DNA of 64,000 nucleotides from Betaproteobacteria bacterium (GTDB taxonomy: Bacteria; Pseudomonadota; Gammaproteobacteria; Burkholderiales; Burkholderiaceae_D), in the NCBI GenBank assembly GCA_013287275.1, contig JABDED010000001.1:186001-250000 (forward strand). The letters run 5' to 3'. Of the stretch, positions 1-64,000 are shown piece by piece; the stretch's first letter is position 1; each line of letters begins with the position of its first letter. Position numbers and translations under genes: made by a program. The notes under the pieces are model-generated. The model made no database searches and was not told where the DNA came from. It worked only from the letters and a program-made list of their open reading frames with translations.

Positions 1-170
1 CAGCAATCGCGCAACTGACCATCCATGCCGAAAGCTGCGAAAGCAATGCGCCGATCCTGGTTACTGAAGGTAATCACGAAGAAGCCGCGAACTGCGCGAG
101 CAATGCAAACAACTATCGCGGCGCCATCAAGATTTTACAGGAATACCACGCAACCGAATACACGCCCTAA
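1..170 (+). CDS. C-terminal fragment of an unknown phage protein (5' end outside window)
   Basis: Open from the left edge in the frame beginning at base 3 and ending in TAA at 168-170; 55 residues are visible and no start lies in the window. The fragment reads as ordinary coding sequence (AIAQLTIHAES at its start, ILQEYHATEYTP at its end). Its stop overlaps a possible downstream ATG (TAATG), the coupling seen throughout this element. I do not recognise the family. The ORF beginning at 25 in another frame is judged to be a shadow of this one. Confidence 0.45.
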   Translation, partial: AIAQLTIHAESCESNAPILVTEGNHEEAANCASNANNYRGAIKILQEYHATEYTP

Positions 171-295
171 TGCCGGGATACATCGAAAGGAAGATCGAGT
201 TCAAGTGGCAACTTGAAAGCAACGGAAGGATGGTACTGCATCCTTATTCTTCCATCAGTAGGTGTAGGCCGGTCCCACCGAGCCGGAGCCTGTAA
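170..295 (+). CDS. Possible 41-aa small phage protein
   Basis: ATG overlaps the preceding stop (TAATG), giving MPGYIERKIEF and then a basic tail. The 3' third runs into the inverted-repeat region 265-338, so the true status is uncertain. Not recognised. Confidence 0.25.
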   Translation: MPGYIERKIEFKWQLESNGRMVLHPYSSISRCRPVPPSRSL

Positions 296-338
296 GAGAC
301 GATCCCGCTTACACATAAGGGATGGATTGACCGGCCTA
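265..338 (+). ncRNA. Candidate structured RNA / leader with a perfect 10-bp closing stem
   Basis: TAGGCCGGTC (265-274) and GACCGGCCTA (329-338) are perfect inverted repeats closing a 54-nt interior. Inside are TGTAAG (291-296) with CTTACA (308-313), and alternatively GATCCC (301-306) with GGGAT (319-323), so mutually exclusive inner helices are possible. It sits in the leader of the gene at 367, just before its ribosome-binding site AAGGAG (354-359). The layout is reminiscent of prophage C4-type antisense RNAs, but this is from memory and was not verified. It could instead be a plain leader hairpin. Confidence 0.35.
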
Positions 339-366
339 AGCGGTCGCGAATTCTAAGGAGATGGAA

Positions 367-648
367 ATGAAAGTTGCACTCAAAGCCTATATCCACCAGC
401 AGATACAAGCTGACGGGAAAGGTGACTTCAGGGTCTTTTGTATCGACATGTCCAAATACGGCTACATCCTGGTCGGCATTCATGAATTTGATTATGAAAT
501 ACCGGCTGGTTTCAATCCCATCGCCGCGCAAGTTGATGTACTGAAGAAGGGTCTGGATACCCTGCAGCGCGATCATGACCGGAAGGTCGCCAACATCAAA
601 GAGCAAATCCAGAATTTGCTGTGCATTGAAAATTCGGTGCCAGCATGA
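367..648 (+). CDS. Conserved phage hypothetical protein, 93 aa
   Basis: Start placed at the ATG at 367 because AAGGAG at 354-359 is 7 nt upstream; the in-frame ATG at 361 would be only 1 nt from it. The N-terminal half (KVALKAYIHQQ, then FCIDMSKYGYILVGIHEFDYEIP) looks beta-rich. The C-terminal half (LKKGLDTLQRDHDRKVANIKEQIQ) is a likely helical or coiled-coil tail. Similar small proteins occur in the early regions of other prophages, but I cannot assign a function. The stop overlaps the next start (ATGA). Confidence 0.6.
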   Translation: MKVALKAYIHQQIQADGKGDFRVFCIDMSKYGYILVGIHEFDYEIPAGFNPIAAQVDVLKKGLDTLQRDHDRKVANIKEQIQNLLCIENSVPA

Positions 649-758
649 AATACCGCGAACCAATCACCAAGAAGGCATCAGCTGGATTTTCCTTCTTCTT
701 TGCGGCTGTGGTTGTCGGCCTGGCTATCGGCTGCATTTTGAGGGCTTTTCAGTTATGA
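645..758 (+). CDS. Small single-pass membrane protein, 37 aa
   Basis: ATGA overlap with both the upstream and downstream genes. A short basic N-terminus (MKYREPITKKAS) is followed by one hydrophobic span of about 20 residues (FSFFFAAVVVGLAIGCIL), so the product would be a tiny inner-membrane protein with its N-terminus inside. No family recognised. The precise overlaps on both sides are the main evidence that it is translated. Confidence 0.5.
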   Translation: MKYREPITKKASAGFSFFFAAVVVGLAIGCILRAFQL

Positions 759-1138
759 GTAAGCATCTTTGGGAAGTAGATCACTCCTACTACTGTAATG
801 AGGGGAATTTCTACTCAAATGATTGTGGAACGCACTACAAATCATGGCATGACTTCCTTGCGGATTGGGATGACGCGGACATGGATTATAACCTTCTGTT
901 TCGCTGGGATTGGTTTGAGCCTACGGACGAGGACGAAGGAACTTCCAAGCCGTTCAACGGAGACATCAACTACCGGAACGGGAAACTCTCAATTTTCTGG
1001 ATGTTGCAGCGCAAGGGTGCGTTTAACTATAGCACGGTCGAAATATGCCGGGCTGATGAGGCAGCTGTGCGTGAATATTTGCAGCCAAAGCTGGCGCACC
1101 TTATGAGTCTTTGGGAGCCGCTGGAGATTACCAAATGA
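755..1138 (+). CDS. Phage hypothetical protein, 127 aa
   Basis: Start chosen at the ATG overlapping the preceding TGA. The protein is rich in Trp, Tyr, Asp and Glu (SWHDFLADWDDADMDYNLL; RWDWFEPTDEDEG) and ends in a segment with alternating charged and hydrophobic residues (ADEAAVREYLQPKLAHLMSL). I recall similar proteins as unknowns in early operons of other Proteobacteria phages. Soluble, no signal peptide. Function unknown. Confidence 0.6.
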   Translation: MSKHLWEVDHSYYCNEGNFYSNDCGTHYKSWHDFLADWDDADMDYNLLFRWDWFEPTDEDEGTSKPFNGDINYRNGKLSIFWMLQRKGAFNYSTVEICRADEAAVREYLQPKLAHLMSLWEPLEITK

Positions 1139-1221
1139 CCGCTCCAGCGCCACTCACTGAAGACCAGATCGCCCGCATTTTGGGCCGTAAGTTGATTGAT
1201 GCAGCACGGAGGAAATCGTGA
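1135..1221 (+). CDS. Possible 28-aa small phage protein
   Basis: ATGA overlap upstream and GTGA overlap downstream frame a 28-codon ORF (MTAPAPLTEDQIARILGRK, then a basic end). Too short to classify; supported only by its exact fit between the neighbours. Confidence 0.35.
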   Translation: MTAPAPLTEDQIARILGRKLIDAARRKS

Positions 1222-1385
1222 ACGAAATACTCTTGAGCGAAGACACAAAAGCCTTTTTAGTAGCCGTCGTTTTCATCGTCGTCTTGGCTATCGCGTTTTT
1301 AATCCTTGAGCTTTGCTTTGGCGAAAAAGACGAACCGGATTCTTTGAAGAACATCAATTTTGAAAATGCAGAAGACCATGAATAA
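1218..1385 (+). CDS. Small single-pass membrane protein, 55 aa
   Basis: GTG start overlapping the preceding TGA. Residues about 12-32 form one strongly hydrophobic helix (AFLVAVVFIVVLAIAFLIL), followed by an acidic cytoplasmic-type tail (GEKDEPDSLKNINFENAEDHE). No family recognised. It ends just before the ribosome-binding site of the first DGR target gene. Confidence 0.5.
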   Translation: MNEILLSEDTKAFLVAVVFIVVLAIAFLILELCFGEKDEPDSLKNINFENAEDHE

Positions 1386-1398
1386 CCAGGGAGCAGCA

Positions 1399-2325
1399 AT
1401 GCAAATCGAACTGACAAGAGAAGAATCGTTCACCGTGCGCGCCGGCGCCAAAGCTATCCACGGCATGCGTCACATAGGCGAGTGGAACGGCCTGGTCGAG
1501 TTACAGGACGCTGCCGGCCTGATGTTGATACTGAACGAAGGCCAGATCGTCAAGGGCTCTGCCGAGCTGCTGCAACTGCTGCGCCCGGTGTCTGCCGGCT
1601 TCGTGCCAGTACCTGGAATGGTCTTCCCACCGTCCAAGGCGTTGCCGAACGGCCTCACAGTTCCTGCTTTCTATGTTGCCCAGCACGCTACAACCCAGGG
1701 TGCAGACGGCAAAATTTCGCACGATCCAGCTTTGTATCCATGGGTGAACATCAATTTCTACAAGGCCATGGAAGCATGCAATGCCGCTGGCTATATCGGC
1801 ATCCGTGAAAGCCAATGGCTGGCGATTGCCGCGAATGCCGCCCAGCAGGATTGCAACTGGACCGGCGGCAAGGTTGGCGAAGGCGATCTCTTCCAGGGCA
1901 TCCGCAATGGCGGCTGCGCGCGGTCTGGTAATTACGTGCCGGCCAACGAGACCGAGCGCCGCTGGCTGATGCTATCGAATGGCTCCAAGGTATGCGATTT
2001 CAACGGGAATGTCTTCCAGTGGGTATTCGACGACATCCAGGGCGACGAGCGCGGCCTGATCACCAAGCCGTTCGATGCTGAGTCACCTTCGATTGCGCTG
2101 GCGCCCTACCCGTCCGAGCAAAAAGGAATGGGCTATCGCCCTTCTGCTGGCCGTGATTGGTCCGGCTATGCGCTCGTCCGAGGCGGCTTCTGGTACTCGG
2201 ACGACTATGCCGGCGTCTTCTATCTCTACGGCGGCCGTCCGGACTACGGGGGCGTCGGCCTCGGCTTCCGCTGCACCCTACCCATGGACTCTGATCCCCG
2301 GTCCCTGGTCACGGCAAAGCTGTGA
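1399..2325 (+). CDS. DGR variable protein 1 (C-type-lectin/SUMF1-like), 308 aa
   Basis: First DGR target. The start at 1399 is preferred over in-frame ATGs at 1360 and 1378 because GGGAG lies 5 nt upstream, and it gives 308 aa, the same length as target 2. Residues 1 to about 75 are a unique N-terminal part. From about residue 85 the protein matches target 2 through a formylglycine-generating-enzyme/C-type-lectin fold with recognisable segments (PWVNINFYKAMEACNAAGY, VGEGDLFQGIRN, VCDFNGNVFQWVFDDIQGDE). The C-terminus holds VR1, in which surface residues of the fold are diversified while the scaffold (ALVRGG, AGVF, GFRC) is fixed by non-adenine template bases. No signal peptide or membrane segment is visible, so location and ligand are unknown. 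It lies about 6 kb upstream of the DGR core. Confidence 0.9.
   Translation: MQIELTREESFTVRAGAKAIHGMRHIGEWNGLVELQDAAGLMLILNEGQIVKGSAELLQLLRPVSAGFVPVPGMVFPPSKALPNGLTVPAFYVAQHATTQGADGKISHDPALYPWVNINFYKAMEACNAAGYIGIRESQWLAIAANAAQQDCNWTGGKVGEGDLFQGIRNGGCARSGNYVPANETERRWLMLSNGSKVCDFNGNVFQWVFDDIQGDERGLITKPFDAESPSIALAPYPSEQKGMGYRPSAGRDWSGYALVRGGFWYSDDYAGVFYLYGGRPDYGGVGLGFRCTLPMDSDPRSLVTAKL
2161..2273 (+). repeat. DGR variable repeat VR1 (113 bp)
   Basis: Aligns without gaps to TR (8134-8246). Of 113 positions, 19 differ and every difference lies at a TR adenine (for example AGC to GGC, AAT to TAT, AAC to GGC, ATC to CTC). The 84 non-adenine positions are identical. The 3' end shared with TR (TCGGCTTCCGCTG) is the likely initiation-of-mutagenic-homing region; homology stops right after CGCTG. 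The A-only substitution pattern is the hallmark of mutagenic retrohoming. Confidence 0.97.
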
Positions 2326-2327
2326 CC
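2307..2327 (+). promoter_or_regulatory. DGR target-recognition hairpin downstream of VR1
   Basis: GGTCACGGC, loop AAA, then GCTGTGACC: a 9-bp stem with one G-T wobble, starting 34 nt after the end of VR1 and containing the TGA stop of the target gene. A nearly identical hairpin follows VR2, and none follows TR. In the Bordetella phage BPP-1 system such hairpins or cruciforms next to VR promote target recognition. The role here is inferred from that position and conservation. Confidence 0.8.
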
Positions 2328-2347
2328 TCTTAAATAAAGGAGGCATT

Positions 2348-2485
2348 GTGAAAGATTTAACCGTACGTGAAACCGGCTTTTTGCTCGTCGCAATCTTCTT
2401 TCTATTTTGCTGGATGAGCAATGACGACTTGCAGCAGGCCGAGCTTGCACAGAACTTGGCCGCTCAGGTTAGGAGCGCAAAGTGA
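2348..2485 (+). CDS. Small membrane protein, 45 aa
   Basis: GTG start with a strong AGGAGG a few bases upstream. A short N-terminus is followed by one hydrophobic segment (TGFLLVAIFFLFCWM) and a polar helical tail (DDLQQAELAQNLAAQVRSAK). Probably a single-pass inner-membrane protein with unknown function. The stop overlaps the next GTG. Confidence 0.5.
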   Translation: MKDLTVRETGFLLVAIFFLFCWMSNDDLQQAELAQNLAAQVRSAK

Positions 2486-2670
2486 AACAAAAATATAAGT
2501 CAAAGCCGAACAATAAGCAGTGCTGCGTATGTGGCGCCGTCGGGGCCAGGCGCATCGATATCCAAACAAACTGTTTCCGTGGCGATGACGTTGTGGTCAA
2601 TGTCTGCGACGAGCACCGCAAGGATGAGAAAACGATTCTGGCAACGCCACAGGCAAGGAAGCAAATGTGA
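2482..2670 (+). CDS. Small putative zinc-binding protein, 62 aa
   Basis: GTGA overlap with the preceding gene. CCVCG near residue 14 and VCDEH near residue 41 form a C-x2-C ... C-x2-H pattern typical of a small treble-clef or zinc-ribbon fold; the N-terminus is very basic (KQKYKSKPNNK). A nucleic-acid or protein-binding role is plausible but not demonstrated. Confidence 0.55.
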   Translation: MKQKYKSKPNNKQCCVCGAVGARRIDIQTNCFRGDDVVVNVCDEHRKDEKTILATPQARKQM

Positions 2671-2795
2671 TGACCAACGAAGCCAAGCGCCGCATCTCCG
2701 TCCGCATGACGATCGCGCTTGCCATGTATCGAATCGAGCGCAAATTCGGCAAGACCAGGATGCAGGCAGTCAGAACAGCAGTATTCAATAAATAA
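2670..2795 (+). CDS. Small basic phage protein, 41 aa
   Basis: The start shares its A with the preceding stop (TGATG). The product is basic and probably helical (AKRRISVRMTIALAMYRIER, then KFGKTRMQ). It ends 14 nt before the annealase gene. No family recognised. Confidence 0.4.
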   Translation: MTNEAKRRISVRMTIALAMYRIERKFGKTRMQAVRTAVFNK

Positions 2796-2809
2796 CAGGA
2801 GTAAAGATC

Positions 2810-3715
2810 ATGGCCGGAGAAGTTGTCCAAATACATAGCGCCACCGCGCTGACCGCAATGACGGAAGCCGAACTGGTAACAGTGCTGCAAACCAGCCTGT
2901 ACCCAGGCGCCAATATCAACAGCATCAAGATGGTGATCGGCTATTGCAAAGCTGCGAACCTGGACCCTATGCAAAAGCCGGTGCATATCGTGCCGATGTG
3001 GGACAAGAACGCGAAGCAGATGCGCGATGTGATCATGCCAGGCGTCGGCCTATACCGTACCCAAGCGGCCCGCAGCAATGCCCTGGCCGGCATCAGCGAG
3101 CCAGAATTCGGCCCTATGGTTGATATCCAGCTTGATAGCATGTCCTACAAGGTGCCCGAATCGTGTCGCGTCGTGGTGCGCCGCTTGCTGGCTAATGGCG
3201 TAGTGGGAGAATTCGCTGCTGTCGAGTATTGGATTGAAAACTACGCCACCGCCGGCAAGGACAGTCTCCAGCCTAATGCTATGTGGAAAAAGCGCCCACG
3301 CGGCCAACTGGCTAAGTGCGCTCAGGCGCAGGCACTGCGCATGGCATTTCCAGAAATGACCGGCAGCGCGCCGACCGCCGACGAAATGGAAGGCAAATCC
3401 TTCGAGGCCGAAATTGATATTACGCCGAAGACCTCGCAACCAGCAATAGAGGCGGCAAAAGAAGTGGCAAAAGAAGTGCATTTCCCGGACTGCACGCCGG
3501 AGATTTTCGCAGAGAAAAAGACAGGCTGGAGGCAAACAGTTCAATCCGGCAAAAAAACTGCCGATGATCTGCTGAAAATGCTCAGCACCAGGGCGACATT
3601 TACCGATGCGCAGCGCAAAGAGATTCTGTCTTGGGACGTTCCAGCGGATCAGCCTGATCCAGATGATGAATTTGTCGCGGCGATGGATGCCGCTGGCGAC
3701 TACGTGCCTCAATAG
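2810..3715 (+). CDS. bet: Bet/RecT-family single-strand annealing protein, 301 aa
   Basis: Phage annealase that would pair with the exonuclease encoded immediately downstream to carry out Red-type recombination of linear phage DNA. Residues about 20-190 resemble lambda Bet: ELVTVLQTSLYPGANINSIK, then YCKAANLDPMQKPVHIVP (Bet has an equivalent GLNPWTKEIYAFP), a central GVGLYRTQAARS, and KCAQAQALRMAFPE near the end of the domain. The C-terminal 100 residues are a variable acidic extension of the kind that often contacts SSB or the partner nuclease. ATG with AGGAG 7-10 nt upstream. The annealase-exonuclease pair supports a phage origin for the region. Confidence 0.85.
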   Translation: MAGEVVQIHSATALTAMTEAELVTVLQTSLYPGANINSIKMVIGYCKAANLDPMQKPVHIVPMWDKNAKQMRDVIMPGVGLYRTQAARSNALAGISEPEFGPMVDIQLDSMSYKVPESCRVVVRRLLANGVVGEFAAVEYWIENYATAGKDSLQPNAMWKKRPRGQLAKCAQAQALRMAFPEMTGSAPTADEMEGKSFEAEIDITPKTSQPAIEAAKEVAKEVHFPDCTPEIFAEKKTGWRQTVQSGKKTADDLLKMLSTRATFTDAQRKEILSWDVPADQPDPDDEFVAAMDAAGDYVPQ

Positions 3716-3724
3716 GAAAATATT

Positions 3725-5329
3725 ATGAAGATACACAATCTCATTCAAGGCACGGACGAGTGGGCGAAATTTCGCCTTGATCATTTCGGCGCCAGTGAAG
3801 CCGCTGCGATGTTGGGAATTTCCTCCAAGGTGAAGCGCACCGAATTGCTGCACATGAAATTCACATCGCAACCCAAGGAATTTAGCGTCTGGGTTCAAGA
3901 GCATATTCTGGACTATGGGCATGCTGTGGAGGCTCTGGCTCGACCGTTCGGCGAGGAATTGATCGGCGCCGAACTTTATCCTGTTACCTGCTCCGATGGG
4001 AAGCTATCCGCATCTTGCGACGGCCTGACCTTGCTTGAGGATTGCGGCTGGGAGCACAAGCAGTATAACGCGCAATTAGCCGCTGCCGTCGTCGCCAATG
4101 AATTATCAGACGAATTTATGGTTCAACCGCAGCAATGCCTAATGGTTACTGGTGCTGATCGTTGGATATTCTCGGTGTCAGACGGCACTAAGGAAGGTAT
4201 GGTTTCGATGACCATTCGCCCCGATCCCGCATGGTTCGAGCGCATCCGTGCCGGCTGGGAGCAATTCGCCAAAGACCTGGCCGAATACGTGCCGCTAGTA
4301 CATGCCGAAAAGCCGCAAGCAGAGGCAATCATGCAACTGCCAGCAGTCGTTATTAACGTGACTGGGTCACTATCCCTCTCCAACCTGGACGATGTCACGC
4401 CGAAATTTGATGCTTATTTGGCTTCTGTCCGCACAGATTTGCAGACAGACGAGCACTTTGTAAATGCAAAGGAAACCGCGAAATTTTCTCGTGAGGCTGC
4501 AAAGACATTGAAGCTAAAGGCCGATGAAGTGATAGGCCAAATTTCCAGTGTCAGCGAAGCAATCAGTATTTTGGAACTCTATGCGAAGAGATTTGATGCA
4601 CTGGGGCTCGCACAAGAAAAGCTGGTTGAGAAGGAAGAATCAGCGCGCAAACTGGAAATCATGACAGCAGCGAAAGAAAAATTCTCTGCGCATATCAAAG
4701 CGCTGGAGGCCGAAATAACACCGATAGTGCTGGGATTGCCGTTCCCTGACTTTGCTGGTGCGATGAAAAATAAGCGAACAATGGCCAGCCTGCGCGATTC
4801 GGTAGATACCTGCCTGGCAAACGCCAAAATCGCCGCCGATGCCTTGGCGCTCGCTGTGCGCACCAATCTGGCATATCTACGGGAATACGCAGCCGACCAT
4901 CTTTTCCTGTTCAGCGACCAGCAGAATATCATTTTCAAGGCTGCCGATGATTTCAAGATGCTGGTGAACAGCCGTGTCACCGAGCACAACCGCGCAGAGG
5001 AAGAAAAGCGGACTAAGGCGGCTGCGGTTGTACAAACTCAAGTTCAGCCGCAGACATCCGCGCCAGTCGCTACAAGCCATGCGCCGGCCACCGTAACTAC
5101 GATATCCACGCGCAAGCCAGTGACCTCCTCAGCCCCACCAAGTCTGCGGCTCGGTCAGATCGGCGAGCGCTTGGGCTTTGCGTTGACCGCCGACTTCCTC
5201 AAGAACCTTGGCTTCGAGCCTGCTGGCAAAGACAAGTCGGCAATCCTGTTCCACGAAAGCACCTTCGGCGAGATTTGCGCCGCCCTTGTAAAACATATCG
5301 CCCAGGTGCAGGCGAAGCAAGCAGCTTAA
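3725..5329 (+). CDS. YqaJ/lambda-exonuclease family nuclease with long C-terminal extension, 534 aa
   Basis: N-terminal about 200 residues are a YqaJ-type 5'-3' exonuclease: IQGTDEWAKFRLDHFGASEAA opens the domain and CDG ... GWEHKQYN (residues about 99-119) supplies the Asp and Glu-x-Lys metal-binding residues expected of the PD-(D/E)XK superfamily. Residues about 225-440 are helical and charged, resembling coiled coil. The last about 70 residues (LRLGQIGERLGFALTADFLK, then an alternating Ile/Ala helix) look like a small DNA-binding module seen at the end of other phage recombination proteins. Much longer than lambda Exo (226 aa), so this is a multidomain version. Starts 9 nt after bet. Confidence 0.85.
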   Translation: MKIHNLIQGTDEWAKFRLDHFGASEAAAMLGISSKVKRTELLHMKFTSQPKEFSVWVQEHILDYGHAVEALARPFGEELIGAELYPVTCSDGKLSASCDGLTLLEDCGWEHKQYNAQLAAAVVANELSDEFMVQPQQCLMVTGADRWIFSVSDGTKEGMVSMTIRPDPAWFERIRAGWEQFAKDLAEYVPLVHAEKPQAEAIMQLPAVVINVTGSLSLSNLDDVTPKFDAYLASVRTDLQTDEHFVNAKETAKFSREAAKTLKLKADEVIGQISSVSEAISILELYAKRFDALGLAQEKLVEKEESARKLEIMTAAKEKFSAHIKALEAEITPIVLGLPFPDFAGAMKNKRTMASLRDSVDTCLANAKIAADALALAVRTNLAYLREYAADHLFLFSDQQNIIFKAADDFKMLVNSRVTEHNRAEEEKRTKAAAVVQTQVQPQTSAPVATSHAPATVTTISTRKPVTSSAPPSLRLGQIGERLGFALTADFLKNLGFEPAGKDKSAILFHESTFGEICAALVKHIAQVQAKQAA

Positions 5330-5348
5330 TCAACCTTTGGAGAAAACC

Positions 5349-5612
5349 ATGAACACAGAAACTAAAGAGCATCCATTAATCACACTGACAGCAGTCAAGT
5401 CCAGCCAATTGCACGCCATCGGCCACGACCCGGCGACCAATACTCTGGCGATACAGTTTAAGTGTAAGAACGGCCCCGGCAGCGTGTACCACTATGCCAA
5501 TTTCACGGCAGAGCACTTCGCTGAATTTCAGGCCGCTGAATCGAAAGGATCGCATTTCAAGCGCGCGATTAAGCCGGCGACGGAGCAGCATCCTTACGTC
5601 AAGGTCAGCTAG
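5349..5612 (+). CDS. KTSC-domain protein, 87 aa
   Basis: The ATG at 5349 follows GGAG; the upstream TTG is not needed. The VKSSQLHAIGHDPATNTLAI segment, then SVYHYANF and ESKGSHFKRAIKP, match the KTSC domain (named for a Lys-Thr-Ser-Cys-type motif), found in small phage proteins and in some RNA-linked enzymes. Function of the stand-alone form is unknown. Neighbour of recombination genes in many phages. Confidence 0.75.
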   Translation: MNTETKEHPLITLTAVKSSQLHAIGHDPATNTLAIQFKCKNGPGSVYHYANFTAEHFAEFQAAESKGSHFKRAIKPATEQHPYVKVS

Positions 5613-5635
5613 ATCATCGACACTGGGAATTGTTA

Positions 5636-5938
5636 ATGGAAACCATCACCCTACCTATTGCCCTGATTGACTCGCCCGAGTTCAACGGGCTGCAATGGGG
5701 TGATCAGAAATTCCTGTTTTCGCTTTACGCGGTTTTTCATGACACGCAGCGATTCACGATAGATATCAATGAGCCGGAACAGTACCGCCAATCTCGCGGC
5801 GTTTATCTGGTCAACAGGATTCATCGCCTTGTCAAAGCTGGATTGCTCATTATTACCGGCAGACAGAAGGCGAGTAAGTACGGTCACGTCAGAGTGTTTG
5901 AATTCAAATATACAGTTAATCGGGAGAAAGCATGCTAG
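5636..5938 (+). CDS. Phage hypothetical protein, possible winged-helix fold, 100 aa
   Basis: The ATG at 5636 is chosen over the TTG at 5630. The central VYLVNRIHRLVKAGLLIITG followed by RVFEFKYTV resembles the recognition helix and wing of winged-helix proteins, so a DNA-binding role is possible. I cannot name a family. Its stop overlaps the next gene by 7 nt. Confidence 0.5.
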   Translation: METITLPIALIDSPEFNGLQWGDQKFLFSLYAVFHDTQRFTIDINEPEQYRQSRGVYLVNRIHRLVKAGLLIITGRQKASKYGHVRVFEFKYTVNREKAC

Positions 5939-6222
5939 CCGAACAAACAAAGCAAGCCGACGAGGAAGCCGCCAAAGCCGACGCCAACGTCCAAAGCATC
6001 GCCGCAATGCTGGTGAATGCGCCGCATGTCAATACAAATCCGATCATGCATGCGCCATTGCTAGAACCTGATGCAAAAGCCCTCGGTGATGCCGAGCTGT
6101 CCGAGGTTATTGCAGGCCCAAGCGATCATCAAATGATTTGCGCAGTCGCTGAAAGGTTTGATCTGCCCACATTCAGGGCTGCCGAACTGATGAGCAAGAT
6201 CGACTATTTGCAGTTTATCTAA
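5932..6222 (+). CDS. Phage hypothetical protein, 96 aa
   Basis: Overlaps the preceding gene by 7 nt. An Ala/Glu-rich helical N-terminus (EQTKQADEEAAKADANVQS) is followed by a second compact segment (ELSEVIAGPSDHQMICAVAE, then FRAAELMSKIDYLQF). Soluble; no recognised domain. It directly precedes the second DGR target gene. Confidence 0.5.
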   Translation: MLAEQTKQADEEAAKADANVQSIAAMLVNAPHVNTNPIMHAPLLEPDAKALGDAELSEVIAGPSDHQMICAVAERFDLPTFRAAELMSKIDYLQFI

Positions 6223-6257
6223 TCCGTGCTGGAAGCACAAACCGAGAAGGAAGCAGA

Positions 6258-7184
6258 ATGAACGCAATCGCAGAAGCGCCGGCAATCGACCAGAAGGCAG
6301 TCGGCATTTATCATAAATTCAACGTTGAGCGTACCGACGGCAGCAGCGCGCCAGGCGGCAAGCACGAGGGCGACGAATACTTCGTTTTGAACCTGACCAC
6401 CGACAAGCATGCTCTGCCGGCCCTGGCCGCTTATGCGAAGTCTTGCGCGAACGACTATCCGGTCTTGGCCGCTGATCTGCGCACAAAATGCCAGTCGCTG
6501 CAAAAGGATGAATTTGCCCAGGTGCCAGAAACCACGCTGCCAAATGGTCATGTTGAACCTGCTTTCCTGGTCGGCAAATACCTGAGCGGACGGGGTGATG
6601 CCGGTCAGCTCGTCGTCAACGCGGAAGCCGCACCCTGGGTTGAAATCGACTACCACGCCGCGCGCGCCGCTGCCGAGGCAGCCGGTTACAAGCTGATCAC
6701 CGAAACACAATACCTGGCCCTGGCATACAACATCGCCAACGTGGCCGCGAACTGGTCCAGCGGCATCGTCGGCGAAGGCTCGCTGCAGCAGGGCCTGCGC
6801 AATGACAGCGTTGACGAGGCACAACCTGGCACGTTCATTTCTAATGACGAAGACGAAACCCGTGTTTTCACCTTATCTAATGGCGAAACCGTCTATGACG
6901 TCGCCGGGAATGCCTATTCCTGGGTGTTTGACAACGTCCAGGGCGATGAAAACGGTCTGATCGCCAAGTCCTTTGCAGCAGATAGCCCGTCAATAACCAC
7001 AGCGCCAGCGCCTTCCATGCAAAAAGGTGTTGGCTGGTATCCCAGCGCGGGTTCGGATTGGTCCGGCCATGCGCTCGTCCGGGGCGGCTACTGGGACTCG
7101 GGCGACTATGCCGGCGTCTTCCGTCTCGGCGGCGGCCATCCGGGCTGCGTGAACGACGGCGTCGGCTTCCGCTGCACCAAATAG
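6258..7184 (+). CDS. DGR variable protein 2 (C-type-lectin/SUMF1-like), 308 aa
   Basis: Second DGR target, immediately upstream of the accessory protein, TR and RT. The N-terminal about 90 residues (HKFNVERTDGS, GGKHEGDEYFVLNL, HALPALAAYAKSCANDYPVL) form a separate domain that I recall in other phage early proteins and that differs completely from target 1. From about residue 95 it matches target 1: PAFLVGKYLSGRGDAGQL, PWVEIDYHAARAAAEAAGY, VGEGSLQQGLRN, YDVAGNAYSWVFDNVQGDE, then VR2 and a terminal GFRCTK. The fold is that of formylglycine-generating-enzyme-like DGR targets. No export signal is visible. What the variable face binds cannot be read from sequence. Confidence 0.92.
   Translation: MNAIAEAPAIDQKAVGIYHKFNVERTDGSSAPGGKHEGDEYFVLNLTTDKHALPALAAYAKSCANDYPVLAADLRTKCQSLQKDEFAQVPETTLPNGHVEPAFLVGKYLSGRGDAGQLVVNAEAAPWVEIDYHAARAAAEAAGYKLITETQYLALAYNIANVAANWSSGIVGEGSLQQGLRNDSVDEAQPGTFISNDEDETRVFTLSNGETVYDVAGNAYSWVFDNVQGDENGLIAKSFAADSPSITTAPAPSMQKGVGWYPSAGSDWSGHALVRGGYWDSGDYAGVFRLGGGHPGCVNDGVGFRCTK
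7062..7174 (+). repeat. DGR variable repeat VR2 (113 bp)
   Basis: Gap-free alignment to TR (8134-8246) shows 20 differences, all at TR adenines (for example AAT to CAT, AAC to GGC, AAT to CGT, GAG to GTG). All 84 non-adenine positions are conserved. Two AA-type codons near the 3' end (AAC GAC) are unchanged, while VR1 has changed them, so the two copies have been diversified independently. Confidence 0.97.
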
Positions 7185-7209
7185 CTCGGGTTTCTGATCC
7201 CCGGTCACG

Positions 7210-7230
7210 GGTCACGGCGTAGCTGTGACC
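7210..7230 (+). promoter_or_regulatory. DGR target-recognition hairpin downstream of VR2
   Basis: GGTCACGGC, loop GTA, then GCTGTGACC, 35 nt after VR2 and after the TAG stop of the target gene. Stem sequence is the same as at VR1, only the loop differs. The flanking CTGATCCCCGGT is also shared with the VR1 site. It does not occur after TR, as expected for a signal that marks targets and spares the template. Confidence 0.8.
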
Positions 7231-7259
7231 TTCTTAACTAACCTATAACTCATATCAAA

Positions 7260-8108
7260 ATGCAAGAATTCCAACACCCCAATCAGGAAGAGCAGCAACA
7301 GTTCCGCATTACTTCGGTTCAAGGTATAGAGCTGGGCCTCGGCCAGGCGGATCCAGTGGCCGTCATCTCAGCAAAACTGGAGCAGCAATACCCGAATCAC
7401 CTGATCCTGGTCCAGGCAGGGAAATTCTTGCATGGGTACGATCGCACGGCGCACGCCCTGAACGTGTTGAAAAAATACAAAATAAAGCTGGTCGGCACCG
7501 CCGAGGCGCCGCATATTCGTGTCGGATTTCCAGCGGGAAATTTTAAAAAGCGCCTGTGGTCCATTGTCGATGAGTTCAGCATCCCCTACGTCGTCGCCCT
7601 CGGCAACCAGACGCAGGGTCATACGGTCTACGTCTCGGACAATGCCGCCGGCAACACTTCGGTGCTCGCCGCCGTCACACCGGATATCGTCAGCCAGATT
7701 ATTCACGACTTGCGCCAGCACGCTACCCTGAACACGGCCGCCGCGGCGCAGATGCTGGCCAGCCCCGATTCGTCCGGCTTCAAACTCAAATCCCAGGCGC
7801 AGGACCTGGACATCCAGCTGTTGCAGGACATCATCAAGATGCCGCGCGATATCCGCGTCACCTACGGCGAGAACCTACGCGCCTGCATGGCCAGGGTGAT
7901 GCTCAATATCTTTAGCTACGGCACGAACCTCGACAAGCGAGCCGTCTTGCAGCGTATCTCAGCCGATATCGACCTCCTGAAGCATTATCTGGCCCAGGCT
8001 CCAAAGCTAAGCAAACTCAAATTCGCATTCGAGCACAGAGTTAGCTTAGCTGTTGAGCTCGGCAGGCTTGTGGGCGGCCTCATCCGTTCCGCAGGAGCAG
8101 CAGCATGA
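7260..8108 (+). CDS. avd: DGR accessory protein: MutS-I-like domain fused to Avd-like helical bundle, 282 aa
   Basis: Accessory factor for mutagenic retrohoming. Residues about 25-125 resemble the MutS N-terminal domain I: YPNHLILVQAGKFLHGYD, then ALNVLKKYKIKLVG, RVGFPAGNFKKRLWSIVDE and YVVALGNQ. Residues about 165-280 match the Avd four-helix bundle: LLQDIIKMPRDIRVTYGENL, helices containing NLDKRAVLQRISADIDLLKH, and a final VELGRLVGGLIR. Avd in Bordetella phage binds the RT and template RNA and is required for homing. MutS-like DGR accessory proteins have been described as a separate gene type in DGR surveys (from memory); here both parts are one polypeptide. The stop overlaps the RT ATG. 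Confidence 0.85.
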   Translation: MQEFQHPNQEEQQQFRITSVQGIELGLGQADPVAVISAKLEQQYPNHLILVQAGKFLHGYDRTAHALNVLKKYKIKLVGTAEAPHIRVGFPAGNFKKRLWSIVDEFSIPYVVALGNQTQGHTVYVSDNAAGNTSVLAAVTPDIVSQIIHDLRQHATLNTAAAAQMLASPDSSGFKLKSQAQDLDIQLLQDIIKMPRDIRVTYGENLRACMARVMLNIFSYGTNLDKRAVLQRISADIDLLKHYLAQAPKLSKLKFAFEHRVSLAVELGRLVGGLIRSAGAAA

Positions 8109-9385
8109 TCAACAAAGGGAATTCTCTGCAAAGTCCAGCAATGCGCTCATCCGAGGCGGCTACTGGAACTCGAACGACAATGCCGGCGTCTTCAATCTCA
8201 ACGACGACCATCCGGACTACGAGAACGACAACATCGGCTTCCGCTGACCCAACAATTTCATACTTAAATCGTGAGCATGCTCCCGTAAAGCCAATTATTG
8301 GTCGAGAATTTCCTGGGCGAACCCCGAAAGCACGGCTTATAGCCAAGCCCCAGACCGCCGCGGCTGATGTCGCGGTGGAATGCGGTTCCCTTTTCCACCA
8401 GCTCACGTCCCTGGACAATCTGTTCCAGTGCTGGCTGAAGGCGAAAAAGAACAAATCCAAGAGTCTGCGCGTGCAGCGCTTTGGCGAAGACCCGCTGCAC
8501 TACCTGCTGATCATCCAGCAGCGGCTGCGCGCCGGCACCTACAGCTTCGGCCCGTACAAGACCTTTACGGTCCAGGAAAAGAAATTCCGCTGCGTGGTTG
8601 ATGCGCCGATGAAGGACCGGATCGTGCACTGGATGTTGTACGAATACCTGCTGCCCATCTGGCAACCGCGCTTCATCCATGACACTTTCGGTAATCTGCC
8701 AGGACGCGGCACGCATGCGGCTGTCAATCGGCTGGCCCAGTTCTGCCGGGCACCAAGCTGCAAATGGGTGCTGCAGCTTGATGTCTCCAAGTATTTCTAT
8801 TCGGTCAACCATGATCTACTGAAGGCACGCGCGCTGCGCTATGTCGGCGACCATGAGCTGCGCCGGCTGATCGTCATCCTGGTGGACTCGTTCCGCACGG
8901 ATGGCCAGTTCGATGACCTGTTTGCCGCCGCCAGCATGTATCGCCAGACGGCGGCCAAGGGAATGCCCATCGGTAACCTGAGTAGCCAGCTGTTCGCCAA
9001 CATCTACCTGAACGAATTTGACCACTGGATGAAGGAAACGCTCCAGGTCAAAAAGTACATCCGCTATGTGGATGACCTGGTCATTCTGGCCGCGACACAG
9101 CAGGAACTTGCGGAGTTGTGCGAGCAGATCGTCGCGAAGCTGGCCGTCGACGGCCTGGCAATCCACCCGAAGAAGATCCGGCTGGCGCCGGTTGCTGCCG
9201 GGATCCCGTTCTTAGGCTATGTGACTTGGCCTAACCACATTTCAGCCGGTAAATACGTGCGCGGCCGGTACCACCAACGGCTCCGCCAGCATGAAGCTGG
9301 CATCTTCGATCGTACCGATACGCTCCGCTCTTACGCGGCCATGTTTTCTCACACCGGATCCACTATTTATAGGAAAGCTGCATGA
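8105..9385 (+). CDS. DGR reverse transcriptase, up to 426 aa
   Basis: Group-II-intron-like RT of the DGR clade. The RT domain begins near [19 protein letters not shown] and runs through [16 protein letters not shown] (RT motif 2 region), [17 protein letters not shown] (motif 3), [20 protein letters not shown] (residues 287-306; SQ instead of the QG of most RTs is DGR-specific) and YVDD (321-324, catalytic). Start: the ATG at 8105 overlaps the avd stop and has AGGAG 7 nt upstream, but then the protein would read through TR in another frame (low-complexity Thr/Ser). A non-canonical later start such as the GTG at 8375 would give about 336 aa but lacks a ribosome-binding site. The stop overlaps the methyltransferase start (ATGA). 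Confidence 0.93.
8134..8246 (+). repeat. DGR template repeat TR (113 bp)
   Basis: Lies between the avd stop and the RT core, the usual DGR position. It has 29 adenines, concentrated in the first two positions of AAC/AAT and GAC codons when read in the target frame, so mutagenesis cannot create stop codons at the AAC/AAT/TAC sites. Read in the target frame it would encode [13 protein letters not shown] and similar, ending in TGA directly after CGC. The 3' end TCGGCTTCCGCTG is shared with both VRs, after which TR reads ACCC and the VRs CACC. No downstream hairpin. Confidence 0.97.
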
Positions 9386-10487
9386 GCCAGACGCATGAAG
9401 CCTACTACAACGAAATTGATCCAATCGCAGCGCAGACCTTGCGCAACCTGATCGCCGCTGGCCACATTGCGCGCGGAATTGTAGATGAAAGGAGTATCGA
9501 GGATGTCCACCCCAGCGACCTGCGAGGATTCACCCAGTGCCATTTCTTCGCTGGATTCGGCGTCTGGTCTCTCGCGCTCCGGCGCGCCGGTTGGACAGAT
9601 GATCGACCTGTTTGGACCGGTTCCTGTCCTTGCCAACCTTTCAGCGCGGCAGGCCAAGGAGCTGGGTTTAATGACGAGCGGCACCTCTGGCCAGCCTTCT
9701 ATCACCTCATCGGCGAGCACGGCCCTTCAGACGTCTTTGGAGAACAAGTTGCGAGCAGTGACGCAGACGCTTGGATCGACCTTGTACAAACTGACATGGA
9801 AGCCCTGGGTCACGCCTTCGGGGCGGTCCCGTTTCCGTCTGCGGGCATCGGTGCGCCGCACATCCGAGACCGCACTTATTGGGTGGCCCACTCCCAAAGT
9901 AACCGACACGAACGGGCCAGGAAACTCAGAAAATCGGCAAGGGGGAATGGCTCTGCACACAGCCGCACAATTATGCGGGTGGGCAACACCAGCGGCCAGG
10001 GACTGGGTGAGTGCGAGTGCGAGTGCGGAATTCTTGGAGGATCGTCTGCAACAGTCAAGGGGGAAACCTCTATCAGAACAGGCATTCACTCTTGCGGGCT
10101 GGCCGACGCCGACGGTCGGCAATGCGATGGGTTCTCAATCGTCGGAAGGGCTGAGCGCCACTGGCAAGACACCGGACGGCCGCAAAGTATCGGTCAGTCT
10201 GAATCACGTAGCAAAAATGGCAAGTTGGGGGGGGGCAGCGCAGACGCGAGCCAAGCGAACTGGTCATCCTGGACAACGGAGTGTGGACCGGCCCGACTAA
10301 CGGATTCTGGGGAGATGCTGACTGGCTCTTCTGCAGGGATGGAAAGTGGCGGCCAGTTGAACCCGGCACATTCCCGCTGGCTAATGGGGCTCCCGCCAGA
10401 GTGGGACGATTGCGCGGCTATGGAAACGCGATCAATGCTAAACAAGCGGAAATCTTTATAAAAGTGGCGATGGAGAGTTTCACGTGA
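9382..10487 (+). CDS. C5-cytosine DNA methyltransferase, reading frame broken at a G9 tract
   Basis: Transfers a methyl group from SAM to cytosine in DNA. Residues 53-62 ([10 protein letters not shown]) are motif I, 81-87 (SCPCQPF) hold the catalytic Cys84, FGEQVAS near 118-124 takes the place of motif VI ENV, and RDRTYWVA near 163 is motif VIII. The ORF as read stops at 10461, but the expected C-terminus ([20 protein letters not shown], then [19 protein letters not shown], motif X) lies in another frame ending at 10487. One extra base in the G run at 10227-10235 would join the two parts. The ATG overlaps the RT stop and the 10487 stop overlaps the next GTG, so the joined gene fits the operon exactly. 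Probably a phage orphan methyltransferase protecting its DNA; target unknown. Confidence 0.85.
9503..10461 (+). CDS. Overprinted protein inside the methyltransferase gene, frame broken at the same G9 tract
   Basis: A second reading frame inside the methyltransferase gene. The ATG at 9503 has its own AAAGGAG (9488-9494) 8 nt upstream. The product has features I recognise from a family of unknown phage proteins always found in this overlapping position: [39 protein letters not shown], and repeated GWPTP or GWATP motifs. In the sequence as given it stops at 10300. After the G9 tract the expected ending ([18 protein letters not shown], then [11 protein letters not shown]) continues in the frame that stops at 10461. 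Function unknown; dependence on the host gene's sequence is obvious from the shared codons. Confidence 0.6.
10227..10235 (+). repeat. Poly-G tract (G9) that breaks two overlapping genes
   Basis: Nine consecutive G. Upstream of it the methyltransferase and the overprinted protein use two frames; downstream their conserved C-termini are both found displaced by the same one-base deletion. This could be slippage (phase variation), a fixed mutation or a sequencing error in a homopolymer. Confidence 0.9.
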
Positions 10488-10777
10488 CCGTATATCCAAA
10501 ACTGCACCTTCACCTAAAAGGCGAATATTTCGACCAGATCAAGGCCGGTGCGAAGCTGGAAGAGTTCCGCCTGCGCACGCCCTACTGGATCAAGCGCATC
10601 CGGAGCCGGACATACAGCGGCATCGTGATTCATCGGGGCTATCCGGCAAAGGATACGTTTGAATTCACCATCCTAAGGCCGTGGCGCGGCTTCACCGAAA
10701 AGACCATCACGCATCCGCACTTCGGCTTGGCGCCTGTGGAAGTGTTTGCCATTATTGTGAACGAGGAATCGAAATGA
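10484..10777 (+). CDS. ASCH-domain protein, 97 aa
   Basis: GTG start overlapping the TGA at 10487 that ends the methyltransferase C-terminal frame. LHLHLKGEYFDQIKAGAKLEEFRLRTPYW followed by IVIHRGYP is typical of ASCH domains, a beta-barrel related to PUA that is thought to bind RNA or act on nucleobases/nucleosides. Phage ASCH proteins often sit beside DNA-modification genes. Substrate unknown. The stop overlaps the next ATG. Confidence 0.75.
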   Translation: MTVYPKLHLHLKGEYFDQIKAGAKLEEFRLRTPYWIKRIRSRTYSGIVIHRGYPAKDTFEFTILRPWRGFTEKTITHPHFGLAPVEVFAIIVNEESK

Positions 10778-11358
10778 CACAAATTGATATCCAAAAATTC
10801 TGCGCCCGCGAAGATGATGATCGCAAGCACATCCAGAAGCCGCATAAACACGGCGAATATGTCTATGCAACGAACGGACATATTTTGGCGAGGTTTCGCG
10901 ATGCTGAAGCAGGACAGCATTGGGAGGATAAATTCATGGACAAGGTTCAGAAATTGCACGCTAAATCCTTGGGGCGCGCCAGCCTAAAATGGAAACGGGA
11001 CATCATTAAATTACCGCCCGCCATAGAATGCTCGTATTGCGATGGCGAAGGAAAATTAGCTGACTGCGACGACTGCAACGGCAACGGCAATTTTGAACAT
11101 GGAAAGCATTACTACGAATGCAAAGAATGTAATGGAGCGGGACGGATGAATCCGCCCGAGATATGCCATTCTTGTTCCGGCACGGGTAAAGATGGGTCGC
11201 AGCGCGTGAAGGTAGGTGTTTCGCATATCGCCCGCAGGTATGCCGAATTAATCCTTGCCCTGCCAAACCTTGAGGTCGCGCCGAATCTGGATGATAAGGC
11301 GGCTATCCCTTTCCGCTTTGACGGCGGTGACGGCATTCTTATGCCACTGATGAAATAA
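10774..11358 (+). CDS. Stand-alone DnaJ-type zinc-finger protein, 194 aa
   Basis: Start at the ATG overlapping the previous stop. The centre carries four C-x2-C-x-G-x-G-like repeats (CSYCDGEG, CDDCNGNG, CKECNGAG, CHSCSGTG), the cysteine-rich zinc-finger of DnaJ, without a J domain. The N-terminal about 80 residues (MTQIDIQKFCAREDDDRKH, then YVYATNGHILARF) and the C-terminal about 50 (SHIARRYAELILALPNLEV) may be a split clamp-like fold: YATNGHILARF resembles segments in phage proteins of unknown role. Chaperone-like or nucleic-acid-binding function is possible. Confidence 0.6.
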   Translation: MTQIDIQKFCAREDDDRKHIQKPHKHGEYVYATNGHILARFRDAEAGQHWEDKFMDKVQKLHAKSLGRASLKWKRDIIKLPPAIECSYCDGEGKLADCDDCNGNGNFEHGKHYYECKECNGAGRMNPPEICHSCSGTGKDGSQRVKVGVSHIARRYAELILALPNLEVAPNLDDKAAIPFRFDGGDGILMPLMK

Positions 11359-11362
11359 AGCC

Positions 11363-11656
11363 ATGACCCTAGACATCACCCACCTGAACAAGGTAACGGA
11401 TGCGGCAATTGAATTTGAAAATCTCAATATTCATATTGGTGATGAAGGATTTGATCTTCACAAACTCGCAATGAAAAGCGCGGCCTTACATCATTTCAGA
11501 AATGCCTTCAATCCCCAAACAGCCAGGGCGCTCCTGGATAGGCTGGAGCAATTGGAAAATTTTATCGGCCTAATATCGCATCTTAAATACAGCGATAAAG
11601 TAGATATTGAAGCCATCAGCGGCGGCGCAAAATTACTTTTGGAGAAAGAGAAATGA
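11363..11656 (+). CDS. Phage hypothetical protein, 97 aa
   Basis: Starts 4 nt after the previous gene. Acidic and mainly helical (LNKVTDAAIEFENLNIHI, then LLDRLEQLENFIGLISHL). No family recognised. The stop overlaps the next ATG. Confidence 0.5.
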   Translation: MTLDITHLNKVTDAAIEFENLNIHIGDEGFDLHKLAMKSAALHHFRNAFNPQTARALLDRLEQLENFIGLISHLKYSDKVDIEAISGGAKLLLEKEK

Positions 11657-11787
11657 AAAAAATTAGCCCACGTAGGAAATTAAAAAAATTTATCAAGGCC
11701 ATCAAAAGAGCGCGCAAGGAATGGCTGTCTTGGCCGCAAGCACGCCGTGACGGTTGTCAACTTCAAGGAAGTCGAGGTATGGAATGA
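11653..11787 (+). CDS. Small very basic protein, 44 aa
   Basis: ATGA overlap with the preceding gene. The N-terminus is a run of Lys and Arg (KKISPRRKLKKFIKAIKRAR) suggesting nucleic-acid contact, followed by KEWLSWPQARRDG. Too short to classify. A further 17-codon ORF overlaps its end (11784-11837) and leads into the next gene. Confidence 0.4.
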   Translation: MKKISPRRKLKKFIKAIKRARKEWLSWPQARRDGCQLQGSRGME

Positions 11788-11833
11788 ATGCCGACCAACA
11801 AGCAAAGCATGATGAAGTGATGGAGCCTCGAAA

Positions 11834-12055
11834 ATGAATGCTCATCAACGACGAATTTATAATCGAGCAAATCCAAGTTATTCATGCGGATATCAAGGTC
11901 GGCATTTTGGAGCTACATATCCAGATGCAAGTTGCTGGAATCATTATCTGATTGATGATGATCTTGGGGGTTACGATCCAAACGTAAGCCGCATACCATG
12001 CCCTAACTGCAATTCTGAAGAATACAAACAATACCGTAAAGATTTGGAGGAATGA
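11834..12055 (+). CDS. Phage hypothetical protein, 73 aa
   Basis: ATG overlaps the TGA of the tiny ORF before it. Tyr/Asn-rich N-terminus (HQRRIYNRANPSYSCGYQG) and a CPNC motif near residue 59 that could bind a metal with the earlier Cys residues. GC is lower here than in the flanking host genes. Function unknown. Confidence 0.45.
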   Translation: MNAHQRRIYNRANPSYSCGYQGRHFGATYPDASCWNHYLIDDDLGGYDPNVSRIPCPNCNSEEYKQYRKDLEE

Positions 12056-12056
12056 T

Positions 12057-13190
12057 ATGACGCTTATAGCCAAAAAAGGCCGCTGTCCATATTGTGGTAG
12101 GGATGAAACTCCAATCGCCCAGCTATGCGCAAAGCCTGATAGCATTCCCAGCATTGCACAGGAAACCTTCGACCTCTATGAAAACGTAAATTCATTGATG
12201 GCGCATATCGGCGCGCATGGGAATATCTCTTCCGATAGCGTTCTAGTCGATGCTGTCATGAATTCGCTTGACGCGCTTGACGGTGGCAAAGTTTCAACGC
12301 GCATTGATGATCTAATAGAGAAGGCTTTCATGCCGGCAGACCAAGCTACAAAGCTTGCGGTCAACGAATTTATTTTAACGGCCATGGCAAAGCCTGATAG
12401 CGCAGTTAAACAAGAATCTGGTTGGCTAGTAGAAAATGGCAAGTCAGGCGATGCTTTGCGTTATAGAACAATGTCGGATGAAGGCATTGTATGGACTGCT
12501 AATCATATGGAGGCATTGCGCTTTGCAAGACGTGCTGATGCTGAAAGATTTTGCGCTGAAGACGATGAAGCAGAACGTATTGCCGAACATATTTGGATGG
12601 GTGATGTTCAAACAAAACCTGATAGCGCAGACCAGGTTCCGGATGTCAAGTTCATGGTGAATAGGTTTCTTGGATGGCCATTGCCTAAGACATTCAGTCC
12701 AGATTGCGGAATTAGTTTTGATGGTCGCAAAAATGATGAATGGAATAAAAGTAAGCAATGGCCGATAGGGACAAATCTGCTTACTGCCGACGAAGCAAAG
12801 GAGATGTTTGAATATGTGTTGAAATCTGCCGCCCCTCTCAATATCGCGCAGCAAGCGCCTGATGGCTACGCACAAGTGCCCGTTTGGCTTCGCGTTCCGA
12901 GATATGCGAATGATGGACAGACACGCTCCGATGACGGTCCATACGTAAGCATATCTGATTGTAATCGCGAAGCTAATGGCAAAGCATCTGAAAATTATCC
13001 CGTGGCGGTCGCCGCCCTCCAATCCCAGTTATCCCAAGCCCAAGAAGAGATTGCGCGGCTGAAGGAGGACACGTCCAAGCTAGTTGTTTCTCTGTGCGAT
13101 ATCTTAGCTTGGATGGATAACATGAATTACTGGTGTCCGGAAGTAGATGCGGCGCAAGCCGTTATTCTTCGCGAACAGGGGCGGCCATGA
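12057..13190 (+). CDS. Mosaic phage protein with internal KPDS repeats, 377 aa
   Basis: Begins with a CPYCG knuckle (residues 10-14). It then carries three copies of a KPDS element (LCAKPDSIPS, AMAKPDSAVK, QTKPDSADQ), each at the junction of what look like separate small modules. The middle module (ESGWLVENGKSGDALRYR, then EALRFARRADAERFCAE) resembles short domains found in other phage hypotheticals. The C-terminus has DGYAQVPVWLRVPRY and a coiled coil (LQSQLSQAQEEIARLKEDTS). The architecture suggests assembly by module shuffling. No enzymatic motif. The stop overlaps the next ATG. Confidence 0.55.
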   Translation: MTLIAKKGRCPYCGRDETPIAQLCAKPDSIPSIAQETFDLYENVNSLMAHIGAHGNISSDSVLVDAVMNSLDALDGGKVSTRIDDLIEKAFMPADQATKLAVNEFILTAMAKPDSAVKQESGWLVENGKSGDALRYRTMSDEGIVWTANHMEALRFARRADAERFCAEDDEAERIAEHIWMGDVQTKPDSADQVPDVKFMVNRFLGWPLPKTFSPDCGISFDGRKNDEWNKSKQWPIGTNLLTADEAKEMFEYVLKSAAPLNIAQQAPDGYAQVPVWLRVPRYANDGQTRSDDGPYVSISDCNREANGKASENYPVAVAALQSQLSQAQEEIARLKEDTSKLVVSLCDILAWMDNMNYWCPEVDAAQAVILREQGRP

Positions 13191-13411
13191 GCAGATTTGA
13201 TGATGTGCAAGTTGAATGGCGCATAAATGCAATTGAAAGAGACTTACACCAGAAGGCAGACAAGCATGAAATACATTCGATCAGCGGCGATGTGGATAGT
13301 CTTCAACGTATCTTGCGGGAGGCTTGCGCCGATATTGTTTGGCTTCGCAATGAACTCGCAGCCGCGCAAAGTGAAATAGCCATATTGAAGGATAGCCATG
13401 AATCCAAATAA
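13187..13411 (+). CDS. Small coiled-coil protein, 74 aa
   Basis: Start taken at the ATG overlapping the previous stop. Almost entirely predicted coiled coil (WRINAIERDLHQKADKHE ... LRNELAAAQSEIAILKDSHE). Overlaps the next gene by 14 nt. Function unknown. Confidence 0.45.
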   Translation: MSRFDDVQVEWRINAIERDLHQKADKHEIHSISGDVDSLQRILREACADIVWLRNELAAAQSEIAILKDSHESK

Positions 13412-13940
13412 CGAAGCAATACGCGCGGCATATCAACTTTGGTTAGATAGTCCAGGCGGAGAGCAAAATGAATTCTTTGCAGGATTCCAAGCCGCCAGCG
13501 CCGCTGTGACGCTGAGCGATAAGCAGATAAAAGAAATTTCCAGCTCCACATTTGCGCAAGTGCAGGCTATGCCTGATGACGAAGTCGATGGAGATACTTG
13601 GGATCGGTGCTTTGCTCGGAACATCCTAGCTTCCTCCGCCCCAGCCATTCCGCAAGCTGATGGCTATAAACTTGTACCGGTTGAGCCGACTGAGGCAATG
13701 GTTCATGCGGCTGAAGATGTGCCGCCGCCGCGCATGTTTGGTGCGGTCTATCGAGCGATGATTGCGGCAGCTTCGGACATTCCGCAAGCCGATGAACGTC
13801 CGCGCCAATGGGTTGAATCCGAAGAATCCATGCGAGGCGCGCCCCTGCATATAGTTCTGCAAAGCGACTGCGTCACCGTCATCTGGCATAGCAGGAAGCC
13901 AATCACATCAAATCCAGTTTGGGAGGTAATCGGACAATGA
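13398..13940 (+). CDS. Mosaic phage hypothetical protein, 180 aa
   Basis: N-terminal part NEAIRAAYQLWLDSPGGEQN is followed by ADGYKLVPVEPTEAMVHAAE, a module widely seen in phage unknowns (typically DGWVLVPVEPT...), then YRAMIAAASDIPQADERP and a C-terminal segment (HIVLQSDCVTVIWHSRKP). Reads like two or three short phage modules joined. Stop overlaps the next ATG. Confidence 0.5.
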   Translation: MNPNNEAIRAAYQLWLDSPGGEQNEFFAGFQAASAAVTLSDKQIKEISSSTFAQVQAMPDDEVDGDTWDRCFARNILASSAPAIPQADGYKLVPVEPTEAMVHAAEDVPPPRMFGAVYRAMIAAASDIPQADERPRQWVESEESMRGAPLHIVLQSDCVTVIWHSRKPITSNPVWEVIGQ

Positions 13941-14188
13941 CTACCCCAAAATCCCTCGCCGACCAGTTCATCGAAGTCATGGCGGCGCTGCGGGATATCG
14001 AGCCGACCAATGATGAACCAATGCGGCATCAAATGCGGACGGCCAAGCGCCTTGCTGAGAGTATCATAGAGCACGCGCTGCGCAACGCTTGGGAACTCGC
14101 CTCTTGCGCACGAAGCCTGCCGAAGGAATCCAAGGACATCGTGGACGAGGCACTAAAGGTCCACTTAGGCAGGGAAGGAAAATCATGA
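13937..14188 (+). CDS. Phage hypothetical protein, 83 aa
   Basis: ATGA overlaps on both sides define it. Helical and charged (ADQFIEVMAALRDIEPTNDE, then TAKRLAESIIEHALRNAWEL). No recognised domain. Confidence 0.45.
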   Translation: MTTPKSLADQFIEVMAALRDIEPTNDEPMRHQMRTAKRLAESIIEHALRNAWELASCARSLPKESKDIVDEALKVHLGREGKS

Positions 14189-14553
14189 GTTATTGCAGAT
14201 TCAGCAGCGACAATTTTAGCTGCGACATTTATTGCTATGACGGCGGCAGTCATTTCGTCACTCATGTTGCCGGCAATCGACATGTGGGCGATATCCCGAA
14301 GTTGCTGCCCCTACCCGCCCCAGGTGACCAAGAGGGATGTAATGCTTGGGTTGCGGCTCACAACGCGCAGATGGCCTTTCTGGATACCGCAGAGCGCGCT
14401 CCAATCGGCCTTGAGCATGACGGGAAATCGTTCAGTGACGACACGCTGGAGGATTTGTTGGTGCGCTTGATCTCATTGAAGGCGATGGGCTACAACGTGC
14501 CGGATTTTGCGTTTGAGGCGATACGAGATGAAATTGCGGAGCAGATACTATGA
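14185..14553 (+). CDS. Phage hypothetical protein, 122 aa
   Basis: Start at the ATG overlapping the preceding stop. N-terminus MSYCRFSSDNFSCDIYCYDG is characteristic: I recall many phage and prophage proteins opening with MSYCRFSSDNWKSDVYVYE. The C-terminus (LEDLLVRLISLKAMGYNVP) is helical. Function unknown; common near integrase modules. Stop overlaps the putative excisionase start. Confidence 0.6.
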   Translation: MSYCRFSSDNFSCDIYCYDGGSHFVTHVAGNRHVGDIPKLLPLPAPGDQEGCNAWVAAHNAQMAFLDTAERAPIGLEHDGKSFSDDTLEDLLVRLISLKAMGYNVPDFAFEAIRDEIAEQIL

Positions 14554-14723
14554 CCACACCTAAACTCCTGCCTGTGATGGAATGGGCGAAACAGACGATG
14601 GGCGAGCACGTCCCAACGATCAAGACGCTGCGCGAATGGTGCGGCGTCGGCAAGATTCAACCTCAGCCAAAGAAGATCGGCCGGCGCTGGTTCGTCGTAC
14701 CGCATGCGGAATATCGAGAATGA
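14550..14723 (+). CDS. xis: Putative excisionase, 57 aa
   Basis: Fits exactly between its neighbours with ATGA overlaps at both ends. The sequence LLPVMEWAKQTMGEHVPTIK, then TLREWCGVGKIQPQPKKIGRRWFVV, has the order of a winged-helix MerR/Xis-like fold: an N-terminal helix-turn-helix, then a wing-type ...G.RWFV strand. Small basic recombination-directionality factors of this form usually precede phage integrases and bend attachment-site DNA. Being coupled to the integrase, the two would be produced together. Assignment rests on size, motif and position. Confidence 0.7.
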   Translation: MTTPKLLPVMEWAKQTMGEHVPTIKTLREWCGVGKIQPQPKKIGRRWFVVPHAEYRE

Positions 14724-15820
14724 ACGCCAGGCGCCGCACAGCGGCCCGGCGCGGCCTTCCTCCCAATCTTTATCAAAAGGCAAATGGGTATTTCTATTTT
14801 AGAAATCCCATCACCAAAAAGGATAAGGGAATTGGGCACGATAAGAATGAGGCCCTGCGTGAGGCGCGAGCAGCCAATGCGGCGCTGGAAGAAAAGAAGG
14901 GGCAGCGCAACACGGTCGCTGATTGGGTGAGAGGGAAATCTGTTCGCACGGTCAAAGAATGGGCCGCCGAGTATGAGGCTGAAATCATCGAAAAAGGTGA
15001 GAAAAAACCCAATACCTTGACGATGATCAAGTCCGCGCTCCGCGCCATCGTCGCCAGTGACTTCGCAGAGCTTGATTTAAAGGACGTGACCACCGAGCAC
15101 TGCGCTACCTTTATTCGCACCTGCGAGATAGAGCGCGGCCCGCGCATGGCCCAAGTCATCCGGACCAGGCTCAAGGATCTATTCCTGGCAGCTTGTGAGC
15201 GCGGCTTTATCAATGTCAACCCGGTAAAAGAAACGCGCGTGCCGAAGGCCAAGGTAAAGCGCGATAGGCTGTCCATTGAACAATTCTTGGCTATACGCAC
15301 GGTCGCCGAGCCGTGGCTCGTCAATGCGATGAACCTTGCCATTTTGACCGCCCAGGCCCGGGAGTATATTTCAGATGGCCTCTTTGATGATGCGCATGAC
15401 GGTTTTCTATGGATTATCCGGGGAAAAACCGAAGCCAAGATCCGTGTCCAGCTCGATCTACGTCTTGACGTTGTCGGATTATCCATTGCAGAACTGATCA
15501 GGCAATGCCGCGACAATGCGATATCAAAATACCTAATCCACCGGTCGCGCTCCAAGGGAAAGGCCAAGGCAGGATCAAAATACAGCCTGAGCACCATCAC
15601 CAAGGAATTTGCAAAAGCTCGCAAACTCGCCAAGATTACCTGGCGCGAGGGCCGCACGCCGCCCTCTTTCCATGAGATCCGGTCCTTGTCTGAACGCCTG
15701 TATCATGACCAATATGGAGGCCAATTCACCCAAAAGTTACTCGGCCATAAGTCGGAAAAAATGACCGCCGTATATCATGATGTGCGCGGTTCGGAGTGGA
15801 TAAACGTAACTACTGGATAA
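14720..15820 (+). CDS. int: Tyrosine integrase, lambda type, 366 aa
   Basis: Site-specific recombinase that would insert and, with Xis, excise the element. N-terminal RRGLPPNLYQKANGYFYFRNP is an arm-type DNA-binding domain like that of lambda integrase. Residues about 75-160 are the core-binding SAM-like domain, and the catalytic domain follows. HEIRSLSE gives His318 and Arg321, LLGHK gives His343, and TAVYHD gives the nucleophile Tyr352. The upstream catalytic Arg is in TAQAREYI near residue 211. Start at the ATG overlapping the excisionase stop; an upstream in-frame extension from 14582 is out of the operon pattern. It ends the + strand cluster, so the attachment site should lie just downstream. 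Confidence 0.92.
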   Translation: MNARRRTAARRGLPPNLYQKANGYFYFRNPITKKDKGIGHDKNEALREARAANAALEEKKGQRNTVADWVRGKSVRTVKEWAAEYEAEIIEKGEKKPNTLTMIKSALRAIVASDFAELDLKDVTTEHCATFIRTCEIERGPRMAQVIRTRLKDLFLAACERGFINVNPVKETRVPKAKVKRDRLSIEQFLAIRTVAEPWLVNAMNLAILTAQAREYISDGLFDDAHDGFLWIIRGKTEAKIRVQLDLRLDVVGLSIAELIRQCRDNAISKYLIHRSRSKGKAKAGSKYSLSTITKEFAKARKLAKITWREGRTPPSFHEIRSLSERLYHDQYGGQFTQKLLGHKSEKMTAVYHDVRGSEWINVTTG

Positions 15821-15968
15821 CATTTTTATTATGGACGAATTATAGACTTTAATAGACGAATGGCGTGGATAGTGGCTCTCAGGCTATTATCCTATGCCAA
15901 TTTGGCATGGGACATTTTTTCCACATTTGCGTAATATGGCGATAATCGTCTTCCATAAAAAAACACCC

Positions 15969-17231
15969 ATGCATATCTGTGTACTCGGCGCTGGAGTCAT
16001 AGGCGTCACGACCGCCCACCAATTATTGCAGGCCGGCCACCGGGTCACGCTGATCGAATCGCAAGCGGAGCCGGGCCAGATGACCAGCTACGGCAACGGC
16101 GCGCAGTTGAGTTATTCCTATGTTGCGCCGCTGGCAGACCCTTCGGTATGGAGCAAATGGCCGCACTATCTGTTCAGCGCCGATTCCCCGCTCACGCTAA
16201 AGCCGAAGTTCGATTTGGCGCAGTGGAGCTGGCTGCTCAAGTTCCTCGCTGCCAGCAATGCGCAGCAAGTGAAGCGCACTACGATAGATTTGCTGCAGCT
16301 GGCATTTTTCAGCCGCGACAAACTGGCGCAAATGCTGGCGGCAAAACCGCTGGATTTCGCCTACCGCACGGCCGGAAAATTGGTAATGTTTACCGATCAG
16401 GCTGCGCTGGGGTCTGCCCGCTCGCAAGTTGAATTCCAGGCCGCTTACGGCTGCCAGCAGGAAGTGATCAGCGCCCAGCGTTGCCTGGAAATTGAACCCG
16501 CATTAGCCGCGTCCAACAGGCCGTGGGCGGGCGGCGTATACACCGCCAGCGAAGAAGCCGGCGACTGCGCCGTATTTTGTACCCAGTTGCTGGATGCGAT
16601 GCAGGTATCGGAGCAATTCCACTTCCGGCCTAACTCAAGCGTCAGCGGCGCTGTAGTCAAAGAAAATCGCCTGCATGCGGTCAGCGTGGGCGGCGATACG
16701 ATAGAGGCGGACAGATTTGTCCTGGCGATGGGCGTGGACAGCGCGGCGTTTGCGCGCAAGCTCGGCTTTACGCTGCCGGTCTATCCCCTGAAAGGCTATA
16801 GCATCACGATACCCGTCGCAGCCGATGCAGGGAGTGCTGCGCCCGAGGTTTCTATTACCGATTTATCGCGCAAGATCGTGTATGCCAGGCTGGGTAATCG
16901 CCTGCGTGTCGCCGGCCGGGTGGAGATAGTCGGCATGGACCGCAGCATACCGCAGCGCGCGGTGCAGGAACTGATCAGCGGCACCCGGGAATTGTTCCCC
17001 GCTTGCGGCAATCTGTCCGATGGCTCCAAACTATCGCCGTGGGCAGGGTTTCGCCCGGCGACGCCTACCGGCTTGCCCATCATAGGCAAATCGCCGGTCG
17101 GCAATCTATACCTGAATGTAGGCCATGGGGCGCTGGGCTGGACGCTGGCATGCGGCAGCGCTGCATTGCTGGCGGAACTGATTGCAGAAAAAACGACCAC
17201 GATCAACTCGCAGCCCTACGCCTACCCTTAA
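15969..17231 (+). CDS. dadA: D-amino-acid dehydrogenase-like FAD oxidoreductase, 420 aa
   Basis: Member of the DadA/DAO family that oxidises D-amino acids to keto acids and passes electrons to the respiratory chain. HICVLGAGVIGVTTAHQLLQ at the start is the FAD-binding Rossmann motif, SYGNGAQLSYSYVAPLADPS is a DadA-like segment, GVYTASEEAGDC is in the substrate domain, and GFRPATPTGLPIIGKSPVGNLYLNVGHGALGWTLACGSA closes the FAD domain. Start at the ATG giving MHICVLGAG; an earlier in-frame ATG at 15894 would add an unlikely extension. First host gene after the integrated element; a 150-bp gap separates it from int. Substrate not deducible. Confidence 0.85.
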   Translation: MHICVLGAGVIGVTTAHQLLQAGHRVTLIESQAEPGQMTSYGNGAQLSYSYVAPLADPSVWSKWPHYLFSADSPLTLKPKFDLAQWSWLLKFLAASNAQQVKRTTIDLLQLAFFSRDKLAQMLAAKPLDFAYRTAGKLVMFTDQAALGSARSQVEFQAAYGCQQEVISAQRCLEIEPALAASNRPWAGGVYTASEEAGDCAVFCTQLLDAMQVSEQFHFRPNSSVSGAVVKENRLHAVSVGGDTIEADRFVLAMGVDSAAFARKLGFTLPVYPLKGYSITIPVAADAGSAAPEVSITDLSRKIVYARLGNRLRVAGRVEIVGMDRSIPQRAVQELISGTRELFPACGNLSDGSKLSPWAGFRPATPTGLPIIGKSPVGNLYLNVGHGALGWTLACGSAALLAELIAEKTTTINSQPYAYP

Positions 17232-17303
17232 ACCGAGGCGGTCATTCGTACGGTATACGGCCATGGAGCATGGTTTATAGCTGCCCCATGGCCGGCATTC
17301 AAA

Positions 17304-17870
17304 TCATGCCTTGGGCAAGGTCACGCCGTGCTGCCCCTGGTATTTGCCGCCCCTGTCCTTGTACGAGGTCTCGCACATTTCATCGCTTTCGAAGAACAGC
17401 ACCTGCGCACAGCCCTCACCCGCATAGATTTTTGCCGGCAAGGGTGTCGTATTGGAAAATTCCAGGGTCACATAACCTTCCCATTCCGGCTCGAACGGCG
17501 TTACGTTGACGATGATGCCGCAGCGGGCATAAGTGGACTTGCCCAGGCAAATGGTCAGCACGCTGCGCGGGATGCGGAAATATTCCATCGTGCGTGCCAG
17601 CGCAAACGAATTGGGCGGGATGATGCAGACATCGCCCTTGAAGTCGACAAAGGATTTTTCATCGAAATTCTTCGGGTCAACGATAGTGCTGTTGATATTG
17701 GTAAAAATCTTGAACTCGTCGGCGCAACGGATATCGTAACCATAAGACGAAGTGCCGTAGCTGACGATTTTGTGCCCATTCTGTTCGCGCACCTGCCCAG
17801 GCTCAAACGGTTCTATCATGCCGGTTGATTCTGCCATGCGGCGTATCCACTTGTCTGATTTGATGCTCAT
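17304..17870 (-). CDS. dcd: dCTP deaminase, 188 aa
   Basis: Converts dCTP to dUTP for thymidylate synthesis. The start [12 protein letters not shown] gives the usual length. Family signatures are visible: [36 protein letters not shown], the active-site [23 protein letters not shown] (including the catalytic Glu of the EWEG region), and [14 protein letters not shown]. Longer upstream reading (to 18104) lacks family similarity. Head-to-tail with xdhC, with 175 bp between. Confidence 0.97.
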
Positions 17871-18000
17871 AGTATTTTGCTCGATATGGTATTGCAGAGA
17901 GGGGTGTTCGCCCGGCGCAGTCAAGGTGATGCGCGGGAAGCTGATTTTGGGTGAGATTTTACGCGAAAAAAGGCGTAATTTTGCGTCGTTTTGCATTTGC

Positions 18001-18028
18001 GCAGCCGGATTTGCGTAAATCCGGCTGC
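18001..18028 (-). terminator. Perfect 12-bp hairpin just downstream of xdhC
   Basis: GCAGCCGGATTT, 4-nt loop, AAATCCGGCTGC. It lies 17 nt past the xdhC stop on the - strand, the place for a terminator, but no T run follows. A transcript-end stabiliser or a REP-like element is also possible. Confidence 0.4.
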
Positions 18029-18045
18029 AATTGACGCCTGGCGGG

Positions 18046-19071
18046 CTATTTGGACAGCACGCAGTGGGAGTCTGCAGGCTTTTGCGCTGCTGCCGCCTTG
18101 GCATTCTCTACCAGTACTTCAGCGGGCAATTTGATGTTGTTTTTGACCGCAGTCATTTCCGCCAGGATGGAAATGGCGATTTCCGCCGGCGTCTTGCTGC
18201 CTATGTACAAGCCTATCGGGCCATGCAATTTGGCCAACTCGGCATCGCTGACGTCAAATTCTTTCAGCCTTTCGCGGCGCTTCGCATTATTCAGGCGCGA
18301 GCCTATCGCGCCGACGTAGAAGGCCTCCGATTTCAGCGCCTCCATCAGCGCCAGGTCATCCAGCTTGGGGTCATGGGTCAGCGCGACTACTGCGCTACGG
18401 CTATCCAGCTTCATCTCCTGTACCAGGTCATCCGGCATTGCATGTACTACCTTGACGCCGTCCACCTGCCAGCCGTCGCGATACTCTTCCCGCGGATCGC
18501 ATACGGTGACGTGATAATCCATGCCCAGCGCGATGCTGGCCAGGAAGCGCGACAACTGCCCGGCCCCTATGATCAGCAAACGCCAGCGCGGCCCGTGTAT
18601 GGTTGTCAATGCTGCATCCGAAGCCTGCAAGCCCATTCCCGGCCCGGCTTGGTCCAGCCTTACCTCTCCGCTGTGCAAATCCAGCCTGCGCGCAACCAAC
18701 TCGTGCTGCGCCAGCTTTTGCAGCAATTCCGGGATGCGGCTATTGGCATTCAGCGGCTCTATCGCCAGTTGTATGGTGCCGCCGCAAGGCAGGCCGAAGC
18801 GATGTGCTTCGTCGGCGGTAATCCCGTAAGTGACGATCTCCGGCCTGGTGCGCTGTATGCCGTGCTGGCGCACACGCTCGATCAGGTCGTCCTCTATGCA
18901 GCCGCCGGAAACCGATCCGACTACCCGGCCGTCTTCACAGATGGCCAGGGTGGCGCCTTCCGGCCGGGGACTCGAGCCCCAGGTCTTGATGACTGTCACC
19001 AGCTCGCATTTGAGGCCGGCGTTGAGCCATAGCTCGCAGGTTTTCAGCACTTCCAGATCGATACTATCCAT
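18046..19071 (-). CDS. xdhC: XdhC/CoxI family molybdenum-enzyme maturation protein, 341 aa
   Basis: XdhC-type chaperones bind molybdenum cofactor, support its sulfuration and insert it into xanthine-dehydrogenase-family enzymes. N-terminal domain: [47 protein letters not shown]-terminal Rossmann domain: [85 protein letters not shown]. Start at [10 protein letters not shown], 12 codons inside the longest ORF. Encoded after iorA and iorB on the same strand, 137 bp from iorB, which points to the IorAB-like enzyme as its client. Confidence 0.92.
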
Positions 19072-19208
19072 AGTTATCCGAATATCAATAAAAACAACAC
19101 ACCGCATGCAAAAAACATGCAGTGTGCATATTACAGTGTCCGTATCTTACCGTGGAGCTGGATTTACTGCCGGGGGCCGGCCTTCTGACCTGTCCCCGGC
19201 AGCGGTGC

Positions 19209-21347
19209 TCAGGCTGCTGCAATTTTTTCCGGCGTCAGCGGCAGGCTTCTCAGCCGCTTGCCGGTCGCCGCAAACAAGGCATTGGCAACTGCAGGGCCTA
19301 TCAAGGCCGTTGCCGGCTCGCCTATCCCGCCCGGTTTTTCCGTGCTCTTGATTAAGGTCACGTTGATCTTCGGCGCTTCATTCATGCGCACCACCGGATA
19401 GTTGTGGAAATTGGTCTGCTGCACCCTGCCGTTTTCCAGTGTGATATCCCCATACAGTGCTGCGGAAAGCCCGAAGATGATGCTGGAATGGATCTGCGCA
19501 TCGACGGTATCCGGATTCACCATACGCCCCAGGTCTGCGACCACGGTCACTTTGTGCACCCTGATTTCATTGTCCTTGCTGACAGAAATCTCGGCCACTT
19601 GCGCCATATAGGTGTCATAACCCTCCATCAGCGCGATGCCCAGTTTGTGGCCCGCCGGCAAAGGCTTGCCCCAGCCGGCTTTTTCTGCCGCCTGTTTCAG
19701 CACATTGGCAAAACGCGGCTGCTTGGCCAGCAACTCCATCCTGTAGGCATAAGGATCCTTGCCCGCTGCATGGGCCATTTCGTCGATGAAGCTCTCATTG
19801 GGGAAGGCATTCAATGCATGGCTGACCGAGCGCCAGTAGCCTACCCGCAAACCGGCGTCATGGATATACATATCCTGCGTCATGTTGGGGATGTCGTAGG
19901 GCACGACCGAAGCCTCTGCCATGAACGGGTCCAGGGTTTCCTTGGGCAAGCCGAAAGCGCGCTGGGTAATCGACTGCGAAGTCAGATCGAATTTCAGCGC
20001 GGTCGGCTTGCCGCCGGCATCCAGCCCGGCTGCCAGGCGGTTGACCGCCATGGGCCGGTAGAAGTCGTGGGTAGTATCGTCTTCGCGGGTCCACAATAGT
20101 TTGACCGGCTTGCCGACCGCCTTGGATATCTGCGCCGCCTGGACGATGAAATCCAGTTCCAGCCTGCGGCCAAAACCGCCGCCCAGGAACGTGGTTTTCA
20201 AGGTGATGTCTTCCGGCTTGATACCCAGTGCGGCGGCAACCGCGCCTTGCGCACCTTGCTGGAACTGGGTGGGGCCGATCAGCAGTATTTTGCCGTCGCG
20301 ATAATCCGCAGTGAAATTCATCGGTTCCAGTGTGGCGTGGGCCAGCATCGGCGATACATATTCCGCCTGCAGGCTCTTCGCCGATCCCTTGATGGCGGCA
20401 TCCACGTCGCCGCCGGTGGTCTTGATGTTGATTTTTTTCTCATGGGCAGAGGCGCCGCGTATATCGGCCAGCATGCTCGCATTGCTCAGTTTTGCAACAC
20501 TTCCTTCGTCCCATTGAACAGTCAGCGCTTCCCGCGCTTTTTTCGCGCGCCAATAGCTGTTGGCAACCACTGCCACGCCGTCCGGGATCTGCACAACGTC
20601 GATCACGCCCGGCATGCCGCGCGCCTTGGACGCATCGAAGCTCTTTACCGTGCCGCCGATGACTGGGCACTGTTCCAGCGACGCGTAAACCATGCCGGGC
20701 AATTTCACGTCTATGCCGAATTCGGCAGTGCCGTTGACCTTTCCCGGCGTATCCAGCCGCTTGGTCGCCTTGCCGACGATCTTGAAATCTTTCGGATCTT
20801 TCAATACCACGGTTTTTGCATCGGGCAGAGGCAGCTTGGAAGCAGCCTCTGCCAGTTCGCCGTAAGTCGCATGCTTGCCGCCCGGCCCTTTGACTACACC
20901 ATTGTCCGCAGTCAATTTGGCGGCGTCCACATCCCACTTCTGGGCGGCAGCGGAGATCAGCATCATCCTGACCTGGGCGCCGCCTATGCGCAGCTTTTCC
21001 CAACCGTCCCTGACCGAGGTGGAGCCGCCGGTGATTTGCGCGCCCAGCAAGGCATTGACGTACACCGCTCCCGGCGGGGCGATATCCACCTTGATTTTCT
21101 GCACGTCAACATGCAGCTCTTCTGCAATCAGCATGGGCATCGACGTATATACGCCCTGCCCCATTTCCGACCGCGCAGAAATCAGCGTGATCGTATTGTC
21201 GTCGGCAATATGCACCCAGGCATTCGGCGTGTACAAGGTGCCCGCAGCTTGCGCTTCGCCCACGCCCCCCGGCAAACTGACACCCAGCATCAGGCCGCCG
21301 CCGGTGATGGCGGAAACTTTCAGGAAATCGCGTCTTGTTGTAGTCAT
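19209..21347 (-). CDS. iorB: Molybdopterin-binding subunit of an isoquinoline 1-oxidoreductase-type hydroxylase, 712 aa
   Basis: Large subunit of a two-subunit molybdenum hydroxylase. The N-terminus TTTRRDFLKVSA followed by a hydrophobic stretch is a twin-arginine signal, so the enzyme is exported folded. Diagnostic regions include ARSEMGQGVYTSMPMLIAEE, GGSTSVRDGWEKLRIGGAQ, TTFLGGGFGRRLELDFIVQA (Moco-contacting) and the C-terminal GGIGEPATALIGPAVANAL with the catalytic Glu of the GxGE motif. Lacks the FAD subunit gene, as is normal for the IorAB subfamily, which uses a cytochrome as electron acceptor. Starts 10 nt after iorA. Substrate (N-heterocycle or aldehyde) not deducible. Confidence 0.9.
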   Translation of the reverse strand: MTTTRRDFLKVSAITGGGLMLGVSLPGGVGEAQAAGTLYTPNAWVHIADDNTITLISARSEMGQGVYTSMPMLIAEELHVDVQKIKVDIAPPGAVYVNALLGAQITGGSTSVRDGWEKLRIGGAQVRMMLISAAAQKWDVDAAKLTADNGVVKGPGGKHATYGELAEAASKLPLPDAKTVVLKDPKDFKIVGKATKRLDTPGKVNGTAEFGIDVKLPGMVYASLEQCPVIGGTVKSFDASKARGMPGVIDVVQIPDGVAVVANSYWRAKKAREALTVQWDEGSVAKLSNASMLADIRGASAHEKKINIKTTGGDVDAAIKGSAKSLQAEYVSPMLAHATLEPMNFTADYRDGKILLIGPTQFQQGAQGAVAAALGIKPEDITLKTTFLGGGFGRRLELDFIVQAAQISKAVGKPVKLLWTREDDTTHDFYRPMAVNRLAAGLDAGGKPTALKFDLTSQSITQRAFGLPKETLDPFMAEASVVPYDIPNMTQDMYIHDAGLRVGYWRSVSHALNAFPNESFIDEMAHAAGKDPYAYRMELLAKQPRFANVLKQAAEKAGWGKPLPAGHKLGIALMEGYDTYMAQVAEISVSKDNEIRVHKVTVVADLGRMVNPDTVDAQIHSSIIFGLSAALYGDITLENGRVQQTNFHNYPVVRMNEAPKINVTLIKSTEKPGGIGEPATALIGPAVANALFAATGKRLRSLPLTPEKIAAA

Positions 21348-21357
21348 CGTATTCTCC

Positions 21358-21834
21358 TCAGGCTGCTCTGGCGTTTTTTTGCATTTCGGCTGCGGCAGAC
21401 TTGATCGCGGCGCGGATACGGTTATAGGTGCCGCAACGGCAGATATTGCCGCTCATCGCATTATCGATATCAGTATCGGACGGATTTTTATTGGTTGCCA
21501 GTAGCGCCGCAGCACTCATCAGTTGCCCCGACTGGCAGTAGCCGCATTGCGGCACGTCGTAAGCGATCCAGGCTTTCTGCAGGGGATGGGAATTATCCTT
21601 GGACAGGGATTCGATAGTTGCCACTTTTTTGCCGGCAACCGCCGATACCGGGGTCTGGCAGGAACGTATGGGAGCGCCGTCCAGGTGAACGGTGCAGGCG
21701 CCGCACAATGCTGCGCCGCAACCAAACTTGGTGCCGGTCATCCCTATCTCATCGCGGATGACCCACAGCAATGGGGTATCTGCTTCTGAAGTAACCGATA
21801 CCGGCTTGCCATTGAGATTGAAACCTATCGCCAT
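21358..21834 (-). CDS. iorA: (2Fe-2S) subunit of an IorAB-type molybdenum hydroxylase, 158 aa
   Basis: Small subunit with two (2Fe-2S) clusters. The N-terminal ferredoxin-like domain has [17 protein letters not shown] plus a later SCQTPVS. The C-terminal four-helix domain has [17 protein letters not shown] and [18 protein letters not shown]. Start at [12 protein letters not shown] because GGAG lies 6-9 nt upstream. Exported by association with the Tat-targeted partner. The leader (about 75 nt) follows a sigma-54 promoter. Confidence 0.93.
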
Positions 21835-21922
21835 TTTTATCTCCATTTTTTTGTGGGAACAGCTTTTTATTGTGCCAATTTGAAACACTTTGACTTACTT
21901 GACATGACATCGATAAGTAAAT

Positions 21923-21938
21923 TGCAATTGCCATGCCA
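21923..21938 (-). promoter_or_regulatory. Sigma-54 (-24/-12) promoter for iorAB-xdhC
   Basis: On the - strand TGGCATGGCAATTGCA matches the sigma-54 consensus TGGCAC-N5-TTGCW with one change, and GG/GC spacing is correct. It lies about 90 bp upstream of iorA and is divergent from a GAFTGA-containing activator gene. Not tested against the rest of the window statistically. Confidence 0.75.
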
Positions 21939-21999
21939 GCCACGCAAACGCGGGCGACGCAGCATGCAAGGGCTGGTTGGCACATACAGCGTGCGCCAA

Positions 22000-22011
22000 A
22001 CCTGAACAGGT
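22000..22011. promoter_or_regulatory. Possible activator-binding palindrome between iorA and its regulator
   Basis: ACCTGAACAGGT is a perfect 5-2-5 palindrome about 62 bp upstream of the -24 element and 68 bp before the regulator gene, a suitable place for an upstream activating sequence. Only one copy was found. Confidence 0.3.
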
Positions 22012-22078
22012 GTTACATTAAGCAAAACATGCGTAAAAAATAAGCAAAAAAATCATCCTCTTTCTGTGGAGCCCAGAA

Positions 22079-24034
22079 ATGCGCCAAGCAACAGAGCCAG
22101 GCAACAGCGGCGTGCAGGCCACGCCGCAATCCCCCAGCAAATCGGCAAACATCATTTCTGCCGGCACCCATCCCGACCTGTTGCAGGAATCGCATCAACG
22201 CTCCGCGGCTTTCGGTCTGGACGCGCATGCCGCGCCGGATTTTACCGCCCTCAGCCACAAGGAACTGAGCATGGCGATAGAGCAGAACCGCTCGCTGCAT
22301 GCGTATGCACTGCCGGTGATGGAAACCTTATATGAGCAAATCTGCGATACGCATAGCATGGTGGTCCTCACCGATGCCAAGGGACATATCCTGCATGCTT
22401 TCGGCGACAATGATTTTCTGCAAAAAGCCGAAAAGGTGGCGATACAGCCCGGCGTCAGCTGGGCCGAAAGCAGCAAGGGGACGAATGCGATAGGCACCGC
22501 GCTGGCAGAGCAGGCTCCCACGCTGATCCACGCGGGCGACCACTATATGACGGCGAATCATTTCCTGACCTGTTCCGCAGCGCCGATTTTTGATCATCAT
22601 GGCAATGTAGTCGGCGTGCTGGATGTGACCGGCGACTACCGCAGCTACCACAAGCATACGATGGCGCTGGTGCGCATGTCCGCGCAAATGATAGAGAACC
22701 AGTTATTTTCAGCCGCCTTTGAAGATGCGATCACGCTGCATTTTCACAGCCGGCCGGAATTCATAGGCACACTGATGGAAGGGATCGCGTCGTTTACGCC
22801 GGGCGGGCGCTTCCTGTCGGCCAACCGCAGCGCCTTGTTCCAATTGGGATTGCCGCTGGCAGCCTTGCACCCGCATACTTTCAGTTCGCTGTTCGGCTTG
22901 CCGGTGTCTGCGCTGTTCGACCATTACCGGGCGGCTGTGCCGCAGTTCCTGAGCCTTACGGTTCCTGGAGGGGTAAGGGTTTCTGCACGCGCAGAATTGA
23001 AACTGAGCCAAAGTTTTTCCTCGTATGTCCCGTCGGATCAACTGCAAGCGACATCCAGTCCGCCCGTCTCGCCATTAAAGGCTCGCGCGGCATCCAGGCT
23101 GGCGGCGCTAAAAACCGGCGACCCCTGCCTGGCGGCGCTGATAGAAAAAGTCAGCAAGGTACTGGGCCGCGATATTCCTATCCTGGTTACCGGCGAGACC
23201 GGATCCGGCAAAGAGCTGTTGGCGCAGGCCATCCACCAGGACTCGCCCCGCGCGCAAGCGCCCTTCGTTGCCGTCAATTGCGCGTCAATACCTGAAACCC
23301 TGATCGAATCCGAATTATTCGGCTATGAGGATGGCGCTTTCACCGGCGCCAGGAAAAAGGGCAATGTCGGCAAGATACAGCAAGCACAGGGCGGTACGCT
23401 GTTCCTGGATGAGATCGGCGACATGCCGCTGCATATGCAGGCGCGCTTGCTGAGGGTGTTACAGGAAAGGATGGTCACACCGCTCGGCAGCAATAAATCC
23501 ACCGCGGTGGACATCGCCATCATTTGCGCCACCAACCGCAACCTGCGCGAATTGATTGTCAGGGGCGCCTTCCGCGACGACTTGTATTACCGGCTGAATG
23601 GCCTGGTATTGAAGCTGCCGGCGCTGCGGGAGCGCACCGACATCAGCGCCGTCATCCAGAAAATGCTGGGAGAGTTGTCTGCCGCAAGCTATACGATAGC
23701 GCCGGACGTGATGCAGCTGTTCCGGCAGCACTCGTGGCCCGGCAATTTGCGGCAACTGAATAACCTGCTGCGTACCGCTGTCATCATGAGCGACGATACT
23801 CACGAGATCCGGCGCGAGCACTTGCCCGAAGATTTTCTGGAAGAAACCGGCGCAGCGCCCGATACCCTGGCTAGCGGCGGCGCCAACCCGTCAATGTCGC
23901 CTATGGGCAAGTTGCAGGAGTTGGAGATGAGTGCGATCCAGAGGGCCTTGCAGGAGCACGGGGGCAATGTGTCGGCCGCGGCCCGCGCGCTCGGCGTGTC
24001 GCGCAATACCATTTACCGCAAGGCGCACCATTAG
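22079..24034 (+). CDS. Sigma-54-dependent AcoR-like transcriptional activator, 651 aa
   Basis: Enhancer-binding protein for RNA polymerase-sigma54. Residues about 60-225 are a GAF-type sensor (MVVLTDAKGHILHAFGD, GVSWAESSKGTNAIGTAL, NHFLTCSAAPIFDHHGN), the arrangement seen in AcoR. The AAA+ domain (about 350-570) has Walker A GETGSGKE, GAFTGA (the sigma-54 contact loop, intact) and Walker B GGTLFLDEIGD. The C-terminus is a Fis-type helix-turn-helix (HGGNVSAAARALGVSRNTIYRK). Divergent from iorAB-xdhC, which carries a -24/-12 promoter, so it most likely activates that operon in response to the enzyme's substrate. Inducer unknown. Confidence 0.93.
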   Translation: MRQATEPGNSGVQATPQSPSKSANIISAGTHPDLLQESHQRSAAFGLDAHAAPDFTALSHKELSMAIEQNRSLHAYALPVMETLYEQICDTHSMVVLTDAKGHILHAFGDNDFLQKAEKVAIQPGVSWAESSKGTNAIGTALAEQAPTLIHAGDHYMTANHFLTCSAAPIFDHHGNVVGVLDVTGDYRSYHKHTMALVRMSAQMIENQLFSAAFEDAITLHFHSRPEFIGTLMEGIASFTPGGRFLSANRSALFQLGLPLAALHPHTFSSLFGLPVSALFDHYRAAVPQFLSLTVPGGVRVSARAELKLSQSFSSYVPSDQLQATSSPPVSPLKARAASRLAALKTGDPCLAALIEKVSKVLGRDIPILVTGETGSGKELLAQAIHQDSPRAQAPFVAVNCASIPETLIESELFGYEDGAFTGARKKGNVGKIQQAQGGTLFLDEIGDMPLHMQARLLRVLQERMVTPLGSNKSTAVDIAIICATNRNLRELIVRGAFRDDLYYRLNGLVLKLPALRERTDISAVIQKMLGELSAASYTIAPDVMQLFRQHSWPGNLRQLNNLLRTAVIMSDDTHEIRREHLPEDFLEETGAAPDTLASGGANPSMSPMGKLQELEMSAIQRALQEHGGNVSAAARALGVSRNTIYRKAHH

Positions 24035-24066
24035 GGTTTACGGGTGCTACCGGGACATTGCAACGC

Positions 24067-24936
24067 TCAATCGGCGACAGGTGCAAAACGCTGCACCATC
24101 TGCCCGTCCACTTCCAGCATTTCAAAAAATACGATTTTCGGCCGCGTCCAATAAGTGCCGTTGTGCGCTTTGTATACGATGACGGGGCTCAGATCTGATT
24201 CTTGCGTCGCTTCGCACACCAGTTCATAGATGCCGCCTTTATAGTGGCGATAGCGCTGCACGGCTTTTGTAGATGGAATGACGGGCAGTGCTGCCTGCGC
24301 AGGATTTGCGGCGGCTTTCAGCAAAGGCTGTTTTTGCAAGAAGGAAGCCACTTTGGCAGCGCTGAGCTTGTTCACCTCCTGCAGCAGGCGCGGATCGACC
24401 GGCGTGATGCCGTAGCGCTCACCCAGATGCTCGCCTATCCGCAATAGCAAGGCAGAGGCGACCTCAGCATCTGCCTCGGCCCTGTGCGCCTGTCCCTTGA
24501 AGCGTATGCCCAACGACGACGCCAGCGGCCCAAGAGAATAGCTGTCCAGGCCCGGGAACACGCGGCGCGACAATTTGACCGAACACACTACGCCGTCGTG
24601 CCGCGGCGCCAGGCATAGCCGGCCGCTCTCGGCCAGCAGGAATTTTTCATCGAAGCTGGCATTGTGCGCGGCCAGCGTCGCATCGCCGATAAACTCCACC
24701 AGCGCCGGCATCACTTCGGATACCGGCGGCGCCTTATTTACCATAGACTGCGTGATGCCGGTCAATTGTGTAATGAAAGACGGAATCCGCACATTGCAAT
24801 TGATCAGCGATACATACCTGTCCACTACCTCGCCGCCGACGATGCGCAAAGCCGCAACCTCGGTGACGCGGCCGCCCTGGTCCGGGCTCATGCCTGAGGT
24901 TTCAAAGTCGATCATTACTATGGGCTTGTCAAACAT
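24067..24936 (-). CDS. DEDDh 3'-5' exonuclease fused to a DUF1653 domain, 289 aa
   Basis: Residues 1 to about 175 are a DnaQ-like exonuclease: IVMIDFETSG gives the first Asp and Glu, HNASFDEKFL the second Asp, and HRAEADAEVA the His and final Asp. The middle (residues about 176-215) is a linker with KLSAAKVASFLQKQP. The C-terminal about 60 residues (RHYKGGIYELVCEATQES, then TWTRPK-like TYWTRPKIVFFEMLEVDG) match DUF1653, normally a separate small protein. A repair or RNA/DNA trimming role is likely; the meaning of the fusion is unknown. Confidence 0.85.
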   Translation of the reverse strand: MFDKPIVMIDFETSGMSPDQGGRVTEVAALRIVGGEVVDRYVSLINCNVRIPSFITQLTGITQSMVNKAPPVSEVMPALVEFIGDATLAAHNASFDEKFLLAESGRLCLAPRHDGVVCSVKLSRRVFPGLDSYSLGPLASSLGIRFKGQAHRAEADAEVASALLLRIGEHLGERYGITPVDPRLLQEVNKLSAAKVASFLQKQPLLKAAANPAQAALPVIPSTKAVQRYRHYKGGIYELVCEATQESDLSPVIVYKAHNGTYWTRPKIVFFEMLEVDGQMVQRFAPVAD

Positions 24937-25323
24937 GCGGGATTTCCAATGGCAAAGGCGTGCAGAAGGCGTGCATTATGCAGGCAATATCGAACCTAAA
25001 TCAAATTCGGCTGTCAGAAAGATATCAGGACGTGAGGCGCGCTTAAATCCTTGGGTCGTGCCATTGTGATAAGCCGGGTGTTTAGGTAATATATTAAGAC
25101 CGCCGAGCATGGCTGTCCTTGTCTCCATCTTAGGGCATTCACATTAGGGGGCACCCCAGGTATGCGTCATCCTGGCCCTGGCCGGTTTAAAGGGAAGCTA
25201 CCGGCCGCACTAGCTACACACTGTTTGGCGAAATCCGGTTCTCTGTTGTTATTAGGGGCTCCAAAAGAGCCCATCATTGCCTGCTTTTACCTAAAGCGTG
25301 GCTGAATTACTGCTGCTGCAAAA
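24937..25323. other. Intergenic region, 387 bp
   Basis: Divergent spacer between the exonuclease and the MFS gene. No ORF with support. It contains a small hairpin GGGCTC-CAAAA-GAGCCC (25256-25272) in the MFS leader, without a T run. Presumably holds both promoters, but no convincing -35/-10 pair was identified. Confidence 0.5.
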
Positions 25324-26613
25324 ATGAAAACAATATTTCGAGACAAATTCAGGCTTCCTTCCCATGATTTACTGCGCGATCTGGTGTATCGCCGCCTCTG
25401 GACCTCCATACTGATCAGCTCCTTCGGCGCGCAAGTGACGATGCTGGCCCTGCCCCTGACCGCCGCCGTATTGCTGCACGCCAGCCCGACCCAGATGGGC
25501 TGGCTGGTGTTCATGGAAACCCTGCCCTTTGTGCTGCTGTCGCTGCCATCCGGCGTCTTGCTGGACCGGATCCGCAAATTGCCGGTCTATATAATAGGAG
25601 AGAGCACGATTTCTGTCGCCGTCGCCAGCGTGCCGCTCGCCGCATGGCTGGGCTGGCTCAGCATGGACTGGCTGTATGTGGTCGGCTTTGTGATTGGCGC
25701 CGTCAATACGACCGCCGGCAGCGCCGCGCAAATCGTGCTGACACAAATTGTTCCGCGCGACAGGCTGGTCGAGGCGCATGCCAAAAATGCACTGGCGACC
25801 TCAGGGTCGGAAATCGCCGGCCCGGCTGCGGCCGGCGCCCTGATCAAATTGCTGGGCGCACCGCTGGCCTTGCTGGCAGACGCGATATTGCTGCTGACTT
25901 CCGCCACCATCTTGCGCGGGATCGACGTCAGGGAAGTACGTCCGGTGCGCGCGGACGCGCATTTCTGGCGGGATTTGAAGGCGGGCGTCCATTTTGTCCG
26001 CAACAAGCCCCTGCTGCTCACTTTAGCCGCCACTGTCGGCGGCTGGCAGCTCTGCTATAACGCCGCGCTGGTGGTGCAGATCCTGTTTGCCACCCGCGTC
26101 CTGGGCCTCAGCGAGCAGGCGGTAGGCTTCTGTTATATGGGCATGGGGCTGGGCAGCATAGTCGCCAGCGTGTTTGGCAACCGCATCAGCCGCCATCTTG
26201 GCCCCGGGCCTTGCCTGGTCGCCGGCGTGGCGGTGTGCGGCACCGGCTGGTTCTCGCTGGCGATTGCGCCGGCCAGCGCCTTTGGAGTATTCGTGTTTGC
26301 CTTTATGCTGGTTTGCTTCAGCATAGGCGGGGTGCTGATCTTCATCAATTTCCTGGCCTTGCGCCAGGCCGTCACGCCTGAGCCCCTGCTGGGGCGCATG
26401 ACCAGCACGATGCGCTGGCTGATCCTGATACCCGCCGGTCCGGGGGCCCTGATAGGCGGCTGGATGGGCGAACATATCGGGCTGCGCTATTCGCTCGGAT
26501 TCGCCGGTGTATCGGCGCTGCTGCTGGCCGGTGTCGCCTGGCGCAACCCTGTGATAAGGGCGATCACTGTCTTGCCACAGATAGAGAAGCATGAAGAGCT
26601 GCTGGGCGCTTGA
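25324..26613 (+). CDS. MFS transporter (DHA3/EntS-like), 429 aa
   Basis: Twelve-helix exporter of the enterobactin-exporter/macrolide-efflux-like subfamily. YRRLWTSILISSFGAQVTMLALPLTAAVLL is the typical first helix region. The signature loop between helices 2 and 3 reads LPSGVLLDRIRKLPVYI (G-x-x-x-D-R). NTTAGSAAQIVLTQIVPRDRL and NALATSGSEIAGPAAAGALI are also characteristic. The C-terminal half repeats the pattern (NRISRHLGPGPCLVAG). No regulator or biosynthesis gene adjoins it, so the substrate is unknown. Confidence 0.85.
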   Translation: MKTIFRDKFRLPSHDLLRDLVYRRLWTSILISSFGAQVTMLALPLTAAVLLHASPTQMGWLVFMETLPFVLLSLPSGVLLDRIRKLPVYIIGESTISVAVASVPLAAWLGWLSMDWLYVVGFVIGAVNTTAGSAAQIVLTQIVPRDRLVEAHAKNALATSGSEIAGPAAAGALIKLLGAPLALLADAILLLTSATILRGIDVREVRPVRADAHFWRDLKAGVHFVRNKPLLLTLAATVGGWQLCYNAALVVQILFATRVLGLSEQAVGFCYMGMGLGSIVASVFGNRISRHLGPGPCLVAGVAVCGTGWFSLAIAPASAFGVFVFAFMLVCFSIGGVLIFINFLALRQAVTPEPLLGRMTSTMRWLILIPAGPGALIGGWMGEHIGLRYSLGFAGVSALLLAGVAWRNPVIRAITVLPQIEKHEELLGA

Positions 26614-26870
26614 GCGCCGGCAGCCGGAAATCCGCGCATCTTCCAAATTGATACAAAATCAGGCGATTTCCTCCTTATTGCGCGTTGCAACATGATCAAC
26701 GGCCTTGTACCATTGCGCAGCGCAAGCAAAAAGCAGCATAATGCACGACTAAAATTGTGCTGGGGCATTTGAGAGAGGCTCCAGTGCAGTTTTGCAGCAG
26801 TCCATAGTCAGGGCCAGACGGGCACACAATGCCCGGCAGCCTACTTTTGCCTACACAATAAGGTTTATAA

Positions 26871-29141
26871 ATGTCAAAAGAACCGTCTTCCATCATCCCC
26901 CCAATAGTGCGACCGTATATTCCGGCCTCGGCGCAAATCCCTGAACTCAGCATCCGGGCGCTCCTGATGGGCGTGATACTGGGCATGGTATTTGGTGCGT
27001 CTTCCCTGTACTTGGTGCTGAAGGTCGGCCTGACCGTCAGCGCATCGATCCCGGTGGCGGTGATTGCGATCACGCTGTTCCGCATGTTCAACAAGATGGG
27101 CGGCAAGGATTCCACCATCCTGGAAAACAGTATTACCCAGACTGCAGGCTCTGCCGGCGAATCGCTGGCTTTTGGCCTGGGCGTCACGATGCCGGCCATC
27201 CTGATCCTGGGCTTTGATCTGGAAATCTCGCGCGTGATGCTGGTTGGAATGCTGGGCGGCTTGCTGGGCATCCTGATGATGATCCCTATGCGCCGCACGA
27301 TGATCGTCGAACAGCACAATGAATTGAAATACCCGGAAGGCACGGCTTGCGCGGCGGTCCTGATGGCTGCGGCAACACCGGCCTCGCGCGAAGCCGCCGG
27401 CGAAACCGCCCAGCCCGGCGCGCAGGATGATGCAGGCAAGCGCGCCGCGATCATCTTCGGCGGCTTCGGTATCGGCTTGCTGTACAAGATAGCCAACGTG
27501 GCCCTCAAGGGCTGGAAAGATACGCCGGAAGTGGCATTTGGCGCACCGCTCAAGGGCGGTTCCATCGGCGCAGAGGTATCGCCGGAATTGCTGGGCGTAG
27601 GCTATATCATCGGCCCGCGCATCGCTTCCGTGATGGCGGCCGGCGGCGTCATGTCTTACTTGCTGCTGATCCCGATGATCAAATTTTTCGGCGATGCGCT
27701 GAGCGTGCCGGTCAGCCCGGGCACCAAACTGATCAGCGAAATGGCGCCGCATGACATCCGCAGCGCCTATATTTTGTACATAGGCGCGGGTGCAGTTGCC
27801 GCCGGCGGCCTGGTCAGCCTGATACGCGCGATGCCTACGATCTGGCGCAGCCTGTCTGCCGGCCTGGCAGGCATGGGTAAAGGCGCTGCCGCAACGATCA
27901 GCGCTCCCTTGCGCACCGACCAGGACATCCCCATGAAATGGGTGATCATCGGCTGTCTGGCAATCATTGCGATCATTACCGTGGCGACGCCTTTGCATAT
28001 GAACCTGCTGGGCGCCCTGCTGATCCTGGTGTTCGGCTTCCTGTTTGCTACCGTGTCTTCGCGCCTGACCGGTGAAATCGGTTCCTCGTCCAATCCTATC
28101 TCCGGCATGACCGTGGCAACCCTGCTGTTTACCTGCCTGATCTTCCTGATCATGGGCTGGACCGGCGGCCAATACTATGTGACTGCGTTGTCGGTGGGTG
28201 CGATTGTCTGTATCGCTTCCAGCAATGCCGGCACCACGTCGCAAGACTTGAAAACCGGCTTCCTGGTCGGCTCCACGCCTAAGTTCCAGCAATATGCGAT
28301 CCTGGCCGGCGCCTTTTCCTCCGCACTGATCCTGGGCCCTATCTTGCTGAAACTGAATGACGCCGGCACCGTGTATGTGCCGGCAGCCCAAGTTGCTCCC
28401 AACCTGAGCACCGATGTGTCCAAACTGACCGATACCGACCAGTTGCAAGGTCCGCAAGCCGAGCAGGACAAGGCGAGCTATAAAGTCTGGCACAAGCTCG
28501 ACACCGTGGGCGGCCCCGCCGGCAAATACCTGGTGGACAATGCCGGCAAGGTAGTCTACCTGGTGGATCCGGGCATCAACGGCGCCTACAACAAGCGCCC
28601 TGACGGCAGCGAAGTGAAAAAATACGATGCGCCTAAAGCCGTATTGATGTCCTATATCATCAAGGGCATCCTGGATCGCCAGTTGCCTTGGTCGCTGGTC
28701 TTGTTCGGCGTGATGATCGCACTGGTGCTGGAAATGGCCGGCATCCCCTCGCTGGCGTTTGCAGTCGGCGTGTACCTGCCCCTGTCTTCTTCCGCGCCCT
28801 TGTTCGTCGGCGGCATGATACGTTGGCTGGTAGACCGCCGCAACAATAAGCTGGAACACAACAAGCATATGTCGGAAGATGAGAAACAGGCGGCGGGCGA
28901 CCGCAGCTCCGGCGTGTTGCTGGCTTCCGGCTATATCGCCGGCGGCGCGCTGGCGGGTATCGTCATCGCATTTACAGCCGGTATCCTGACCAATTTCGAC
29001 AAGGTGGTCGGCGAATGGTCGACCAGGAACAATCCTTTCTTTGAAGGCGGCAATGCCGATGCACTGTCCCTGATTCCTTATGCGCTGATCATCCTGGCCC
29101 TGTACTGGGTGGCCCGCGAAAAGAAGACGAACAAGGTCTGA
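26871..29141 (+). CDS. OPT-family oligopeptide/metal transporter, 756 aa
   Basis: Inner-membrane proton-coupled transporter with about 14-16 helices. N-terminal IPELSIRALLMGVILGMVFGASSLYLVLKVGLTVSASIPVAVI is typical of bacterial OPT proteins. Later segments include ILENSITQTAGSAGESLAFG, LKYPEGTACAAVL and SSNAGTTSQDLKTGFLVGSTP. A periplasmic-looking insertion of about 100 residues (around 495-600: DVSKLTDTDQLQGPQAEQD ... YNKRPDGSEVKKYDAPKAV) interrupts the later helices. Monocistronic, with its own terminator. Substrate (peptides or metal chelates) not deducible. Confidence 0.92.
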   Translation: MSKEPSSIIPPIVRPYIPASAQIPELSIRALLMGVILGMVFGASSLYLVLKVGLTVSASIPVAVIAITLFRMFNKMGGKDSTILENSITQTAGSAGESLAFGLGVTMPAILILGFDLEISRVMLVGMLGGLLGILMMIPMRRTMIVEQHNELKYPEGTACAAVLMAAATPASREAAGETAQPGAQDDAGKRAAIIFGGFGIGLLYKIANVALKGWKDTPEVAFGAPLKGGSIGAEVSPELLGVGYIIGPRIASVMAAGGVMSYLLLIPMIKFFGDALSVPVSPGTKLISEMAPHDIRSAYILYIGAGAVAAGGLVSLIRAMPTIWRSLSAGLAGMGKGAAATISAPLRTDQDIPMKWVIIGCLAIIAIITVATPLHMNLLGALLILVFGFLFATVSSRLTGEIGSSSNPISGMTVATLLFTCLIFLIMGWTGGQYYVTALSVGAIVCIASSNAGTTSQDLKTGFLVGSTPKFQQYAILAGAFSSALILGPILLKLNDAGTVYVPAAQVAPNLSTDVSKLTDTDQLQGPQAEQDKASYKVWHKLDTVGGPAGKYLVDNAGKVVYLVDPGINGAYNKRPDGSEVKKYDAPKAVLMSYIIKGILDRQLPWSLVLFGVMIALVLEMAGIPSLAFAVGVYLPLSSSAPLFVGGMIRWLVDRRNNKLEHNKHMSEDEKQAAGDRSSGVLLASGYIAGGALAGIVIAFTAGILTNFDKVVGEWSTRNNPFFEGGNADALSLIPYALIILALYWVAREKKTNKV

Positions 29142-29193
29142 CCTTCAGGCAACGCATTGTGTGACTGCAGGCTGAAGAGCCGGTAGGCAAGCA

Positions 29194-29228
29194 AAAAAGG
29201 CTTAAACGCAAAACGTTTAAGCCTTTTT
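29194..29228. terminator. Bidirectional rho-independent terminator
   Basis: A perfect 15-bp stem (AAAAAGGCTTAAACG / CGTTTAAGCCTTTTT) with loop CAAAA between the convergent OPT transporter and hydrolase genes; a T run on each strand. Confidence 0.95.
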
Positions 29229-29250
29229 CTTTTCCGGTGCCTGAATTGGT

Positions 29251-29838
29251 TTAGGCTAGCTCGGCGCTGTGCTCCACTTCCGCATCTTGCAACATCTCCG
29301 CCAGTTCGGCAGTGTAGCGGGCTTGCGACTTGACGCAAAATCCGCCCGAATAGGGATTCATGAATCCGTGCGAGGTATTCTTTGCCAGTTCTACGCTACG
29401 CCCTTTTGCTGCCAGTTCGGCCGCCAGTGCAGCGGGCTCGAATGCCGGCTCCCGTTCGGCAAAGACCAGGCGCGCCGGACACAGCGGCATCAGGTTTGCG
29501 TAGTCGCGTATGCGCGAGCCATAAAACAGCGTCAGCATGTGAAGGCGGCTAAAGCCGGGCGTTGTACTGGCCAGCCAGAGTGCAGAGGCGCCTGCGCTAA
29601 AACCAATTGCAAATCTTATGTCGGCCGCGCCTTTGGCCATGACGGACTGTATCCTGGCCGCATAGCGGGCGACGCCGCCGCCGGCGAGAAATGCCTGATA
29701 GGCTAATTGCTCGGATTGGTAGCGGCTATTGGCGTCGTCGAAAGGTGAAACCAGCACGCAATTGCGGCCAAGGCTCCTCACCAGGCTGTGTACTGCAGGG
29801 GTAATGCCAAATACGTCGGTGGCGATAAGAACGGTCAT
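29251..29838 (-). CDS. Dienelactone-hydrolase-like alpha/beta hydrolase, 195 aa
   Basis: Start at MTVLIATDVFGITPAVHSL, the usual beginning of dienelactone hydrolase-like proteins (TDVFG). The longer ORF to 29934 adds an unrelated stretch. The nucleophile elbow reads IGFSAGASALWL, giving Gly-Phe-Ser-Ala-Gly rather than the Cys of true dienelactone hydrolases. Late HGFMNPYSGGF supplies the His of the triad. Short for the family (about 230 aa). Probably a cytoplasmic esterase of unknown substrate. Confidence 0.7.
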   Translation of the reverse strand: MTVLIATDVFGITPAVHSLVRSLGRNCVLVSPFDDANSRYQSEQLAYQAFLAGGGVARYAARIQSVMAKGAADIRFAIGFSAGASALWLASTTPGFSRLHMLTLFYGSRIRDYANLMPLCPARLVFAEREPAFEPAALAAELAAKGRSVELAKNTSHGFMNPYSGGFCVKSQARYTAELAEMLQDAEVEHSAELA

Positions 29839-30149
29839 GTCGGAAATCGTGATGAAGCTGTAGCCTGGTTCGAACGCCGAGGGAAAATTCCATCGGCAAA
29901 AATTTGCGGCGAGCGCCGTTGCTATAACGCTCAATATGAAATGGAAGCGCGGAGACTACCGGATATGGCCGCGAATTTCAACACATTCAGCAAATTCTTC
30001 CTTGCCTTAGATGCGGCAAAACCGGCCGCCCGCTGGCGAGCGGTCATGCAACATAGTATAGTGCTTCGCAATTCCCGGTTTCATGCAAGCGCGCCTTTCC
30101 GCTCCCTGCAGGCATCCAATCCGGCGATGCACGCTCTTCAGGAGGATAT
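29839..30149. other. Intergenic region, 311 bp
   Basis: Lies between divergent genes. Several short ORFs on both strands lack coding character. GGAGG at 30141-30145 is the ribosome-binding site of the next gene. Nothing else distinctive is seen. Confidence 0.4.
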
Positions 30150-30818
30150 GTGGGGTCAATGAAAGCAGGGCAATCCCGATTGATGCACTGGTATGCGCTA
30201 GGCGCCTCGCTCCTGGCGTGGGCGGCGCTCGGCATGCAGTTGTACATTGTTCTCGCAATTCGCTACGCCAGCGGTGAAAGCCTGATAGGCGGGCTGTTCA
30301 ATTTTCTGAGCTTCTTTACTGTGCTGGCCAATATCCTGGCCGCACTGGCACTGAGTGCATCTGTCAGGCCTGGAATGGCCGGCAGCAATCCATTTTTCAG
30401 CCGGCCTTCCGTGGTCAGCGCAATAGCTGCCTACATCACGCTGGTTGGACTCGCTTATAGCCTGCTGCTGCGGCATTTATGGCAGCCGCAAGGATGGCAA
30501 CTGGTGGCAGACCGGCTCTTGCATGATGTAATGCCGCTGCTGTTTCTACTCTATTGGTGGCTGTTTGTGCCCAAGGCTTTCCTGCGCTGGCGCGATGTCC
30601 TGGGCTGGGCCTTGTTTCCGGCGCTGTACCTCGTCTATGCGCTGTTGCGCGGGGCCGCATTTGGACTATACCCCTACCACTTTATTGACGCCGGCCAGCT
30701 GGGCTACGCCCAGGTCGCGCTGAATTCGACCGGCATACTGATCGGATTCGTAGCCATCGCCCTGCTTCTTGTCGTGTTGGATCGGCATAAAGGCAAGGAG
30801 CCGCTTCGAGAGTCCTAG
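30150..30818 (+). CDS. Pr6Pr-family integral membrane protein, about 219-222 aa
   Basis: Six predicted transmembrane helices. Segments such as FNFLSFFTVLANILAALAL, RLLHDVMPLLFLLYWWLFVP and YPYHFIDAGQLGYAQVALNS are characteristic of the Pr6Pr family (named for its six helices and prokaryotic distribution). The GTG at 30150 sits 4 nt from GGAGG; an ATG three codons later is the alternative start. Function of the family is unknown. Confidence 0.8.
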   Translation: MGSMKAGQSRLMHWYALGASLLAWAALGMQLYIVLAIRYASGESLIGGLFNFLSFFTVLANILAALALSASVRPGMAGSNPFFSRPSVVSAIAAYITLVGLAYSLLLRHLWQPQGWQLVADRLLHDVMPLLFLLYWWLFVPKAFLRWRDVLGWALFPALYLVYALLRGAAFGLYPYHFIDAGQLGYAQVALNSTGILIGFVAIALLLVVLDRHKGKEPLRES

Positions 30819-30881
30819 AATTACCCATCGTTTGCGCAAAAAATGCGCAGATCAGGACTTTGCAGGTGCGGCCATAAAAAA

Positions 30882-30911
30882 ACAGCCGCTGGCCAAGCGG
30901 CGAGCGGCTGT
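30882..30911 (-). terminator. Rho-independent terminator of the amino-acid dehydrogenase gene
   Basis: On the - strand ACAGCCGCT, 12-nt loop, AGCGGCTGT followed by seven T (AGCGGCTGTTTTTTTATGG); begins 30 nt past the stop codon. Confidence 0.85.
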
Positions 30912-30940
30912 CGTTATTTCCTGCAAAGCAGGAATAATCG

Positions 30941-31972
30941 TTAGCGCTTGAAGCGTGCCTCGGCGACTTCGTCGGCTACTACGCTGGTCGAGCGGCCTTC
31001 GCGATCGGCGCGGGCAAATACTTCAGCCAGAGTATCGCCAATTTCACGCACGTGCGCTTCTACGTCGGCTTGCGGCTTGTTCAGGTACTCGTAGCATACC
31101 TTGATGATGCCGCCGGCGTTGATGACGAAATCCGGCGCGTACAACACGCCTTTCTGGCGCAGCAGGTCGCCGATGTCGGCAGTTGCCAGCTGGTTATTGG
31201 CAGCGCCGGCCACGATCTTGACCTTCATGCGGGATAAGGTATCCGGATTCAGCGTGGCGCCCAGTGCGCAAGGCGCGTAGATATCCGCCTGCACATCGTA
31301 GATCGCCGTGGTGGAAACGATTTCCGCTCCCAGCTCTGTCCTCGCGCGCTCCAGGGCCGCTTCATCGATATCGGCAACGATCAGCTTGGCTCCGGCAGCG
31401 TGCAAACGACGCGCATAGTCGTAACCGACATGGCCCAGGCCTTGCAATGCGACAACCAGGCCTTCCATGGAATCGCGCTTCAGCTGGTGCTTGACGGCAG
31501 CCTGCGCGCCAACAAAGCAACCCAGTGCCGTGAATGGGGAAGGATCTCCGCTATCGCCCAGTCCGGCGACATAGCGGGTCTTGGTGGCGACGTGGGCCAT
31601 GTCCGCAGGGCTGGTGCCTACGTCTTCCGCCGTAATGTAGCGGCCGCCGAGGCGTTCCAGCGCTTCTCCCAGCGCTTCAAACAGGGCCGGAGTCTTGTCT
31701 GTCTTGGGATTGCCGATGATAACGCTCTTGCCGCCGCCTATGGGCAGGCCGGCAACCGCATTTTTATAGGTCATGCCGCGCGACAGGCGCAGCACGTCGT
31801 TGACAGCGTGTGCTTCGGACGCATAATTCCACATACGGCAACCGCCCATCGCAGGGCCAAGATTGGTATTGTGGACGGCGATAATACCCTTCAGCCCGGA
31901 TTTTGCTTCGGAGACAAATACCACTTGTTCGTGGTTGTCGAAATTGAGTTCATTGAAGATGAAAGCGGTCAT
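30941..31972 (-). CDS. Leucine/phenylalanine-type amino-acid dehydrogenase, 343 aa
   Basis: NAD-dependent oxidative deaminase of the Glu/Leu/Phe/Val dehydrogenase family, producing branched-chain or aromatic keto acids. N-terminal domain: GLKGIIAVHNTNLGPAMGGCRM, RLSRGMTYKNAVAGLPIGGGKSVI (the GGGK lysine binds substrate and AGLPIGGGK holds the catalytic Lys region), EDVGTSPADM. The Rossmann half has VALQGLGHVGYDYARRLHAAGAKLIVADID and PCALGATLNPDTL, ending in NAGGIIKVCYEYLN. Length matches leucine/valine dehydrogenases. Monocistronic. Confidence 0.9.
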   Translation of the reverse strand: MTAFIFNELNFDNHEQVVFVSEAKSGLKGIIAVHNTNLGPAMGGCRMWNYASEAHAVNDVLRLSRGMTYKNAVAGLPIGGGKSVIIGNPKTDKTPALFEALGEALERLGGRYITAEDVGTSPADMAHVATKTRYVAGLGDSGDPSPFTALGCFVGAQAAVKHQLKRDSMEGLVVALQGLGHVGYDYARRLHAAGAKLIVADIDEAALERARTELGAEIVSTTAIYDVQADIYAPCALGATLNPDTLSRMKVKIVAGAANNQLATADIGDLLRQKGVLYAPDFVINAGGIIKVCYEYLNKPQADVEAHVREIGDTLAEVFARADREGRSTSVVADEVAEARFKR

Positions 31973-32605
31973 GCTTATGGCTCCGCGCGGATCAAGGTCA
32001 TGCAGCCTGGTCGGGCCATGCGATGATTGCCGCAGTAATTAGGGTTAATGGCAAAAAAATTAAAATACAATTGCCGCTTTTCAGGCAGGGTGTTGCCGGC
32101 AAGCGACGTGGCGCGGTGATTTTGTCACGCGCCCCGGAGTATAAGTTATAGGTGGGCGAAACTCAACCGCGTGCCCGGCAGCAATGCTCACCTGCCTATG
32201 GCTTGCGCGACACATGCAGCAACCATAGGTCATATCGACCGGTACAAATATCTTGCGCGACCTTAGATGGAGTTAACTTGAAGCTAACACTGTATCCTGT
32301 CTATCCATTGGCGAGTGTGTTTTGCTTAATTTCTGCACAATACCTTCCTGGCGGTGTAAACTTCCTTTCATAATTACTTGTCAAAGCAGCTAAATAGCTG
32401 CAAAATCCCGATGCGCTGCCCAAAACAAAGTACGGAAATGCATATCGTGCCGCAGCGCTATATATAAATATAACTCCCCCTCAACGTCGTATCGGAATGG
32501 CCGCTGACATCGTGTTACGGCCCTACGTATACGTTCGCGTCCGCGGTTGAACTTCTTTTACTTTTACCGCTCCAATCTGTCTAATTATACAAACGGAGAT
32601 CACAA
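31973..32605. other. Intergenic region, 633 bp
   Basis: Divergent spacer between the amino-acid dehydrogenase and the RND operon. AT-rich islands (around 32040-32070 and 32455-32475) are the most promoter-like parts. The word AGTTAACTTGA at 32271-32281 recalls the core of MerR/SoxR-type operators but lacks the matching half, so it is not called. No supported ORF; GGAG precedes the adaptor ATG. Confidence 0.4.
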
Positions 32606-33799
32606 ATGTTGCGCAAGACCCTGTTAGCCGTCGCTATTGCCCTATCCCTTGCCGCATGCAGCAAAGGATCCGACAAGGTAGGGAAAAATGCAGAAGGAAG
32701 CGCGAGCGCCAAATCGGCTTCTGCATCGGCCAGCGCTGTCGTTTTGCTGATCTCTCCTGAAGATCTGATCACGGTACAGAACAACGCCCTGTCCTCGGGG
32801 CCCGCAATAACCGGCTCCATCCAGCCTGAGCGCCGCGCCGACTTGCGGGCTGAAGTGTCTGCCGTGGTACTGCAGGTATTGAAGGAAAACGGTGAAACCG
32901 TCAAGCGCGGCGACCTGCTGGTCAGGCTGGACGATACCTCGATACGAGACAGCCTGAACTCTGCCGAAGCCGCGGTGCGCGCTTCCGGGCAAAGCCTGGA
33001 CCAGTCCGAGCGCCAGTTCCAGCGCCTGAAAACCCTGCGCGCCTCCGGCATGACGTCGACTTCGCAACTGGAAGATGCAGAAATCCGCCGCAATAATGCT
33101 CAAAGCGACCTGGTTGCGGCCAAGGCCCGTTCGGCACAGGCCCGCCAGCAACTGCAGCGCACTGAAGTGCGCGCGCCGTTTGAAGGCATCATCAGCGAGC
33201 GCAAGGTGTCTGCCGGCGACACCGCGCAGATAGGTAAAGAACTGGTCAAGGTCATCGACCCCAACAGCATGCGTTTCGAGGGCTTTGTTTCAGCGGACAG
33301 GATCAGCAGCGTAAAAATCGGCCAGGTAGTCGATTTCAGGGTCAACGGCTATGGCCAGCAGCTATTTGCAGGCAAGGTCAAGCGGGTAGATCCCGCTGCC
33401 AATCCCACTACGCGCCAGGTGGAAGTACTGGTCAACTTTATTGACAGTAATCAGCCCAAGGTATCCGGCCTGTATGCAGAGGGCAGGATAGAGGCATCCA
33501 CGGTTTCCACTTTGATGATACCGGAGTCTGCCCTGGTCCGTAATGGCGATTCCGCGTTTACATGGCTGGTGAAAAACGGCGCGGTCAACAAGACCAACCT
33601 GGTATTGGGGGAACGCGACCAGCGCCGCGGTGACTTCGTGGTACGCAGCGGCCTCGCAGACGGAGATAAAGTAGTACGTAATCCGGTATCGACAATGAAG
33701 GACGGGCAAAAGGTGACGCTCGCGCCTTCGTCTACAGTAGCCTCTGCGGTGGCTGCAATGCCATCCGGTGGCGCGTCCTCAGGCACAGCGGGGAAATAA
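32606..33799 (+). CDS. RND efflux periplasmic adaptor lipoprotein, 397 aa
   Basis: Membrane-fusion protein that links an RND pump to an outer-membrane channel. N-terminus RKTLLAVAIALSLAAC is a lipoprotein signal with the lipobox LAAC, so Cys18 is lipidated. RADLRAEVSAVVLQVLKENGETVKRGDLLVRLD is the biotinyl-lipoyl half-motif. Residues about 100-180 are the alpha-helical hairpin, then VRAPFEGIISERKVSAGDTAQIGKEL completes the lipoyl domain and the beta-barrel follows. The C-terminus is Ala/Ser-rich. The pump gene begins 3 nt downstream. No outer-membrane channel gene in the cluster. Confidence 0.92.
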   Translation: MLRKTLLAVAIALSLAACSKGSDKVGKNAEGSASAKSASASASAVVLLISPEDLITVQNNALSSGPAITGSIQPERRADLRAEVSAVVLQVLKENGETVKRGDLLVRLDDTSIRDSLNSAEAAVRASGQSLDQSERQFQRLKTLRASGMTSTSQLEDAEIRRNNAQSDLVAAKARSAQARQQLQRTEVRAPFEGIISERKVSAGDTAQIGKELVKVIDPNSMRFEGFVSADRISSVKIGQVVDFRVNGYGQQLFAGKVKRVDPAANPTTRQVEVLVNFIDSNQPKVSGLYAEGRIEASTVSTLMIPESALVRNGDSAFTWLVKNGAVNKTNLVLGERDQRRGDFVVRSGLADGDKVVRNPVSTMKDGQKVTLAPSSTVASAVAAMPSGGASSGTAGK

Positions 33800-33802
33800 A
33801 CC

Positions 33803-36800
33803 ATGTTCTTATCCGACTTTAGTATCAAGCGCCCCATCGCGACCATCGTCATCATCATCGCCCTGATGTGCCTGGGCTTGCTGGCGCTGAAAAAATTGAA
33901 GGTGAACGAAAGGCCCGATGTGGAGCTGCCGCTGATCGTGGTCAGCATCCCCTACCCCGGCGCTTCCCCGGAGACGGTGGAACGGGAAGTAATCAACCGC
34001 ATCGAAAAATCCCTGCAGAGCATCTCCGGCGTATACCAGATGCGGTCTACGGCCAGCGAAGGCAGCGCCAGCATTGTGATCCAGTTCAACTTCAAGAAGA
34101 ACATGATTGAGGCGTCGGACGAGATCAGGAATTCAATCGGCTCGGTGCGCTACAAGCTGCCGCTGGAAATGCGCGAACCTGTGTTGCAGCGCATCGACCC
34201 GTCCGCCCAGCCTATCATGCAATTGGCCCTGTCCTCCAAGAGCCAGAGCCATGCAGAGATCTCGCGGCTGGCGGAAGACCAGTTGGCCGATAAGTTCCGC
34301 GGCATAGACGGCGTAGCGACGGTAGATGTGGGCGGCTCGCTGAAAAGGGAACTCAGCGTCCTGCTGCGCGCGGAGAAACTGCGCGAATACAATGTTTCGA
34401 TTGCCGACGTGGTAGCCGCCTTGCGCAACCAGAATGCAACTGCCCCGGTGGGCAAGATACGCGGTGTGCTGGACGAGCAAAGCATACGGCTGGTAGGCCG
34501 CATAGGAACGCCGGCCGAGTTTGAAAATGTGATCGTCAGGCGGCGCGGCGATGAAGTGGTCAGGCTGGGCCAGATTGCAACGACGGCAGACGGTTTTGCC
34601 GAGCTGAACAGCTTCAGCATGCGTAACGGCTTGCCGAATGTCGGCCTTTCAATTACCCGCTCGCGCGACGCCAGCACGGTTAGCGTCGCCAACAAGGTGC
34701 GCGACCTGGTCGACGAGGTCAACAAGACGCTGCCGAAAGGCACGACGATAGAAGTCACGCAGGATGGTGGCAAGGATGCAGAAAGCAGCCTCAATAATGT
34801 CATTGATGCGTTGATGTTCGGCGCGGTGCTGACTATTTTTGTGGTGTACGTATTCCTGAATTCATGGCGCTCCACGTTGATTACGGCGCTTAGCCTGCCC
34901 ACCTCGGTGATTGCGGCATTCATCGCAGTATGGCTGTGTGGTTTCACGCTGAATTTCATGACACTGCTCGGCTTGTCGCTGGCGATAGGCGTGTTGATCG
35001 ACGACGCCATCGTGGTCAGGGAAAATATCGTCCGGCATATGGAGATGGGCTCGGACCGGCGCACTGCCGCCAGCGCCGGTACCCGCGAGATAGGCATGGC
35101 CGTCGCAGCGACGACTTTCTCGATTATCGCGGTGTTCATCCCGGTCGCGTTCATGCCGGGTATTTCCGGCGAATGGTTCCGCCCTTTCGCGCTCACCGTG
35201 GCGGCCTCGGTACTGGTCAGCCTGTTCATCTCGTTTACGCTGGACCCTATGCTGTCGGCCTATTGGGGCGATCCGGTTGGCCATCATCTACAGCCCAAGA
35301 AAGGCATCAGCCTGTGGCTGTCGCATTTCAACCATTGGTTCGACCACCAGGCTGACCGCTATGGCCGCGTCATTGCATGGGCGCTGCATCACCGGCGCTG
35401 GATGGCATTGATTGCCGGCCTCAGCCTTGCCGGCGCGATTGGCCTGCACATCACCAAGGGCGGCTCCAGCTTCCTGCCGACTTCAGATTACGGCATTATC
35501 GCGATTGAAATCCGCACGCCGTCGAGTTCCAGCCTGGACTATGTGCGCATGAAGGTGGAAAAGGCCGCTGAACTGGCGCGTACCATGAAGGAAACCATCG
35601 CCACCAACAGCACCATCAACCCTTCCGGCGGCCGTGTGTATGTCGACATAGGTAAGACCACAAAGTACAAGCGCCGCTCGTCGATAGAAGTGGCGGGAGA
35701 TTTGCGCAAATTGATGGCGACCATGGTGGGTGGCGAGTTCGTGGTGCTGGATGACCTGAATAATGGCGCGCGCAAACCGGTGCAGATCCAGTTTCACGGG
35801 CCTGATGCGCGCCGTCTGATCGCGATCACCAGCGATTTCATGGAGAAGCTGCGCCAGGTGCCTGGGGCAGTCGATGTCGGCTTGTCCGAACTGGCGCCCA
35901 AGGACGAGTTGCAGATAGAGTTGAATCGCGGCCTGGCCAACTCGCTCGGCATTTCGGTCAACGATGCGGCGCAAGCCCTGCGTGTTGCATTTGCCGGGGT
36001 TGAGGTCGGCGACTGGGTAGACCCTACCGGCGAATCGCGCGACGTTGCGGTACGCCTGCATCCTGACGATCGCGTCAGGCCGGAAAATATCGAGCACCTG
36101 CCGGTTGCGGTAGGCGGCAGCAACATGATGGTACCGTTGGACCAGATTGCCACCATCACCATGGGCAAGGGACCGGCGCAGATCCAGCACGTGGACAGCA
36201 AACGCATGATCGCGGTATCGGCGAATGCACAGGGCCGCTCACCTGGCGAAGTGACCGCCGATGCGCTGAAGATCGCCAAGGCAATGGACTTCCCGCAAGG
36301 CTACGGCCTGGAATTGGGCGGCGCCGCGCGCGACCAGCAGGAGGTATTCAGTGAAATGGGTATCGCGCTGGTGATGGGTATAGGCCTGATGTACCTGATC
36401 CTGGTCATGCAGTTCGGTTCTTTCACTGCGCCGATAGCGGTCATGCTGTCCTTGCCGCTGAGCCTGATAGGCGTGGTAATCAGCCTGCTGCTGACCCATG
36501 GCACCTTGAACCTGATGAGCTTCATCGGCATCATCATGCTGATGGGCCTGGTGGCGAAGAATGCGATTTTGCTGCTGGATTGCGCCCGCAAGCGCGAGGC
36601 CGAGGGCTATGACCGTGAAGATGCGCTGATGTATGCCGGCCGCATGCGTCTGCGCCCTATCCTGATGACGACCTTTGCGCTGATTGCCGGCATGATGCCG
36701 GTTGCCATCGGCCTCGGCGAAGGCGGTGAATTTTACCGTCCGCTGGCAGTGGCCATCATAGGCGGAACCATCACTTCCACTATCCTCACCTTGCTGGTAG

Positions 36801-37027
36801 TGCCGACTTTCTATGACAGCATAGAAATTTCCAGGGATCGCGCTTTTGCCAAGTTCCGCCGGCGAGAAGAGCGCTGGAACACTGCGTACGCATTTGTGGC
36901 GACCTTGGTCGAAGCCCTTTTGACGATAATCCTGGTCAGGTTCATCTACAGGATGTTGAAATGGCTGGTGCTGTTGGCAGTCGGGCGCTCGGGTAAAATG
37001 CCTGAAACCGCGATAAAGCCCCACTAG
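33803..37027 (+). CDS. RND multidrug efflux pump, HAE1 family, 1074 aa
   Basis: Inner-membrane proton/drug antiporter. FLSDFSIKRPIATIVIIIALMCLGLLALKKL opens helix 1. SLAIGVLIDDAIVVRENIVRHME in helix 4 contains the Asp-Asp of the proton relay. GPAQIQHVDSKRMIAVSANA, LILVMQFGSFTAPIAVMLSLPLSLIG and GLVAKNAILLLDCARKRE are typical of the second half. It is about 40 residues longer than AcrB because of an additional hydrophobic segment after helix 12 (EALLTIILVRFIYRMLKWLV). Cotranscribed with its adaptor and followed by a terminator. Substrates not deducible. Confidence 0.93.
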   Translation: MFLSDFSIKRPIATIVIIIALMCLGLLALKKLKVNERPDVELPLIVVSIPYPGASPETVEREVINRIEKSLQSISGVYQMRSTASEGSASIVIQFNFKKNMIEASDEIRNSIGSVRYKLPLEMREPVLQRIDPSAQPIMQLALSSKSQSHAEISRLAEDQLADKFRGIDGVATVDVGGSLKRELSVLLRAEKLREYNVSIADVVAALRNQNATAPVGKIRGVLDEQSIRLVGRIGTPAEFENVIVRRRGDEVVRLGQIATTADGFAELNSFSMRNGLPNVGLSITRSRDASTVSVANKVRDLVDEVNKTLPKGTTIEVTQDGGKDAESSLNNVIDALMFGAVLTIFVVYVFLNSWRSTLITALSLPTSVIAAFIAVWLCGFTLNFMTLLGLSLAIGVLIDDAIVVRENIVRHMEMGSDRRTAASAGTREIGMAVAATTFSIIAVFIPVAFMPGISGEWFRPFALTVAASVLVSLFISFTLDPMLSAYWGDPVGHHLQPKKGISLWLSHFNHWFDHQADRYGRVIAWALHHRRWMALIAGLSLAGAIGLHITKGGSSFLPTSDYGIIAIEIRTPSSSSLDYVRMKVEKAAELARTMKETIATNSTINPSGGRVYVDIGKTTKYKRRSSIEVAGDLRKLMATMVGGEFVVLDDLNNGARKPVQIQFHGPDARRLIAITSDFMEKLRQVPGAVDVGLSELAPKDELQIELNRGLANSLGISVNDAAQALRVAFAGVEVGDWVDPTGESRDVAVRLHPDDRVRPENIEHLPVAVGGSNMMVPLDQIATITMGKGPAQIQHVDSKRMIAVSANAQGRSPGEVTADALKIAKAMDFPQGYGLELGGAARDQQEVFSEMGIALVMGIGLMYLILVMQFGSFTAPIAVMLSLPLSLIGVVISLLLTHGTLNLMSFIGIIMLMGLVAKNAILLLDCARKREAEGYDREDALMYAGRMRLRPILMTTFALIAGMMPVAIGLGEGGEFYRPLAVAIIGGTITSTILTLLVVPTFYDSIEISRDRAFAKFRRREERWNTAYAFVATLVEALLTIILVRFIYRMLKWLVLLAVGRSGKMPETAIKPH

Positions 37028-37044
37028 GGGCAGCGCCAATAGTG

Positions 37045-37074
37045 AAAGGGGCCGCAAAATGCGGTCCCTTTATT
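37045..37074 (+). terminator. Rho-independent terminator after the RND operon
   Basis: AAAGGGGCCGCA, loop AAA, TGCGGTCCCTTT with one mismatch, followed by ATTATTTT; begins 18 nt past the pump stop. Confidence 0.85.
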
Positions 37075-37121
37075 ATTTTCACCCCCTCTTTTCCTGAAAT
37101 AAAAACACCTCAATTTGTGTC

Positions 37122-37754
37122 ATGATCCCGCTTATGACTACCGAAACCGAAATCAGCCTGCCGCCCTACCCCGGAATACATCCGGGTGACGTACTGGTGG
37201 TGCGTTCCCAGGATCAGATGGACCAGGCGTTTGCGGTACTGTGCACTGCAGACGTGCTGGGCTTTGATACCGAATCCAAGCCGATTTTTTTAAAGGGCCA
37301 GAATTCGGACGGACCCCATTTGATTCAACTGGCGACGGACACCCGGGCCTTCCTGTTTCCGGTATTGCGCTTATCCAATCTCGACGCGGTAAAGGCAATC
37401 CTGGAATCAAGCGCTATCCTGAAGGTAGGCTTCGGCCTCAGTGAAGATACCAGGCGCCTGCATTCCCGCCTGGGAATACAGGTGGCAAATGTACTGGACC
37501 TGTCCAGGGCGATGCGTGAGGCAAAGCGCAACGACATGGGAGCGAAAACCGCGGTTGCCAAGTATTTCGGCATGAAGCTGCAAAAATCGAAGAAAACCTC
37601 TACCTCCAACTGGGCCGCAGCCGAGCTCAGCGAGCGCCAGATCAAATATGCGGCCGACGATGCCCAGGTCGCGCTGCTGGTCTATCGCATCTGGCTGGAT
37701 GCTAGAAAACAGCAGGCGCTGGGCGCCGTCAACGATATCGTTGCCGCGCAATAA
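37122..37754 (+). CDS. RNase D-like 3'-5' exonuclease (DEDDy), 210 aa
   Basis: VLGFDTESKPIF supplies the first Asp and Glu (DxE). GFGLSEDTRRL supplies the second Asp, and QIKYAADDAQVALLVYRIW supplies the final Tyr and Asp, so all four metal ligands of a DEDDy nuclease are present. Lacks the HRDC domains of RNase D, matching the short stand-alone bacterial subfamily. Cytoplasmic. The start at 37122 (MIPLMTTETE) has a second ATG 4 codons on as an alternative. Monocistronic. Confidence 0.85.
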   Translation: MIPLMTTETEISLPPYPGIHPGDVLVVRSQDQMDQAFAVLCTADVLGFDTESKPIFLKGQNSDGPHLIQLATDTRAFLFPVLRLSNLDAVKAILESSAILKVGFGLSEDTRRLHSRLGIQVANVLDLSRAMREAKRNDMGAKTAVAKYFGMKLQKSKKTSTSNWAAAELSERQIKYAADDAQVALLVYRIWLDARKQQALGAVNDIVAAQ

Positions 37755-37896
37755 ATATTGCTTTTTTGTTTATTAAATTCGCAGGGATGTCAAGCTGCGT
37801 CCGCCGCGCAAAATTGACCGCCCGGATACGCGAATTCGCATTTTCGGTTAATCTCTCGTCCACCGAATATGCAGTACACAATTACAGGGAAAGCCT

Positions 37897-39483
37897 ATGA
37901 AGAGTCAATTGACCAGCCGCCTGGCATTACTGGCCACTGATGAACATCGCCCGCTGCTGGGACAAGGATTGCGCGGCATAGAAAGGGAAACCTTGCGCGT
38001 CACGCGCAGCGGCGACCTGGCCAGAACACCGCATCCGCTTGCCCTGGGCTCCGCCCTCACCCATCCGCAGATTACGACCGACTATGCCGAAACCCTGCTG
38101 GAGTTCATCACTCCTGCGGAATCCGATATTGCGCTGACACTGGACAAGCTGGAAACCATACACCGGTTCGCCTACACCAAACTGGGCGATGAACTGTTGT
38201 GGAGCGAATCCATGCCCTGCGCCTTGCCGCCGGAAGAGGATATAGAGATCGCCTGGTACGGCAAGTCCAATATCGGCATGCTGAAGCACGTGTATAGACG
38301 CGGCCTGGCCTTGCGCTATGGAAAAGCAATGCAGTGCATTGCAGGCATACACTACAACTATTCACTGCCGGAAGCCTTATGGCAGATGCTGCAGGCCAAG
38401 GAGGGAGTAGCCGGCTCCGCCAAGGAGTTCCAGTCGGAAAGCTATCTGGCGCTGATACGCAATTTCCGCCGCTACAGCTGGCTGCTGATGTATCTGTTCG
38501 GCGCTTCGCCGGTCTTGTCGCGCAGTTTCCTGCGCGGCCGCGAGCACCAGTTGCAAGAGCTGTCTGACGACACCCTGTACCTGCCTTACGCAACCAGCTT
38601 ACGCATGAGCGACCTGGGCTACCAGAATGACGCCCAATCGGGCTTGTCGCCCCAGGAAAACAGCCTGGACGACTATGTCAACAGACTGACCAGCGCGGTC
38701 AACAAACCTTACCCGCCCTATGAAAAGTTCGGCACCAAGCGCGACGGCGAATGGATACAGATCAGCACCACGCTGCTGCAAATAGAGAATGAATATTATT
38801 CGACGATACGCCCGAAACGGGTCATCCGTAGCGGCGAGCGCCCTATCCAGGCGCTTTGCTCACGCGGCGTGCAATACGTGGAAATCCGCTGCATGGACGT
38901 CAATCCTTTTGAACCGGTGGGCATAGCCCTGGAAACTTCGCGTTTCCTTGATGCTTTCCTGCTGTTTTGCGCACTGGACGACAGTCCGGCCATCGATGCC
39001 GAACAAAGCCTCGTCTATGCGAAAAATTTTGCCGCCACCGTCAAGGATGGCCGCCGTCCTGGGCTCGCTTTGCAACGCAACGGCCAAGCCGTCACGCTGC
39101 AGGCATGGGGCCAGGAGCTGCTACAGCGCATGCAGCCGATAGCTGCATTGCTGGACGCACAGCGTGGCGGCGATGAACACGCTGTGAGCATGGCGAAGCA
39201 AAAAGAAAAGCTGCAGGACCCCGAGCTAACGCCGTCTGCGCAGGTAATGCGTTCCTTGCGTGAGCACGGCAATTCCTTTTTGCGTTTCGGCCTGCATCAA
39301 AGCGAGCAACATGCGCGCCACTTCAGGGCCCATCCTCCCACTGCCGAAGAGAATGCTTATTTCAGCCAGTTGGCCAGCGATTCACTGGCGGAACAGCAGG
39401 CAATAGAGCAGGATGACCACGGCAGCTTCGATGATTTTGTTACCGCCTACAAGGCCAGCAAGCTTTGCCAGGCATCGGATTGA
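37897..39483 (+). CDS. gshA: Glutamate-cysteine ligase, 528 aa
   Basis: First enzyme of glutathione synthesis, joining Glu and Cys with ATP. Class I (proteobacterial) GshA by length and sequence: [96 protein letters not shown]. These carry the metal- and substrate-binding Glu residues of the family. Monocistronic with a terminator 31 bp downstream. Confidence 0.97.
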
Positions 39484-39514
39484 GGATAGTTACCGGACTG
39501 ATATGAAACCAAAC

Positions 39515-39550
39515 AAAAATGCCGTTCAGCAGTTTCTGAACGACATTTTT
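39515..39550. terminator. Bidirectional terminator between gshA and the DUF3016 gene
   Basis: AAAAATGCCGTTCAG / CTGAACGACATTTTT, a 15-bp stem with one mismatch and a 6-nt loop; T run on both strands; lies between convergent genes. Confidence 0.92.
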
Positions 39551-39568
39551 ATTTAAAGGAAGAGCCTT

Positions 39569-40066
39569 CTATTTTGCAGGGAAAAGCTTTTTATCCTGCT
39601 GCTTTTTAAACCAGTCCTTCAGCATGGCTTCTTCATAATAGAAGCTATTGCCGGTATTGATGCTGACGCCGGACCTGAAGTTGATATCCCGCAATTCCTC
39701 CTTGGCCGCCGCCACCTGCTTGCCTTGCGGGTCGCTGAGCACATAGCTGAAAGAAATTTGTGGCCAGTCTATGTCTTTTATCACGCGGACATCTTGCATG
39801 CCCCCTCGCATGGGTTTGACGTCGCCGGCCAGATCCAGGTCGGTGACCGTTATCTGCAATTTATATCCGTCCGGCAGTTGTTTTGCGAGGCTGTCGAATA
39901 CGCCATCCAGGGTTTTGAATACCCTGGACTGAAAGCCTGTCTTGCTTTCACTGGCGGGACGCACATCGGTATAACTGTCGGGGTTCTGCCATGTCACCTT
40001 GGCTTCCCCCGCATATGCTGTACCGATGCCGGCTATCACCAGCAAACTGAAGAGATATCTGTTCAT
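39569..40066 (-). CDS. Exported DUF3016 protein, 165 aa
   Basis: Start at MNRYLFSLLVIAGIGTAYAGE, a cleavable signal peptide (AYA-G); the longer upstream reading hides it. The mature part carries KVTWQNPDSYTDVRP, LPDGYKLQITVTDLDLAGDV and VRVIKDIDWPQISFSYVL, typical of DUF3016 proteins. Periplasmic or outer-membrane associated; function unknown. Confidence 0.85.
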   Translation of the reverse strand: MNRYLFSLLVIAGIGTAYAGEAKVTWQNPDSYTDVRPASESKTGFQSRVFKTLDGVFDSLAKQLPDGYKLQITVTDLDLAGDVKPMRGGMQDVRVIKDIDWPQISFSYVLSDPQGKQVAAAKEELRDINFRSGVSINTGNSFYYEEAMLKDWFKKQQDKKLFPAK

Positions 40067-40336
40067 GACCTTGTCCTTATCTTGCTGTGGACGATTCATA
40101 CCCGGCGCCAACCAGGATTGAACCGCAATTGGCAATTATAAGTTTACGCTTTGCAAAGGAATATTGCCGTGATCTTACACTTTGCAACAGATGCATACGG
40201 AGGGATACTTGCCGTGACGCTGGCCAGTTGAAGTACGCGTAGTCTGGTTTTTCCATCGCTTCATGCGCTTATGGCAAATGCAGAATTACCAACAATAATA
40301 TCTGACGGCAAGCGCTGCCTGTGCTGGCAGGCCCCT

Positions 40337-43300
40337 TCAATTCGGGCGCAGGCGGCGAATCCGATAAACAATCCTGTCCATGTAAAGATAAACCACCGGC
40401 GTTGTGTACAGCGTGAGAACCTGGGACAAAAGCAGGCCGCCGACCATGGCGACACCCAGGGGCCTGCGCAACTCGGAGCCAGCTCCCGCCCCCACCGCCA
40501 GCGGTATGGCCCCCAATAAGGCTGCCATCGTGGTCATCATGATAGGGCGGAACCTCAATAAGCAGGCTCGATAAATTGCATCGACAGGCGCCAGTCCCCG
40601 ATTCTCTTCGGTAATGGCCACGTCAACCATCATGATCCCATTCTTTTTAACGATGCCGATAAGCAAAATAATACCGATCAACGCAATCAGGGAAAAATCA
40701 TAATGAAGCAACATCAGCGCCAGCAGTCCGCCGATACCGGCTGAAGGAAGCGTCGACATGATGGTAATGGGATGGATGACGCTCTCATACAGAATGCCGA
40801 GAACGATAAAAATAGCCAGCAATGCTGCCATGATCAAGAAAGGCTGATTGGCCAGACTCTCCTGGAAAGCTTGTGCAGTCCCGGCAAAAATAGTCGTAAG
40901 GCCGGCAGGTTTGCCGACGGCCCGCTCTTTGGCGTTAATGGCGTCGATCGCGTCGCCCAATGACCGGCCAGGCGCCAAATTAAAAGACAAGGTCGCTGCC
41001 GGGAACTGCCCGTCATGGTTGACGGTTAACGGCGCCGCCGACAGGCTCAACTTGCTGATCGCAGCCAACGGTACGGGGGTACCGCTTTTACCGGGAACAT
41101 AGATACGACTCAGTGCTGCCTCGTCCAACTGGAAGCGCGGATCAACCTCCAGAATCACCCTATAGACGCTGACCTGCGTATAAAAACTCGCCACTTGCCG
41201 CTGCCCAAAGGCATCGTACAGAGTGTCATCCACTGCCTGCGTGCTGACACCGAGCCTCGCCATTGCGTCGCGATCCAATACTATATTCAGCCGCGGCGCG
41301 GTAGGCTCGGTGTCTCCCTCTACATCGCGTATCTGTGGAATGGAGCGTAGTGCTTGCAGCATCCTGGGCGTCCAATCGTGCAATTCCGCCAGATTGGTGT
41401 CGCGTAAGGTGTACTGGAATTGGGTTTTACTAAAGCGCGCGCCGACCTGCAGATCCTGCCGTGCCTGGAGATGCAAGACAATCTCAGGAAAGTTTTTGAC
41501 GCGCGGCTTAATCCGTTCAATCACGTCATAGACGGAGGCATGCCGCACGCCAAACGGCTTCAGGTCGATCAACATCCTGCCGACATTCGTGGATGGGTCA
41601 CCCTCGATCCAGAAATAGACATTCTGGATATCGTCGTCCCGTTTGACGGTGTCTGCCAGGGCCTGCATTTGCTGCAGCATCGCCTGATAGGAAATATCGG
41701 GTGACGCCTCCGTCACCCCGGCAATCAATCCGTTGTCCTGCTGCGGAAAAAATCCTTTTGGAATATAGGCATACATACCAATTGTCAAGCCCAGCGTGGC
41801 AATCATCACGGTGAGGGTAAGTGGCTGGTGCTTTAAAACCTTGTTTAAACTGCGTGCATAGGCTTGCCGCATGGTTTCAATCCAGGCATCGCATTGGCGA
41901 TGAAACCAGCCTCTCTGTTCCAAATGGTGGGCTTTCAGGAAGAGCGAGCACAACACCGGCGTCAGCGTCAGCGAGACTATGCCTGAGATGAGAATAGCGA
42001 TTGCCGCAGTATCGGCAAATTCCCGGAACAGGCGCCCGACTAGCCCACTCATGAAGAGCAGCGGGATAAATACTGCAATCAGGGAGATGGTCATGGAAAA
42101 AATTGTGAATCCGATTTCGCCCGAACCTTTGTGCGCAGCCTCCTCAGGAGCCATGCCTTCCTCGATATGACGCAGAATATTTTCCAGCATCACGATTGCA
42201 TCATCGACGACGAAGCCGATAGAAATGGTAAGCGCCATCAGGGATACATTATCGAGGCTGTAACCCAGGACATACATCACTGCCATCGTGCCGAACAGGG
42301 ATAGGGGAATCACTATCGCCGGTATCAGCGTCGCGCGCAGGCTACCCAAAAAAACATAGACGACAAGGATGACGAGCAAACAAGTCAGCGCCAGTGTGAA
42401 CTGGACATCGTCCACCGAGGAACGTATGGTCTGTGTCCTGTCGCCCAGCAAGACCAGGTGCACGGAGGGAGGCAGGCTGCGTTGCAACGAGGGCAAAACC
42501 TCTTTAATCTTCGCGACCGTCGTGTTGATGTTGAAGCCGATTTGCTTGTGGACATCAATCATTACCGCCTGGTGTTTGCCTACCCATGCGCTTTGCTTGA
42601 CATCCTCGACGCCGTTCCTGACGCTTCCTACATCACGCAATTTCACCGTGGCGCCATTGTTGCTCGCCAGCGCTATCTCGCCGTACTGGGCCGATTCGCT
42701 GAGCTGATCATTGGTATCCAGGGTAATGCTCCGGCGGGGTCCGTTCAATGTCCCTTTAGGGCCGTTGGCCGTCGCTTCGCTGATGCGTTGCCGCACATCT
42801 TCCAGCGTCAGGCCCAGGCCGGCGACCTTTCCCGGATCAAGCTGAATCCGGACCGCCGGCTTCTGCTGTCCATGATAGTCAATCGCGCCCACGCCACGCA
42901 CTCTGGATATCTCCGGTGTCAGGTAATTCTCTACATAGTCATCAACTGCGCCTATGGGCAAGGTATCGGAGTACACCGCGATTGTCATCAGTAGCGCATC
43001 CGAAGGATTTTTTTTCTCGAATGTCGGAGGATGAGGTAAATTCTTGGGCAGGTCCCCTAAAGCTGAGTTAATCGCACTCTGCACATCGACCGCGGCGGCA
43101 TCGACACTGCGCACCAGGTCAAATTGCACAACGATGGAACTGGAGCCTAGCGAACTGCTGGAAGTGATGGAAGTAACTCCGGGCAAAATAGCGAGCGCCC
43201 GTTCCAAAGGCGACGTCACCGAGGTCGCTACCGTTTCCGCGCTGGCGCCAGGCAAGCTGGCATTAACGGAAATGGTCGGTATGTCTACCTGCGGCACACC

Positions 43301-43420
43301 CGCTATCGGCAATTGCAAATAGCTGGCCACACCGACAAACAGGATGCCAAGCATCAAAAGAAATGTGGCGATGGGCCTGCGAATGAACCAGGCTGAGAAA
43401 TTGAAGTTGCTATCGTGCAT
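40337..43420 (-). CDS. RND efflux pump (MdtB/MuxB-like), 1027 aa
   Basis: Second RND transporter in the window. NFSAWFIRRPIATFLLMLGILFVGVASY opens helix 1. SIGFVVDDAIVMLENILRHIEEG has the helix-4 Asp pair, QDNGLIAGVTEASPDISYQAM is the porter-domain segment typical of the MdtBC/MuxBC branch, and GIVKKNGIMMVDVAITEENR is in the second half. The MuxBC branch normally uses two pump genes; only one is present here. It starts 18 nt after the adaptor gene; no outer-membrane channel gene is adjacent. Confidence 0.92.
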   Translation of the reverse strand: MHDSNFNFSAWFIRRPIATFLLMLGILFVGVASYLQLPIAGVPQVDIPTISVNASLPGASAETVATSVTSPLERALAILPGVTSITSSSSLGSSSIVVQFDLVRSVDAAAVDVQSAINSALGDLPKNLPHPPTFEKKNPSDALLMTIAVYSDTLPIGAVDDYVENYLTPEISRVRGVGAIDYHGQQKPAVRIQLDPGKVAGLGLTLEDVRQRISEATANGPKGTLNGPRRSITLDTNDQLSESAQYGEIALASNNGATVKLRDVGSVRNGVEDVKQSAWVGKHQAVMIDVHKQIGFNINTTVAKIKEVLPSLQRSLPPSVHLVLLGDRTQTIRSSVDDVQFTLALTCLLVILVVYVFLGSLRATLIPAIVIPLSLFGTMAVMYVLGYSLDNVSLMALTISIGFVVDDAIVMLENILRHIEEGMAPEEAAHKGSGEIGFTIFSMTISLIAVFIPLLFMSGLVGRLFREFADTAAIAILISGIVSLTLTPVLCSLFLKAHHLEQRGWFHRQCDAWIETMRQAYARSLNKVLKHQPLTLTVMIATLGLTIGMYAYIPKGFFPQQDNGLIAGVTEASPDISYQAMLQQMQALADTVKRDDDIQNVYFWIEGDPSTNVGRMLIDLKPFGVRHASVYDVIERIKPRVKNFPEIVLHLQARQDLQVGARFSKTQFQYTLRDTNLAELHDWTPRMLQALRSIPQIRDVEGDTEPTAPRLNIVLDRDAMARLGVSTQAVDDTLYDAFGQRQVASFYTQVSVYRVILEVDPRFQLDEAALSRIYVPGKSGTPVPLAAISKLSLSAAPLTVNHDGQFPAATLSFNLAPGRSLGDAIDAINAKERAVGKPAGLTTIFAGTAQAFQESLANQPFLIMAALLAIFIVLGILYESVIHPITIMSTLPSAGIGGLLALMLLHYDFSLIALIGIILLIGIVKKNGIMMVDVAITEENRGLAPVDAIYRACLLRFRPIMMTTMAALLGAIPLAVGAGAGSELRRPLGVAMVGGLLLSQVLTLYTTPVVYLYMDRIVYRIRRLRPN

Positions 43421-43438
43421 AGCGTCCGGCCGGTGGCA

Positions 43439-44602
43439 TCAGGGTTTGGCGACTTGGGAAGTGGCGGACGGTTTGGCCGCAGTAGAGATAATCACCCGCT
43501 TGCCGGCCTCCAACTGAAACTGGCCCTCGACGACAACCTGTTCGCCACCCGATAATCCACCGAGTATGACAGTGTCAGGGCCTGATGCCGGGCCGGGCGT
43601 TACCTCTCTGACTTGTGCCGTATTGCTGGGATCAATAACATAGACGAAGGGCCGCTGACTGCTAGGCTGGATAGCCGCAGCAGGCACCGTGACCGCATTC
43701 GGCAGCTCATCCATCAACACCCTGATCGTCACAAAGGCGCCGGGCCACAATGCCTCCTTGGGATTGTCGAATGTGGCCTTACACCGTATCGTACCTGTGG
43801 CGGTATCAATCTGGCTCTCGATCAAACTCAGCTTTCCTTCATCTATCACTGCGGCGCCATCCGTTGAAAGTGCCTGAACACGCCTGGCCTTACGCTCTTG
43901 CTGCTCTTTGAGAATGGGGAGTAAGGATTGCGGCAGCGAAAAGCTGACAGACACGGGATGCAATTGACTGATGACCACAATACCGTTCGCATCACCCGGA
44001 TGCACGATATTTCCGGCGTCCACCAGTCGTGCGCCGACCCTGCCATCCATGGGTGCTTTAATGGTGGCGTAGTTGAGTTGCAACTGAGCCTGCTCGATCT
44101 GCGCCTGGTCGGCATCTACCGTCGCGCGCAATTGCTCATAGCTGGCGCGCGTGGTATCCAGGGTCTGGATCGCGATGGAATCTTGCCTGGCCAGGATTTC
44201 ATACCGCTCCAGATCACGTTTGGCATTCTCCAACTGGGCATTGTCTTTCGCTTTCTGGGCTACTGCCGATCGCAATTGAACTTCAAACGGCCGCCTGTCT
44301 AGCTCGACCAGTACCTGCCCTCGTTTGACGCCGGCGCCTTCGCTGAAAAGGACGCGATCAATTTGTCCGTCCACGCGGGCGCGCACCAGGACCGTATTAA
44401 GAGCCTGTACGGTTGCAATGCTATCCAAATAAGCCGGCGCGTTTTTTCGTTCAGCGATGGTAATTTTTACCGGCACGCCCTTCTCAGCCTTGCCTTGAGT
44501 GTTTGTGTTCTGGCTGAATAGCCCGGTATTCGTGACTACGATGGCGCCACTTCCCAAAGTAGCCAGAGCAGCTATCAGGATCCACGACTTTGACAATTTC
44601 AT
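43439..44602 (-). CDS. RND efflux periplasmic adaptor, 387 aa
   Basis: MdtA/MuxA-type membrane-fusion protein. Start at MKLSKSWILIAALATLGSGAIVV, an N-terminal membrane anchor or signal. LNTVLVRARVDGQIDRVLFSEGAGVKRGQVLVELDRRPFEVQ is the first lipoyl half, KAPMDGRVGARLVDAGNIVHPGD the second, and a beta-barrel follows with SLPQSLLPIL. The C-terminus has PAAAIQPSSQRPFVYVIDP. Directly upstream of its pump and about 280 bp after the YncE-like gene. Confidence 0.9.
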   Translation of the reverse strand: MKLSKSWILIAALATLGSGAIVVTNTGLFSQNTNTQGKAEKGVPVKITIAERKNAPAYLDSIATVQALNTVLVRARVDGQIDRVLFSEGAGVKRGQVLVELDRRPFEVQLRSAVAQKAKDNAQLENAKRDLERYEILARQDSIAIQTLDTTRASYEQLRATVDADQAQIEQAQLQLNYATIKAPMDGRVGARLVDAGNIVHPGDANGIVVISQLHPVSVSFSLPQSLLPILKEQQERKARRVQALSTDGAAVIDEGKLSLIESQIDTATGTIRCKATFDNPKEALWPGAFVTIRVLMDELPNAVTVPAAAIQPSSQRPFVYVIDPSNTAQVREVTPGPASGPDTVILGGLSGGEQVVVEGQFQLEAGKRVIISTAAKPSATSQVAKP

Positions 44603-44883
44603 GCTGGATTTTTTATAGTAAGACCAAGGCAGATAGTAAATGACGGTCAACTAAATAATGATCGACCGAAGAGCCGTTCTGAGTATGGTGATGTTTAGAT
44701 ATGTTGTCAATGCAGCCCGCATCTGTGGGAAGAACTATCCCTGCTCGCGCAGGCGGGGCTCGAGCGCTTCTGCTTAAACACTCATGCAGCCCCCTTTAAC
44801 GCTCCCGTTAATCATCCACTTACAAACTCCCCGCTGGAGCTCCCGCTCCAGACGGGTCGCCAGCGAGAAATCACAAAACGGAC

Positions 44884-45885
44884 TTATTTGGGACCGGCAA
44901 CCAGTACCGTGAATTTGTTGTCCACCACAGTAGGAAGATAAATTTTCTTCGAAACCTGGTCCATTGCCATGGTTTTAGCGCCTTTTGAGGTAACCACATT
45001 CGCGATCACTGAATAGCGGTCTGCATCGTCTTGACGGATCACGGTCAAGCTTCCTCCGGCGTCGCCATTGGACGAGTAAATAGTCGCCGTCGACGCATCA
45101 TAGATCACTGCATCCGGATGCTCGCCTATCGCGACATTGGCAATGCGGCGGCCTGTTTTGGCATCGGTCACGACCATAATTTTGTTCTGGCAAACAGAAA
45201 ACAAGCGTGCATGTGCAGTATCGATGGCCAGGCCGCTAGGCTCTTCACAGCCTTTTAGCGACCATTTTGACACGAGCTTATTGGTGGCCACATCAATGAC
45301 ATTCATTTCCGACTTGTCTTCAATATTAAAGAACACCTTGCCGGCGCCGTCACTCACTGCAAACTCGGGGCGGCCGCTCGCTGCAATCGTCGCAATTGTT
45401 TTAAGGCTTACCGCGTCAATCAGGGTAACGTCGTTGCTCTTTCCGTTGAAGACAAATAATTTATGAGAGCCGGGCTCATATAAAATGGCGTCGGGATTGA
45501 TGCCGGCACTCGGGATTTCCTGTTTGATTTGCAGGGTATCAAGATCGAATACTGTGACCGAGCTGGAGGCTCCATTGCTGGTAAAGCCCAATTTAAGGTC
45601 CTGTGCAAAAGCGACGCCGTGGACGCCCTTGGTGCCGGGAACCTCCCCTATCTGTTTGCCGGACGGAAGTTCCAGCACCTGTACGCGGTCTCCCCTCGAA
45701 ATAAATAAGCGATGGCGCACTACATCGATATCTGTGTAGTCCCATTTGCTGGCATCCCCCAGTGTCCAGTGGTCCAATACCGCATAGCGGGTTTCTGCGG
45801 CGTAGCTTGAAACTTGTGACAAGGGCGCGGCCAGCGTTGCAGCAACAAATAAAACAGCTTTGATGTTGTTGGTCTTCATAGTCAT
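44884..45885 (-). CDS. YncE-like periplasmic beta-propeller, 333 aa
   Basis: Signal peptide through about residue 29 (VLFVAATLAAPLSQVSSYAAE). The mature part is a series of about seven YVTN-type blades (VFDLDTLQIKQEIPSAGINPDAILYEPGSHKLFVFN and similar repeats). E. coli YncE is an exported, iron-regulated propeller linked to the TonB receptor YncD; here the gene sits 13 nt downstream of a TonB-dependent receptor, the same pairing. A role in capture of a ligand for the receptor is an inference. Confidence 0.85.
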   Translation of the reverse strand: MTMKTNNIKAVLFVAATLAAPLSQVSSYAAETRYAVLDHWTLGDASKWDYTDIDVVRHRLFISRGDRVQVLELPSGKQIGEVPGTKGVHGVAFAQDLKLGFTSNGASSSVTVFDLDTLQIKQEIPSAGINPDAILYEPGSHKLFVFNGKSNDVTLIDAVSLKTIATIAASGRPEFAVSDGAGKVFFNIEDKSEMNVIDVATNKLVSKWSLKGCEEPSGLAIDTAHARLFSVCQNKIMVVTDAKTGRRIANVAIGEHPDAVIYDASTATIYSSNGDAGGSLTVIRQDDADRYSVIANVVTSKGAKTMAMDQVSKKIYLPTVVDNKFTVLVAGPK

Positions 45886-45898
45886 TTATTCCTCGTGA

Positions 45899-48532
45899 TT
45901 AATAGTTCAAAGTCAGGCCAAGCTGGTAGGTAGCGCCGTAGAATTCACGCTGGATGGTGCGGCCCGAGCCGGCCTCTACAAATTTCAGCGGCGTGTCCGT
46001 TAAATTTTTTGCGTTGAAATAGATCGACAGGTTGTCGTTAATGGCGTAAGAGCTGCCGAAATCTACCGACATGCGCGGTTCGGAGAACACATCTGTGGCA
46101 CTGCTGCCGCCTATTGCCCACAGGTTGCGCGATACATAGTAGGCGCCAAGCCGCAAGTTAAGACCCTGTTTCTCGTAGAAAACGTTGGCATTGGCGGTAT
46201 TCTTGGAGGTCGATGGCATGCTCGAATGCTCGCCGGGGCGAATTTCAAATTTCGAATCCACGTAGGTGTAATTGACGCCGGCACCCAGTCCGCTTCAGAT
46301 ACCAGGCAGTTGCTTGAACCTTTGCTCGTAGTTGAACTCCAGCCCGGTCGCCCGCGATTTGCTGATATTTGTATAAGAAAATACGCGTGCTGTGCCGACG
46401 AATCCTGCAAACAATCCGTTATTGGGGAAGGTTTGGTTAGTCACATTACTGGCGATATAGTTGCTGATTTCCTTGTCAAACAGGCCGACAGAAATGATTC
46501 CCGAGTTAGGCAAATATTTTTCTAACGTGAAGTCGAAAGAATTGGCGGTAATCGGTTTTAATCCAGGATTACCTTGCGAAACAATATTTGCGCTGGGATC
46601 GATGTTCAATGATGCGTTAACCTGGTTGAACCCTGGTCGCGCAATCGTTGAGGAAAATGCCGCGCGCAACAAGGTCGATGGTTCTATTTCATAGCGCGCC
46701 TGTACGCTCGGGAAGAAATTTGTATAGCTCTTGTCCTGGCTGCTAGGCGCTATAAATGCATTGCCGCCAGCGTCCACCCCTTTGGAGTTGGCGTCATAAG
46801 AAGATCGCGTAGTTTCTACACGCAATCCCGTCACCACACCAAGCTTTCCGGATTTCATCTGGTACTGGCCATAGAGAGCATAGACATCCTCTTTGTCCTT
46901 CTGGTATTGGAGCGCGGCATTGATGCGGTCATTGGCGCTAATCGCCTGGTTTGCCGCCAATACGTTTTGCAGATAGTCCGGAGTCAGTTGCGGGCCGTTT
47001 TGATAAGCGCCGTCGTAGAAGCTGATATTGGGACCTGAAGAAGCGGAAGTCAGTGGAATGGAAGGGATCCCTGCATACGAGTACGGCTGCCCCGCAACTT
47101 CACGAGTACGCATTCTGGCACTGGCGCCGGTCTTGATGCTCTCCTCCTCGAAATTCCCCCAATTCACAGGCAATTTCATATTCGCAGCGAGGGACCACTC
47201 CTTATCCGTGATGTTCATCGTACTGTTTTGAAATTTAACCAGGTTGTAATTGGCGGGATTCAGATAATCTGTGCCTGACACGCTGAAGGCGGGCGTGTTG
47301 CCCTTGCCGAGATTGTTGTAGTTGACGGCGGGCGGAGTGACGGTGGTCCCATTCACTATAAAAGGTATTCCGGCAGCGGGTGTATAGTTGAAGTCGGAAT
47401 TGTAGTCGTGCTTTTTGTCATACGAGCCTTCAGTGAATCCCAGGCGGTAATCCAGGGTGCCGGCATCCATGACATTTTTTCCGCCGACGACAAATACTTT
47501 ATTGTCGATCGTTTCTTTTTCCTGGCGCAGCGTTTTGTCGAATCCGTTGGCGCTCAAGCCATCGATAAATCCGCCTGCGGTGGCGGCCGGATTTCCGTCT
47601 GGAGTTACCGTCAGGCGCTGACGCAATACCGTTTCGGTATATCCGGCATCAAACGCGCGGACGTAGTAACTATTCCTGGCGTCGGGCTGGTATCCCAGAT
47701 CGATACCGACGCCATGGCGCTTGCGATTGTATTGATACCAGCGTTGATCCCAGCCGGCATAAGCAAGCGGAGAATGTGTGCCGTCGTCAAGAAAAGCCGG
47801 CTCCACGTCATCTATGCCGCGCTTGTCTTCATAATAGGTTCCCGTTACGACAAGGGAAAATGGATTATCTGAATAAGCGCTGATACCGGACCGGGTCGGA
47901 CCGTTCCCGCCGAAACGGCCGCCTCCCGAAAAAGACAGGTCGGCAATATTGGTTCCCCTTAGGGCTTCTCGCCCGGTGCCCACCCTCCCCTCAAAGAACG
48001 GCTTGCCATTGGCGGGAGCTGTCTTCGGTGTGATTTCTATCGTGCCTCCCAATGCTTCGGCATCCTGCTCAGGAAGATTAGTTTTGGTGACCGTAATGGC
48101 GCCGACGAGTCCGGTAGGGATTGCATCGAGCGCAACCGCACGGCCGCCGCCAAAAGGGGAGGCATTATTCGAAGGCGGCAAGCGTAGGCCGCCGAAGGTG
48201 GTACTGTTCAAATCGGCATCCAAACCGCGGATATTGATGAACCGTCCCTCGCCAGTATCTGTTTCCAGGGAAATGCCCGGGATGCGCCGCACCGACTCAG
48301 CGACATTCACATCAGGCAGCTTTCTCATTTCTTCAACTGTCATGAGGTTGATCAGGTTTGATGCTTCTTCCTGGGCTTTGCGTGCAACGCCATTCGAGGT
48401 TCGTTGCGCATCGATTACCACGGTCTCGATCGCAGACCTTGGCGCGGCTTCATCTGCAGCAAAAGCGGCAGATATAAAAAGCTGCGAGATTAAAATGGCG
48501 ATAACTGTTTTTTGGATTGAGGGAGCGCGCAT
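45899..48532 (-). pseudogene. TonB-dependent outer-membrane receptor interrupted by an in-frame TGA
   Basis: Start at MRAPSIQKTVIAILISQ with a signal peptide ending AAFAADE; the longer ORF to 48691 is unlikely. The plug domain has RKLPDVNVAESVRRIPGISLETDTGEGRFINIRGLDADLNSTTFGG, and the barrel continues through RYEIEPSTLLRAAFSSTIARPGF. At codon 746 of 877 a TGA (46295-46297) stops the frame after QLPGI. The same frame continues as SGLGAGVNYTYVDSKFEIRP, through NLTDTPLKF to the terminal REFYGATYQLGLTLNY with the final aromatic expected for outer-membrane insertion. One base change (for example TGG to TGA) explains it. Without the last strands the barrel could not form. Paired with yncE. Confidence 0.85.
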
Positions 48533-49155
48533 GATTTGTCCGGATAAGGTAAGGAATCTATGTTGGCAAGGCCTAGTGGAATAGCAATTTAAAAAATAAA
48601 ATGCTTTCTTAAAACATCCGCCATCAGAGTTGATCTTCGCTACAAGAAACCTGGACAGAGTTCTCATGAGTAAAAAGTTGAATCGCTTCAAATTGCCTGG
48701 AACCCAATCGAAAGCAACAGAAACGCGAATGGCTTCCTACTTCTTTCCACTAAACTGAGCGCATCTTAGGGAGCATTTATGACTGGAGAAATACAGCTTG
48801 CCGGTATCGATATTGGTGTTGTATTTGCAGAAACTTAAGGAGTTTTTAAGTCTTGCTATTGCAGAATGATGGAGATTTTATTGAAATTTTTTTGGGGGGG
48901 GAGCACGACGAGAAGAAAATGACGTTCGGCTGGCAAGACGGGCCTCCAGGGGAAATGGCATACTGTTCGCCTGAAAAAAGTCTGACCTCATTGATCCCTC
49001 AGCTCCGCCAGACTCCATATCAACATGCTCAGGAATGCCTTGGACGAAGCCCGACCACGCCAGGCAAAAGTGCGCATTCGGCAAGACAAAGGTATGATAG
49101 CGGCATTCGGCCGTCTTTCAATTCAATCATAGCCTTTGCCTTTTTCGCACCTTCG
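48533..49155. other. Intergenic region, 623 bp, with a T7G8 tract
   Basis: Lies upstream of the receptor (- strand) and nudC (+ strand). An in-frame upstream extension of nudC (from 48853) has no family similarity. It contains seven T followed by eight G (48887-48901), a slippage-prone tract. No Fur box or clear promoter identified. Confidence 0.4.
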
Positions 49156-49977
49156 ATGACCATGCTCAAGACTCCCGCCCAATTCCAGTTGCTTTTGCAT
49201 CCGCAAGAGTCTGCCAACCCGCTTTCATTCATCTTTCGCGGTGATGAATTACTGGTGCGCACTGCCGACCTGAGTTTGCCGGATGCGGCTATAAGCGCAA
49301 GCCTGGAAATCAATGACGGCGATATCCATCCTCTGGGCTTGTTAGGGCAGCGTTATTGCCGCACCGCCTGGGTCGCGAAGGATGCCGAGGCGCCGGCCGG
49401 CCATGCCTATACCAAGCTGCGCGCGCTGTTTGGCGAAATGGATGACGATCTGCTCGGCGTTGCCGGCCGGGCTTTCCAGGTTGCAGAATGGGCGCGCTCC
49501 CACAAGTATTGCGGCACTTGCGCAACTCCAATGAAACTGGCCGCCGGCGAGCGCTGCTTCAAGTGCCCGGCGTGCGGCATGGTCGCCTATCCGCGCATAT
49601 CACCGGCCATGATGGTGCTGATCAAGAAAGGCGAGCACATCCTGCTGGCCAAGCATGTGGCCTCGCCGACGGCGCGTTATGTGCCGCTGGCCGGCTTCCT
49701 GGAAGCCGGCGAATCGATAGAAGAAGCCATCCATCGCGAAGTCTTCGAGGAAGTCGGCCTGAAGGTCACTAATTTGCGCTATTTCGGCAGCCAGTCCTGG
49801 CCTTTCCCGCATTCGCTGATGATCGCCTTTACCGCAGAATATGTGTCCGGCGACATCGTACAAGACCAGAATGAGATCGCCGACGCACAATGGTTCGGCC
49901 CGGGAAATCCGATACCGGATTATCCGGTCGGCGTCTCGGTATCCGGCGCCCTGGTCGATGCACACAGGCCTAAATAA
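49156..49977 (+). CDS. nudC: NAD(+) diphosphatase NudC, 273 aa
   Basis: Hydrolyses NAD(H) and removes NAD caps from RNA 5' ends. The start at MTMLKTPAQFQLL gives the normal length; MLKTPA two codons later is an alternative. CGTCATPM and CFKCPAC supply the four zinc-binding Cys. The Nudix box is GFLEAGESIEEAIHREVFEE followed by VGL (G-x5-E-x7-REVFEEVGL). SQSWPFPHSLM is the family's SQPWPFPxS signature that distinguishes NudC from other Nudix enzymes. The next gene begins 19 nt downstream. Confidence 0.96.
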   Translation: MTMLKTPAQFQLLLHPQESANPLSFIFRGDELLVRTADLSLPDAAISASLEINDGDIHPLGLLGQRYCRTAWVAKDAEAPAGHAYTKLRALFGEMDDDLLGVAGRAFQVAEWARSHKYCGTCATPMKLAAGERCFKCPACGMVAYPRISPAMMVLIKKGEHILLAKHVASPTARYVPLAGFLEAGESIEEAIHREVFEEVGLKVTNLRYFGSQSWPFPHSLMIAFTAEYVSGDIVQDQNEIADAQWFGPGNPIPDYPVGVSVSGALVDAHRPK

Positions 49978-49996
49978 TTATTAACCCAGGAATACT

Positions 49997-50263
49997 ATGC
50001 AAGACCCAAAAATGACAGACAGCAAGGGCCAGCCGGTTGCGGTAGGAGACATCATCCGCATCGTTTCCCTGAGCAAGCAGTTCATCAAGAGCTTTCCGGT
50101 AGAGGAGCGCATCCTGATCGAATCCATGGCCGGTAATTTTTTCAAGATTGTCGACGTCGACGAATACGGCCAGCCTTGCGTGGTAAAGGAATGGCATGAC
50201 GAGCATGGGATGCTTCAAACCCATGTAATTGCGCTCGATCCTGAAGAGATGGAAAAGGTATAG
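49997..50263 (+). CDS. Conserved hypothetical protein, 88 aa
   Basis: Starts 19 nt after nudC, so probably cotranscribed. KGQPVAVGDIIRIVSLSKQF and FKIVDVDEYGQPCVVKEWHD look like a small beta-barrel (SH3- or KOW-like). A first ATG at 49997 and a second (MTDSKG) five codons later are both possible starts. Function unknown. Confidence 0.65.
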   Translation: MQDPKMTDSKGQPVAVGDIIRIVSLSKQFIKSFPVEERILIESMAGNFFKIVDVDEYGQPCVVKEWHDEHGMLQTHVIALDPEEMEKV

Positions 50264-50323
50264 CCGCGTTTTGTCCCTGCTTTTTGGCAGCGCTTTGAAG
50301 ATTGGCAAGCATAGCAGGTAGCC

Positions 50324-51208
50324 TCAGGCCTTTATCCCGCATCCTTGCAGGCAGGGATAAGTAAAGAAGATGAAATGGGCGGCATTCAGCAGAAAGTGCA
50401 CTGCGATCGCCGCCTCGATCTTTTTGGTGATGTGGTAGGCGTACCCATAGCCGATGCCACCTATCGTCGCCAGCAGCACCAGGCTCATCCCGCCGCCCAT
50501 ATGTGCCAGGCCGAACAATACTGCACAAAATAGTGCGGCGAACAGGCCTCCCCATTTCAGCTTTTTCAGTAGCCTGGACAGCCTGTCTTGCAGGAATCCC
50601 CTGAAAAAAGCTTCTTCCGCAATACAGGTCAAAAACAGGTTAGCCAGCAAAAATACCGGCGTATAAGCCGGCAGCTTGAAGTCCGGTTGCAGATATCCCA
50701 AAGGGATTGCCGTCGCCATCACCAGTGCGATAGTCAACCCCGCCACCGGCAATGCCCGCCTGAGCACCTCTCCCAGTTCCGTCAAGGACGTCGAGCGCTT
50801 GCATAGAAACGCCAGCAATACCAAGCCTACCGCTCCCTTGTCAAAATTGGCATATTGCTTGAATGCTGCCGCATCGGCAGAAAATCTGGCGTCGGCAATC
50901 AATATGGGGTTGTTGAAACCGGGAAGCTTGTGCATCGCCAGTGCTAGTGCGATCAGCATGGTGGCGGCGCCAAAAAGTACACGCTGCGTTCTGGGTGCCT
51001 TGGGGCGGACTACCAGATAGGCGCTGCCGGTAAAAATCACCAGTGCCAGGACTGCAGGTAGCGTCAGTATATTGGTAAAAACGCCACTAATAATGCTGAC
51101 GGCAAAAACCAGGAGCCAGGGATGAAAGGCAAATTTTGCTGTGACCGGAACAGGCTTCAGCCACGCGGCACAAATGGCGATACCTAGCAAAAGGAAGGTG
51201 ATCAGCAA
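50324..51208 (-). CDS. CPBP-family intramembrane metalloprotease, 294 aa
   Basis: Seven or eight predicted helices. The CAAX-protease/bacteriocin-processing (Abi) motifs are intact: CIAEEAFFRGFLQDRL (Glu-Glu-x3-Arg), FGLAHMGGG (first His) and AIAVHFLLNAAHFI (second His and Asn). This family cleaves membrane substrates; in bacteria partners are mostly unknown. N-terminal half is an additional hydrophobic region. Converges with the preceding + strand gene. Confidence 0.9.
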   Translation of the reverse strand: MLITFLLLGIAICAAWLKPVPVTAKFAFHPWLLVFAVSIISGVFTNILTLPAVLALVIFTGSAYLVVRPKAPRTQRVLFGAATMLIALALAMHKLPGFNNPILIADARFSADAAAFKQYANFDKGAVGLVLLAFLCKRSTSLTELGEVLRRALPVAGLTIALVMATAIPLGYLQPDFKLPAYTPVFLLANLFLTCIAEEAFFRGFLQDRLSRLLKKLKWGGLFAALFCAVLFGLAHMGGGMSLVLLATIGGIGYGYAYHITKKIEAAIAVHFLLNAAHFIFFTYPCLQGCGIKA

Positions 51209-51331
51209 TTCTTGTCCTGATATTTATTTATATATGGAGTTGAATTGTACAAGCTTGCGGCCTGAATGGCGATTCCGCGCATTACTGCCCTTCCCTCGCG
51301 CGCCAGTCGCAAGGGAAGGACTTGGAGCGTG

Positions 51332-53377
51332 TTACCAGATGTTCACGCGCTTGACATCCGGCCTGAGCGGAGAACTGGTGGCCGGACAATTAAAAGCCTG
51401 CGAGAATTCCGGCATGTTGGCGATAGGTCCCAATACCCGGTACTTTTCCGGCGCATGCGGATCGGTTGCCAGTTGCAGACGCAGTTTTTCATCGCGCATC
51501 AGGCCCCTGAAGCTCTGGGCGTTGGCGATAAAAAAGCGCTGCTCCACACTGAGTCCATCCACCTCTGCAGCTTGCGGCTTGCTGGCCTGGGCTTTTCTCA
51601 AGGCCTGCAGCGCGATCTTCATGCCGCCTAGATCGGCAATATTTTCGCCAGCGGTCAGCTTGCCGTTGATATGCAATTTATCGATAGGATTGAATTCATC
51701 GAATTGCTTTTCTATCGCCGTCACGCGCACCAGGAATTTTTTCTCGTCGTCCTTGGTCCACCAGCTTTTCAGATTGCCCTGCGCATCAAACTGGCGGCCT
51801 TCGTCGTCGAAAGCATGGGTCAGCTCATGGCCTATCGTCGCACCGGTATTGCCATAGTTGGCTGCTGCATCTGCATTCACGTGGTACAGCGGCGGCTGCA
51901 AAATCCCCGCCGGGAAGACCATCTCGTTCATGGTCGGATTGTAATAGGCATTCACGGTCGGCGGTGTCATGCCCCATTCGTTGCGGTCTATGGGCTTGCC
52001 GAGCTTGGCCAGATTGCGCTTGAATTCAAATTCTGCCGCGCGCATATTGTTGCCAGCATAGGAGGCGGGATCTATCTTCAAAGCGCTATAGTCGCGCCAG
52101 GTGTCCGGGTAGCCGATTTTTACGACCAGCGTATCCAGTTTTTTGTAGGCCTGCTGCTTGGTTGCTTCCGACATCCACTCCAGCTTGCTGATGCTGTCGC
52201 GCATCGCATCCTTGATATTGCCTACCATCTCCAGCACGCCGGCCTTAGCTTCTGGGCTGAAAAATTTGGCGACGTACAGCTCGCCCAGCGCCTCCCCCAT
52301 GTTCGCATCGGTATTGGTCAGGATGCGCTTCCAGCGAGGCTGCAGTTCCTTGGTGCCTGCCAGTGTGCGGCCATAGAAATCAAAATTTGCATTAACAAAA
52401 GCTGAAGACAGGTCTTTCGCCCTGGCATTGACCAGGTGCCAGCGCAGATAGGTCTTCCAGTCCGCCAGCGGCAGGCTGTTCAGCATCTTTCCTGCCTCTG
52501 CAAAGAACTTCGGCTGGCCGACGTTGAACTGGCCAGGCTCGGCCAGGCCTATATCCTTGAAGTAAACACTCCAGGCGGTTTTCCCGTCGATTTTCTTCAG
52601 GCTGTTCAGATCCAGCAAATGATAGCTGGCTTGCGGATCGCGTAGCTGCACCTTGGTCATCGATGCCTTGGCCAGCCGGGTTTCCAGCGCCATGACCGTC
52701 GCTGCGTTTTTCTTTGCGGCTTCCGGCGCATCGCCCAACAAGCCGAACATCTTCTCTACATGGGCCAGGTACTGCTTGCGGATCTCAACGGTTTTGGCAT
52801 CGGCCTTCAGGTAATAATCGCGGTCCGGCAGGCCAAGGCCGCCCTGCGTGATTTGAGGAATGTAGCGGGTGGTTTTCTTGGCGTCCTGGTCCACATAGAA
52901 AGTGAACAGCGAGCCTACGCCGGTCTGGTGCTGCCTGGCGATCAGCGGCAGCAACTGGCTGCGGTCATTGACAGCGTTGACTTGCGCCAGCTCTTCCGCC
53001 AGGGGCTTGATTCCTTCTGCCTCGATACGGGCCTCGTCCATGCCGCTGCGATAATACGATCCCACCAGGCGGGCAGCCAGGCTGCCGCTGTCCGGAGCGG
53101 CGGCAGCGGCTTCCGCGATCGCTTTCAGTGCGGTGAGATTGCGTTCGGTGACTTCGTCGTAGGCGCTATAGCGCGAACGGTCGGCCGGGATGGGATTCTC
53201 CGCTAGCCATTTGCCATTGGAGTATTTGAAAAAATCCGTGCACGGGTCTGTGCTCTTGTCCATGGTCTGCGACTCCAGCACCAGGTTATTGCTGGTAGCG
53301 GCATGGCCGGACAGCGAGAAACATAGCAGGGTCGCCGCCACGCTGCGGCGAAGGATGGTTTTTTTCTTTTGATTCAC
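51332..53377 (-). CDS. M13-family zinc metallopeptidase (PepO/neprilysin-like), 681 aa
   Basis: Signal peptide MNQKKKTILRRSVAATLLCFSLSGHAATSN implies periplasmic export. The catalytic motif is GATIGHELTHAFDDEGRQFD (HExxH) and the third ligand is in TAGENIADLGGM (ExxxD). VNAYYNPTMNEMVFPAGILQPPLY, just upstream of HExxH, is the substrate-binding segment, and the expected C-terminal motif (RPDVKRVNIW) is present. Members degrade short peptides. Followed by a CocE-type hydrolase on the same strand, 41 bp upstream. Confidence 0.95.
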   Translation of the reverse strand: MNQKKKTILRRSVAATLLCFSLSGHAATSNNLVLESQTMDKSTDPCTDFFKYSNGKWLAENPIPADRSRYSAYDEVTERNLTALKAIAEAAAAAPDSGSLAARLVGSYYRSGMDEARIEAEGIKPLAEELAQVNAVNDRSQLLPLIARQHQTGVGSLFTFYVDQDAKKTTRYIPQITQGGLGLPDRDYYLKADAKTVEIRKQYLAHVEKMFGLLGDAPEAAKKNAATVMALETRLAKASMTKVQLRDPQASYHLLDLNSLKKIDGKTAWSVYFKDIGLAEPGQFNVGQPKFFAEAGKMLNSLPLADWKTYLRWHLVNARAKDLSSAFVNANFDFYGRTLAGTKELQPRWKRILTNTDANMGEALGELYVAKFFSPEAKAGVLEMVGNIKDAMRDSISKLEWMSEATKQQAYKKLDTLVVKIGYPDTWRDYSALKIDPASYAGNNMRAAEFEFKRNLAKLGKPIDRNEWGMTPPTVNAYYNPTMNEMVFPAGILQPPLYHVNADAAANYGNTGATIGHELTHAFDDEGRQFDAQGNLKSWWTKDDEKKFLVRVTAIEKQFDEFNPIDKLHINGKLTAGENIADLGGMKIALQALRKAQASKPQAAEVDGLSVEQRFFIANAQSFRGLMRDEKLRLQLATDPHAPEKYRVLGPIANMPEFSQAFNCPATSSPLRPDVKRVNIW

Positions 53378-53418
53378 GGTATCCCTTTCGATGAATGGTT
53401 TTATTGTGTCTTATTTTC

Positions 53419-55425
53419 TTACTGCACTTGCGTTGCTGCCGGCATCACCTGTACTGCGATACCGGAAAACTGGGATGGTGCGTGGTATATCCTCTGCGTC
53501 GCTTTCTGGAAATCTTCCGCCCTGGCGTGCGGTATGTCCACAAAAGTTTGCGGATTCAGGTCTACCAGTGGAAACCAGGAGCTTTGTATCTGCACCATGA
53601 TCCTGTGCCCGCGCCGGAAGGTATGGTTAATGTCCGGCATGCTGTAGCTCAGGCTCTCGACTTTCCCCGGTGTAAAAGGCTCGGCTTTTTCAAAGCTGTT
53701 GCGGAATTTGCCGCGCAGAGGCTCTCCGCGCACCAGTTGCTGGTAGCCGGCCATATTGACTGACGGCGGAGGAACGTCGTTCAAGCTTTCGACACCGGCC
53801 TTTGCCGCTGGGTATTCAGACGGATAGACGTCTATCAGTTTTACTACCCAGTCGGCGTCGGTGCCGGTCGTGGACACGAACAGCCTGGGCGCAACCGGGC
53901 CGACCAGGGTTACGTCCTCTTCCAGCACTGGGCTGCGGTAAACCAGCACATCCGGCCTGGTAGAGGCGAAACGCTGGTCGGACACCATGTATTCCTTGGG
54001 TACCGAATTGGTGGTATAGCCGACGAACGGCACCGGCTTATCAGGGTCGCTGACATATTCATCGTAGGCTGGAGCGTCCGCTGCCGGCTGCTGCCATGTC
54101 AGGCTGCCACCCTTGCCCAGATACAGCATGCGCGCCTGTGCCTGCTGCGGCGGCCAGGCGGCATAGCTTTTCCAGATGTTGGTGCCGGTTTCAAATACCT
54201 GCGCTTCCGGCAGAGGTTTGGCCGCGCCATCCTTGCCGCCCTTCAGATATTGCTCAAAAAACGGGAATACGATGTTTTTGCGGTAGTAGTCCGAGGTCTT
54301 GGAGTCGAAACTGACGTTGCCCAGCGCCTTACCGTCGTTGCGGGCCCAGCCGCCGTGTGACCACGGGCCGATGACCAGTCCATTATAAATGCCCGGGTTG
54401 TTTTTCTTGATCGCGCGATAGGTGGTGAGCGGCCCTTGCGCGTCTTCAGCGTCATACCAGCCGCCTACCGTCAGCACTGCCGCGCGGATATTCTTCAAGT
54501 GGCTGGCGATATTGCGCGTTTTCCAGAACTCATCGTAGCTTGTGTGCTCTATGGTCGGCATCAGCAGTTCGCGCTGTTTTGCAGTCAATTTGCCAGTAAT
54601 CTTCGGCAAGGTCTTCAGGGACAGGAAAAACTCATAACCGTCCTCGGTGCCGTAATCGAAATCGCCCCAGCGGCGTGGCAAGCTGGTGGGATTCTGTTCC
54701 TTGGTAAAAGCGGAATAAAAATCGAAATTGGCCGCCAGCATGAAGGCGCCGCCATGGTAAGAATCGTCCCCCATATACAGGTCAGTCACCGGCGCTTGCG
54801 GGGATGCCGCCTTGATCGCCGGGTGCGAGTCTATGATGCTGGCCGACGTATAAAAACCGCCATAGGAAATACCCCAGATGCCCACCTTGCCGTTATTGTT
54901 CGGCACGTTCTTCAACAGCCATTCCACCGTGTCATACATGTCCTGGCTTTCATTGCCCTCACCCGGCTCCCGGCTGGCTTTCTGGTGCGGCGTCATTTCC
55001 TGCCAGCTGCCTTCCGACATATAACGGCCGCGCACGTCCTGGCTGACAAAGATATAGCCACTGGTTTCAAAATCCCTGGATGGCCCCAGCGTGGCCGGAT
55101 AATAATCCACGCCATAATACGACTGTTCCTGGTCATGGACGCCAACGCCATAAGGAGTGCGGCCAATCAAAAAGGGATAGGACCTGGAACCGTCCTTGGG
55201 CACATAGACGACAGTGAACAGCCGGGCGCCGTCGCGCATCGGGATGCGGTATTCATACTTGGTGTAATGTTCGCGCAGCTGGTATTTGGGGGATCCAGCG
55301 GAATCGGCCGCGTCGAGCATGGCCGATTGCACGGAAGTGCCGGCCAGGGCCGGGGAAGACAGCAAAAACAAGGAAAGCGGGAAAGCGGAAAGCAATGCAG
55401 GGAAAAGCTTGTAAAAACGAGCCAT
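53419..55425 (-). CDS. CocE/NonD family hydrolase (S15-type acylase), 668 aa
   Basis: Exported: signal peptide near residues 8-28 (LFPALLSAFPLSLFLLSSPALAG). The alpha/beta hydrolase core has RTPYGVGV, VSQDVRGRYMSEGSW, and the nucleophile VGIWGISYGGFYT (Ser in GxSxGG). The C-terminal jelly-roll domain has VTLVGPVAPRLFVSTTGTDADWVVKLID and FRRGHRIMVQIQSSWFPLVD. Related enzymes hydrolyse cocaine esters, glutaryl-7-ACA or X-Pro dipeptides; substrate here unknown. Directly upstream of the M13 peptidase on the same strand, suggesting joint use in peptide or acyl-amino-acid breakdown. Confidence 0.93.
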   Translation of the reverse strand: MARFYKLFPALLSAFPLSLFLLSSPALAGTSVQSAMLDAADSAGSPKYQLREHYTKYEYRIPMRDGARLFTVVYVPKDGSRSYPFLIGRTPYGVGVHDQEQSYYGVDYYPATLGPSRDFETSGYIFVSQDVRGRYMSEGSWQEMTPHQKASREPGEGNESQDMYDTVEWLLKNVPNNNGKVGIWGISYGGFYTSASIIDSHPAIKAASPQAPVTDLYMGDDSYHGGAFMLAANFDFYSAFTKEQNPTSLPRRWGDFDYGTEDGYEFFLSLKTLPKITGKLTAKQRELLMPTIEHTSYDEFWKTRNIASHLKNIRAAVLTVGGWYDAEDAQGPLTTYRAIKKNNPGIYNGLVIGPWSHGGWARNDGKALGNVSFDSKTSDYYRKNIVFPFFEQYLKGGKDGAAKPLPEAQVFETGTNIWKSYAAWPPQQAQARMLYLGKGGSLTWQQPAADAPAYDEYVSDPDKPVPFVGYTTNSVPKEYMVSDQRFASTRPDVLVYRSPVLEEDVTLVGPVAPRLFVSTTGTDADWVVKLIDVYPSEYPAAKAGVESLNDVPPPSVNMAGYQQLVRGEPLRGKFRNSFEKAEPFTPGKVESLSYSMPDINHTFRRGHRIMVQIQSSWFPLVDLNPQTFVDIPHARAEDFQKATQRIYHAPSQFSGIAVQVMPAATQVQ

Positions 55426-55583
55426 GGCTTCTTTCAGAATTTTTTATTTACAGGGCATTCGATGGATACTCTTGCCATTCCATCGTGAATAAACAGCATG
55501 CTAGGACACGACCCGGTAGCCGAGGCTACCGACAGCAAGTGGTATAGACAGCTTATCCTGATTTTTTATCCCGGCTTTTCGCT

Positions 55584-55820
55584 TTATTTCGATTTATTTT
55601 TGCGATAAATCTCGGGGCGGGACTTGTTTCTTTGCTCAAATACGGTTTTTGCATCCTGTATCGCACGCTCCTGGGTACGCATGGCCGGATCGTCGTCGTG
55701 CAGGCTGAAGTAATCCGCGGCCTGTGCCCGCATCACGTATTTGATCGCAGCCTCATCGGACAGCTTGTACATTTCCGTCAGCAAGGTGGTTACTTCGTCG
55801 AGATATTCTTCGTAGGTCAT
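55584..55820 (-). CDS. Conserved hypothetical protein, 78 aa
   Basis: Compact, charged and helical (YEEYLDEVTTLLTEMYKLSDEAA, then ADYFSLHDDDPAMRTQERAI). The pattern ITKYVMRAQAADYFSLHDDD resembles a family of small betaproteobacterial proteins of unknown function. No signal or motif. Confidence 0.6.
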   Translation of the reverse strand: MTYEEYLDEVTTLLTEMYKLSDEAAIKYVMRAQAADYFSLHDDDPAMRTQERAIQDAKTVFEQRNKSRPEIYRKNKSK

Positions 55821-55887
55821 TCTTCACTCCATTCGTTCTTTTACAAAGCGCTGTGCCCGTTCCAGGGGCATGCAGGCCATTCCTCTA

Positions 55888-56736
55888 TCATATCCCATGC
55901 TGGAAGCGGGGGCGTTCGTCCTCGGCCTCCCTGCGGGCGATTTCCATTTCCCGCAGCACTGCCCCTACGTCCGCAGGGCGCAGGTCCGGCTTGACGCGGC
56001 CGGTGAGTATGCTGTCAGGCTGCAGCAAGCCCGCCACGTATAGCTTCCAGATCTCCTTGCCGTACTGGCTATTTGCCAGTTGCGGTGCAAACTGGCTGAA
56101 ATAGCCGGCCAGATTGGCGACGTCGCGCTCCAGCATCAGTTCGGCACTGGTATTGCTTGCCGCATCCACCGCCTGCGGCAAATCGATGATGACCGGCCCC
56201 TGCTCATCGACCAGGATATTATATTCAGACAAATCGCCGTGGATCACGCCTGCGCACAGCATCAGCACCACCTGCTGCAACAATTGCGCATAGTAATCCA
56301 GCGCCAGCGTCTCGCTGAGTTCGACATCGTTCAAGCGCGGCGAGGCATTGCCGCCGGCATCGGTGACCAGGTCCATCAGCAACACGCCTTCGAAGCAGAT
56401 GTAGGGGCGCGGAACGCGCACGCCTGCCGCCGCCAGCTTGTATAAGGCGTCCACCTCGGCATTTTGCCAGACTTCTTCCTGCATTTTTCGCCCGTAGCGT
56501 GTACCCTTCTCCATGGCGCGCGCCTGGCGGCTGTTTTTTACCTTGCGCCCCTCCTGGTAGGAGATGGCCTGTTTGAAACTGCGTTGGCTGGCCTCCTTGT
56601 AGACTTTGGCGCAACGTATCTCTTCGCCGCAGCGGACCACGTAGACTGTGGCTTCCTTGCCACTCATCAATTGACGCAGGACTTCGTCGACCAGACCTTC
56701 ATCGACCAGCGGCTGTATTCTTTTTGGGGTTTTCAT
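55888..56736 (-). CDS. RIO1-type serine/threonine kinase, 282 aa
   Basis: Start at MKTPKRIQPLVDEGLVDEV. LMSGKEATVYVVRCGEEIRCAKVYKE carries the P-loop variant (SGKEAT) and the ATP-binding Lys. VIHGDLSEYNILVDE is the catalytic loop (Asp and Asn) and PVIIDLPQAV the metal-binding Asp, all intact. Bacterial RIO kinases of this type (for example PA4780 in Pseudomonas) act in the cytoplasm; targets unknown. N-terminal extension to 56778 is unlikely. Confidence 0.9.
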   Translation of the reverse strand: MKTPKRIQPLVDEGLVDEVLRQLMSGKEATVYVVRCGEEIRCAKVYKEASQRSFKQAISYQEGRKVKNSRQARAMEKGTRYGRKMQEEVWQNAEVDALYKLAAAGVRVPRPYICFEGVLLMDLVTDAGGNASPRLNDVELSETLALDYYAQLLQQVVLMLCAGVIHGDLSEYNILVDEQGPVIIDLPQAVDAASNTSAELMLERDVANLAGYFSQFAPQLANSQYGKEIWKLYVAGLLQPDSILTGRVKPDLRPADVGAVLREMEIARREAEDERPRFQHGI

Positions 56737-56912
56737 GGAGAATGTTGACTTCAAAATAATCCGAAAATTTGCGGACAACGGAGTGTATCAAGATATGCTC
56801 GCCAGTAGTGGCAATAAGGCTCGCGATAGCATTGCCTTGCTATCAGAAACACAAGAATACTCGCCGGCACCGCCTTATGCGGCAGTCACAAGAGATTAAA
56901 CGCACAAAGTAA

Positions 56913-57311
56913 ATGATTAAGCCTATTCCTGAAAACGAAATCGAATTGACCGCCATCCGCGCCCAGGGGGCTGGAGGACAAAACGTCAACAAGGTGTCCA
57001 GCGCCATCCATTTGCGTTTTGATATCGTCGCATCCTCGCTGCCCGAACATATCAAGGAGAGGTTGCTTGCATTGAGCGACCAGAGGATTACCAAGGATGG
57101 CGTGGTCATTATCAAGGCCCAGGCCCAGCGCAGCCAGGACAGGAACAAGGAGGAAGCCGTGTTGCGCTTGCATGAATTGATTGCCAGCGTCGCCACCTTG
57201 CCCAAAACACGCCGCCCCACCAAGCCCACCCGCGGCTCGCAAACCAGGCGGCTGGAAGGAAAAAGCAAGCGCGGCACTATCAAGGCCATGCGCGGGAAAA
57301 TTGCCGACTAA
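56913..57311 (+). CDS. arfB: Alternative ribosome-rescue factor / peptidyl-tRNA hydrolase ArfB, 132 aa
   Basis: Releases ribosomes stalled on mRNAs without a stop codon. [20 protein letters not shown] contains the catalytic GGQ. The C-terminal basic tail ([20 protein letters not shown], then TIKAM) is the ArfB extension that enters the mRNA channel. Length is typical. Followed 101 bp later by a carboxypeptidase-like gene. Confidence 0.97.
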
Positions 57312-57412
57312 AACTGTTGCTAAGATTCCGCAGGGATAGCATTCCGGCCGGAATGCGAGGATGATAGAACGATACGTAAGTTCGCCGACTCAACAGTTAT
57401 TGCGCCATCGCC

Positions 57413-58495
57413 ATGCCGGAAAACAAGCTGCCCGAACTGATAGAACTGGAGCGCCTGATAGAAAAGGCGGTGCAGTTGGCCCCGGCGTCGGCACATCTGG
57501 AGGTCAGGTCGGAATGCGCTGTCAGCATGGATGGCCGGCAACTGCCGGTCTATTCCCTGGCCCTGGGCAATCCCAGCCCGGACGTGCCTGCAGTTGGTTT
57601 TTTTGGCGGCATCCACGGGCTGGAACGCATAGGCACCCAGGTCCTGCTCACTTTTCTGAACGGCTTGCTGGCACGCCTGCGCTGGGACCGCCTGCTGCAT
57701 CAGCAATTGGAAAATGTCCGGCTGGTTTTCATGCCGCTGATTAATCCAGGCGGCATGTGGCAATCAACCCGCTGCAATCCCCAGGGGGTGGATTTGATGA
57801 GGAATGCTCCTGTCGATGCGATAGACAGGGTGCCCTTTTTATTGGGAGGGCAAAGGATCAGCCCTCGCCTGCCGTGGTTCCGCGGCGCTGCCGGAGCCCC
57901 GATGGAGGCAGAAAACCAGGCATTGTGCAAAGTCGTCCGGCAAGAACTGCTGAATCGGCAATTCAGCATCGCGCTCGATTGCCACTCCGGCTTCGGCCTG
58001 CGCGACCGCATCTGGTTCCCGCACGCGCATACCCTCAGGCCTATCGAACATCTGCCGGATATTTGCGCACTGGAAGACCTGTTCAGCCAGACTTATCCGA
58101 ACCACAATTACGTCTTCGAGCCGCAAAGCCTGCAATATCTGACCCATGGCGACATCTGGGACTACCTGTACCTGACCTCGGTCGAAAATACCGGACAGGT
58201 ATTCTTGCCGCTGACGCTGGAAATGGGCTCCTGGCTTTGGGTCAAAAAAAATCCGCGCCAGCTGTTTTCGCTACAGGGGATATTCAACCCGGTGGCCCGG
58301 CACAGGCTGCAAAGGGTCTTGCGCAGCCATACGGTATGGCTGGATTTTTTGGCACGGGCCGCCTGCGGTCATCAGCACTGGCTACCGCAAGGAGAGGACA
58401 GGGATATTCATCAGCAGCGGGCTTACGCACGCTGGTATCCGTCTGCGCTGCAGCGTGAATCAACAGTTTTTCCGCAAGGCATGTATCGCAGATAA
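57413..58495 (+). CDS. M14-like zinc carboxypeptidase, 360 aa
   Basis: GFFGGIHGLERIGTQVLLTF supplies the HxxE zinc-binding pair, PLINPGGMWQSTRCNPQGVDLMRN is the substrate-binding segment (Asn-Arg type), and IALDCHSGFGLRDRIWFP the third zinc His. TLEMGSWLWVKKN near residue 268 contains the likely catalytic Glu. Resembles DUF2817/M14 proteins of other betaproteobacteria. No signal peptide is visible, so probably cytoplasmic; substrate unknown. Confidence 0.8.
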   Translation: MPENKLPELIELERLIEKAVQLAPASAHLEVRSECAVSMDGRQLPVYSLALGNPSPDVPAVGFFGGIHGLERIGTQVLLTFLNGLLARLRWDRLLHQQLENVRLVFMPLINPGGMWQSTRCNPQGVDLMRNAPVDAIDRVPFLLGGQRISPRLPWFRGAAGAPMEAENQALCKVVRQELLNRQFSIALDCHSGFGLRDRIWFPHAHTLRPIEHLPDICALEDLFSQTYPNHNYVFEPQSLQYLTHGDIWDYLYLTSVENTGQVFLPLTLEMGSWLWVKKNPRQLFSLQGIFNPVARHRLQRVLRSHTVWLDFLARAACGHQHWLPQGEDRDIHQQRAYARWYPSALQRESTVFPQGMYRR

Positions 58496-58608
58496 ACAAT
58501 TGGTTACAAGCTGTAAATTGGGCAAGCATGTCAATATTTCCGAACTACACTACAATATAAGAATGCAATAAATATATCTATAGTGGTATTTCCTGACAGG
58601 GGTTTATG

Positions 58609-59025
58609 ATGAAATGGATTAAAACAAGCGTGCTGGTACTCATTGCCCTGAGTTCGGTAACGGCAAGTCTGGCTTGGGCAGACCGTGGGCACTGGGGCGG
58701 CGGTTATCGCGGCGGCGGCTACTACCATGGCCCGCGCGTGGGGGTCGGACTTTACCTGAATCCCTTCCCGCTGTTTTATGGCCCGAGCTATTACGGTCCG
58801 GGTTATTACCCTTATTATCCTGATGTCGTCGTCAGCCCGGCGCCGACTACTGTATATGTAGAACCGGCGGCCACCATCAGCGGGCCAAGCTATGCCGGCA
58901 ACGTACAGCCCGGCCAGTCCAGCGACTGGTATTACTGCCACAATCCGGACGGCTACTATCCATCGGTGAAGAGTTGCCCATCCGGCTGGCAAAGGGTCCC
59001 GCCACAGGCGCCATCGGATCGCTGA
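58609..59025 (+). CDS. Exported Gly/Tyr-rich protein, 138 aa
   Basis: Signal peptide KWIKTSVLVLIALSSVTASLAWA-DRGH. The mature part begins with a Gly/Tyr/His-rich stretch (WGGGYRGGGYYHGPRVG), then YYGPGYYPYYPDVVVS, and ends with SDWYYCHNPDGYYPSVKSCP, a two-Cys segment common to small exported proteobacterial proteins. Probably surface or periplasmic; function unknown. Confidence 0.75.
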   Translation: MKWIKTSVLVLIALSSVTASLAWADRGHWGGGYRGGGYYHGPRVGVGLYLNPFPLFYGPSYYGPGYYPYYPDVVVSPAPTTVYVEPAATISGPSYAGNVQPGQSSDWYYCHNPDGYYPSVKSCPSGWQRVPPQAPSDR

Positions 59026-59050
59026 GCGACGAAATACCCCGGCAATAGCA

Positions 59051-59075
59051 AAAGGGAGCGGTCAACGCTCCCTTT
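59051..59075. terminator. Bidirectional terminator between the exported protein and cheV
   Basis: AAAGGGAGCG, loop GTCAA, CGCTCCCTTT: a perfect 10-bp stem with T-rich sequence on both sides, between convergent genes. Confidence 0.9.
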
Positions 59076-59101
59076 CTATTTTACTGCACTGCGTTTGTGC
59101 T

Positions 59102-60061
59102 TTATTTACTGATCACTTCACGTATGGTTGCGGCCAGTTCCTCTGCAACGAATTTCGCCACATAGGCGTCCGCTCCCACACTGCGGACGTGGTCTTCATT
59201 GGTGGAGCCGGACAGGGACGAGTGAATCACGACGGGCAAGAATTTGAAGCGGTCATCCTGCTTGATATTGCGCGTCAGCGTAAAGCCGTCCATCTCCGGC
59301 ATTTCCAGGTCAGTCAGCACCATTGCAACCTTGTCGCGCACGGTCTTGCCTTCCACTATCGCAGCAGCGGAAATGGCTTGCAGCTTCTCCCAGGCTTCCT
59401 TGCCGGTCTTGGTCATGATGAAGGGCGCGCCCATTGCGGTCAGGGCCTGTTCTATCAGGCCGCGCGCCACTGCGGAATCGTCTGCTGCCAAGATGACCGT
59501 ACCCGGTTTCAGCAGCAATTTTTTCATATTGACGGCATCCACTTCCTTGCCGTCGCTAGGGGTAATCTGGCGCAGTATCTGCTCCACGTCCAGCACCTGT
59601 GCCAGACGGGTGTTTTCGGTATCGCCATCCAGCCTTGCAATACTGGTTACCATGCCGCCGCCCGCCCCGCTGGACTCTGCCGACAAGACCTGGCTCCAGT
59701 CCAACCGGACGATTTCTTCTACCGATTCCACGGCGAAGCCCTGGGTCGTGCGCGCATACTCGGTGACCAGCATGATATTCAGGCCGGTTTTAGGTTTGCA
59801 GCCGACTATCGACGGCAGGTCGACGACGGGTATCACCTGTCCACGCAAGTTGACCACGCCCAGCATATGCGGCAATGCGCCGGCTACGGCAGTGATGGCC
59901 GGCATTGCGACAATCTCGCGGACCTTGAACACATTGATGCCGAACAGCTCGGAACGGTCACCAGCGGCATCTGCTGCCCCCAGCCTGAACAATAAGAGTT
60001 CAAACTTGTTGGAACCGGTCAGATTGGTGCGTTCGTCCACTTCCTGTTGTACTGTGCTCAT
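59102..60061 (-). CDS. cheV: Chemotaxis coupling protein CheV, 319 aa
   Basis: Start at MSTVQQEVDERTNLTGSN. N-terminal CheW-like domain, residues about 15-165: LLLFRLGAADAAGDRSELFGINVFKVREIV, LPHMLGVVNLRGQVIPVVDLPSI, GFAVESVEEIVRLDWSQV. C-terminal receiver domain, residues about 185-318: PGTVILAADDSAVARGLIEQ, phosphorylated Asp in MVLTDLEMPEMDGFTL, VIHSSLSGSTNEDHVRSVGADAYVAKF. Links chemoreceptors to CheA and is itself phosphorylated. Transcribed toward the terminator at 59051. No other chemotaxis genes nearby. Confidence 0.96.
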   Translation of the reverse strand: MSTVQQEVDERTNLTGSNKFELLLFRLGAADAAGDRSELFGINVFKVREIVAMPAITAVAGALPHMLGVVNLRGQVIPVVDLPSIVGCKPKTGLNIMLVTEYARTTQGFAVESVEEIVRLDWSQVLSAESSGAGGGMVTSIARLDGDTENTRLAQVLDVEQILRQITPSDGKEVDAVNMKKLLLKPGTVILAADDSAVARGLIEQALTAMGAPFIMTKTGKEAWEKLQAISAAAIVEGKTVRDKVAMVLTDLEMPEMDGFTLTRNIKQDDRFKFLPVVIHSSLSGSTNEDHVRSVGADAYVAKFVAEELAATIREVISK

Positions 60062-60192
60062 AGTGTATTTTTCCCGGTAAGTTGCCTGCTTTTGCAAATC
60101 CCTGATCTTGGTCATTCCGCCAGCCTGAGCACAAGACCTGCCTCGTTTTCCCGCTTTTCTTTCAAGCTATCAAGCAAGTTCCGCCCATTATC

Positions 60193-61563
60193 CTATTTTA
60201 TGACGCGATAACAAGGGGTATATGCCTTGCCCGGCAGTTTCATGCGGTTTTGCGCAACAAATGATGCCAGCAATGCATCCATGGACTCCATGATATTGAT
60301 GTCGCCGCGGATTTCAAAGTGACCAAATTTTTCTATCGCCCGTATCCCCTGGTCTTTTACATTTCCGGCAACGACACCGGAAAAGGCGCGCCGCAGGTTG
60401 GCCGCCAGCAGGTGGCTGGCCTGGTTTTTATGCAGCGCGAGATTGCGCATGTTGTCGTGCGTAGGCTCGAAGGGTTTCTGGAATTCGGTATCTATCTTCA
60501 AGAGCCAGTTGAAATAATAGGCATCGCCGGTCAATTTACGGTATTCGCGCACCTGTTTGATGCCCGCGTGTGCTTCCTGCGCCACCTTTACAGGATCATT
60601 GATGATGATCTGGTAACGGCGCTGCGCCTCGGCCCCCAGGGTATCGCCGATGAACTGGTCGATCTGCGCGAAATAGTCGGCGGCGCTTTGCGGACCGGTA
60701 AAGATCAATGGAAAAGGCATGTCGGCATTATCCGGATGCAGCAATATCCCCAATACGTACAGGATCTCTTCCGCAGTACCGGCCCCTCCCGGGAAGACCA
60801 CGATGGCATGCCCTATGCGGACAAAGGCTTCCAGGCGTTTTTCTATATCCGGCAAGATGACCAGGTCGTTCACGATGGGGTTCGGCGCCTCGGCGGCGAT
60901 GATGCCGGGTTCGGTAATGCCCAGGTAGCGTCCCGCGCTGATCCTTTGTTTCGCATGGCCTATCGTGGCGCCCTTCATCGGTCCCTTCATCGCCCCAGGG
61001 CCGCAGCCGGTGCAGATGTCCAGTGCGCGCAAGCCCATCTGGTAACCGACTTCCTTGGTATAGTCGTATTCGGCATTCGAGATCGAATGCCCGCCCCAGC
61101 AGACCACCAGGTGCGGGTTGACCAGCGGACGTATCGCGTTGGCATTGCGCAGGATGTGGAATACCGCATCGCTGACGCCCTCGCTGGTCTTGAGGTCGAA
61201 TTTGGGATTCGATGCGATTTCGCCATTCACGAAAATGATGTCGCGCAGCACGGCGAACAGGTGTTCCTGTATGCCCTTGATCAAGACGCCGTCTACAAAG
61301 GCTATCGCCGGTGCGCCTTTTACGTCTAGCTTGATGCCGCGCTCGCGCTGGACGATGCTGATATCGAAGGTCTTGTAGCGCTCCAGCAATTCCTTGCCGT
61401 CATCCAGGCCGCTGCCCACGTTCAGCACCGCCAGGGAGCAATTGCGGAAAATATTATATAAACCGCCATGACTGGTATCCAGCAGCTTGGCAACCTCTGC
61501 CTTGGATAACACATCCATGCGTCCTTCCGGCGATATCTGGGTATCGATCACTTCGTATTCCAT
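60193..61563 (-). CDS. ppnN: Nucleosidase PpnN (LOG family), 456 aa
   Basis: Pyrimidine/purine 5'-monophosphate nucleosidase that cleaves the glycosidic bond of nucleoside monophosphates; in E. coli it binds ppGpp. Start at MEYEVIDTQISPEGRMDVLSKAEV, since AAGGA is 9 nt upstream. LOG-family core: ICTGCGPGAMKGPMKGATIGHAKQR and VVFPGGAGTAEEILYVLGIL (PGGxGTxxE). The N- and C-terminal extensions that distinguish PpnN from LOG proteins are present (HILRNANAIRPLVNPHLVVCWGGHSI; FGHFEIRGDINIMESMDALL). Confidence 0.93.
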   Translation of the reverse strand: MEYEVIDTQISPEGRMDVLSKAEVAKLLDTSHGGLYNIFRNCSLAVLNVGSGLDDGKELLERYKTFDISIVQRERGIKLDVKGAPAIAFVDGVLIKGIQEHLFAVLRDIIFVNGEIASNPKFDLKTSEGVSDAVFHILRNANAIRPLVNPHLVVCWGGHSISNAEYDYTKEVGYQMGLRALDICTGCGPGAMKGPMKGATIGHAKQRISAGRYLGITEPGIIAAEAPNPIVNDLVILPDIEKRLEAFVRIGHAIVVFPGGAGTAEEILYVLGILLHPDNADMPFPLIFTGPQSAADYFAQIDQFIGDTLGAEAQRRYQIIINDPVKVAQEAHAGIKQVREYRKLTGDAYYFNWLLKIDTEFQKPFEPTHDNMRNLALHKNQASHLLAANLRRAFSGVVAGNVKDQGIRAIEKFGHFEIRGDINIMESMDALLASFVAQNRMKLPGKAYTPCYRVIK

Positions 61564-61739
61564 AAAACGCATTTCCTTCGCTTATCTGTTCAAAAAAGCA
61601 AAAGGCGACCTCGGACAGCGTCGCCATTGCCGGGAGTTCCGGCCAAAGCCCGGTTACTCCCCGTTTCTTCTAGCCGCATCGCGGCGCTTGATTGCAGTGT
61701 AAATCTAAAAAATATAAATATCTACTGGCACATTTGCAC

Positions 61740-64000
61740 TCAGGCGATCGCGGGCGCCATCAATTCCAGCGCTCCTGTGATCTCTGTCGCCGATTTGTTC
61801 GACGACAGCCTCAGCTCCTGGTTCAGGATAACTTTCTTGGGATCCGCCTTCAGCGTGCATAGCAACAGGTCCGGCCACGCGTGCGCCTCGCCGAACAAGC
61901 CGACCCAGCCGTTCCTGCCCGCGTGCTTGACCGTGTACAGCGCGATGTCGGCGATATCGATCACATCCTGCCAGTTGATGGCCCGGGGCTGGCTGGTCAC
62001 AAAGGGATAACAGGCAAAACCCACCGAGCAGGTCTGCCTGATCTGCGTATTTTCATCCAGTGCAAAAGCCTGGTCCGCGACCACGGCGCAAACGCGCGCG
62101 GCCAGTTCGTCCGCCCTTTCGCGCGATATGCCGCGGGCAACAATCAGGAACTCTTCGCCGCCCCAGCGTATCAGATAGTCCGAATCCCTGAACACCTGCT
62201 GCAGGCGCTGCCTGATCTGCACCAGGATGGAGTCGCCGGCCGCGTGTCCGTGTTTGTCATTGACCAGCTTGAAGTGGTCCAGGTCCACCAGGAACATCAG
62301 CAAATCGGCATCCTTGGGCAAGCTGGCGCCGCTTGTCATGCTGTCCTGGTAGCTGCGCACGCTGATGGTGACATCAGCTTCTATGTTCTGGGCCAGGAAG
62401 CGCCGATTCCTGAGCCCTGTCAAGGGGTCGGTCAGGCTGGCGTCTTCCAGTTCGCGCAAAGCCTGCTCCAGCTTCCTCTTCGTTTCCTGCAAATCCTTAT
62501 GCGCATTGGCATTATCCAGCGCGATGGCGCCGTAGGCACACAGCGTCCGGAAAATCAGGCGCTGACGCTCGCCATAGGCATCCTGGTTGCCCGATTTGAT
62601 CGACATCGCCCCCAGTACCCGTTCGCCGACGATCAGCGGCCCAAACAAGGCGGTACGGATCTGGATAGTATCGGCGGAGCTGGCGGGCTGGTCCGGCGCG
62701 GCATTTACAGTATCTAGCTCCAGCAGGATTTCCTGCCACTCGGCGATGCAGCGCCTGGCGTTATAGGCGTCCTTGTAGGAAGCCGCATTATAGTCAGGCA
62801 CGACCACGCCGTTTTCCACGTGGTGGCACAAATCCAGCGCTTTGCCGTCCGGCCCCAGCAGCCAGATGGACAGGTGCGATGCATCGAGCAGGGTGCCGAG
62901 GTGGCGATGCAAGGCATTGCACACATTTTCAGGGTTCAGGTTGGCCGTCAGCTCTTGTCCGATCTTGCTCAGCAAGTCCAGCGTATGCGAGGTTTCGGTC
63001 AGGGTCGCGGCAAGCTGCTGGTGATGTTCTGCAGCGGCCTTGGCGCGCTCGGTTTCATGCCGCACCTGCATCAGCGTGGCCCAGTTACTGGCTTGCTTAT
63101 TGCGTTCGCGCTGATCCGCGGCGATCGCCTGCTTGGCGTAGTCAAAGGCTTTCTTGCCATCGTCGACCGTAGCCCAGGCCTCGCCCAGCGCCAGCAAGAG
63201 CTTGGACGGCGCCAGCCAGCCCTCGATATCCGATCCTACCCGCATTGCCTCTTCCAGGTAATGCAGCACCGGATTCGGCGCCGTCATATTGACGGGCAAA
63301 GGCAGTTCGTGCTGGCTGTGGATTTCTGCCAGCGCCTCCCGCAAGTCTATGCCGAGCGCATCATAATCCAGTTCCTTGATCAGTTGCCGGGCTTCGTCGA
63401 TGGCGGCCAGCGCCTGATCCGATTTGTTCGCGGCAGACAGCGCGCGTGCCTGGCAGATCAGGTGCTCGGCCAGGCTATTGCGCGATCCGGCCTCGCGATA
63501 CAGGGCGATGGCGATATCGAACATCGTCGCCGCTTCCGCAGGCATGCCGCGCTCCAGCAAGGTATGCGCCAATTCACCGTGCGCTACCGCCTTGCTGATG
63601 CCGCTCTTGGTAACGGTAAATCCCTGCAGAGCTTCCAGCAGCACGATATGGCTTTGCTCCAGTTGCCCCAGGTGGCGCAACAGCTCCCCCAGGCGCATCA
63701 GGCTAAATCCTACCAGTGCCGGCCAGCCGGTTTTGCGTGCGCGTGAAACCGCCCAGTCGTAGCAGGCGGCGGCCTCATCGAAGTCGCCCAGTTTTTGCAG
63801 CGCCGCCCCGGAGTTTGCCGACCCCATGATGGACAGCCGGATCAGGCCGGCCTCTCGCGCCAGTTCGCTGGAATGATAGAAAAGTATCGCGGAGCGCGTC
63901 AATTCCGGTGAGAACAGGGTCTCACCCTTGGCCGCTGTGATCAGCGCTTCCAGTGCAGGGTGCCGGGGTTCTGCTGTATTGGCCTGCAGTTCAAGCAATT
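61740..64000 (-). CDS. Diguanylate cyclase with TPR-like repeats and GAF domain (5' end outside window)
   Basis: Makes cyclic di-GMP from two GTP. At least 752 residues are visible; the frame is open to the right edge, and the first in-frame TTG at 63998 is not assumed to be the start. Residues about 30-330 are helical TPR-like repeats (NSGAALQKLGDFDEAAACYDW, AHTLLERGMPAEAATMFDIA). About 345-510 is GAF-like (LLSKIGQELTANLNPENVCN, HLSIWLLG). The GGDEF domain follows (TDPLTGLRNRRFL, DHFKLVNDKHGHAAGD) with active-site RWGGEEF intact and RDSD five residues upstream, matching an RxxD inhibitory I-site. A cytoplasmic sensor with no membrane segment visible. Confidence 0.92.
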   Translation of the reverse strand, partial: LLELQANTAEPRHPALEALITAAKGETLFSPELTRSAILFYHSSELAREAGLIRLSIMGSANSGAALQKLGDFDEAAACYDWAVSRARKTGWPALVGFSLMRLGELLRHLGQLEQSHIVLLEALQGFTVTKSGISKAVAHGELAHTLLERGMPAEAATMFDIAIALYREAGSRNSLAEHLICQARALSAANKSDQALAAIDEARQLIKELDYDALGIDLREALAEIHSQHELPLPVNMTAPNPVLHYLEEAMRVGSDIEGWLAPSKLLLALGEAWATVDDGKKAFDYAKQAIAADQRERNKQASNWATLMQVRHETERAKAAAEHHQQLAATLTETSHTLDLLSKIGQELTANLNPENVCNALHRHLGTLLDASHLSIWLLGPDGKALDLCHHVENGVVVPDYNAASYKDAYNARRCIAEWQEILLELDTVNAAPDQPASSADTIQIRTALFGPLIVGERVLGAMSIKSGNQDAYGERQRLIFRTLCAYGAIALDNANAHKDLQETKRKLEQALRELEDASLTDPLTGLRNRRFLAQNIEADVTISVRSYQDSMTSGASLPKDADLLMFLVDLDHFKLVNDKHGHAAGDSILVQIRQRLQQVFRDSDYLIRWGGEEFLIVARGISRERADELAARVCAVVADQAFALDENTQIRQTCSVGFACYPFVTSQPRAINWQDVIDIADIALYTVKHAGRNGWVGLFGEAHAWPDLLLCTLKADPKKVILNQELRLSSNKSATEITGALELMAPAIA

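What the first reader, a model, noticed from the sequence alone, without database searches (positions are those of the whole stretch)
6258..9385. Complete diversity-generating retroelement in a prophage, with two targets
TR (8134-8246), VR1 (2161-2273) and VR2 (7062-7174) align over 113 bp without gaps. I counted 19 and 20 substitutions, and all 39 are at TR adenines (29 adenines in TR); none of the 84 other positions differ. With an RT containing YVDD and IGNLSSQ, an Avd-like partner and target hairpins, this is a full mutagenic-retrohoming machine. Its targets would evolve while all non-adenine codons stay fixed. DGR logic is established knowledge from Bordetella phage BPP-1; the substitution count is direct observation.
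Basis: partly seen in the sequence, partly recalled or inferred. Interest (0 to 1): 0.95.

Follow-up and report, generated by a model that had tools for sequence, protein, structure and literature searches.

The report
Hypermutation cassette with translated template
A bacterial virus integrated in this genome carries a targeted gene-hypermutation machine of a type seen working in its relatives; its template RNA appears to be read as protein too, and its helper protein carries a domain shared with DNA mismatch repair.

Summary
It is a diversity-generating retroelement (DGR) in a siphovirus prophage with two C-type-lectin-like targets. Relatives are live: two 12,834-bp copies differ at 8 sites, all in one VR at TR adenines.

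(1) The 'Avd-like partner' is MutS domain I fused to Avd; the MutS wedge Phe and a His in place of MutS Glu are invariant in 19 of 19 aligned sequences. A MutS_I accessory (MSL) is known; whether its Avd half is known I could not check. (2) TR and spacer form a covarying RNA inside an open frame that starts on the fusion's stop codon (ATGA). In 51 of 64 distinct loci this frame runs into RT; in 9 it runs into other genes (H-NS C-domain, PAPS reductase, three methyltransferase families, unknowns), joined right after the RNA element. TR overlapping an RT ORF is a known annotation class; the conserved open template with exchangeable downstream genes is what looks new. Translation is inferred, not measured; some loci offer internal start codons. 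The proposed roles (mismatch-repair shield; ribosome/RT competition) are hypotheses.

The parts
1360..2325 (+). target gene 1 (FGE-sulfatase / C-type lectin fold), carries VR1; the real start may be an ATG further in (1399)
   Evidence: PF03781 3.4e-4, below cutoff; phrog_2889 2.3e-27
2161..2273 (+). VR1
   Evidence: 19 A-only differences from TR
2307..2327 (+). hairpin after VR1
   Evidence: near-copy after VR2 (D3)
6258..7184 (+). target gene 2 (FGE/C-type lectin fold), carries VR2
   Evidence: PF03781 8.9e-6; model matches FGE, TaqVP 5vf4, Mtd 1yu3
7062..7174 (+). VR2
   Evidence: 20 A-only differences from TR
7209..7231 (+). hairpin after VR2
7260..8108 (+). MutS domain I - Avd fusion (282 aa), the accessory protein
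   Evidence: bAvd in 18/19 and MutS_I in 11/19 homologues at E<=0.1; phrog_3206 Avd 1.2e-6; fold matches
7335..7652 (+). MutS domain I part (aa 26-131), invariant G54, F56-L57-H58
   Evidence: best Z 11.6 to human MutSbeta, 10.2-10.8 to E. coli and Taq MutS rows; invariants
7776..8096 (+). Avd part (aa 173-279)
   Evidence: 4dwl Z 8.2, 8ub8 Z 7.7; bAvd and phrog_3206 profiles
8105..8386 (+). inferred translated leader: ATGA start on the fusion's stop codon, through TR and spacer, in frame with RT
8134..8246 (+). TR
8236..8385 (+). covarying RNA element (TR 3' end plus spacer); 8245-8249 pairs with 8300-8304; the partner of 8236-8237 differs between the two alignments
8387..9385 (+). reverse transcriptase part of the 426-aa ORF 8105-9385
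   Evidence: PF00078 1.8e-24; phrog_1423 3.8e-103
14582..15820 (+). prophage integrase (near the right end of the element)
   Evidence: phrog_7244 1.1e-50

Best explanation
A DGR of a live type in a temperate siphovirus prophage. Shown by sequence: TR is copied into VR1/VR2 with changes at adenines only, and near-identical relatives differ just there. Shown by homology and fold: the accessory protein is MutS domain I fused to Avd. Shown by covariation: TR 3' end and spacer fold into one RNA; its TR-end TGACC pairs with GGTCG of the spacer (invariant, so not itself proven by covariation), as expected of an RNA that holds the primer next to the TR end; the priming step is inferred from BPP-1. 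Strongly inferred: ribosomes also read this RNA, from the ATGA at the fusion's stop codon, as a ~94-aa leader that continues into RT or, in some relatives, into another gene with RT re-started downstream. Hypotheses: (a) the MutS-I/Avd protein covers the mismatched cDNA:VR heteroduplex and keeps host MutS (present in this host) from undoing the edits; (b) RT-Avd binding to the folded spacer and translation through it exclude each other, tying RT supply to template use.
For: A-only TR/VR differences and near-identical relatives that differ in a VR alone. Fusion; both halves in one ORF in 66 of 69 close-RT loci, the other three being cut by the contig end. Leader: ATGA in 63 of 64 distinct loci, the 64th (L094) has the ATG 4 nt earlier, in frame and open; a stop within 285 nt in frame 0 in 1 of 63 loci against 63 and 62 of 63 in the other frames, spacer alone 1 vs 45 and 17; RT in frame in 51 of 64, of which 12 have no ATG/GTG/TTG between TR end and RT domain; Shine-Dalgarno-like match of 4+ nt before this ATG in 60 of 64, against 21% of other ATGs and 19 of 57 in-frame start-like codons in the spacer, so that 13 of 64 loci have an internal candidate with such a match and 26 of 64 have no internal candidate at rel. 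147-300; nine cargo-type loci, plus L087 cut inside TR, in which the same leader joins other proteins right after the last RNA pair. RNA: 17 of 37 pairs compensatory in 21 loci, 0 of 500 shuffles reach the covariation score; 20 of 35 in 64 loci. Host MutS on contig C24.
Against: No expression or proteomic data. In the spacer, codon positions vary almost equally (0.307/0.293/0.352, against 0.25/0.19/0.48 in RT), so amino acids there are hardly constrained. 39 of 51 fused loci, the window included (GTG 8375, SD match 3 nt), have some later ATG/GTG/TTG. In 7 of 9 cargo loci an internal codon has an SD-like match of 4+ nt (mostly GTG in the last stem or TTG at rel. 195); L028 has a GTG without one, and only L100 has none, so cargo fusion alone does not prove reading from the first ATG. 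An ATG inside TR (8141) is an alternative start, SD-like in 33 of 54. MutS_I and bAvd are below Pfam's cutoff in the window; model pLDDT is about 80 for the MutS part and 48-72 for the Avd part. The mismatch role is untested, and MutS Glu is replaced by His. BPP-1 works without a MutS domain, and deletion of mutS did not change repair of its 18-nt reporter in E. coli (PMC12875486, passages).
Confidence: 0.8

Rival explanations
1. TR and spacer are not translated. RT starts at a weak internal codon (GTG 8375 in the window), and the open frame is a by-product of TR composition and of RNA constraint.
For: 39 of 51 fused loci hold some later ATG/GTG/TTG; 7 of 9 cargo loci have an internal start-like codon with a 4+ nt SD match; spacer codon positions nearly flat; among the more distant DGRs, L112-L114, L116 and L121 have RT starting on its own ATG about 300 nt after Avd.
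Against: 12 fused loci have no such codon before RT; in L033 the first ATG is followed only by a GTG at rel. 372, inside RT. Only 13 of 64 loci have an internal candidate with an SD-like match against 60 of 64 for the first ATG. In the spacer frame 0 holds stops in 1 of 63 loci, the other frames in 45 and 17.
Confidence: 0.13
2. The MutS-I domain is not a mismatch shield but binds the template RNA, the cDNA/RNA hybrid or the VR hairpin, or only scaffolds Avd.
For: In BPP-1 the RT-Avd complex is recruited by the spacer RNA (PMC12875486, introduction); MutS Glu is replaced by an invariant His; fold similarity shows no function.
Against: The residue aligned with the MutS wedge Phe is invariant (19 of 19).
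Confidence: 0.4
3. Decayed DGR, no longer active in this prophage.
For: The genome is a fragmented assembly estimated 56% complete, and no VR population could be read for this strain.
Against: The parts are intact; no change in 168 non-A VR positions; near-identical relatives differ in a VR alone.
Confidence: 0.04

Closest known systems
Bordetella phage BPP-1 DGR (avd-TR-brt, mtd target)
   Same: Order Avd-TR-spacer-RT, A-specific change, structured spacer, stem-loop after VR (PMC12875486, introduction); Mtd among fold matches of target 2
   Different: In BPP-1 the spacer lies between TR and brt; here TR and spacer lie in the RT reading frame; Avd is fused to MutS domain I; RT 31.6% identical to BPP-1
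MSL (MutS-like, PF01624) accessory of DGRs
   Same: A MutS_I domain protein of DGR cassettes (named in PMC10053308, passages read; a likely primary source, recalled, was not held)
   Different: Whether described MSL proteins end in an Avd domain could not be checked
[quoted passage not shown] PMC3521204, section read)
   Same: TR overlaps the 5' end of the RT ORF
   Different: That class rests on annotated ORFs; here the frame is conserved over 64 loci, starts on the accessory gene's stop codon, holds a covarying RNA and can lead into other genes
MutS domain I (E. coli and Taq MutS, human MutSbeta)
   Same: Fold and the aligned wedge Phe (low-probability alignment)
   Different: No other MutS domain found; Glu of F-x-E is His

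Membership tests
Diversity-generating retroelement | TR/VR repeats differing at template adenines only | tested here: met
   39 of 39; 817/1266 A vs 22/4271 non-A over 49 pairs
Diversity-generating retroelement | DGR-type reverse transcriptase with SQ motif | tested here: met
   YVDD and IGNLSSQ in the window; invariant IGNL-SQ in the 14 aligned RTs, one with T for the first S; phrog_1423. Link of the SQ motif to DGRs: PMC3521204 (passage)
Diversity-generating retroelement | Avd or other accessory protein | tested here: met
Diversity-generating retroelement | stem-loop downstream of VR | tested here: met
   best inverted repeat at 27-62 nt after each of 49 VRs (copies included) scores 7.5-11.5; 300 letter shuffles of one downstream stretch: mean 5.4, maximum 10; TR control 5.5; stems share sequence across loci
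Diversity-generating retroelement | VR changes in nature while TR stays | tested here: met
   in relatives, not in this strain
Diversity-generating retroelement | RT and Avd needed for retrohoming | not testable with these tools
   needs genetics
MSL accessory protein (MutS_I, PF01624) | MutS_I domain | tested here: met
   below cutoff in the window; 11 of 19 relatives match at E<=0.1, best 8.3e-5; fold Z up to 11.6
MutS mismatch-repair protein | domains beyond I, including ATPase | tested here: not met
   282 aa; only MutS_I and bAvd found by Pfam and fold
Avd family (PF22296) | Avd helical domain | tested here: met
   18 of 19 match at E<=0.1, best 4.1e-5, window below cutoff; phrog_3206; 4dwl Z 8.2, weak alone for a helical bundle

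The most novel reading that the evidence does not exclude
The DGR template RNA is itself a protein-coding leader: ribosomes read TR and spacer in a second frame, the resulting leader is joined to RT or to exchangeable phage genes, and ribosome traffic versus RT-RNP assembly on the same RNA sets the hypermutation rate, while a MutS-domain/Avd chimera shields the mutated heteroduplex from host mismatch repair.
Probability: 0.3. Interest if true: 0.8.

Novelty: new variant of a known kind. Interest (0 to 1): 0.62.

Why it matters
How the mutated DGR cDNA is integrated into its target is described as unknown in PMC12875486 (introduction), and whether mismatch repair acts on the edits is a natural companion question (mine). 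A natural MutS-domain/Avd chimera makes the latter directly testable. A template conserved both as RNA and as open reading frame, to which different genes have been joined at the same point, would link translation to hypermutation and suggests a natural plug-in site for engineering.

Tried and rejected
Considered and dropped: further VRs elsewhere in the genome (none found, incomplete assembly); RecT/RecE between the targets as a fixed partner of the cassette (recT- or recE-like hits in 6 of 29 other loci, L010, L013, L014, L021, L023, L030, two of them copies of one phage; many loci are short); strong amino-acid selection on the leader (flat; synonymous fraction 0.368 vs 0.314 and 0.245, weak). 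Rfam gave no match at gathering score in window 1-16000. The profile of the fusion against PDB sequences gave nothing convincing (best E 0.13). No tblastn relative of the fusion in 50,697 phage records. Profile hits in 1 of 369 genomes of the class (own) and 2 of 398 of the phylum (own plus one at 1e-10, not followed). No tRNA in the window. Paper searches: (open-licence papers only, listings capped, most listed papers not opened); PMC8144416 main text has no MutS, Avd, HRDC or MSL. None of what I saw reports a translated TR or a MutS-Avd fusion.

Rows dropped before counts: L025 (no TR in reach) and L009 (VR cut by the contig end) gave no pair; the L028 VR with 10 non-A changes was left out only; 94 loci were collapsed to 64 by identical 800 nt around the fusion stop, some of the remaining 64 being close relatives; L094 left out of the stop counts; L047, L087 and L102 are cut by the contig end. 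Of 13 loci in which RT is not in frame: L028, L029, L073, L080, L083, L092, L093, L100, L105 are cargo type; L031 runs into unassigned sequence; L049 has two TR copies, the first disrupted; in L107 and L111 the leader enters RT in frame and a shift follows inside RT. L022/L023 have identical VRs, but their differences lie at the ends of the aligned stretch.
Full report
Observation. TR 8134-8246, VR1 2161-2273 and VR2 7062-7174 align without gaps; all 19 and 20 differences are at TR adenines, none at the 84 other positions; chance about 1e-14. A-only disagreement reaches over 118 nt. Both targets are FGE/C-type-lectin-like; the model of target 2 (pLDDT 70) matches formylglycine-generating enzymes first, and the DGR variable proteins TaqVP (5vf4, rank 11) and Mtd (1yu3, rank 37) lower down. 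No other TR copy is in the assembly, estimated 56% complete.

Setting. The integrase lies at 14582-15820 and a FAD oxidoreductase gene follows. Left of the window the same contig carries tail, tape-measure, major head, portal and terminase genes, and replication and repressor genes: a siphovirus-type prophage. A 15-nt repeat at C1:138393 and window 15891 is a candidate attachment site (a single match of that length, about 0.16 expected by chance by my estimate). The targets lie apart from the tail module.

Relatives. The accessory protein finds 22 viral contigs and 7 loci in bacterial genomes or MAGs, by their titles Solimicrobium, Aromatoleum, Rhodocyclales, Duganella, Pseudothauera, a Lysobacteraceae and an unplaced proteobacterial MAG. 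The RT profile finds 130 viral loci, 80 kept: 69 at 64-76% identity, 11 at 32-36%. Over 49 TR-VR pairs in 28 loci (copies included; VRs accepted at 85% or more identity outside adenines, which limits but does not set the result), 817 of 1,266 adenines and 22 of 4,271 other positions differ; 10 of the 22 are in one VR of L028. In 40 distinct pairs A became G 381, T 180 and C 97 times and stayed A 372 times. L006 and L026, 12,834 bp, differ at 8 sites, all in one VR at TR adenines. L011 and L012: TR 0/113, VR 30/226 all at A, rest 199/5,334. Pairs L006/L007, L013/L014, L005/L027 and L022/L023 show no VR difference; more diverged pairs (L016/L017, L019/L021, L006/L010, L028/L029) also show TR changes and some VR changes off adenines, as ordinary divergence would give. 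The best inverted repeat after each of 49 VRs lies 27-62 nt downstream and shares stem sequence across loci.

Accessory protein. 7260-8108 matches bAvd (E 0.0072) and MutS_I (0.051), both below cutoff, and PHROG Avd (1.2e-6). Of 19 sequences bAvd is hit in 18 and MutS_I in 11 at E<=0.1, best 4.1e-5 and 8.3e-5. The AlphaFold2 model (mean pLDDT 67; about 80 in the MutS part, 48-72 in the Avd part) matches MutS domain I over residues 26-131 with Z up to 11.6 and Avd 4dwl over 173-279 with Z 8.2; the last is weak alone for a helical bundle. F56-L57-H58 is invariant in 19 of 19 and falls on the host MutS F-Y-E in an ungapped stretch of a low-probability alignment. That this Phe stacks on mismatches and the Glu contacts the base in MutS is recalled. 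A MutS_I accessory, MSL, is named in PMC10053308 (passages). Both halves sit in one ORF in 66 of 69 close-RT loci; the other three are cut by the contig end. Of the 11 distant RT loci 7 have an Avd hit without the MutS part and 4 have no hit.

Template inside a reading frame. The fusion's stop and the RT-frame start overlap as ATGA (8105-8108), and the frame is open through TR and spacer into RT. Over 64 distinct loci: ATGA in 63, and L094 has the ATG 4 nt earlier, in frame and open. A stop within 285 nt: frame 0 in 1 of 63 loci (L049, first of two TR copies), other frames in 63 and 62; spacer alone 1, 45, 17. RT is in frame in 51 of 64; 12 of these have no later ATG/GTG/TTG before RT, 39 have some. 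A 4+ nt Shine-Dalgarno match stands before the first ATG in 60 of 64, against 21% of other ATGs in these loci; before the ATG inside TR in 33 of 54, so that one may also serve; before 19 of 57 in-frame start-like codons at rel. 147-300, found in 38 of 64 loci, 13 loci having one with such a match.

Cargo. In nine of the other 13 loci the same leader is joined to another protein: H-NS C-domain (L028, L029; Pfam 1.4e-8 for L029, and for its copy L058; L028 by the same sequence), PAPS reductase (L080 2.8e-24; L100 by PHROG 2.2e-48), D12 methyltransferase (L083 3.6e-22), Dam PF05869 (L092 2.1e-11), N6_N4 methylase (L093 6.4e-13), unknown (L073, L105). L087, cut inside TR, joins the leader to a PAPS-reductase-like frame resembling L080 (by eye). 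Cargo stop and RT start overlap as ATGA in seven of the nine and as TAATG in L073 and L093. The join falls after the last RNA pair (8384-8385 in the window). L080 and L083 read GTA and TTA near the join, but in 7 of the 9 an internal codon, mostly a GTG in the last stem, has an SD-like match; L028 has a GTG without one; L100 has none. So cargo fusion supports, but does not alone prove, reading from the first ATG. Cargo loci keep TR/VR pairs with at most 1 non-A change (L028 has one decayed VR), and each of six records searched has one RT match.

RNA element. Spacer and TR end fold with 37 pairs, 17 with compensatory change, 96.5% of cells paired, 0 of 500 shuffles reaching the covariation score, slid versions far lower; in all 64 loci 35 pairs with 20 compensatory. 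TR-end TGACC pairs with spacer GGTCG; four of these five pairs never vary in 64 loci and so neither support nor oppose the structure by covariation. In BPP-1 a spacer adenine primes cDNA at IMH* (PMC12875486, introduction); by analogy this helix would bring the primer to the TR end. Within the spacer the three codon positions change nearly equally, so RNA constraint dominates while the frame stays open.

Mechanism. DGR activity is shown for relatives and very likely here. Translation of the leader is strongly inferred. Its purpose is open: keeping the operon translated (against polarity), coupling RT to Avd, or feedback between ribosomes and RT-Avd on the folded RNA. The MutS-I part I take as most likely shielding edited heteroduplex from host MutS (present). 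PMC12875486 removed mutS expecting to preserve substitutions but saw no effect of MutS on an 18-nt insertion reporter (passages): in line with a role for substitutions, no proof.

Known and new. DGRs, a MutS-like accessory and TR overlapping the annotated RT end (PMC3521204 group 3, section read) are known. I found no account of a conserved open template, of exchangeable genes joined to it, or of a MutS-Avd fusion in the searches listed under Tried and rejected; the recalled primary MSL paper was not available.

Noticed in passing
window 9382-10461: A C5 cytosine methyltransferase ORF begins on the RT stop codon (ATGA again), so target 2, accessory, RT and methyltransferase may form one coupled operon.
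   Followed up: no
window 2810-5329: RecT and a RecE-like exonuclease lie between the two targets; a ssDNA-annealing protein could help cDNA homing. Similar genes were found near the cassette in 6 of 29 relatives.
   Followed up: partly
L049 2642 and about 3711: Two identical TR copies; the first frame is disrupted, the second leads into RT.
   Followed up: partly
L015, L018, L022, L023, L028, L031, L033 VRs: Of the 12 non-adenine TR/VR differences outside the L028 VR, 7 are T in TR and G in VR, perhaps TR adenines that later mutated.
   Followed up: no
C1:138393 and window 15891-15905: 15-nt repeat at the start of a FAD oxidoreductase gene, candidate prophage attachment site.
   Followed up: partly
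G607 contig 166 (L123): A distant match to the fusion profile (E 1e-10, profile positions 29-200) in another genome of the phylum.
   Followed up: no
L013 vs L014: Two otherwise identical contigs differ by 33 nt of gap.
   Followed up: no
L087 1-1200: Contig begins inside TR; the leader frame continues into a PAPS-reductase-like protein, a further cargo case not in the count of nine.
   Followed up: partly
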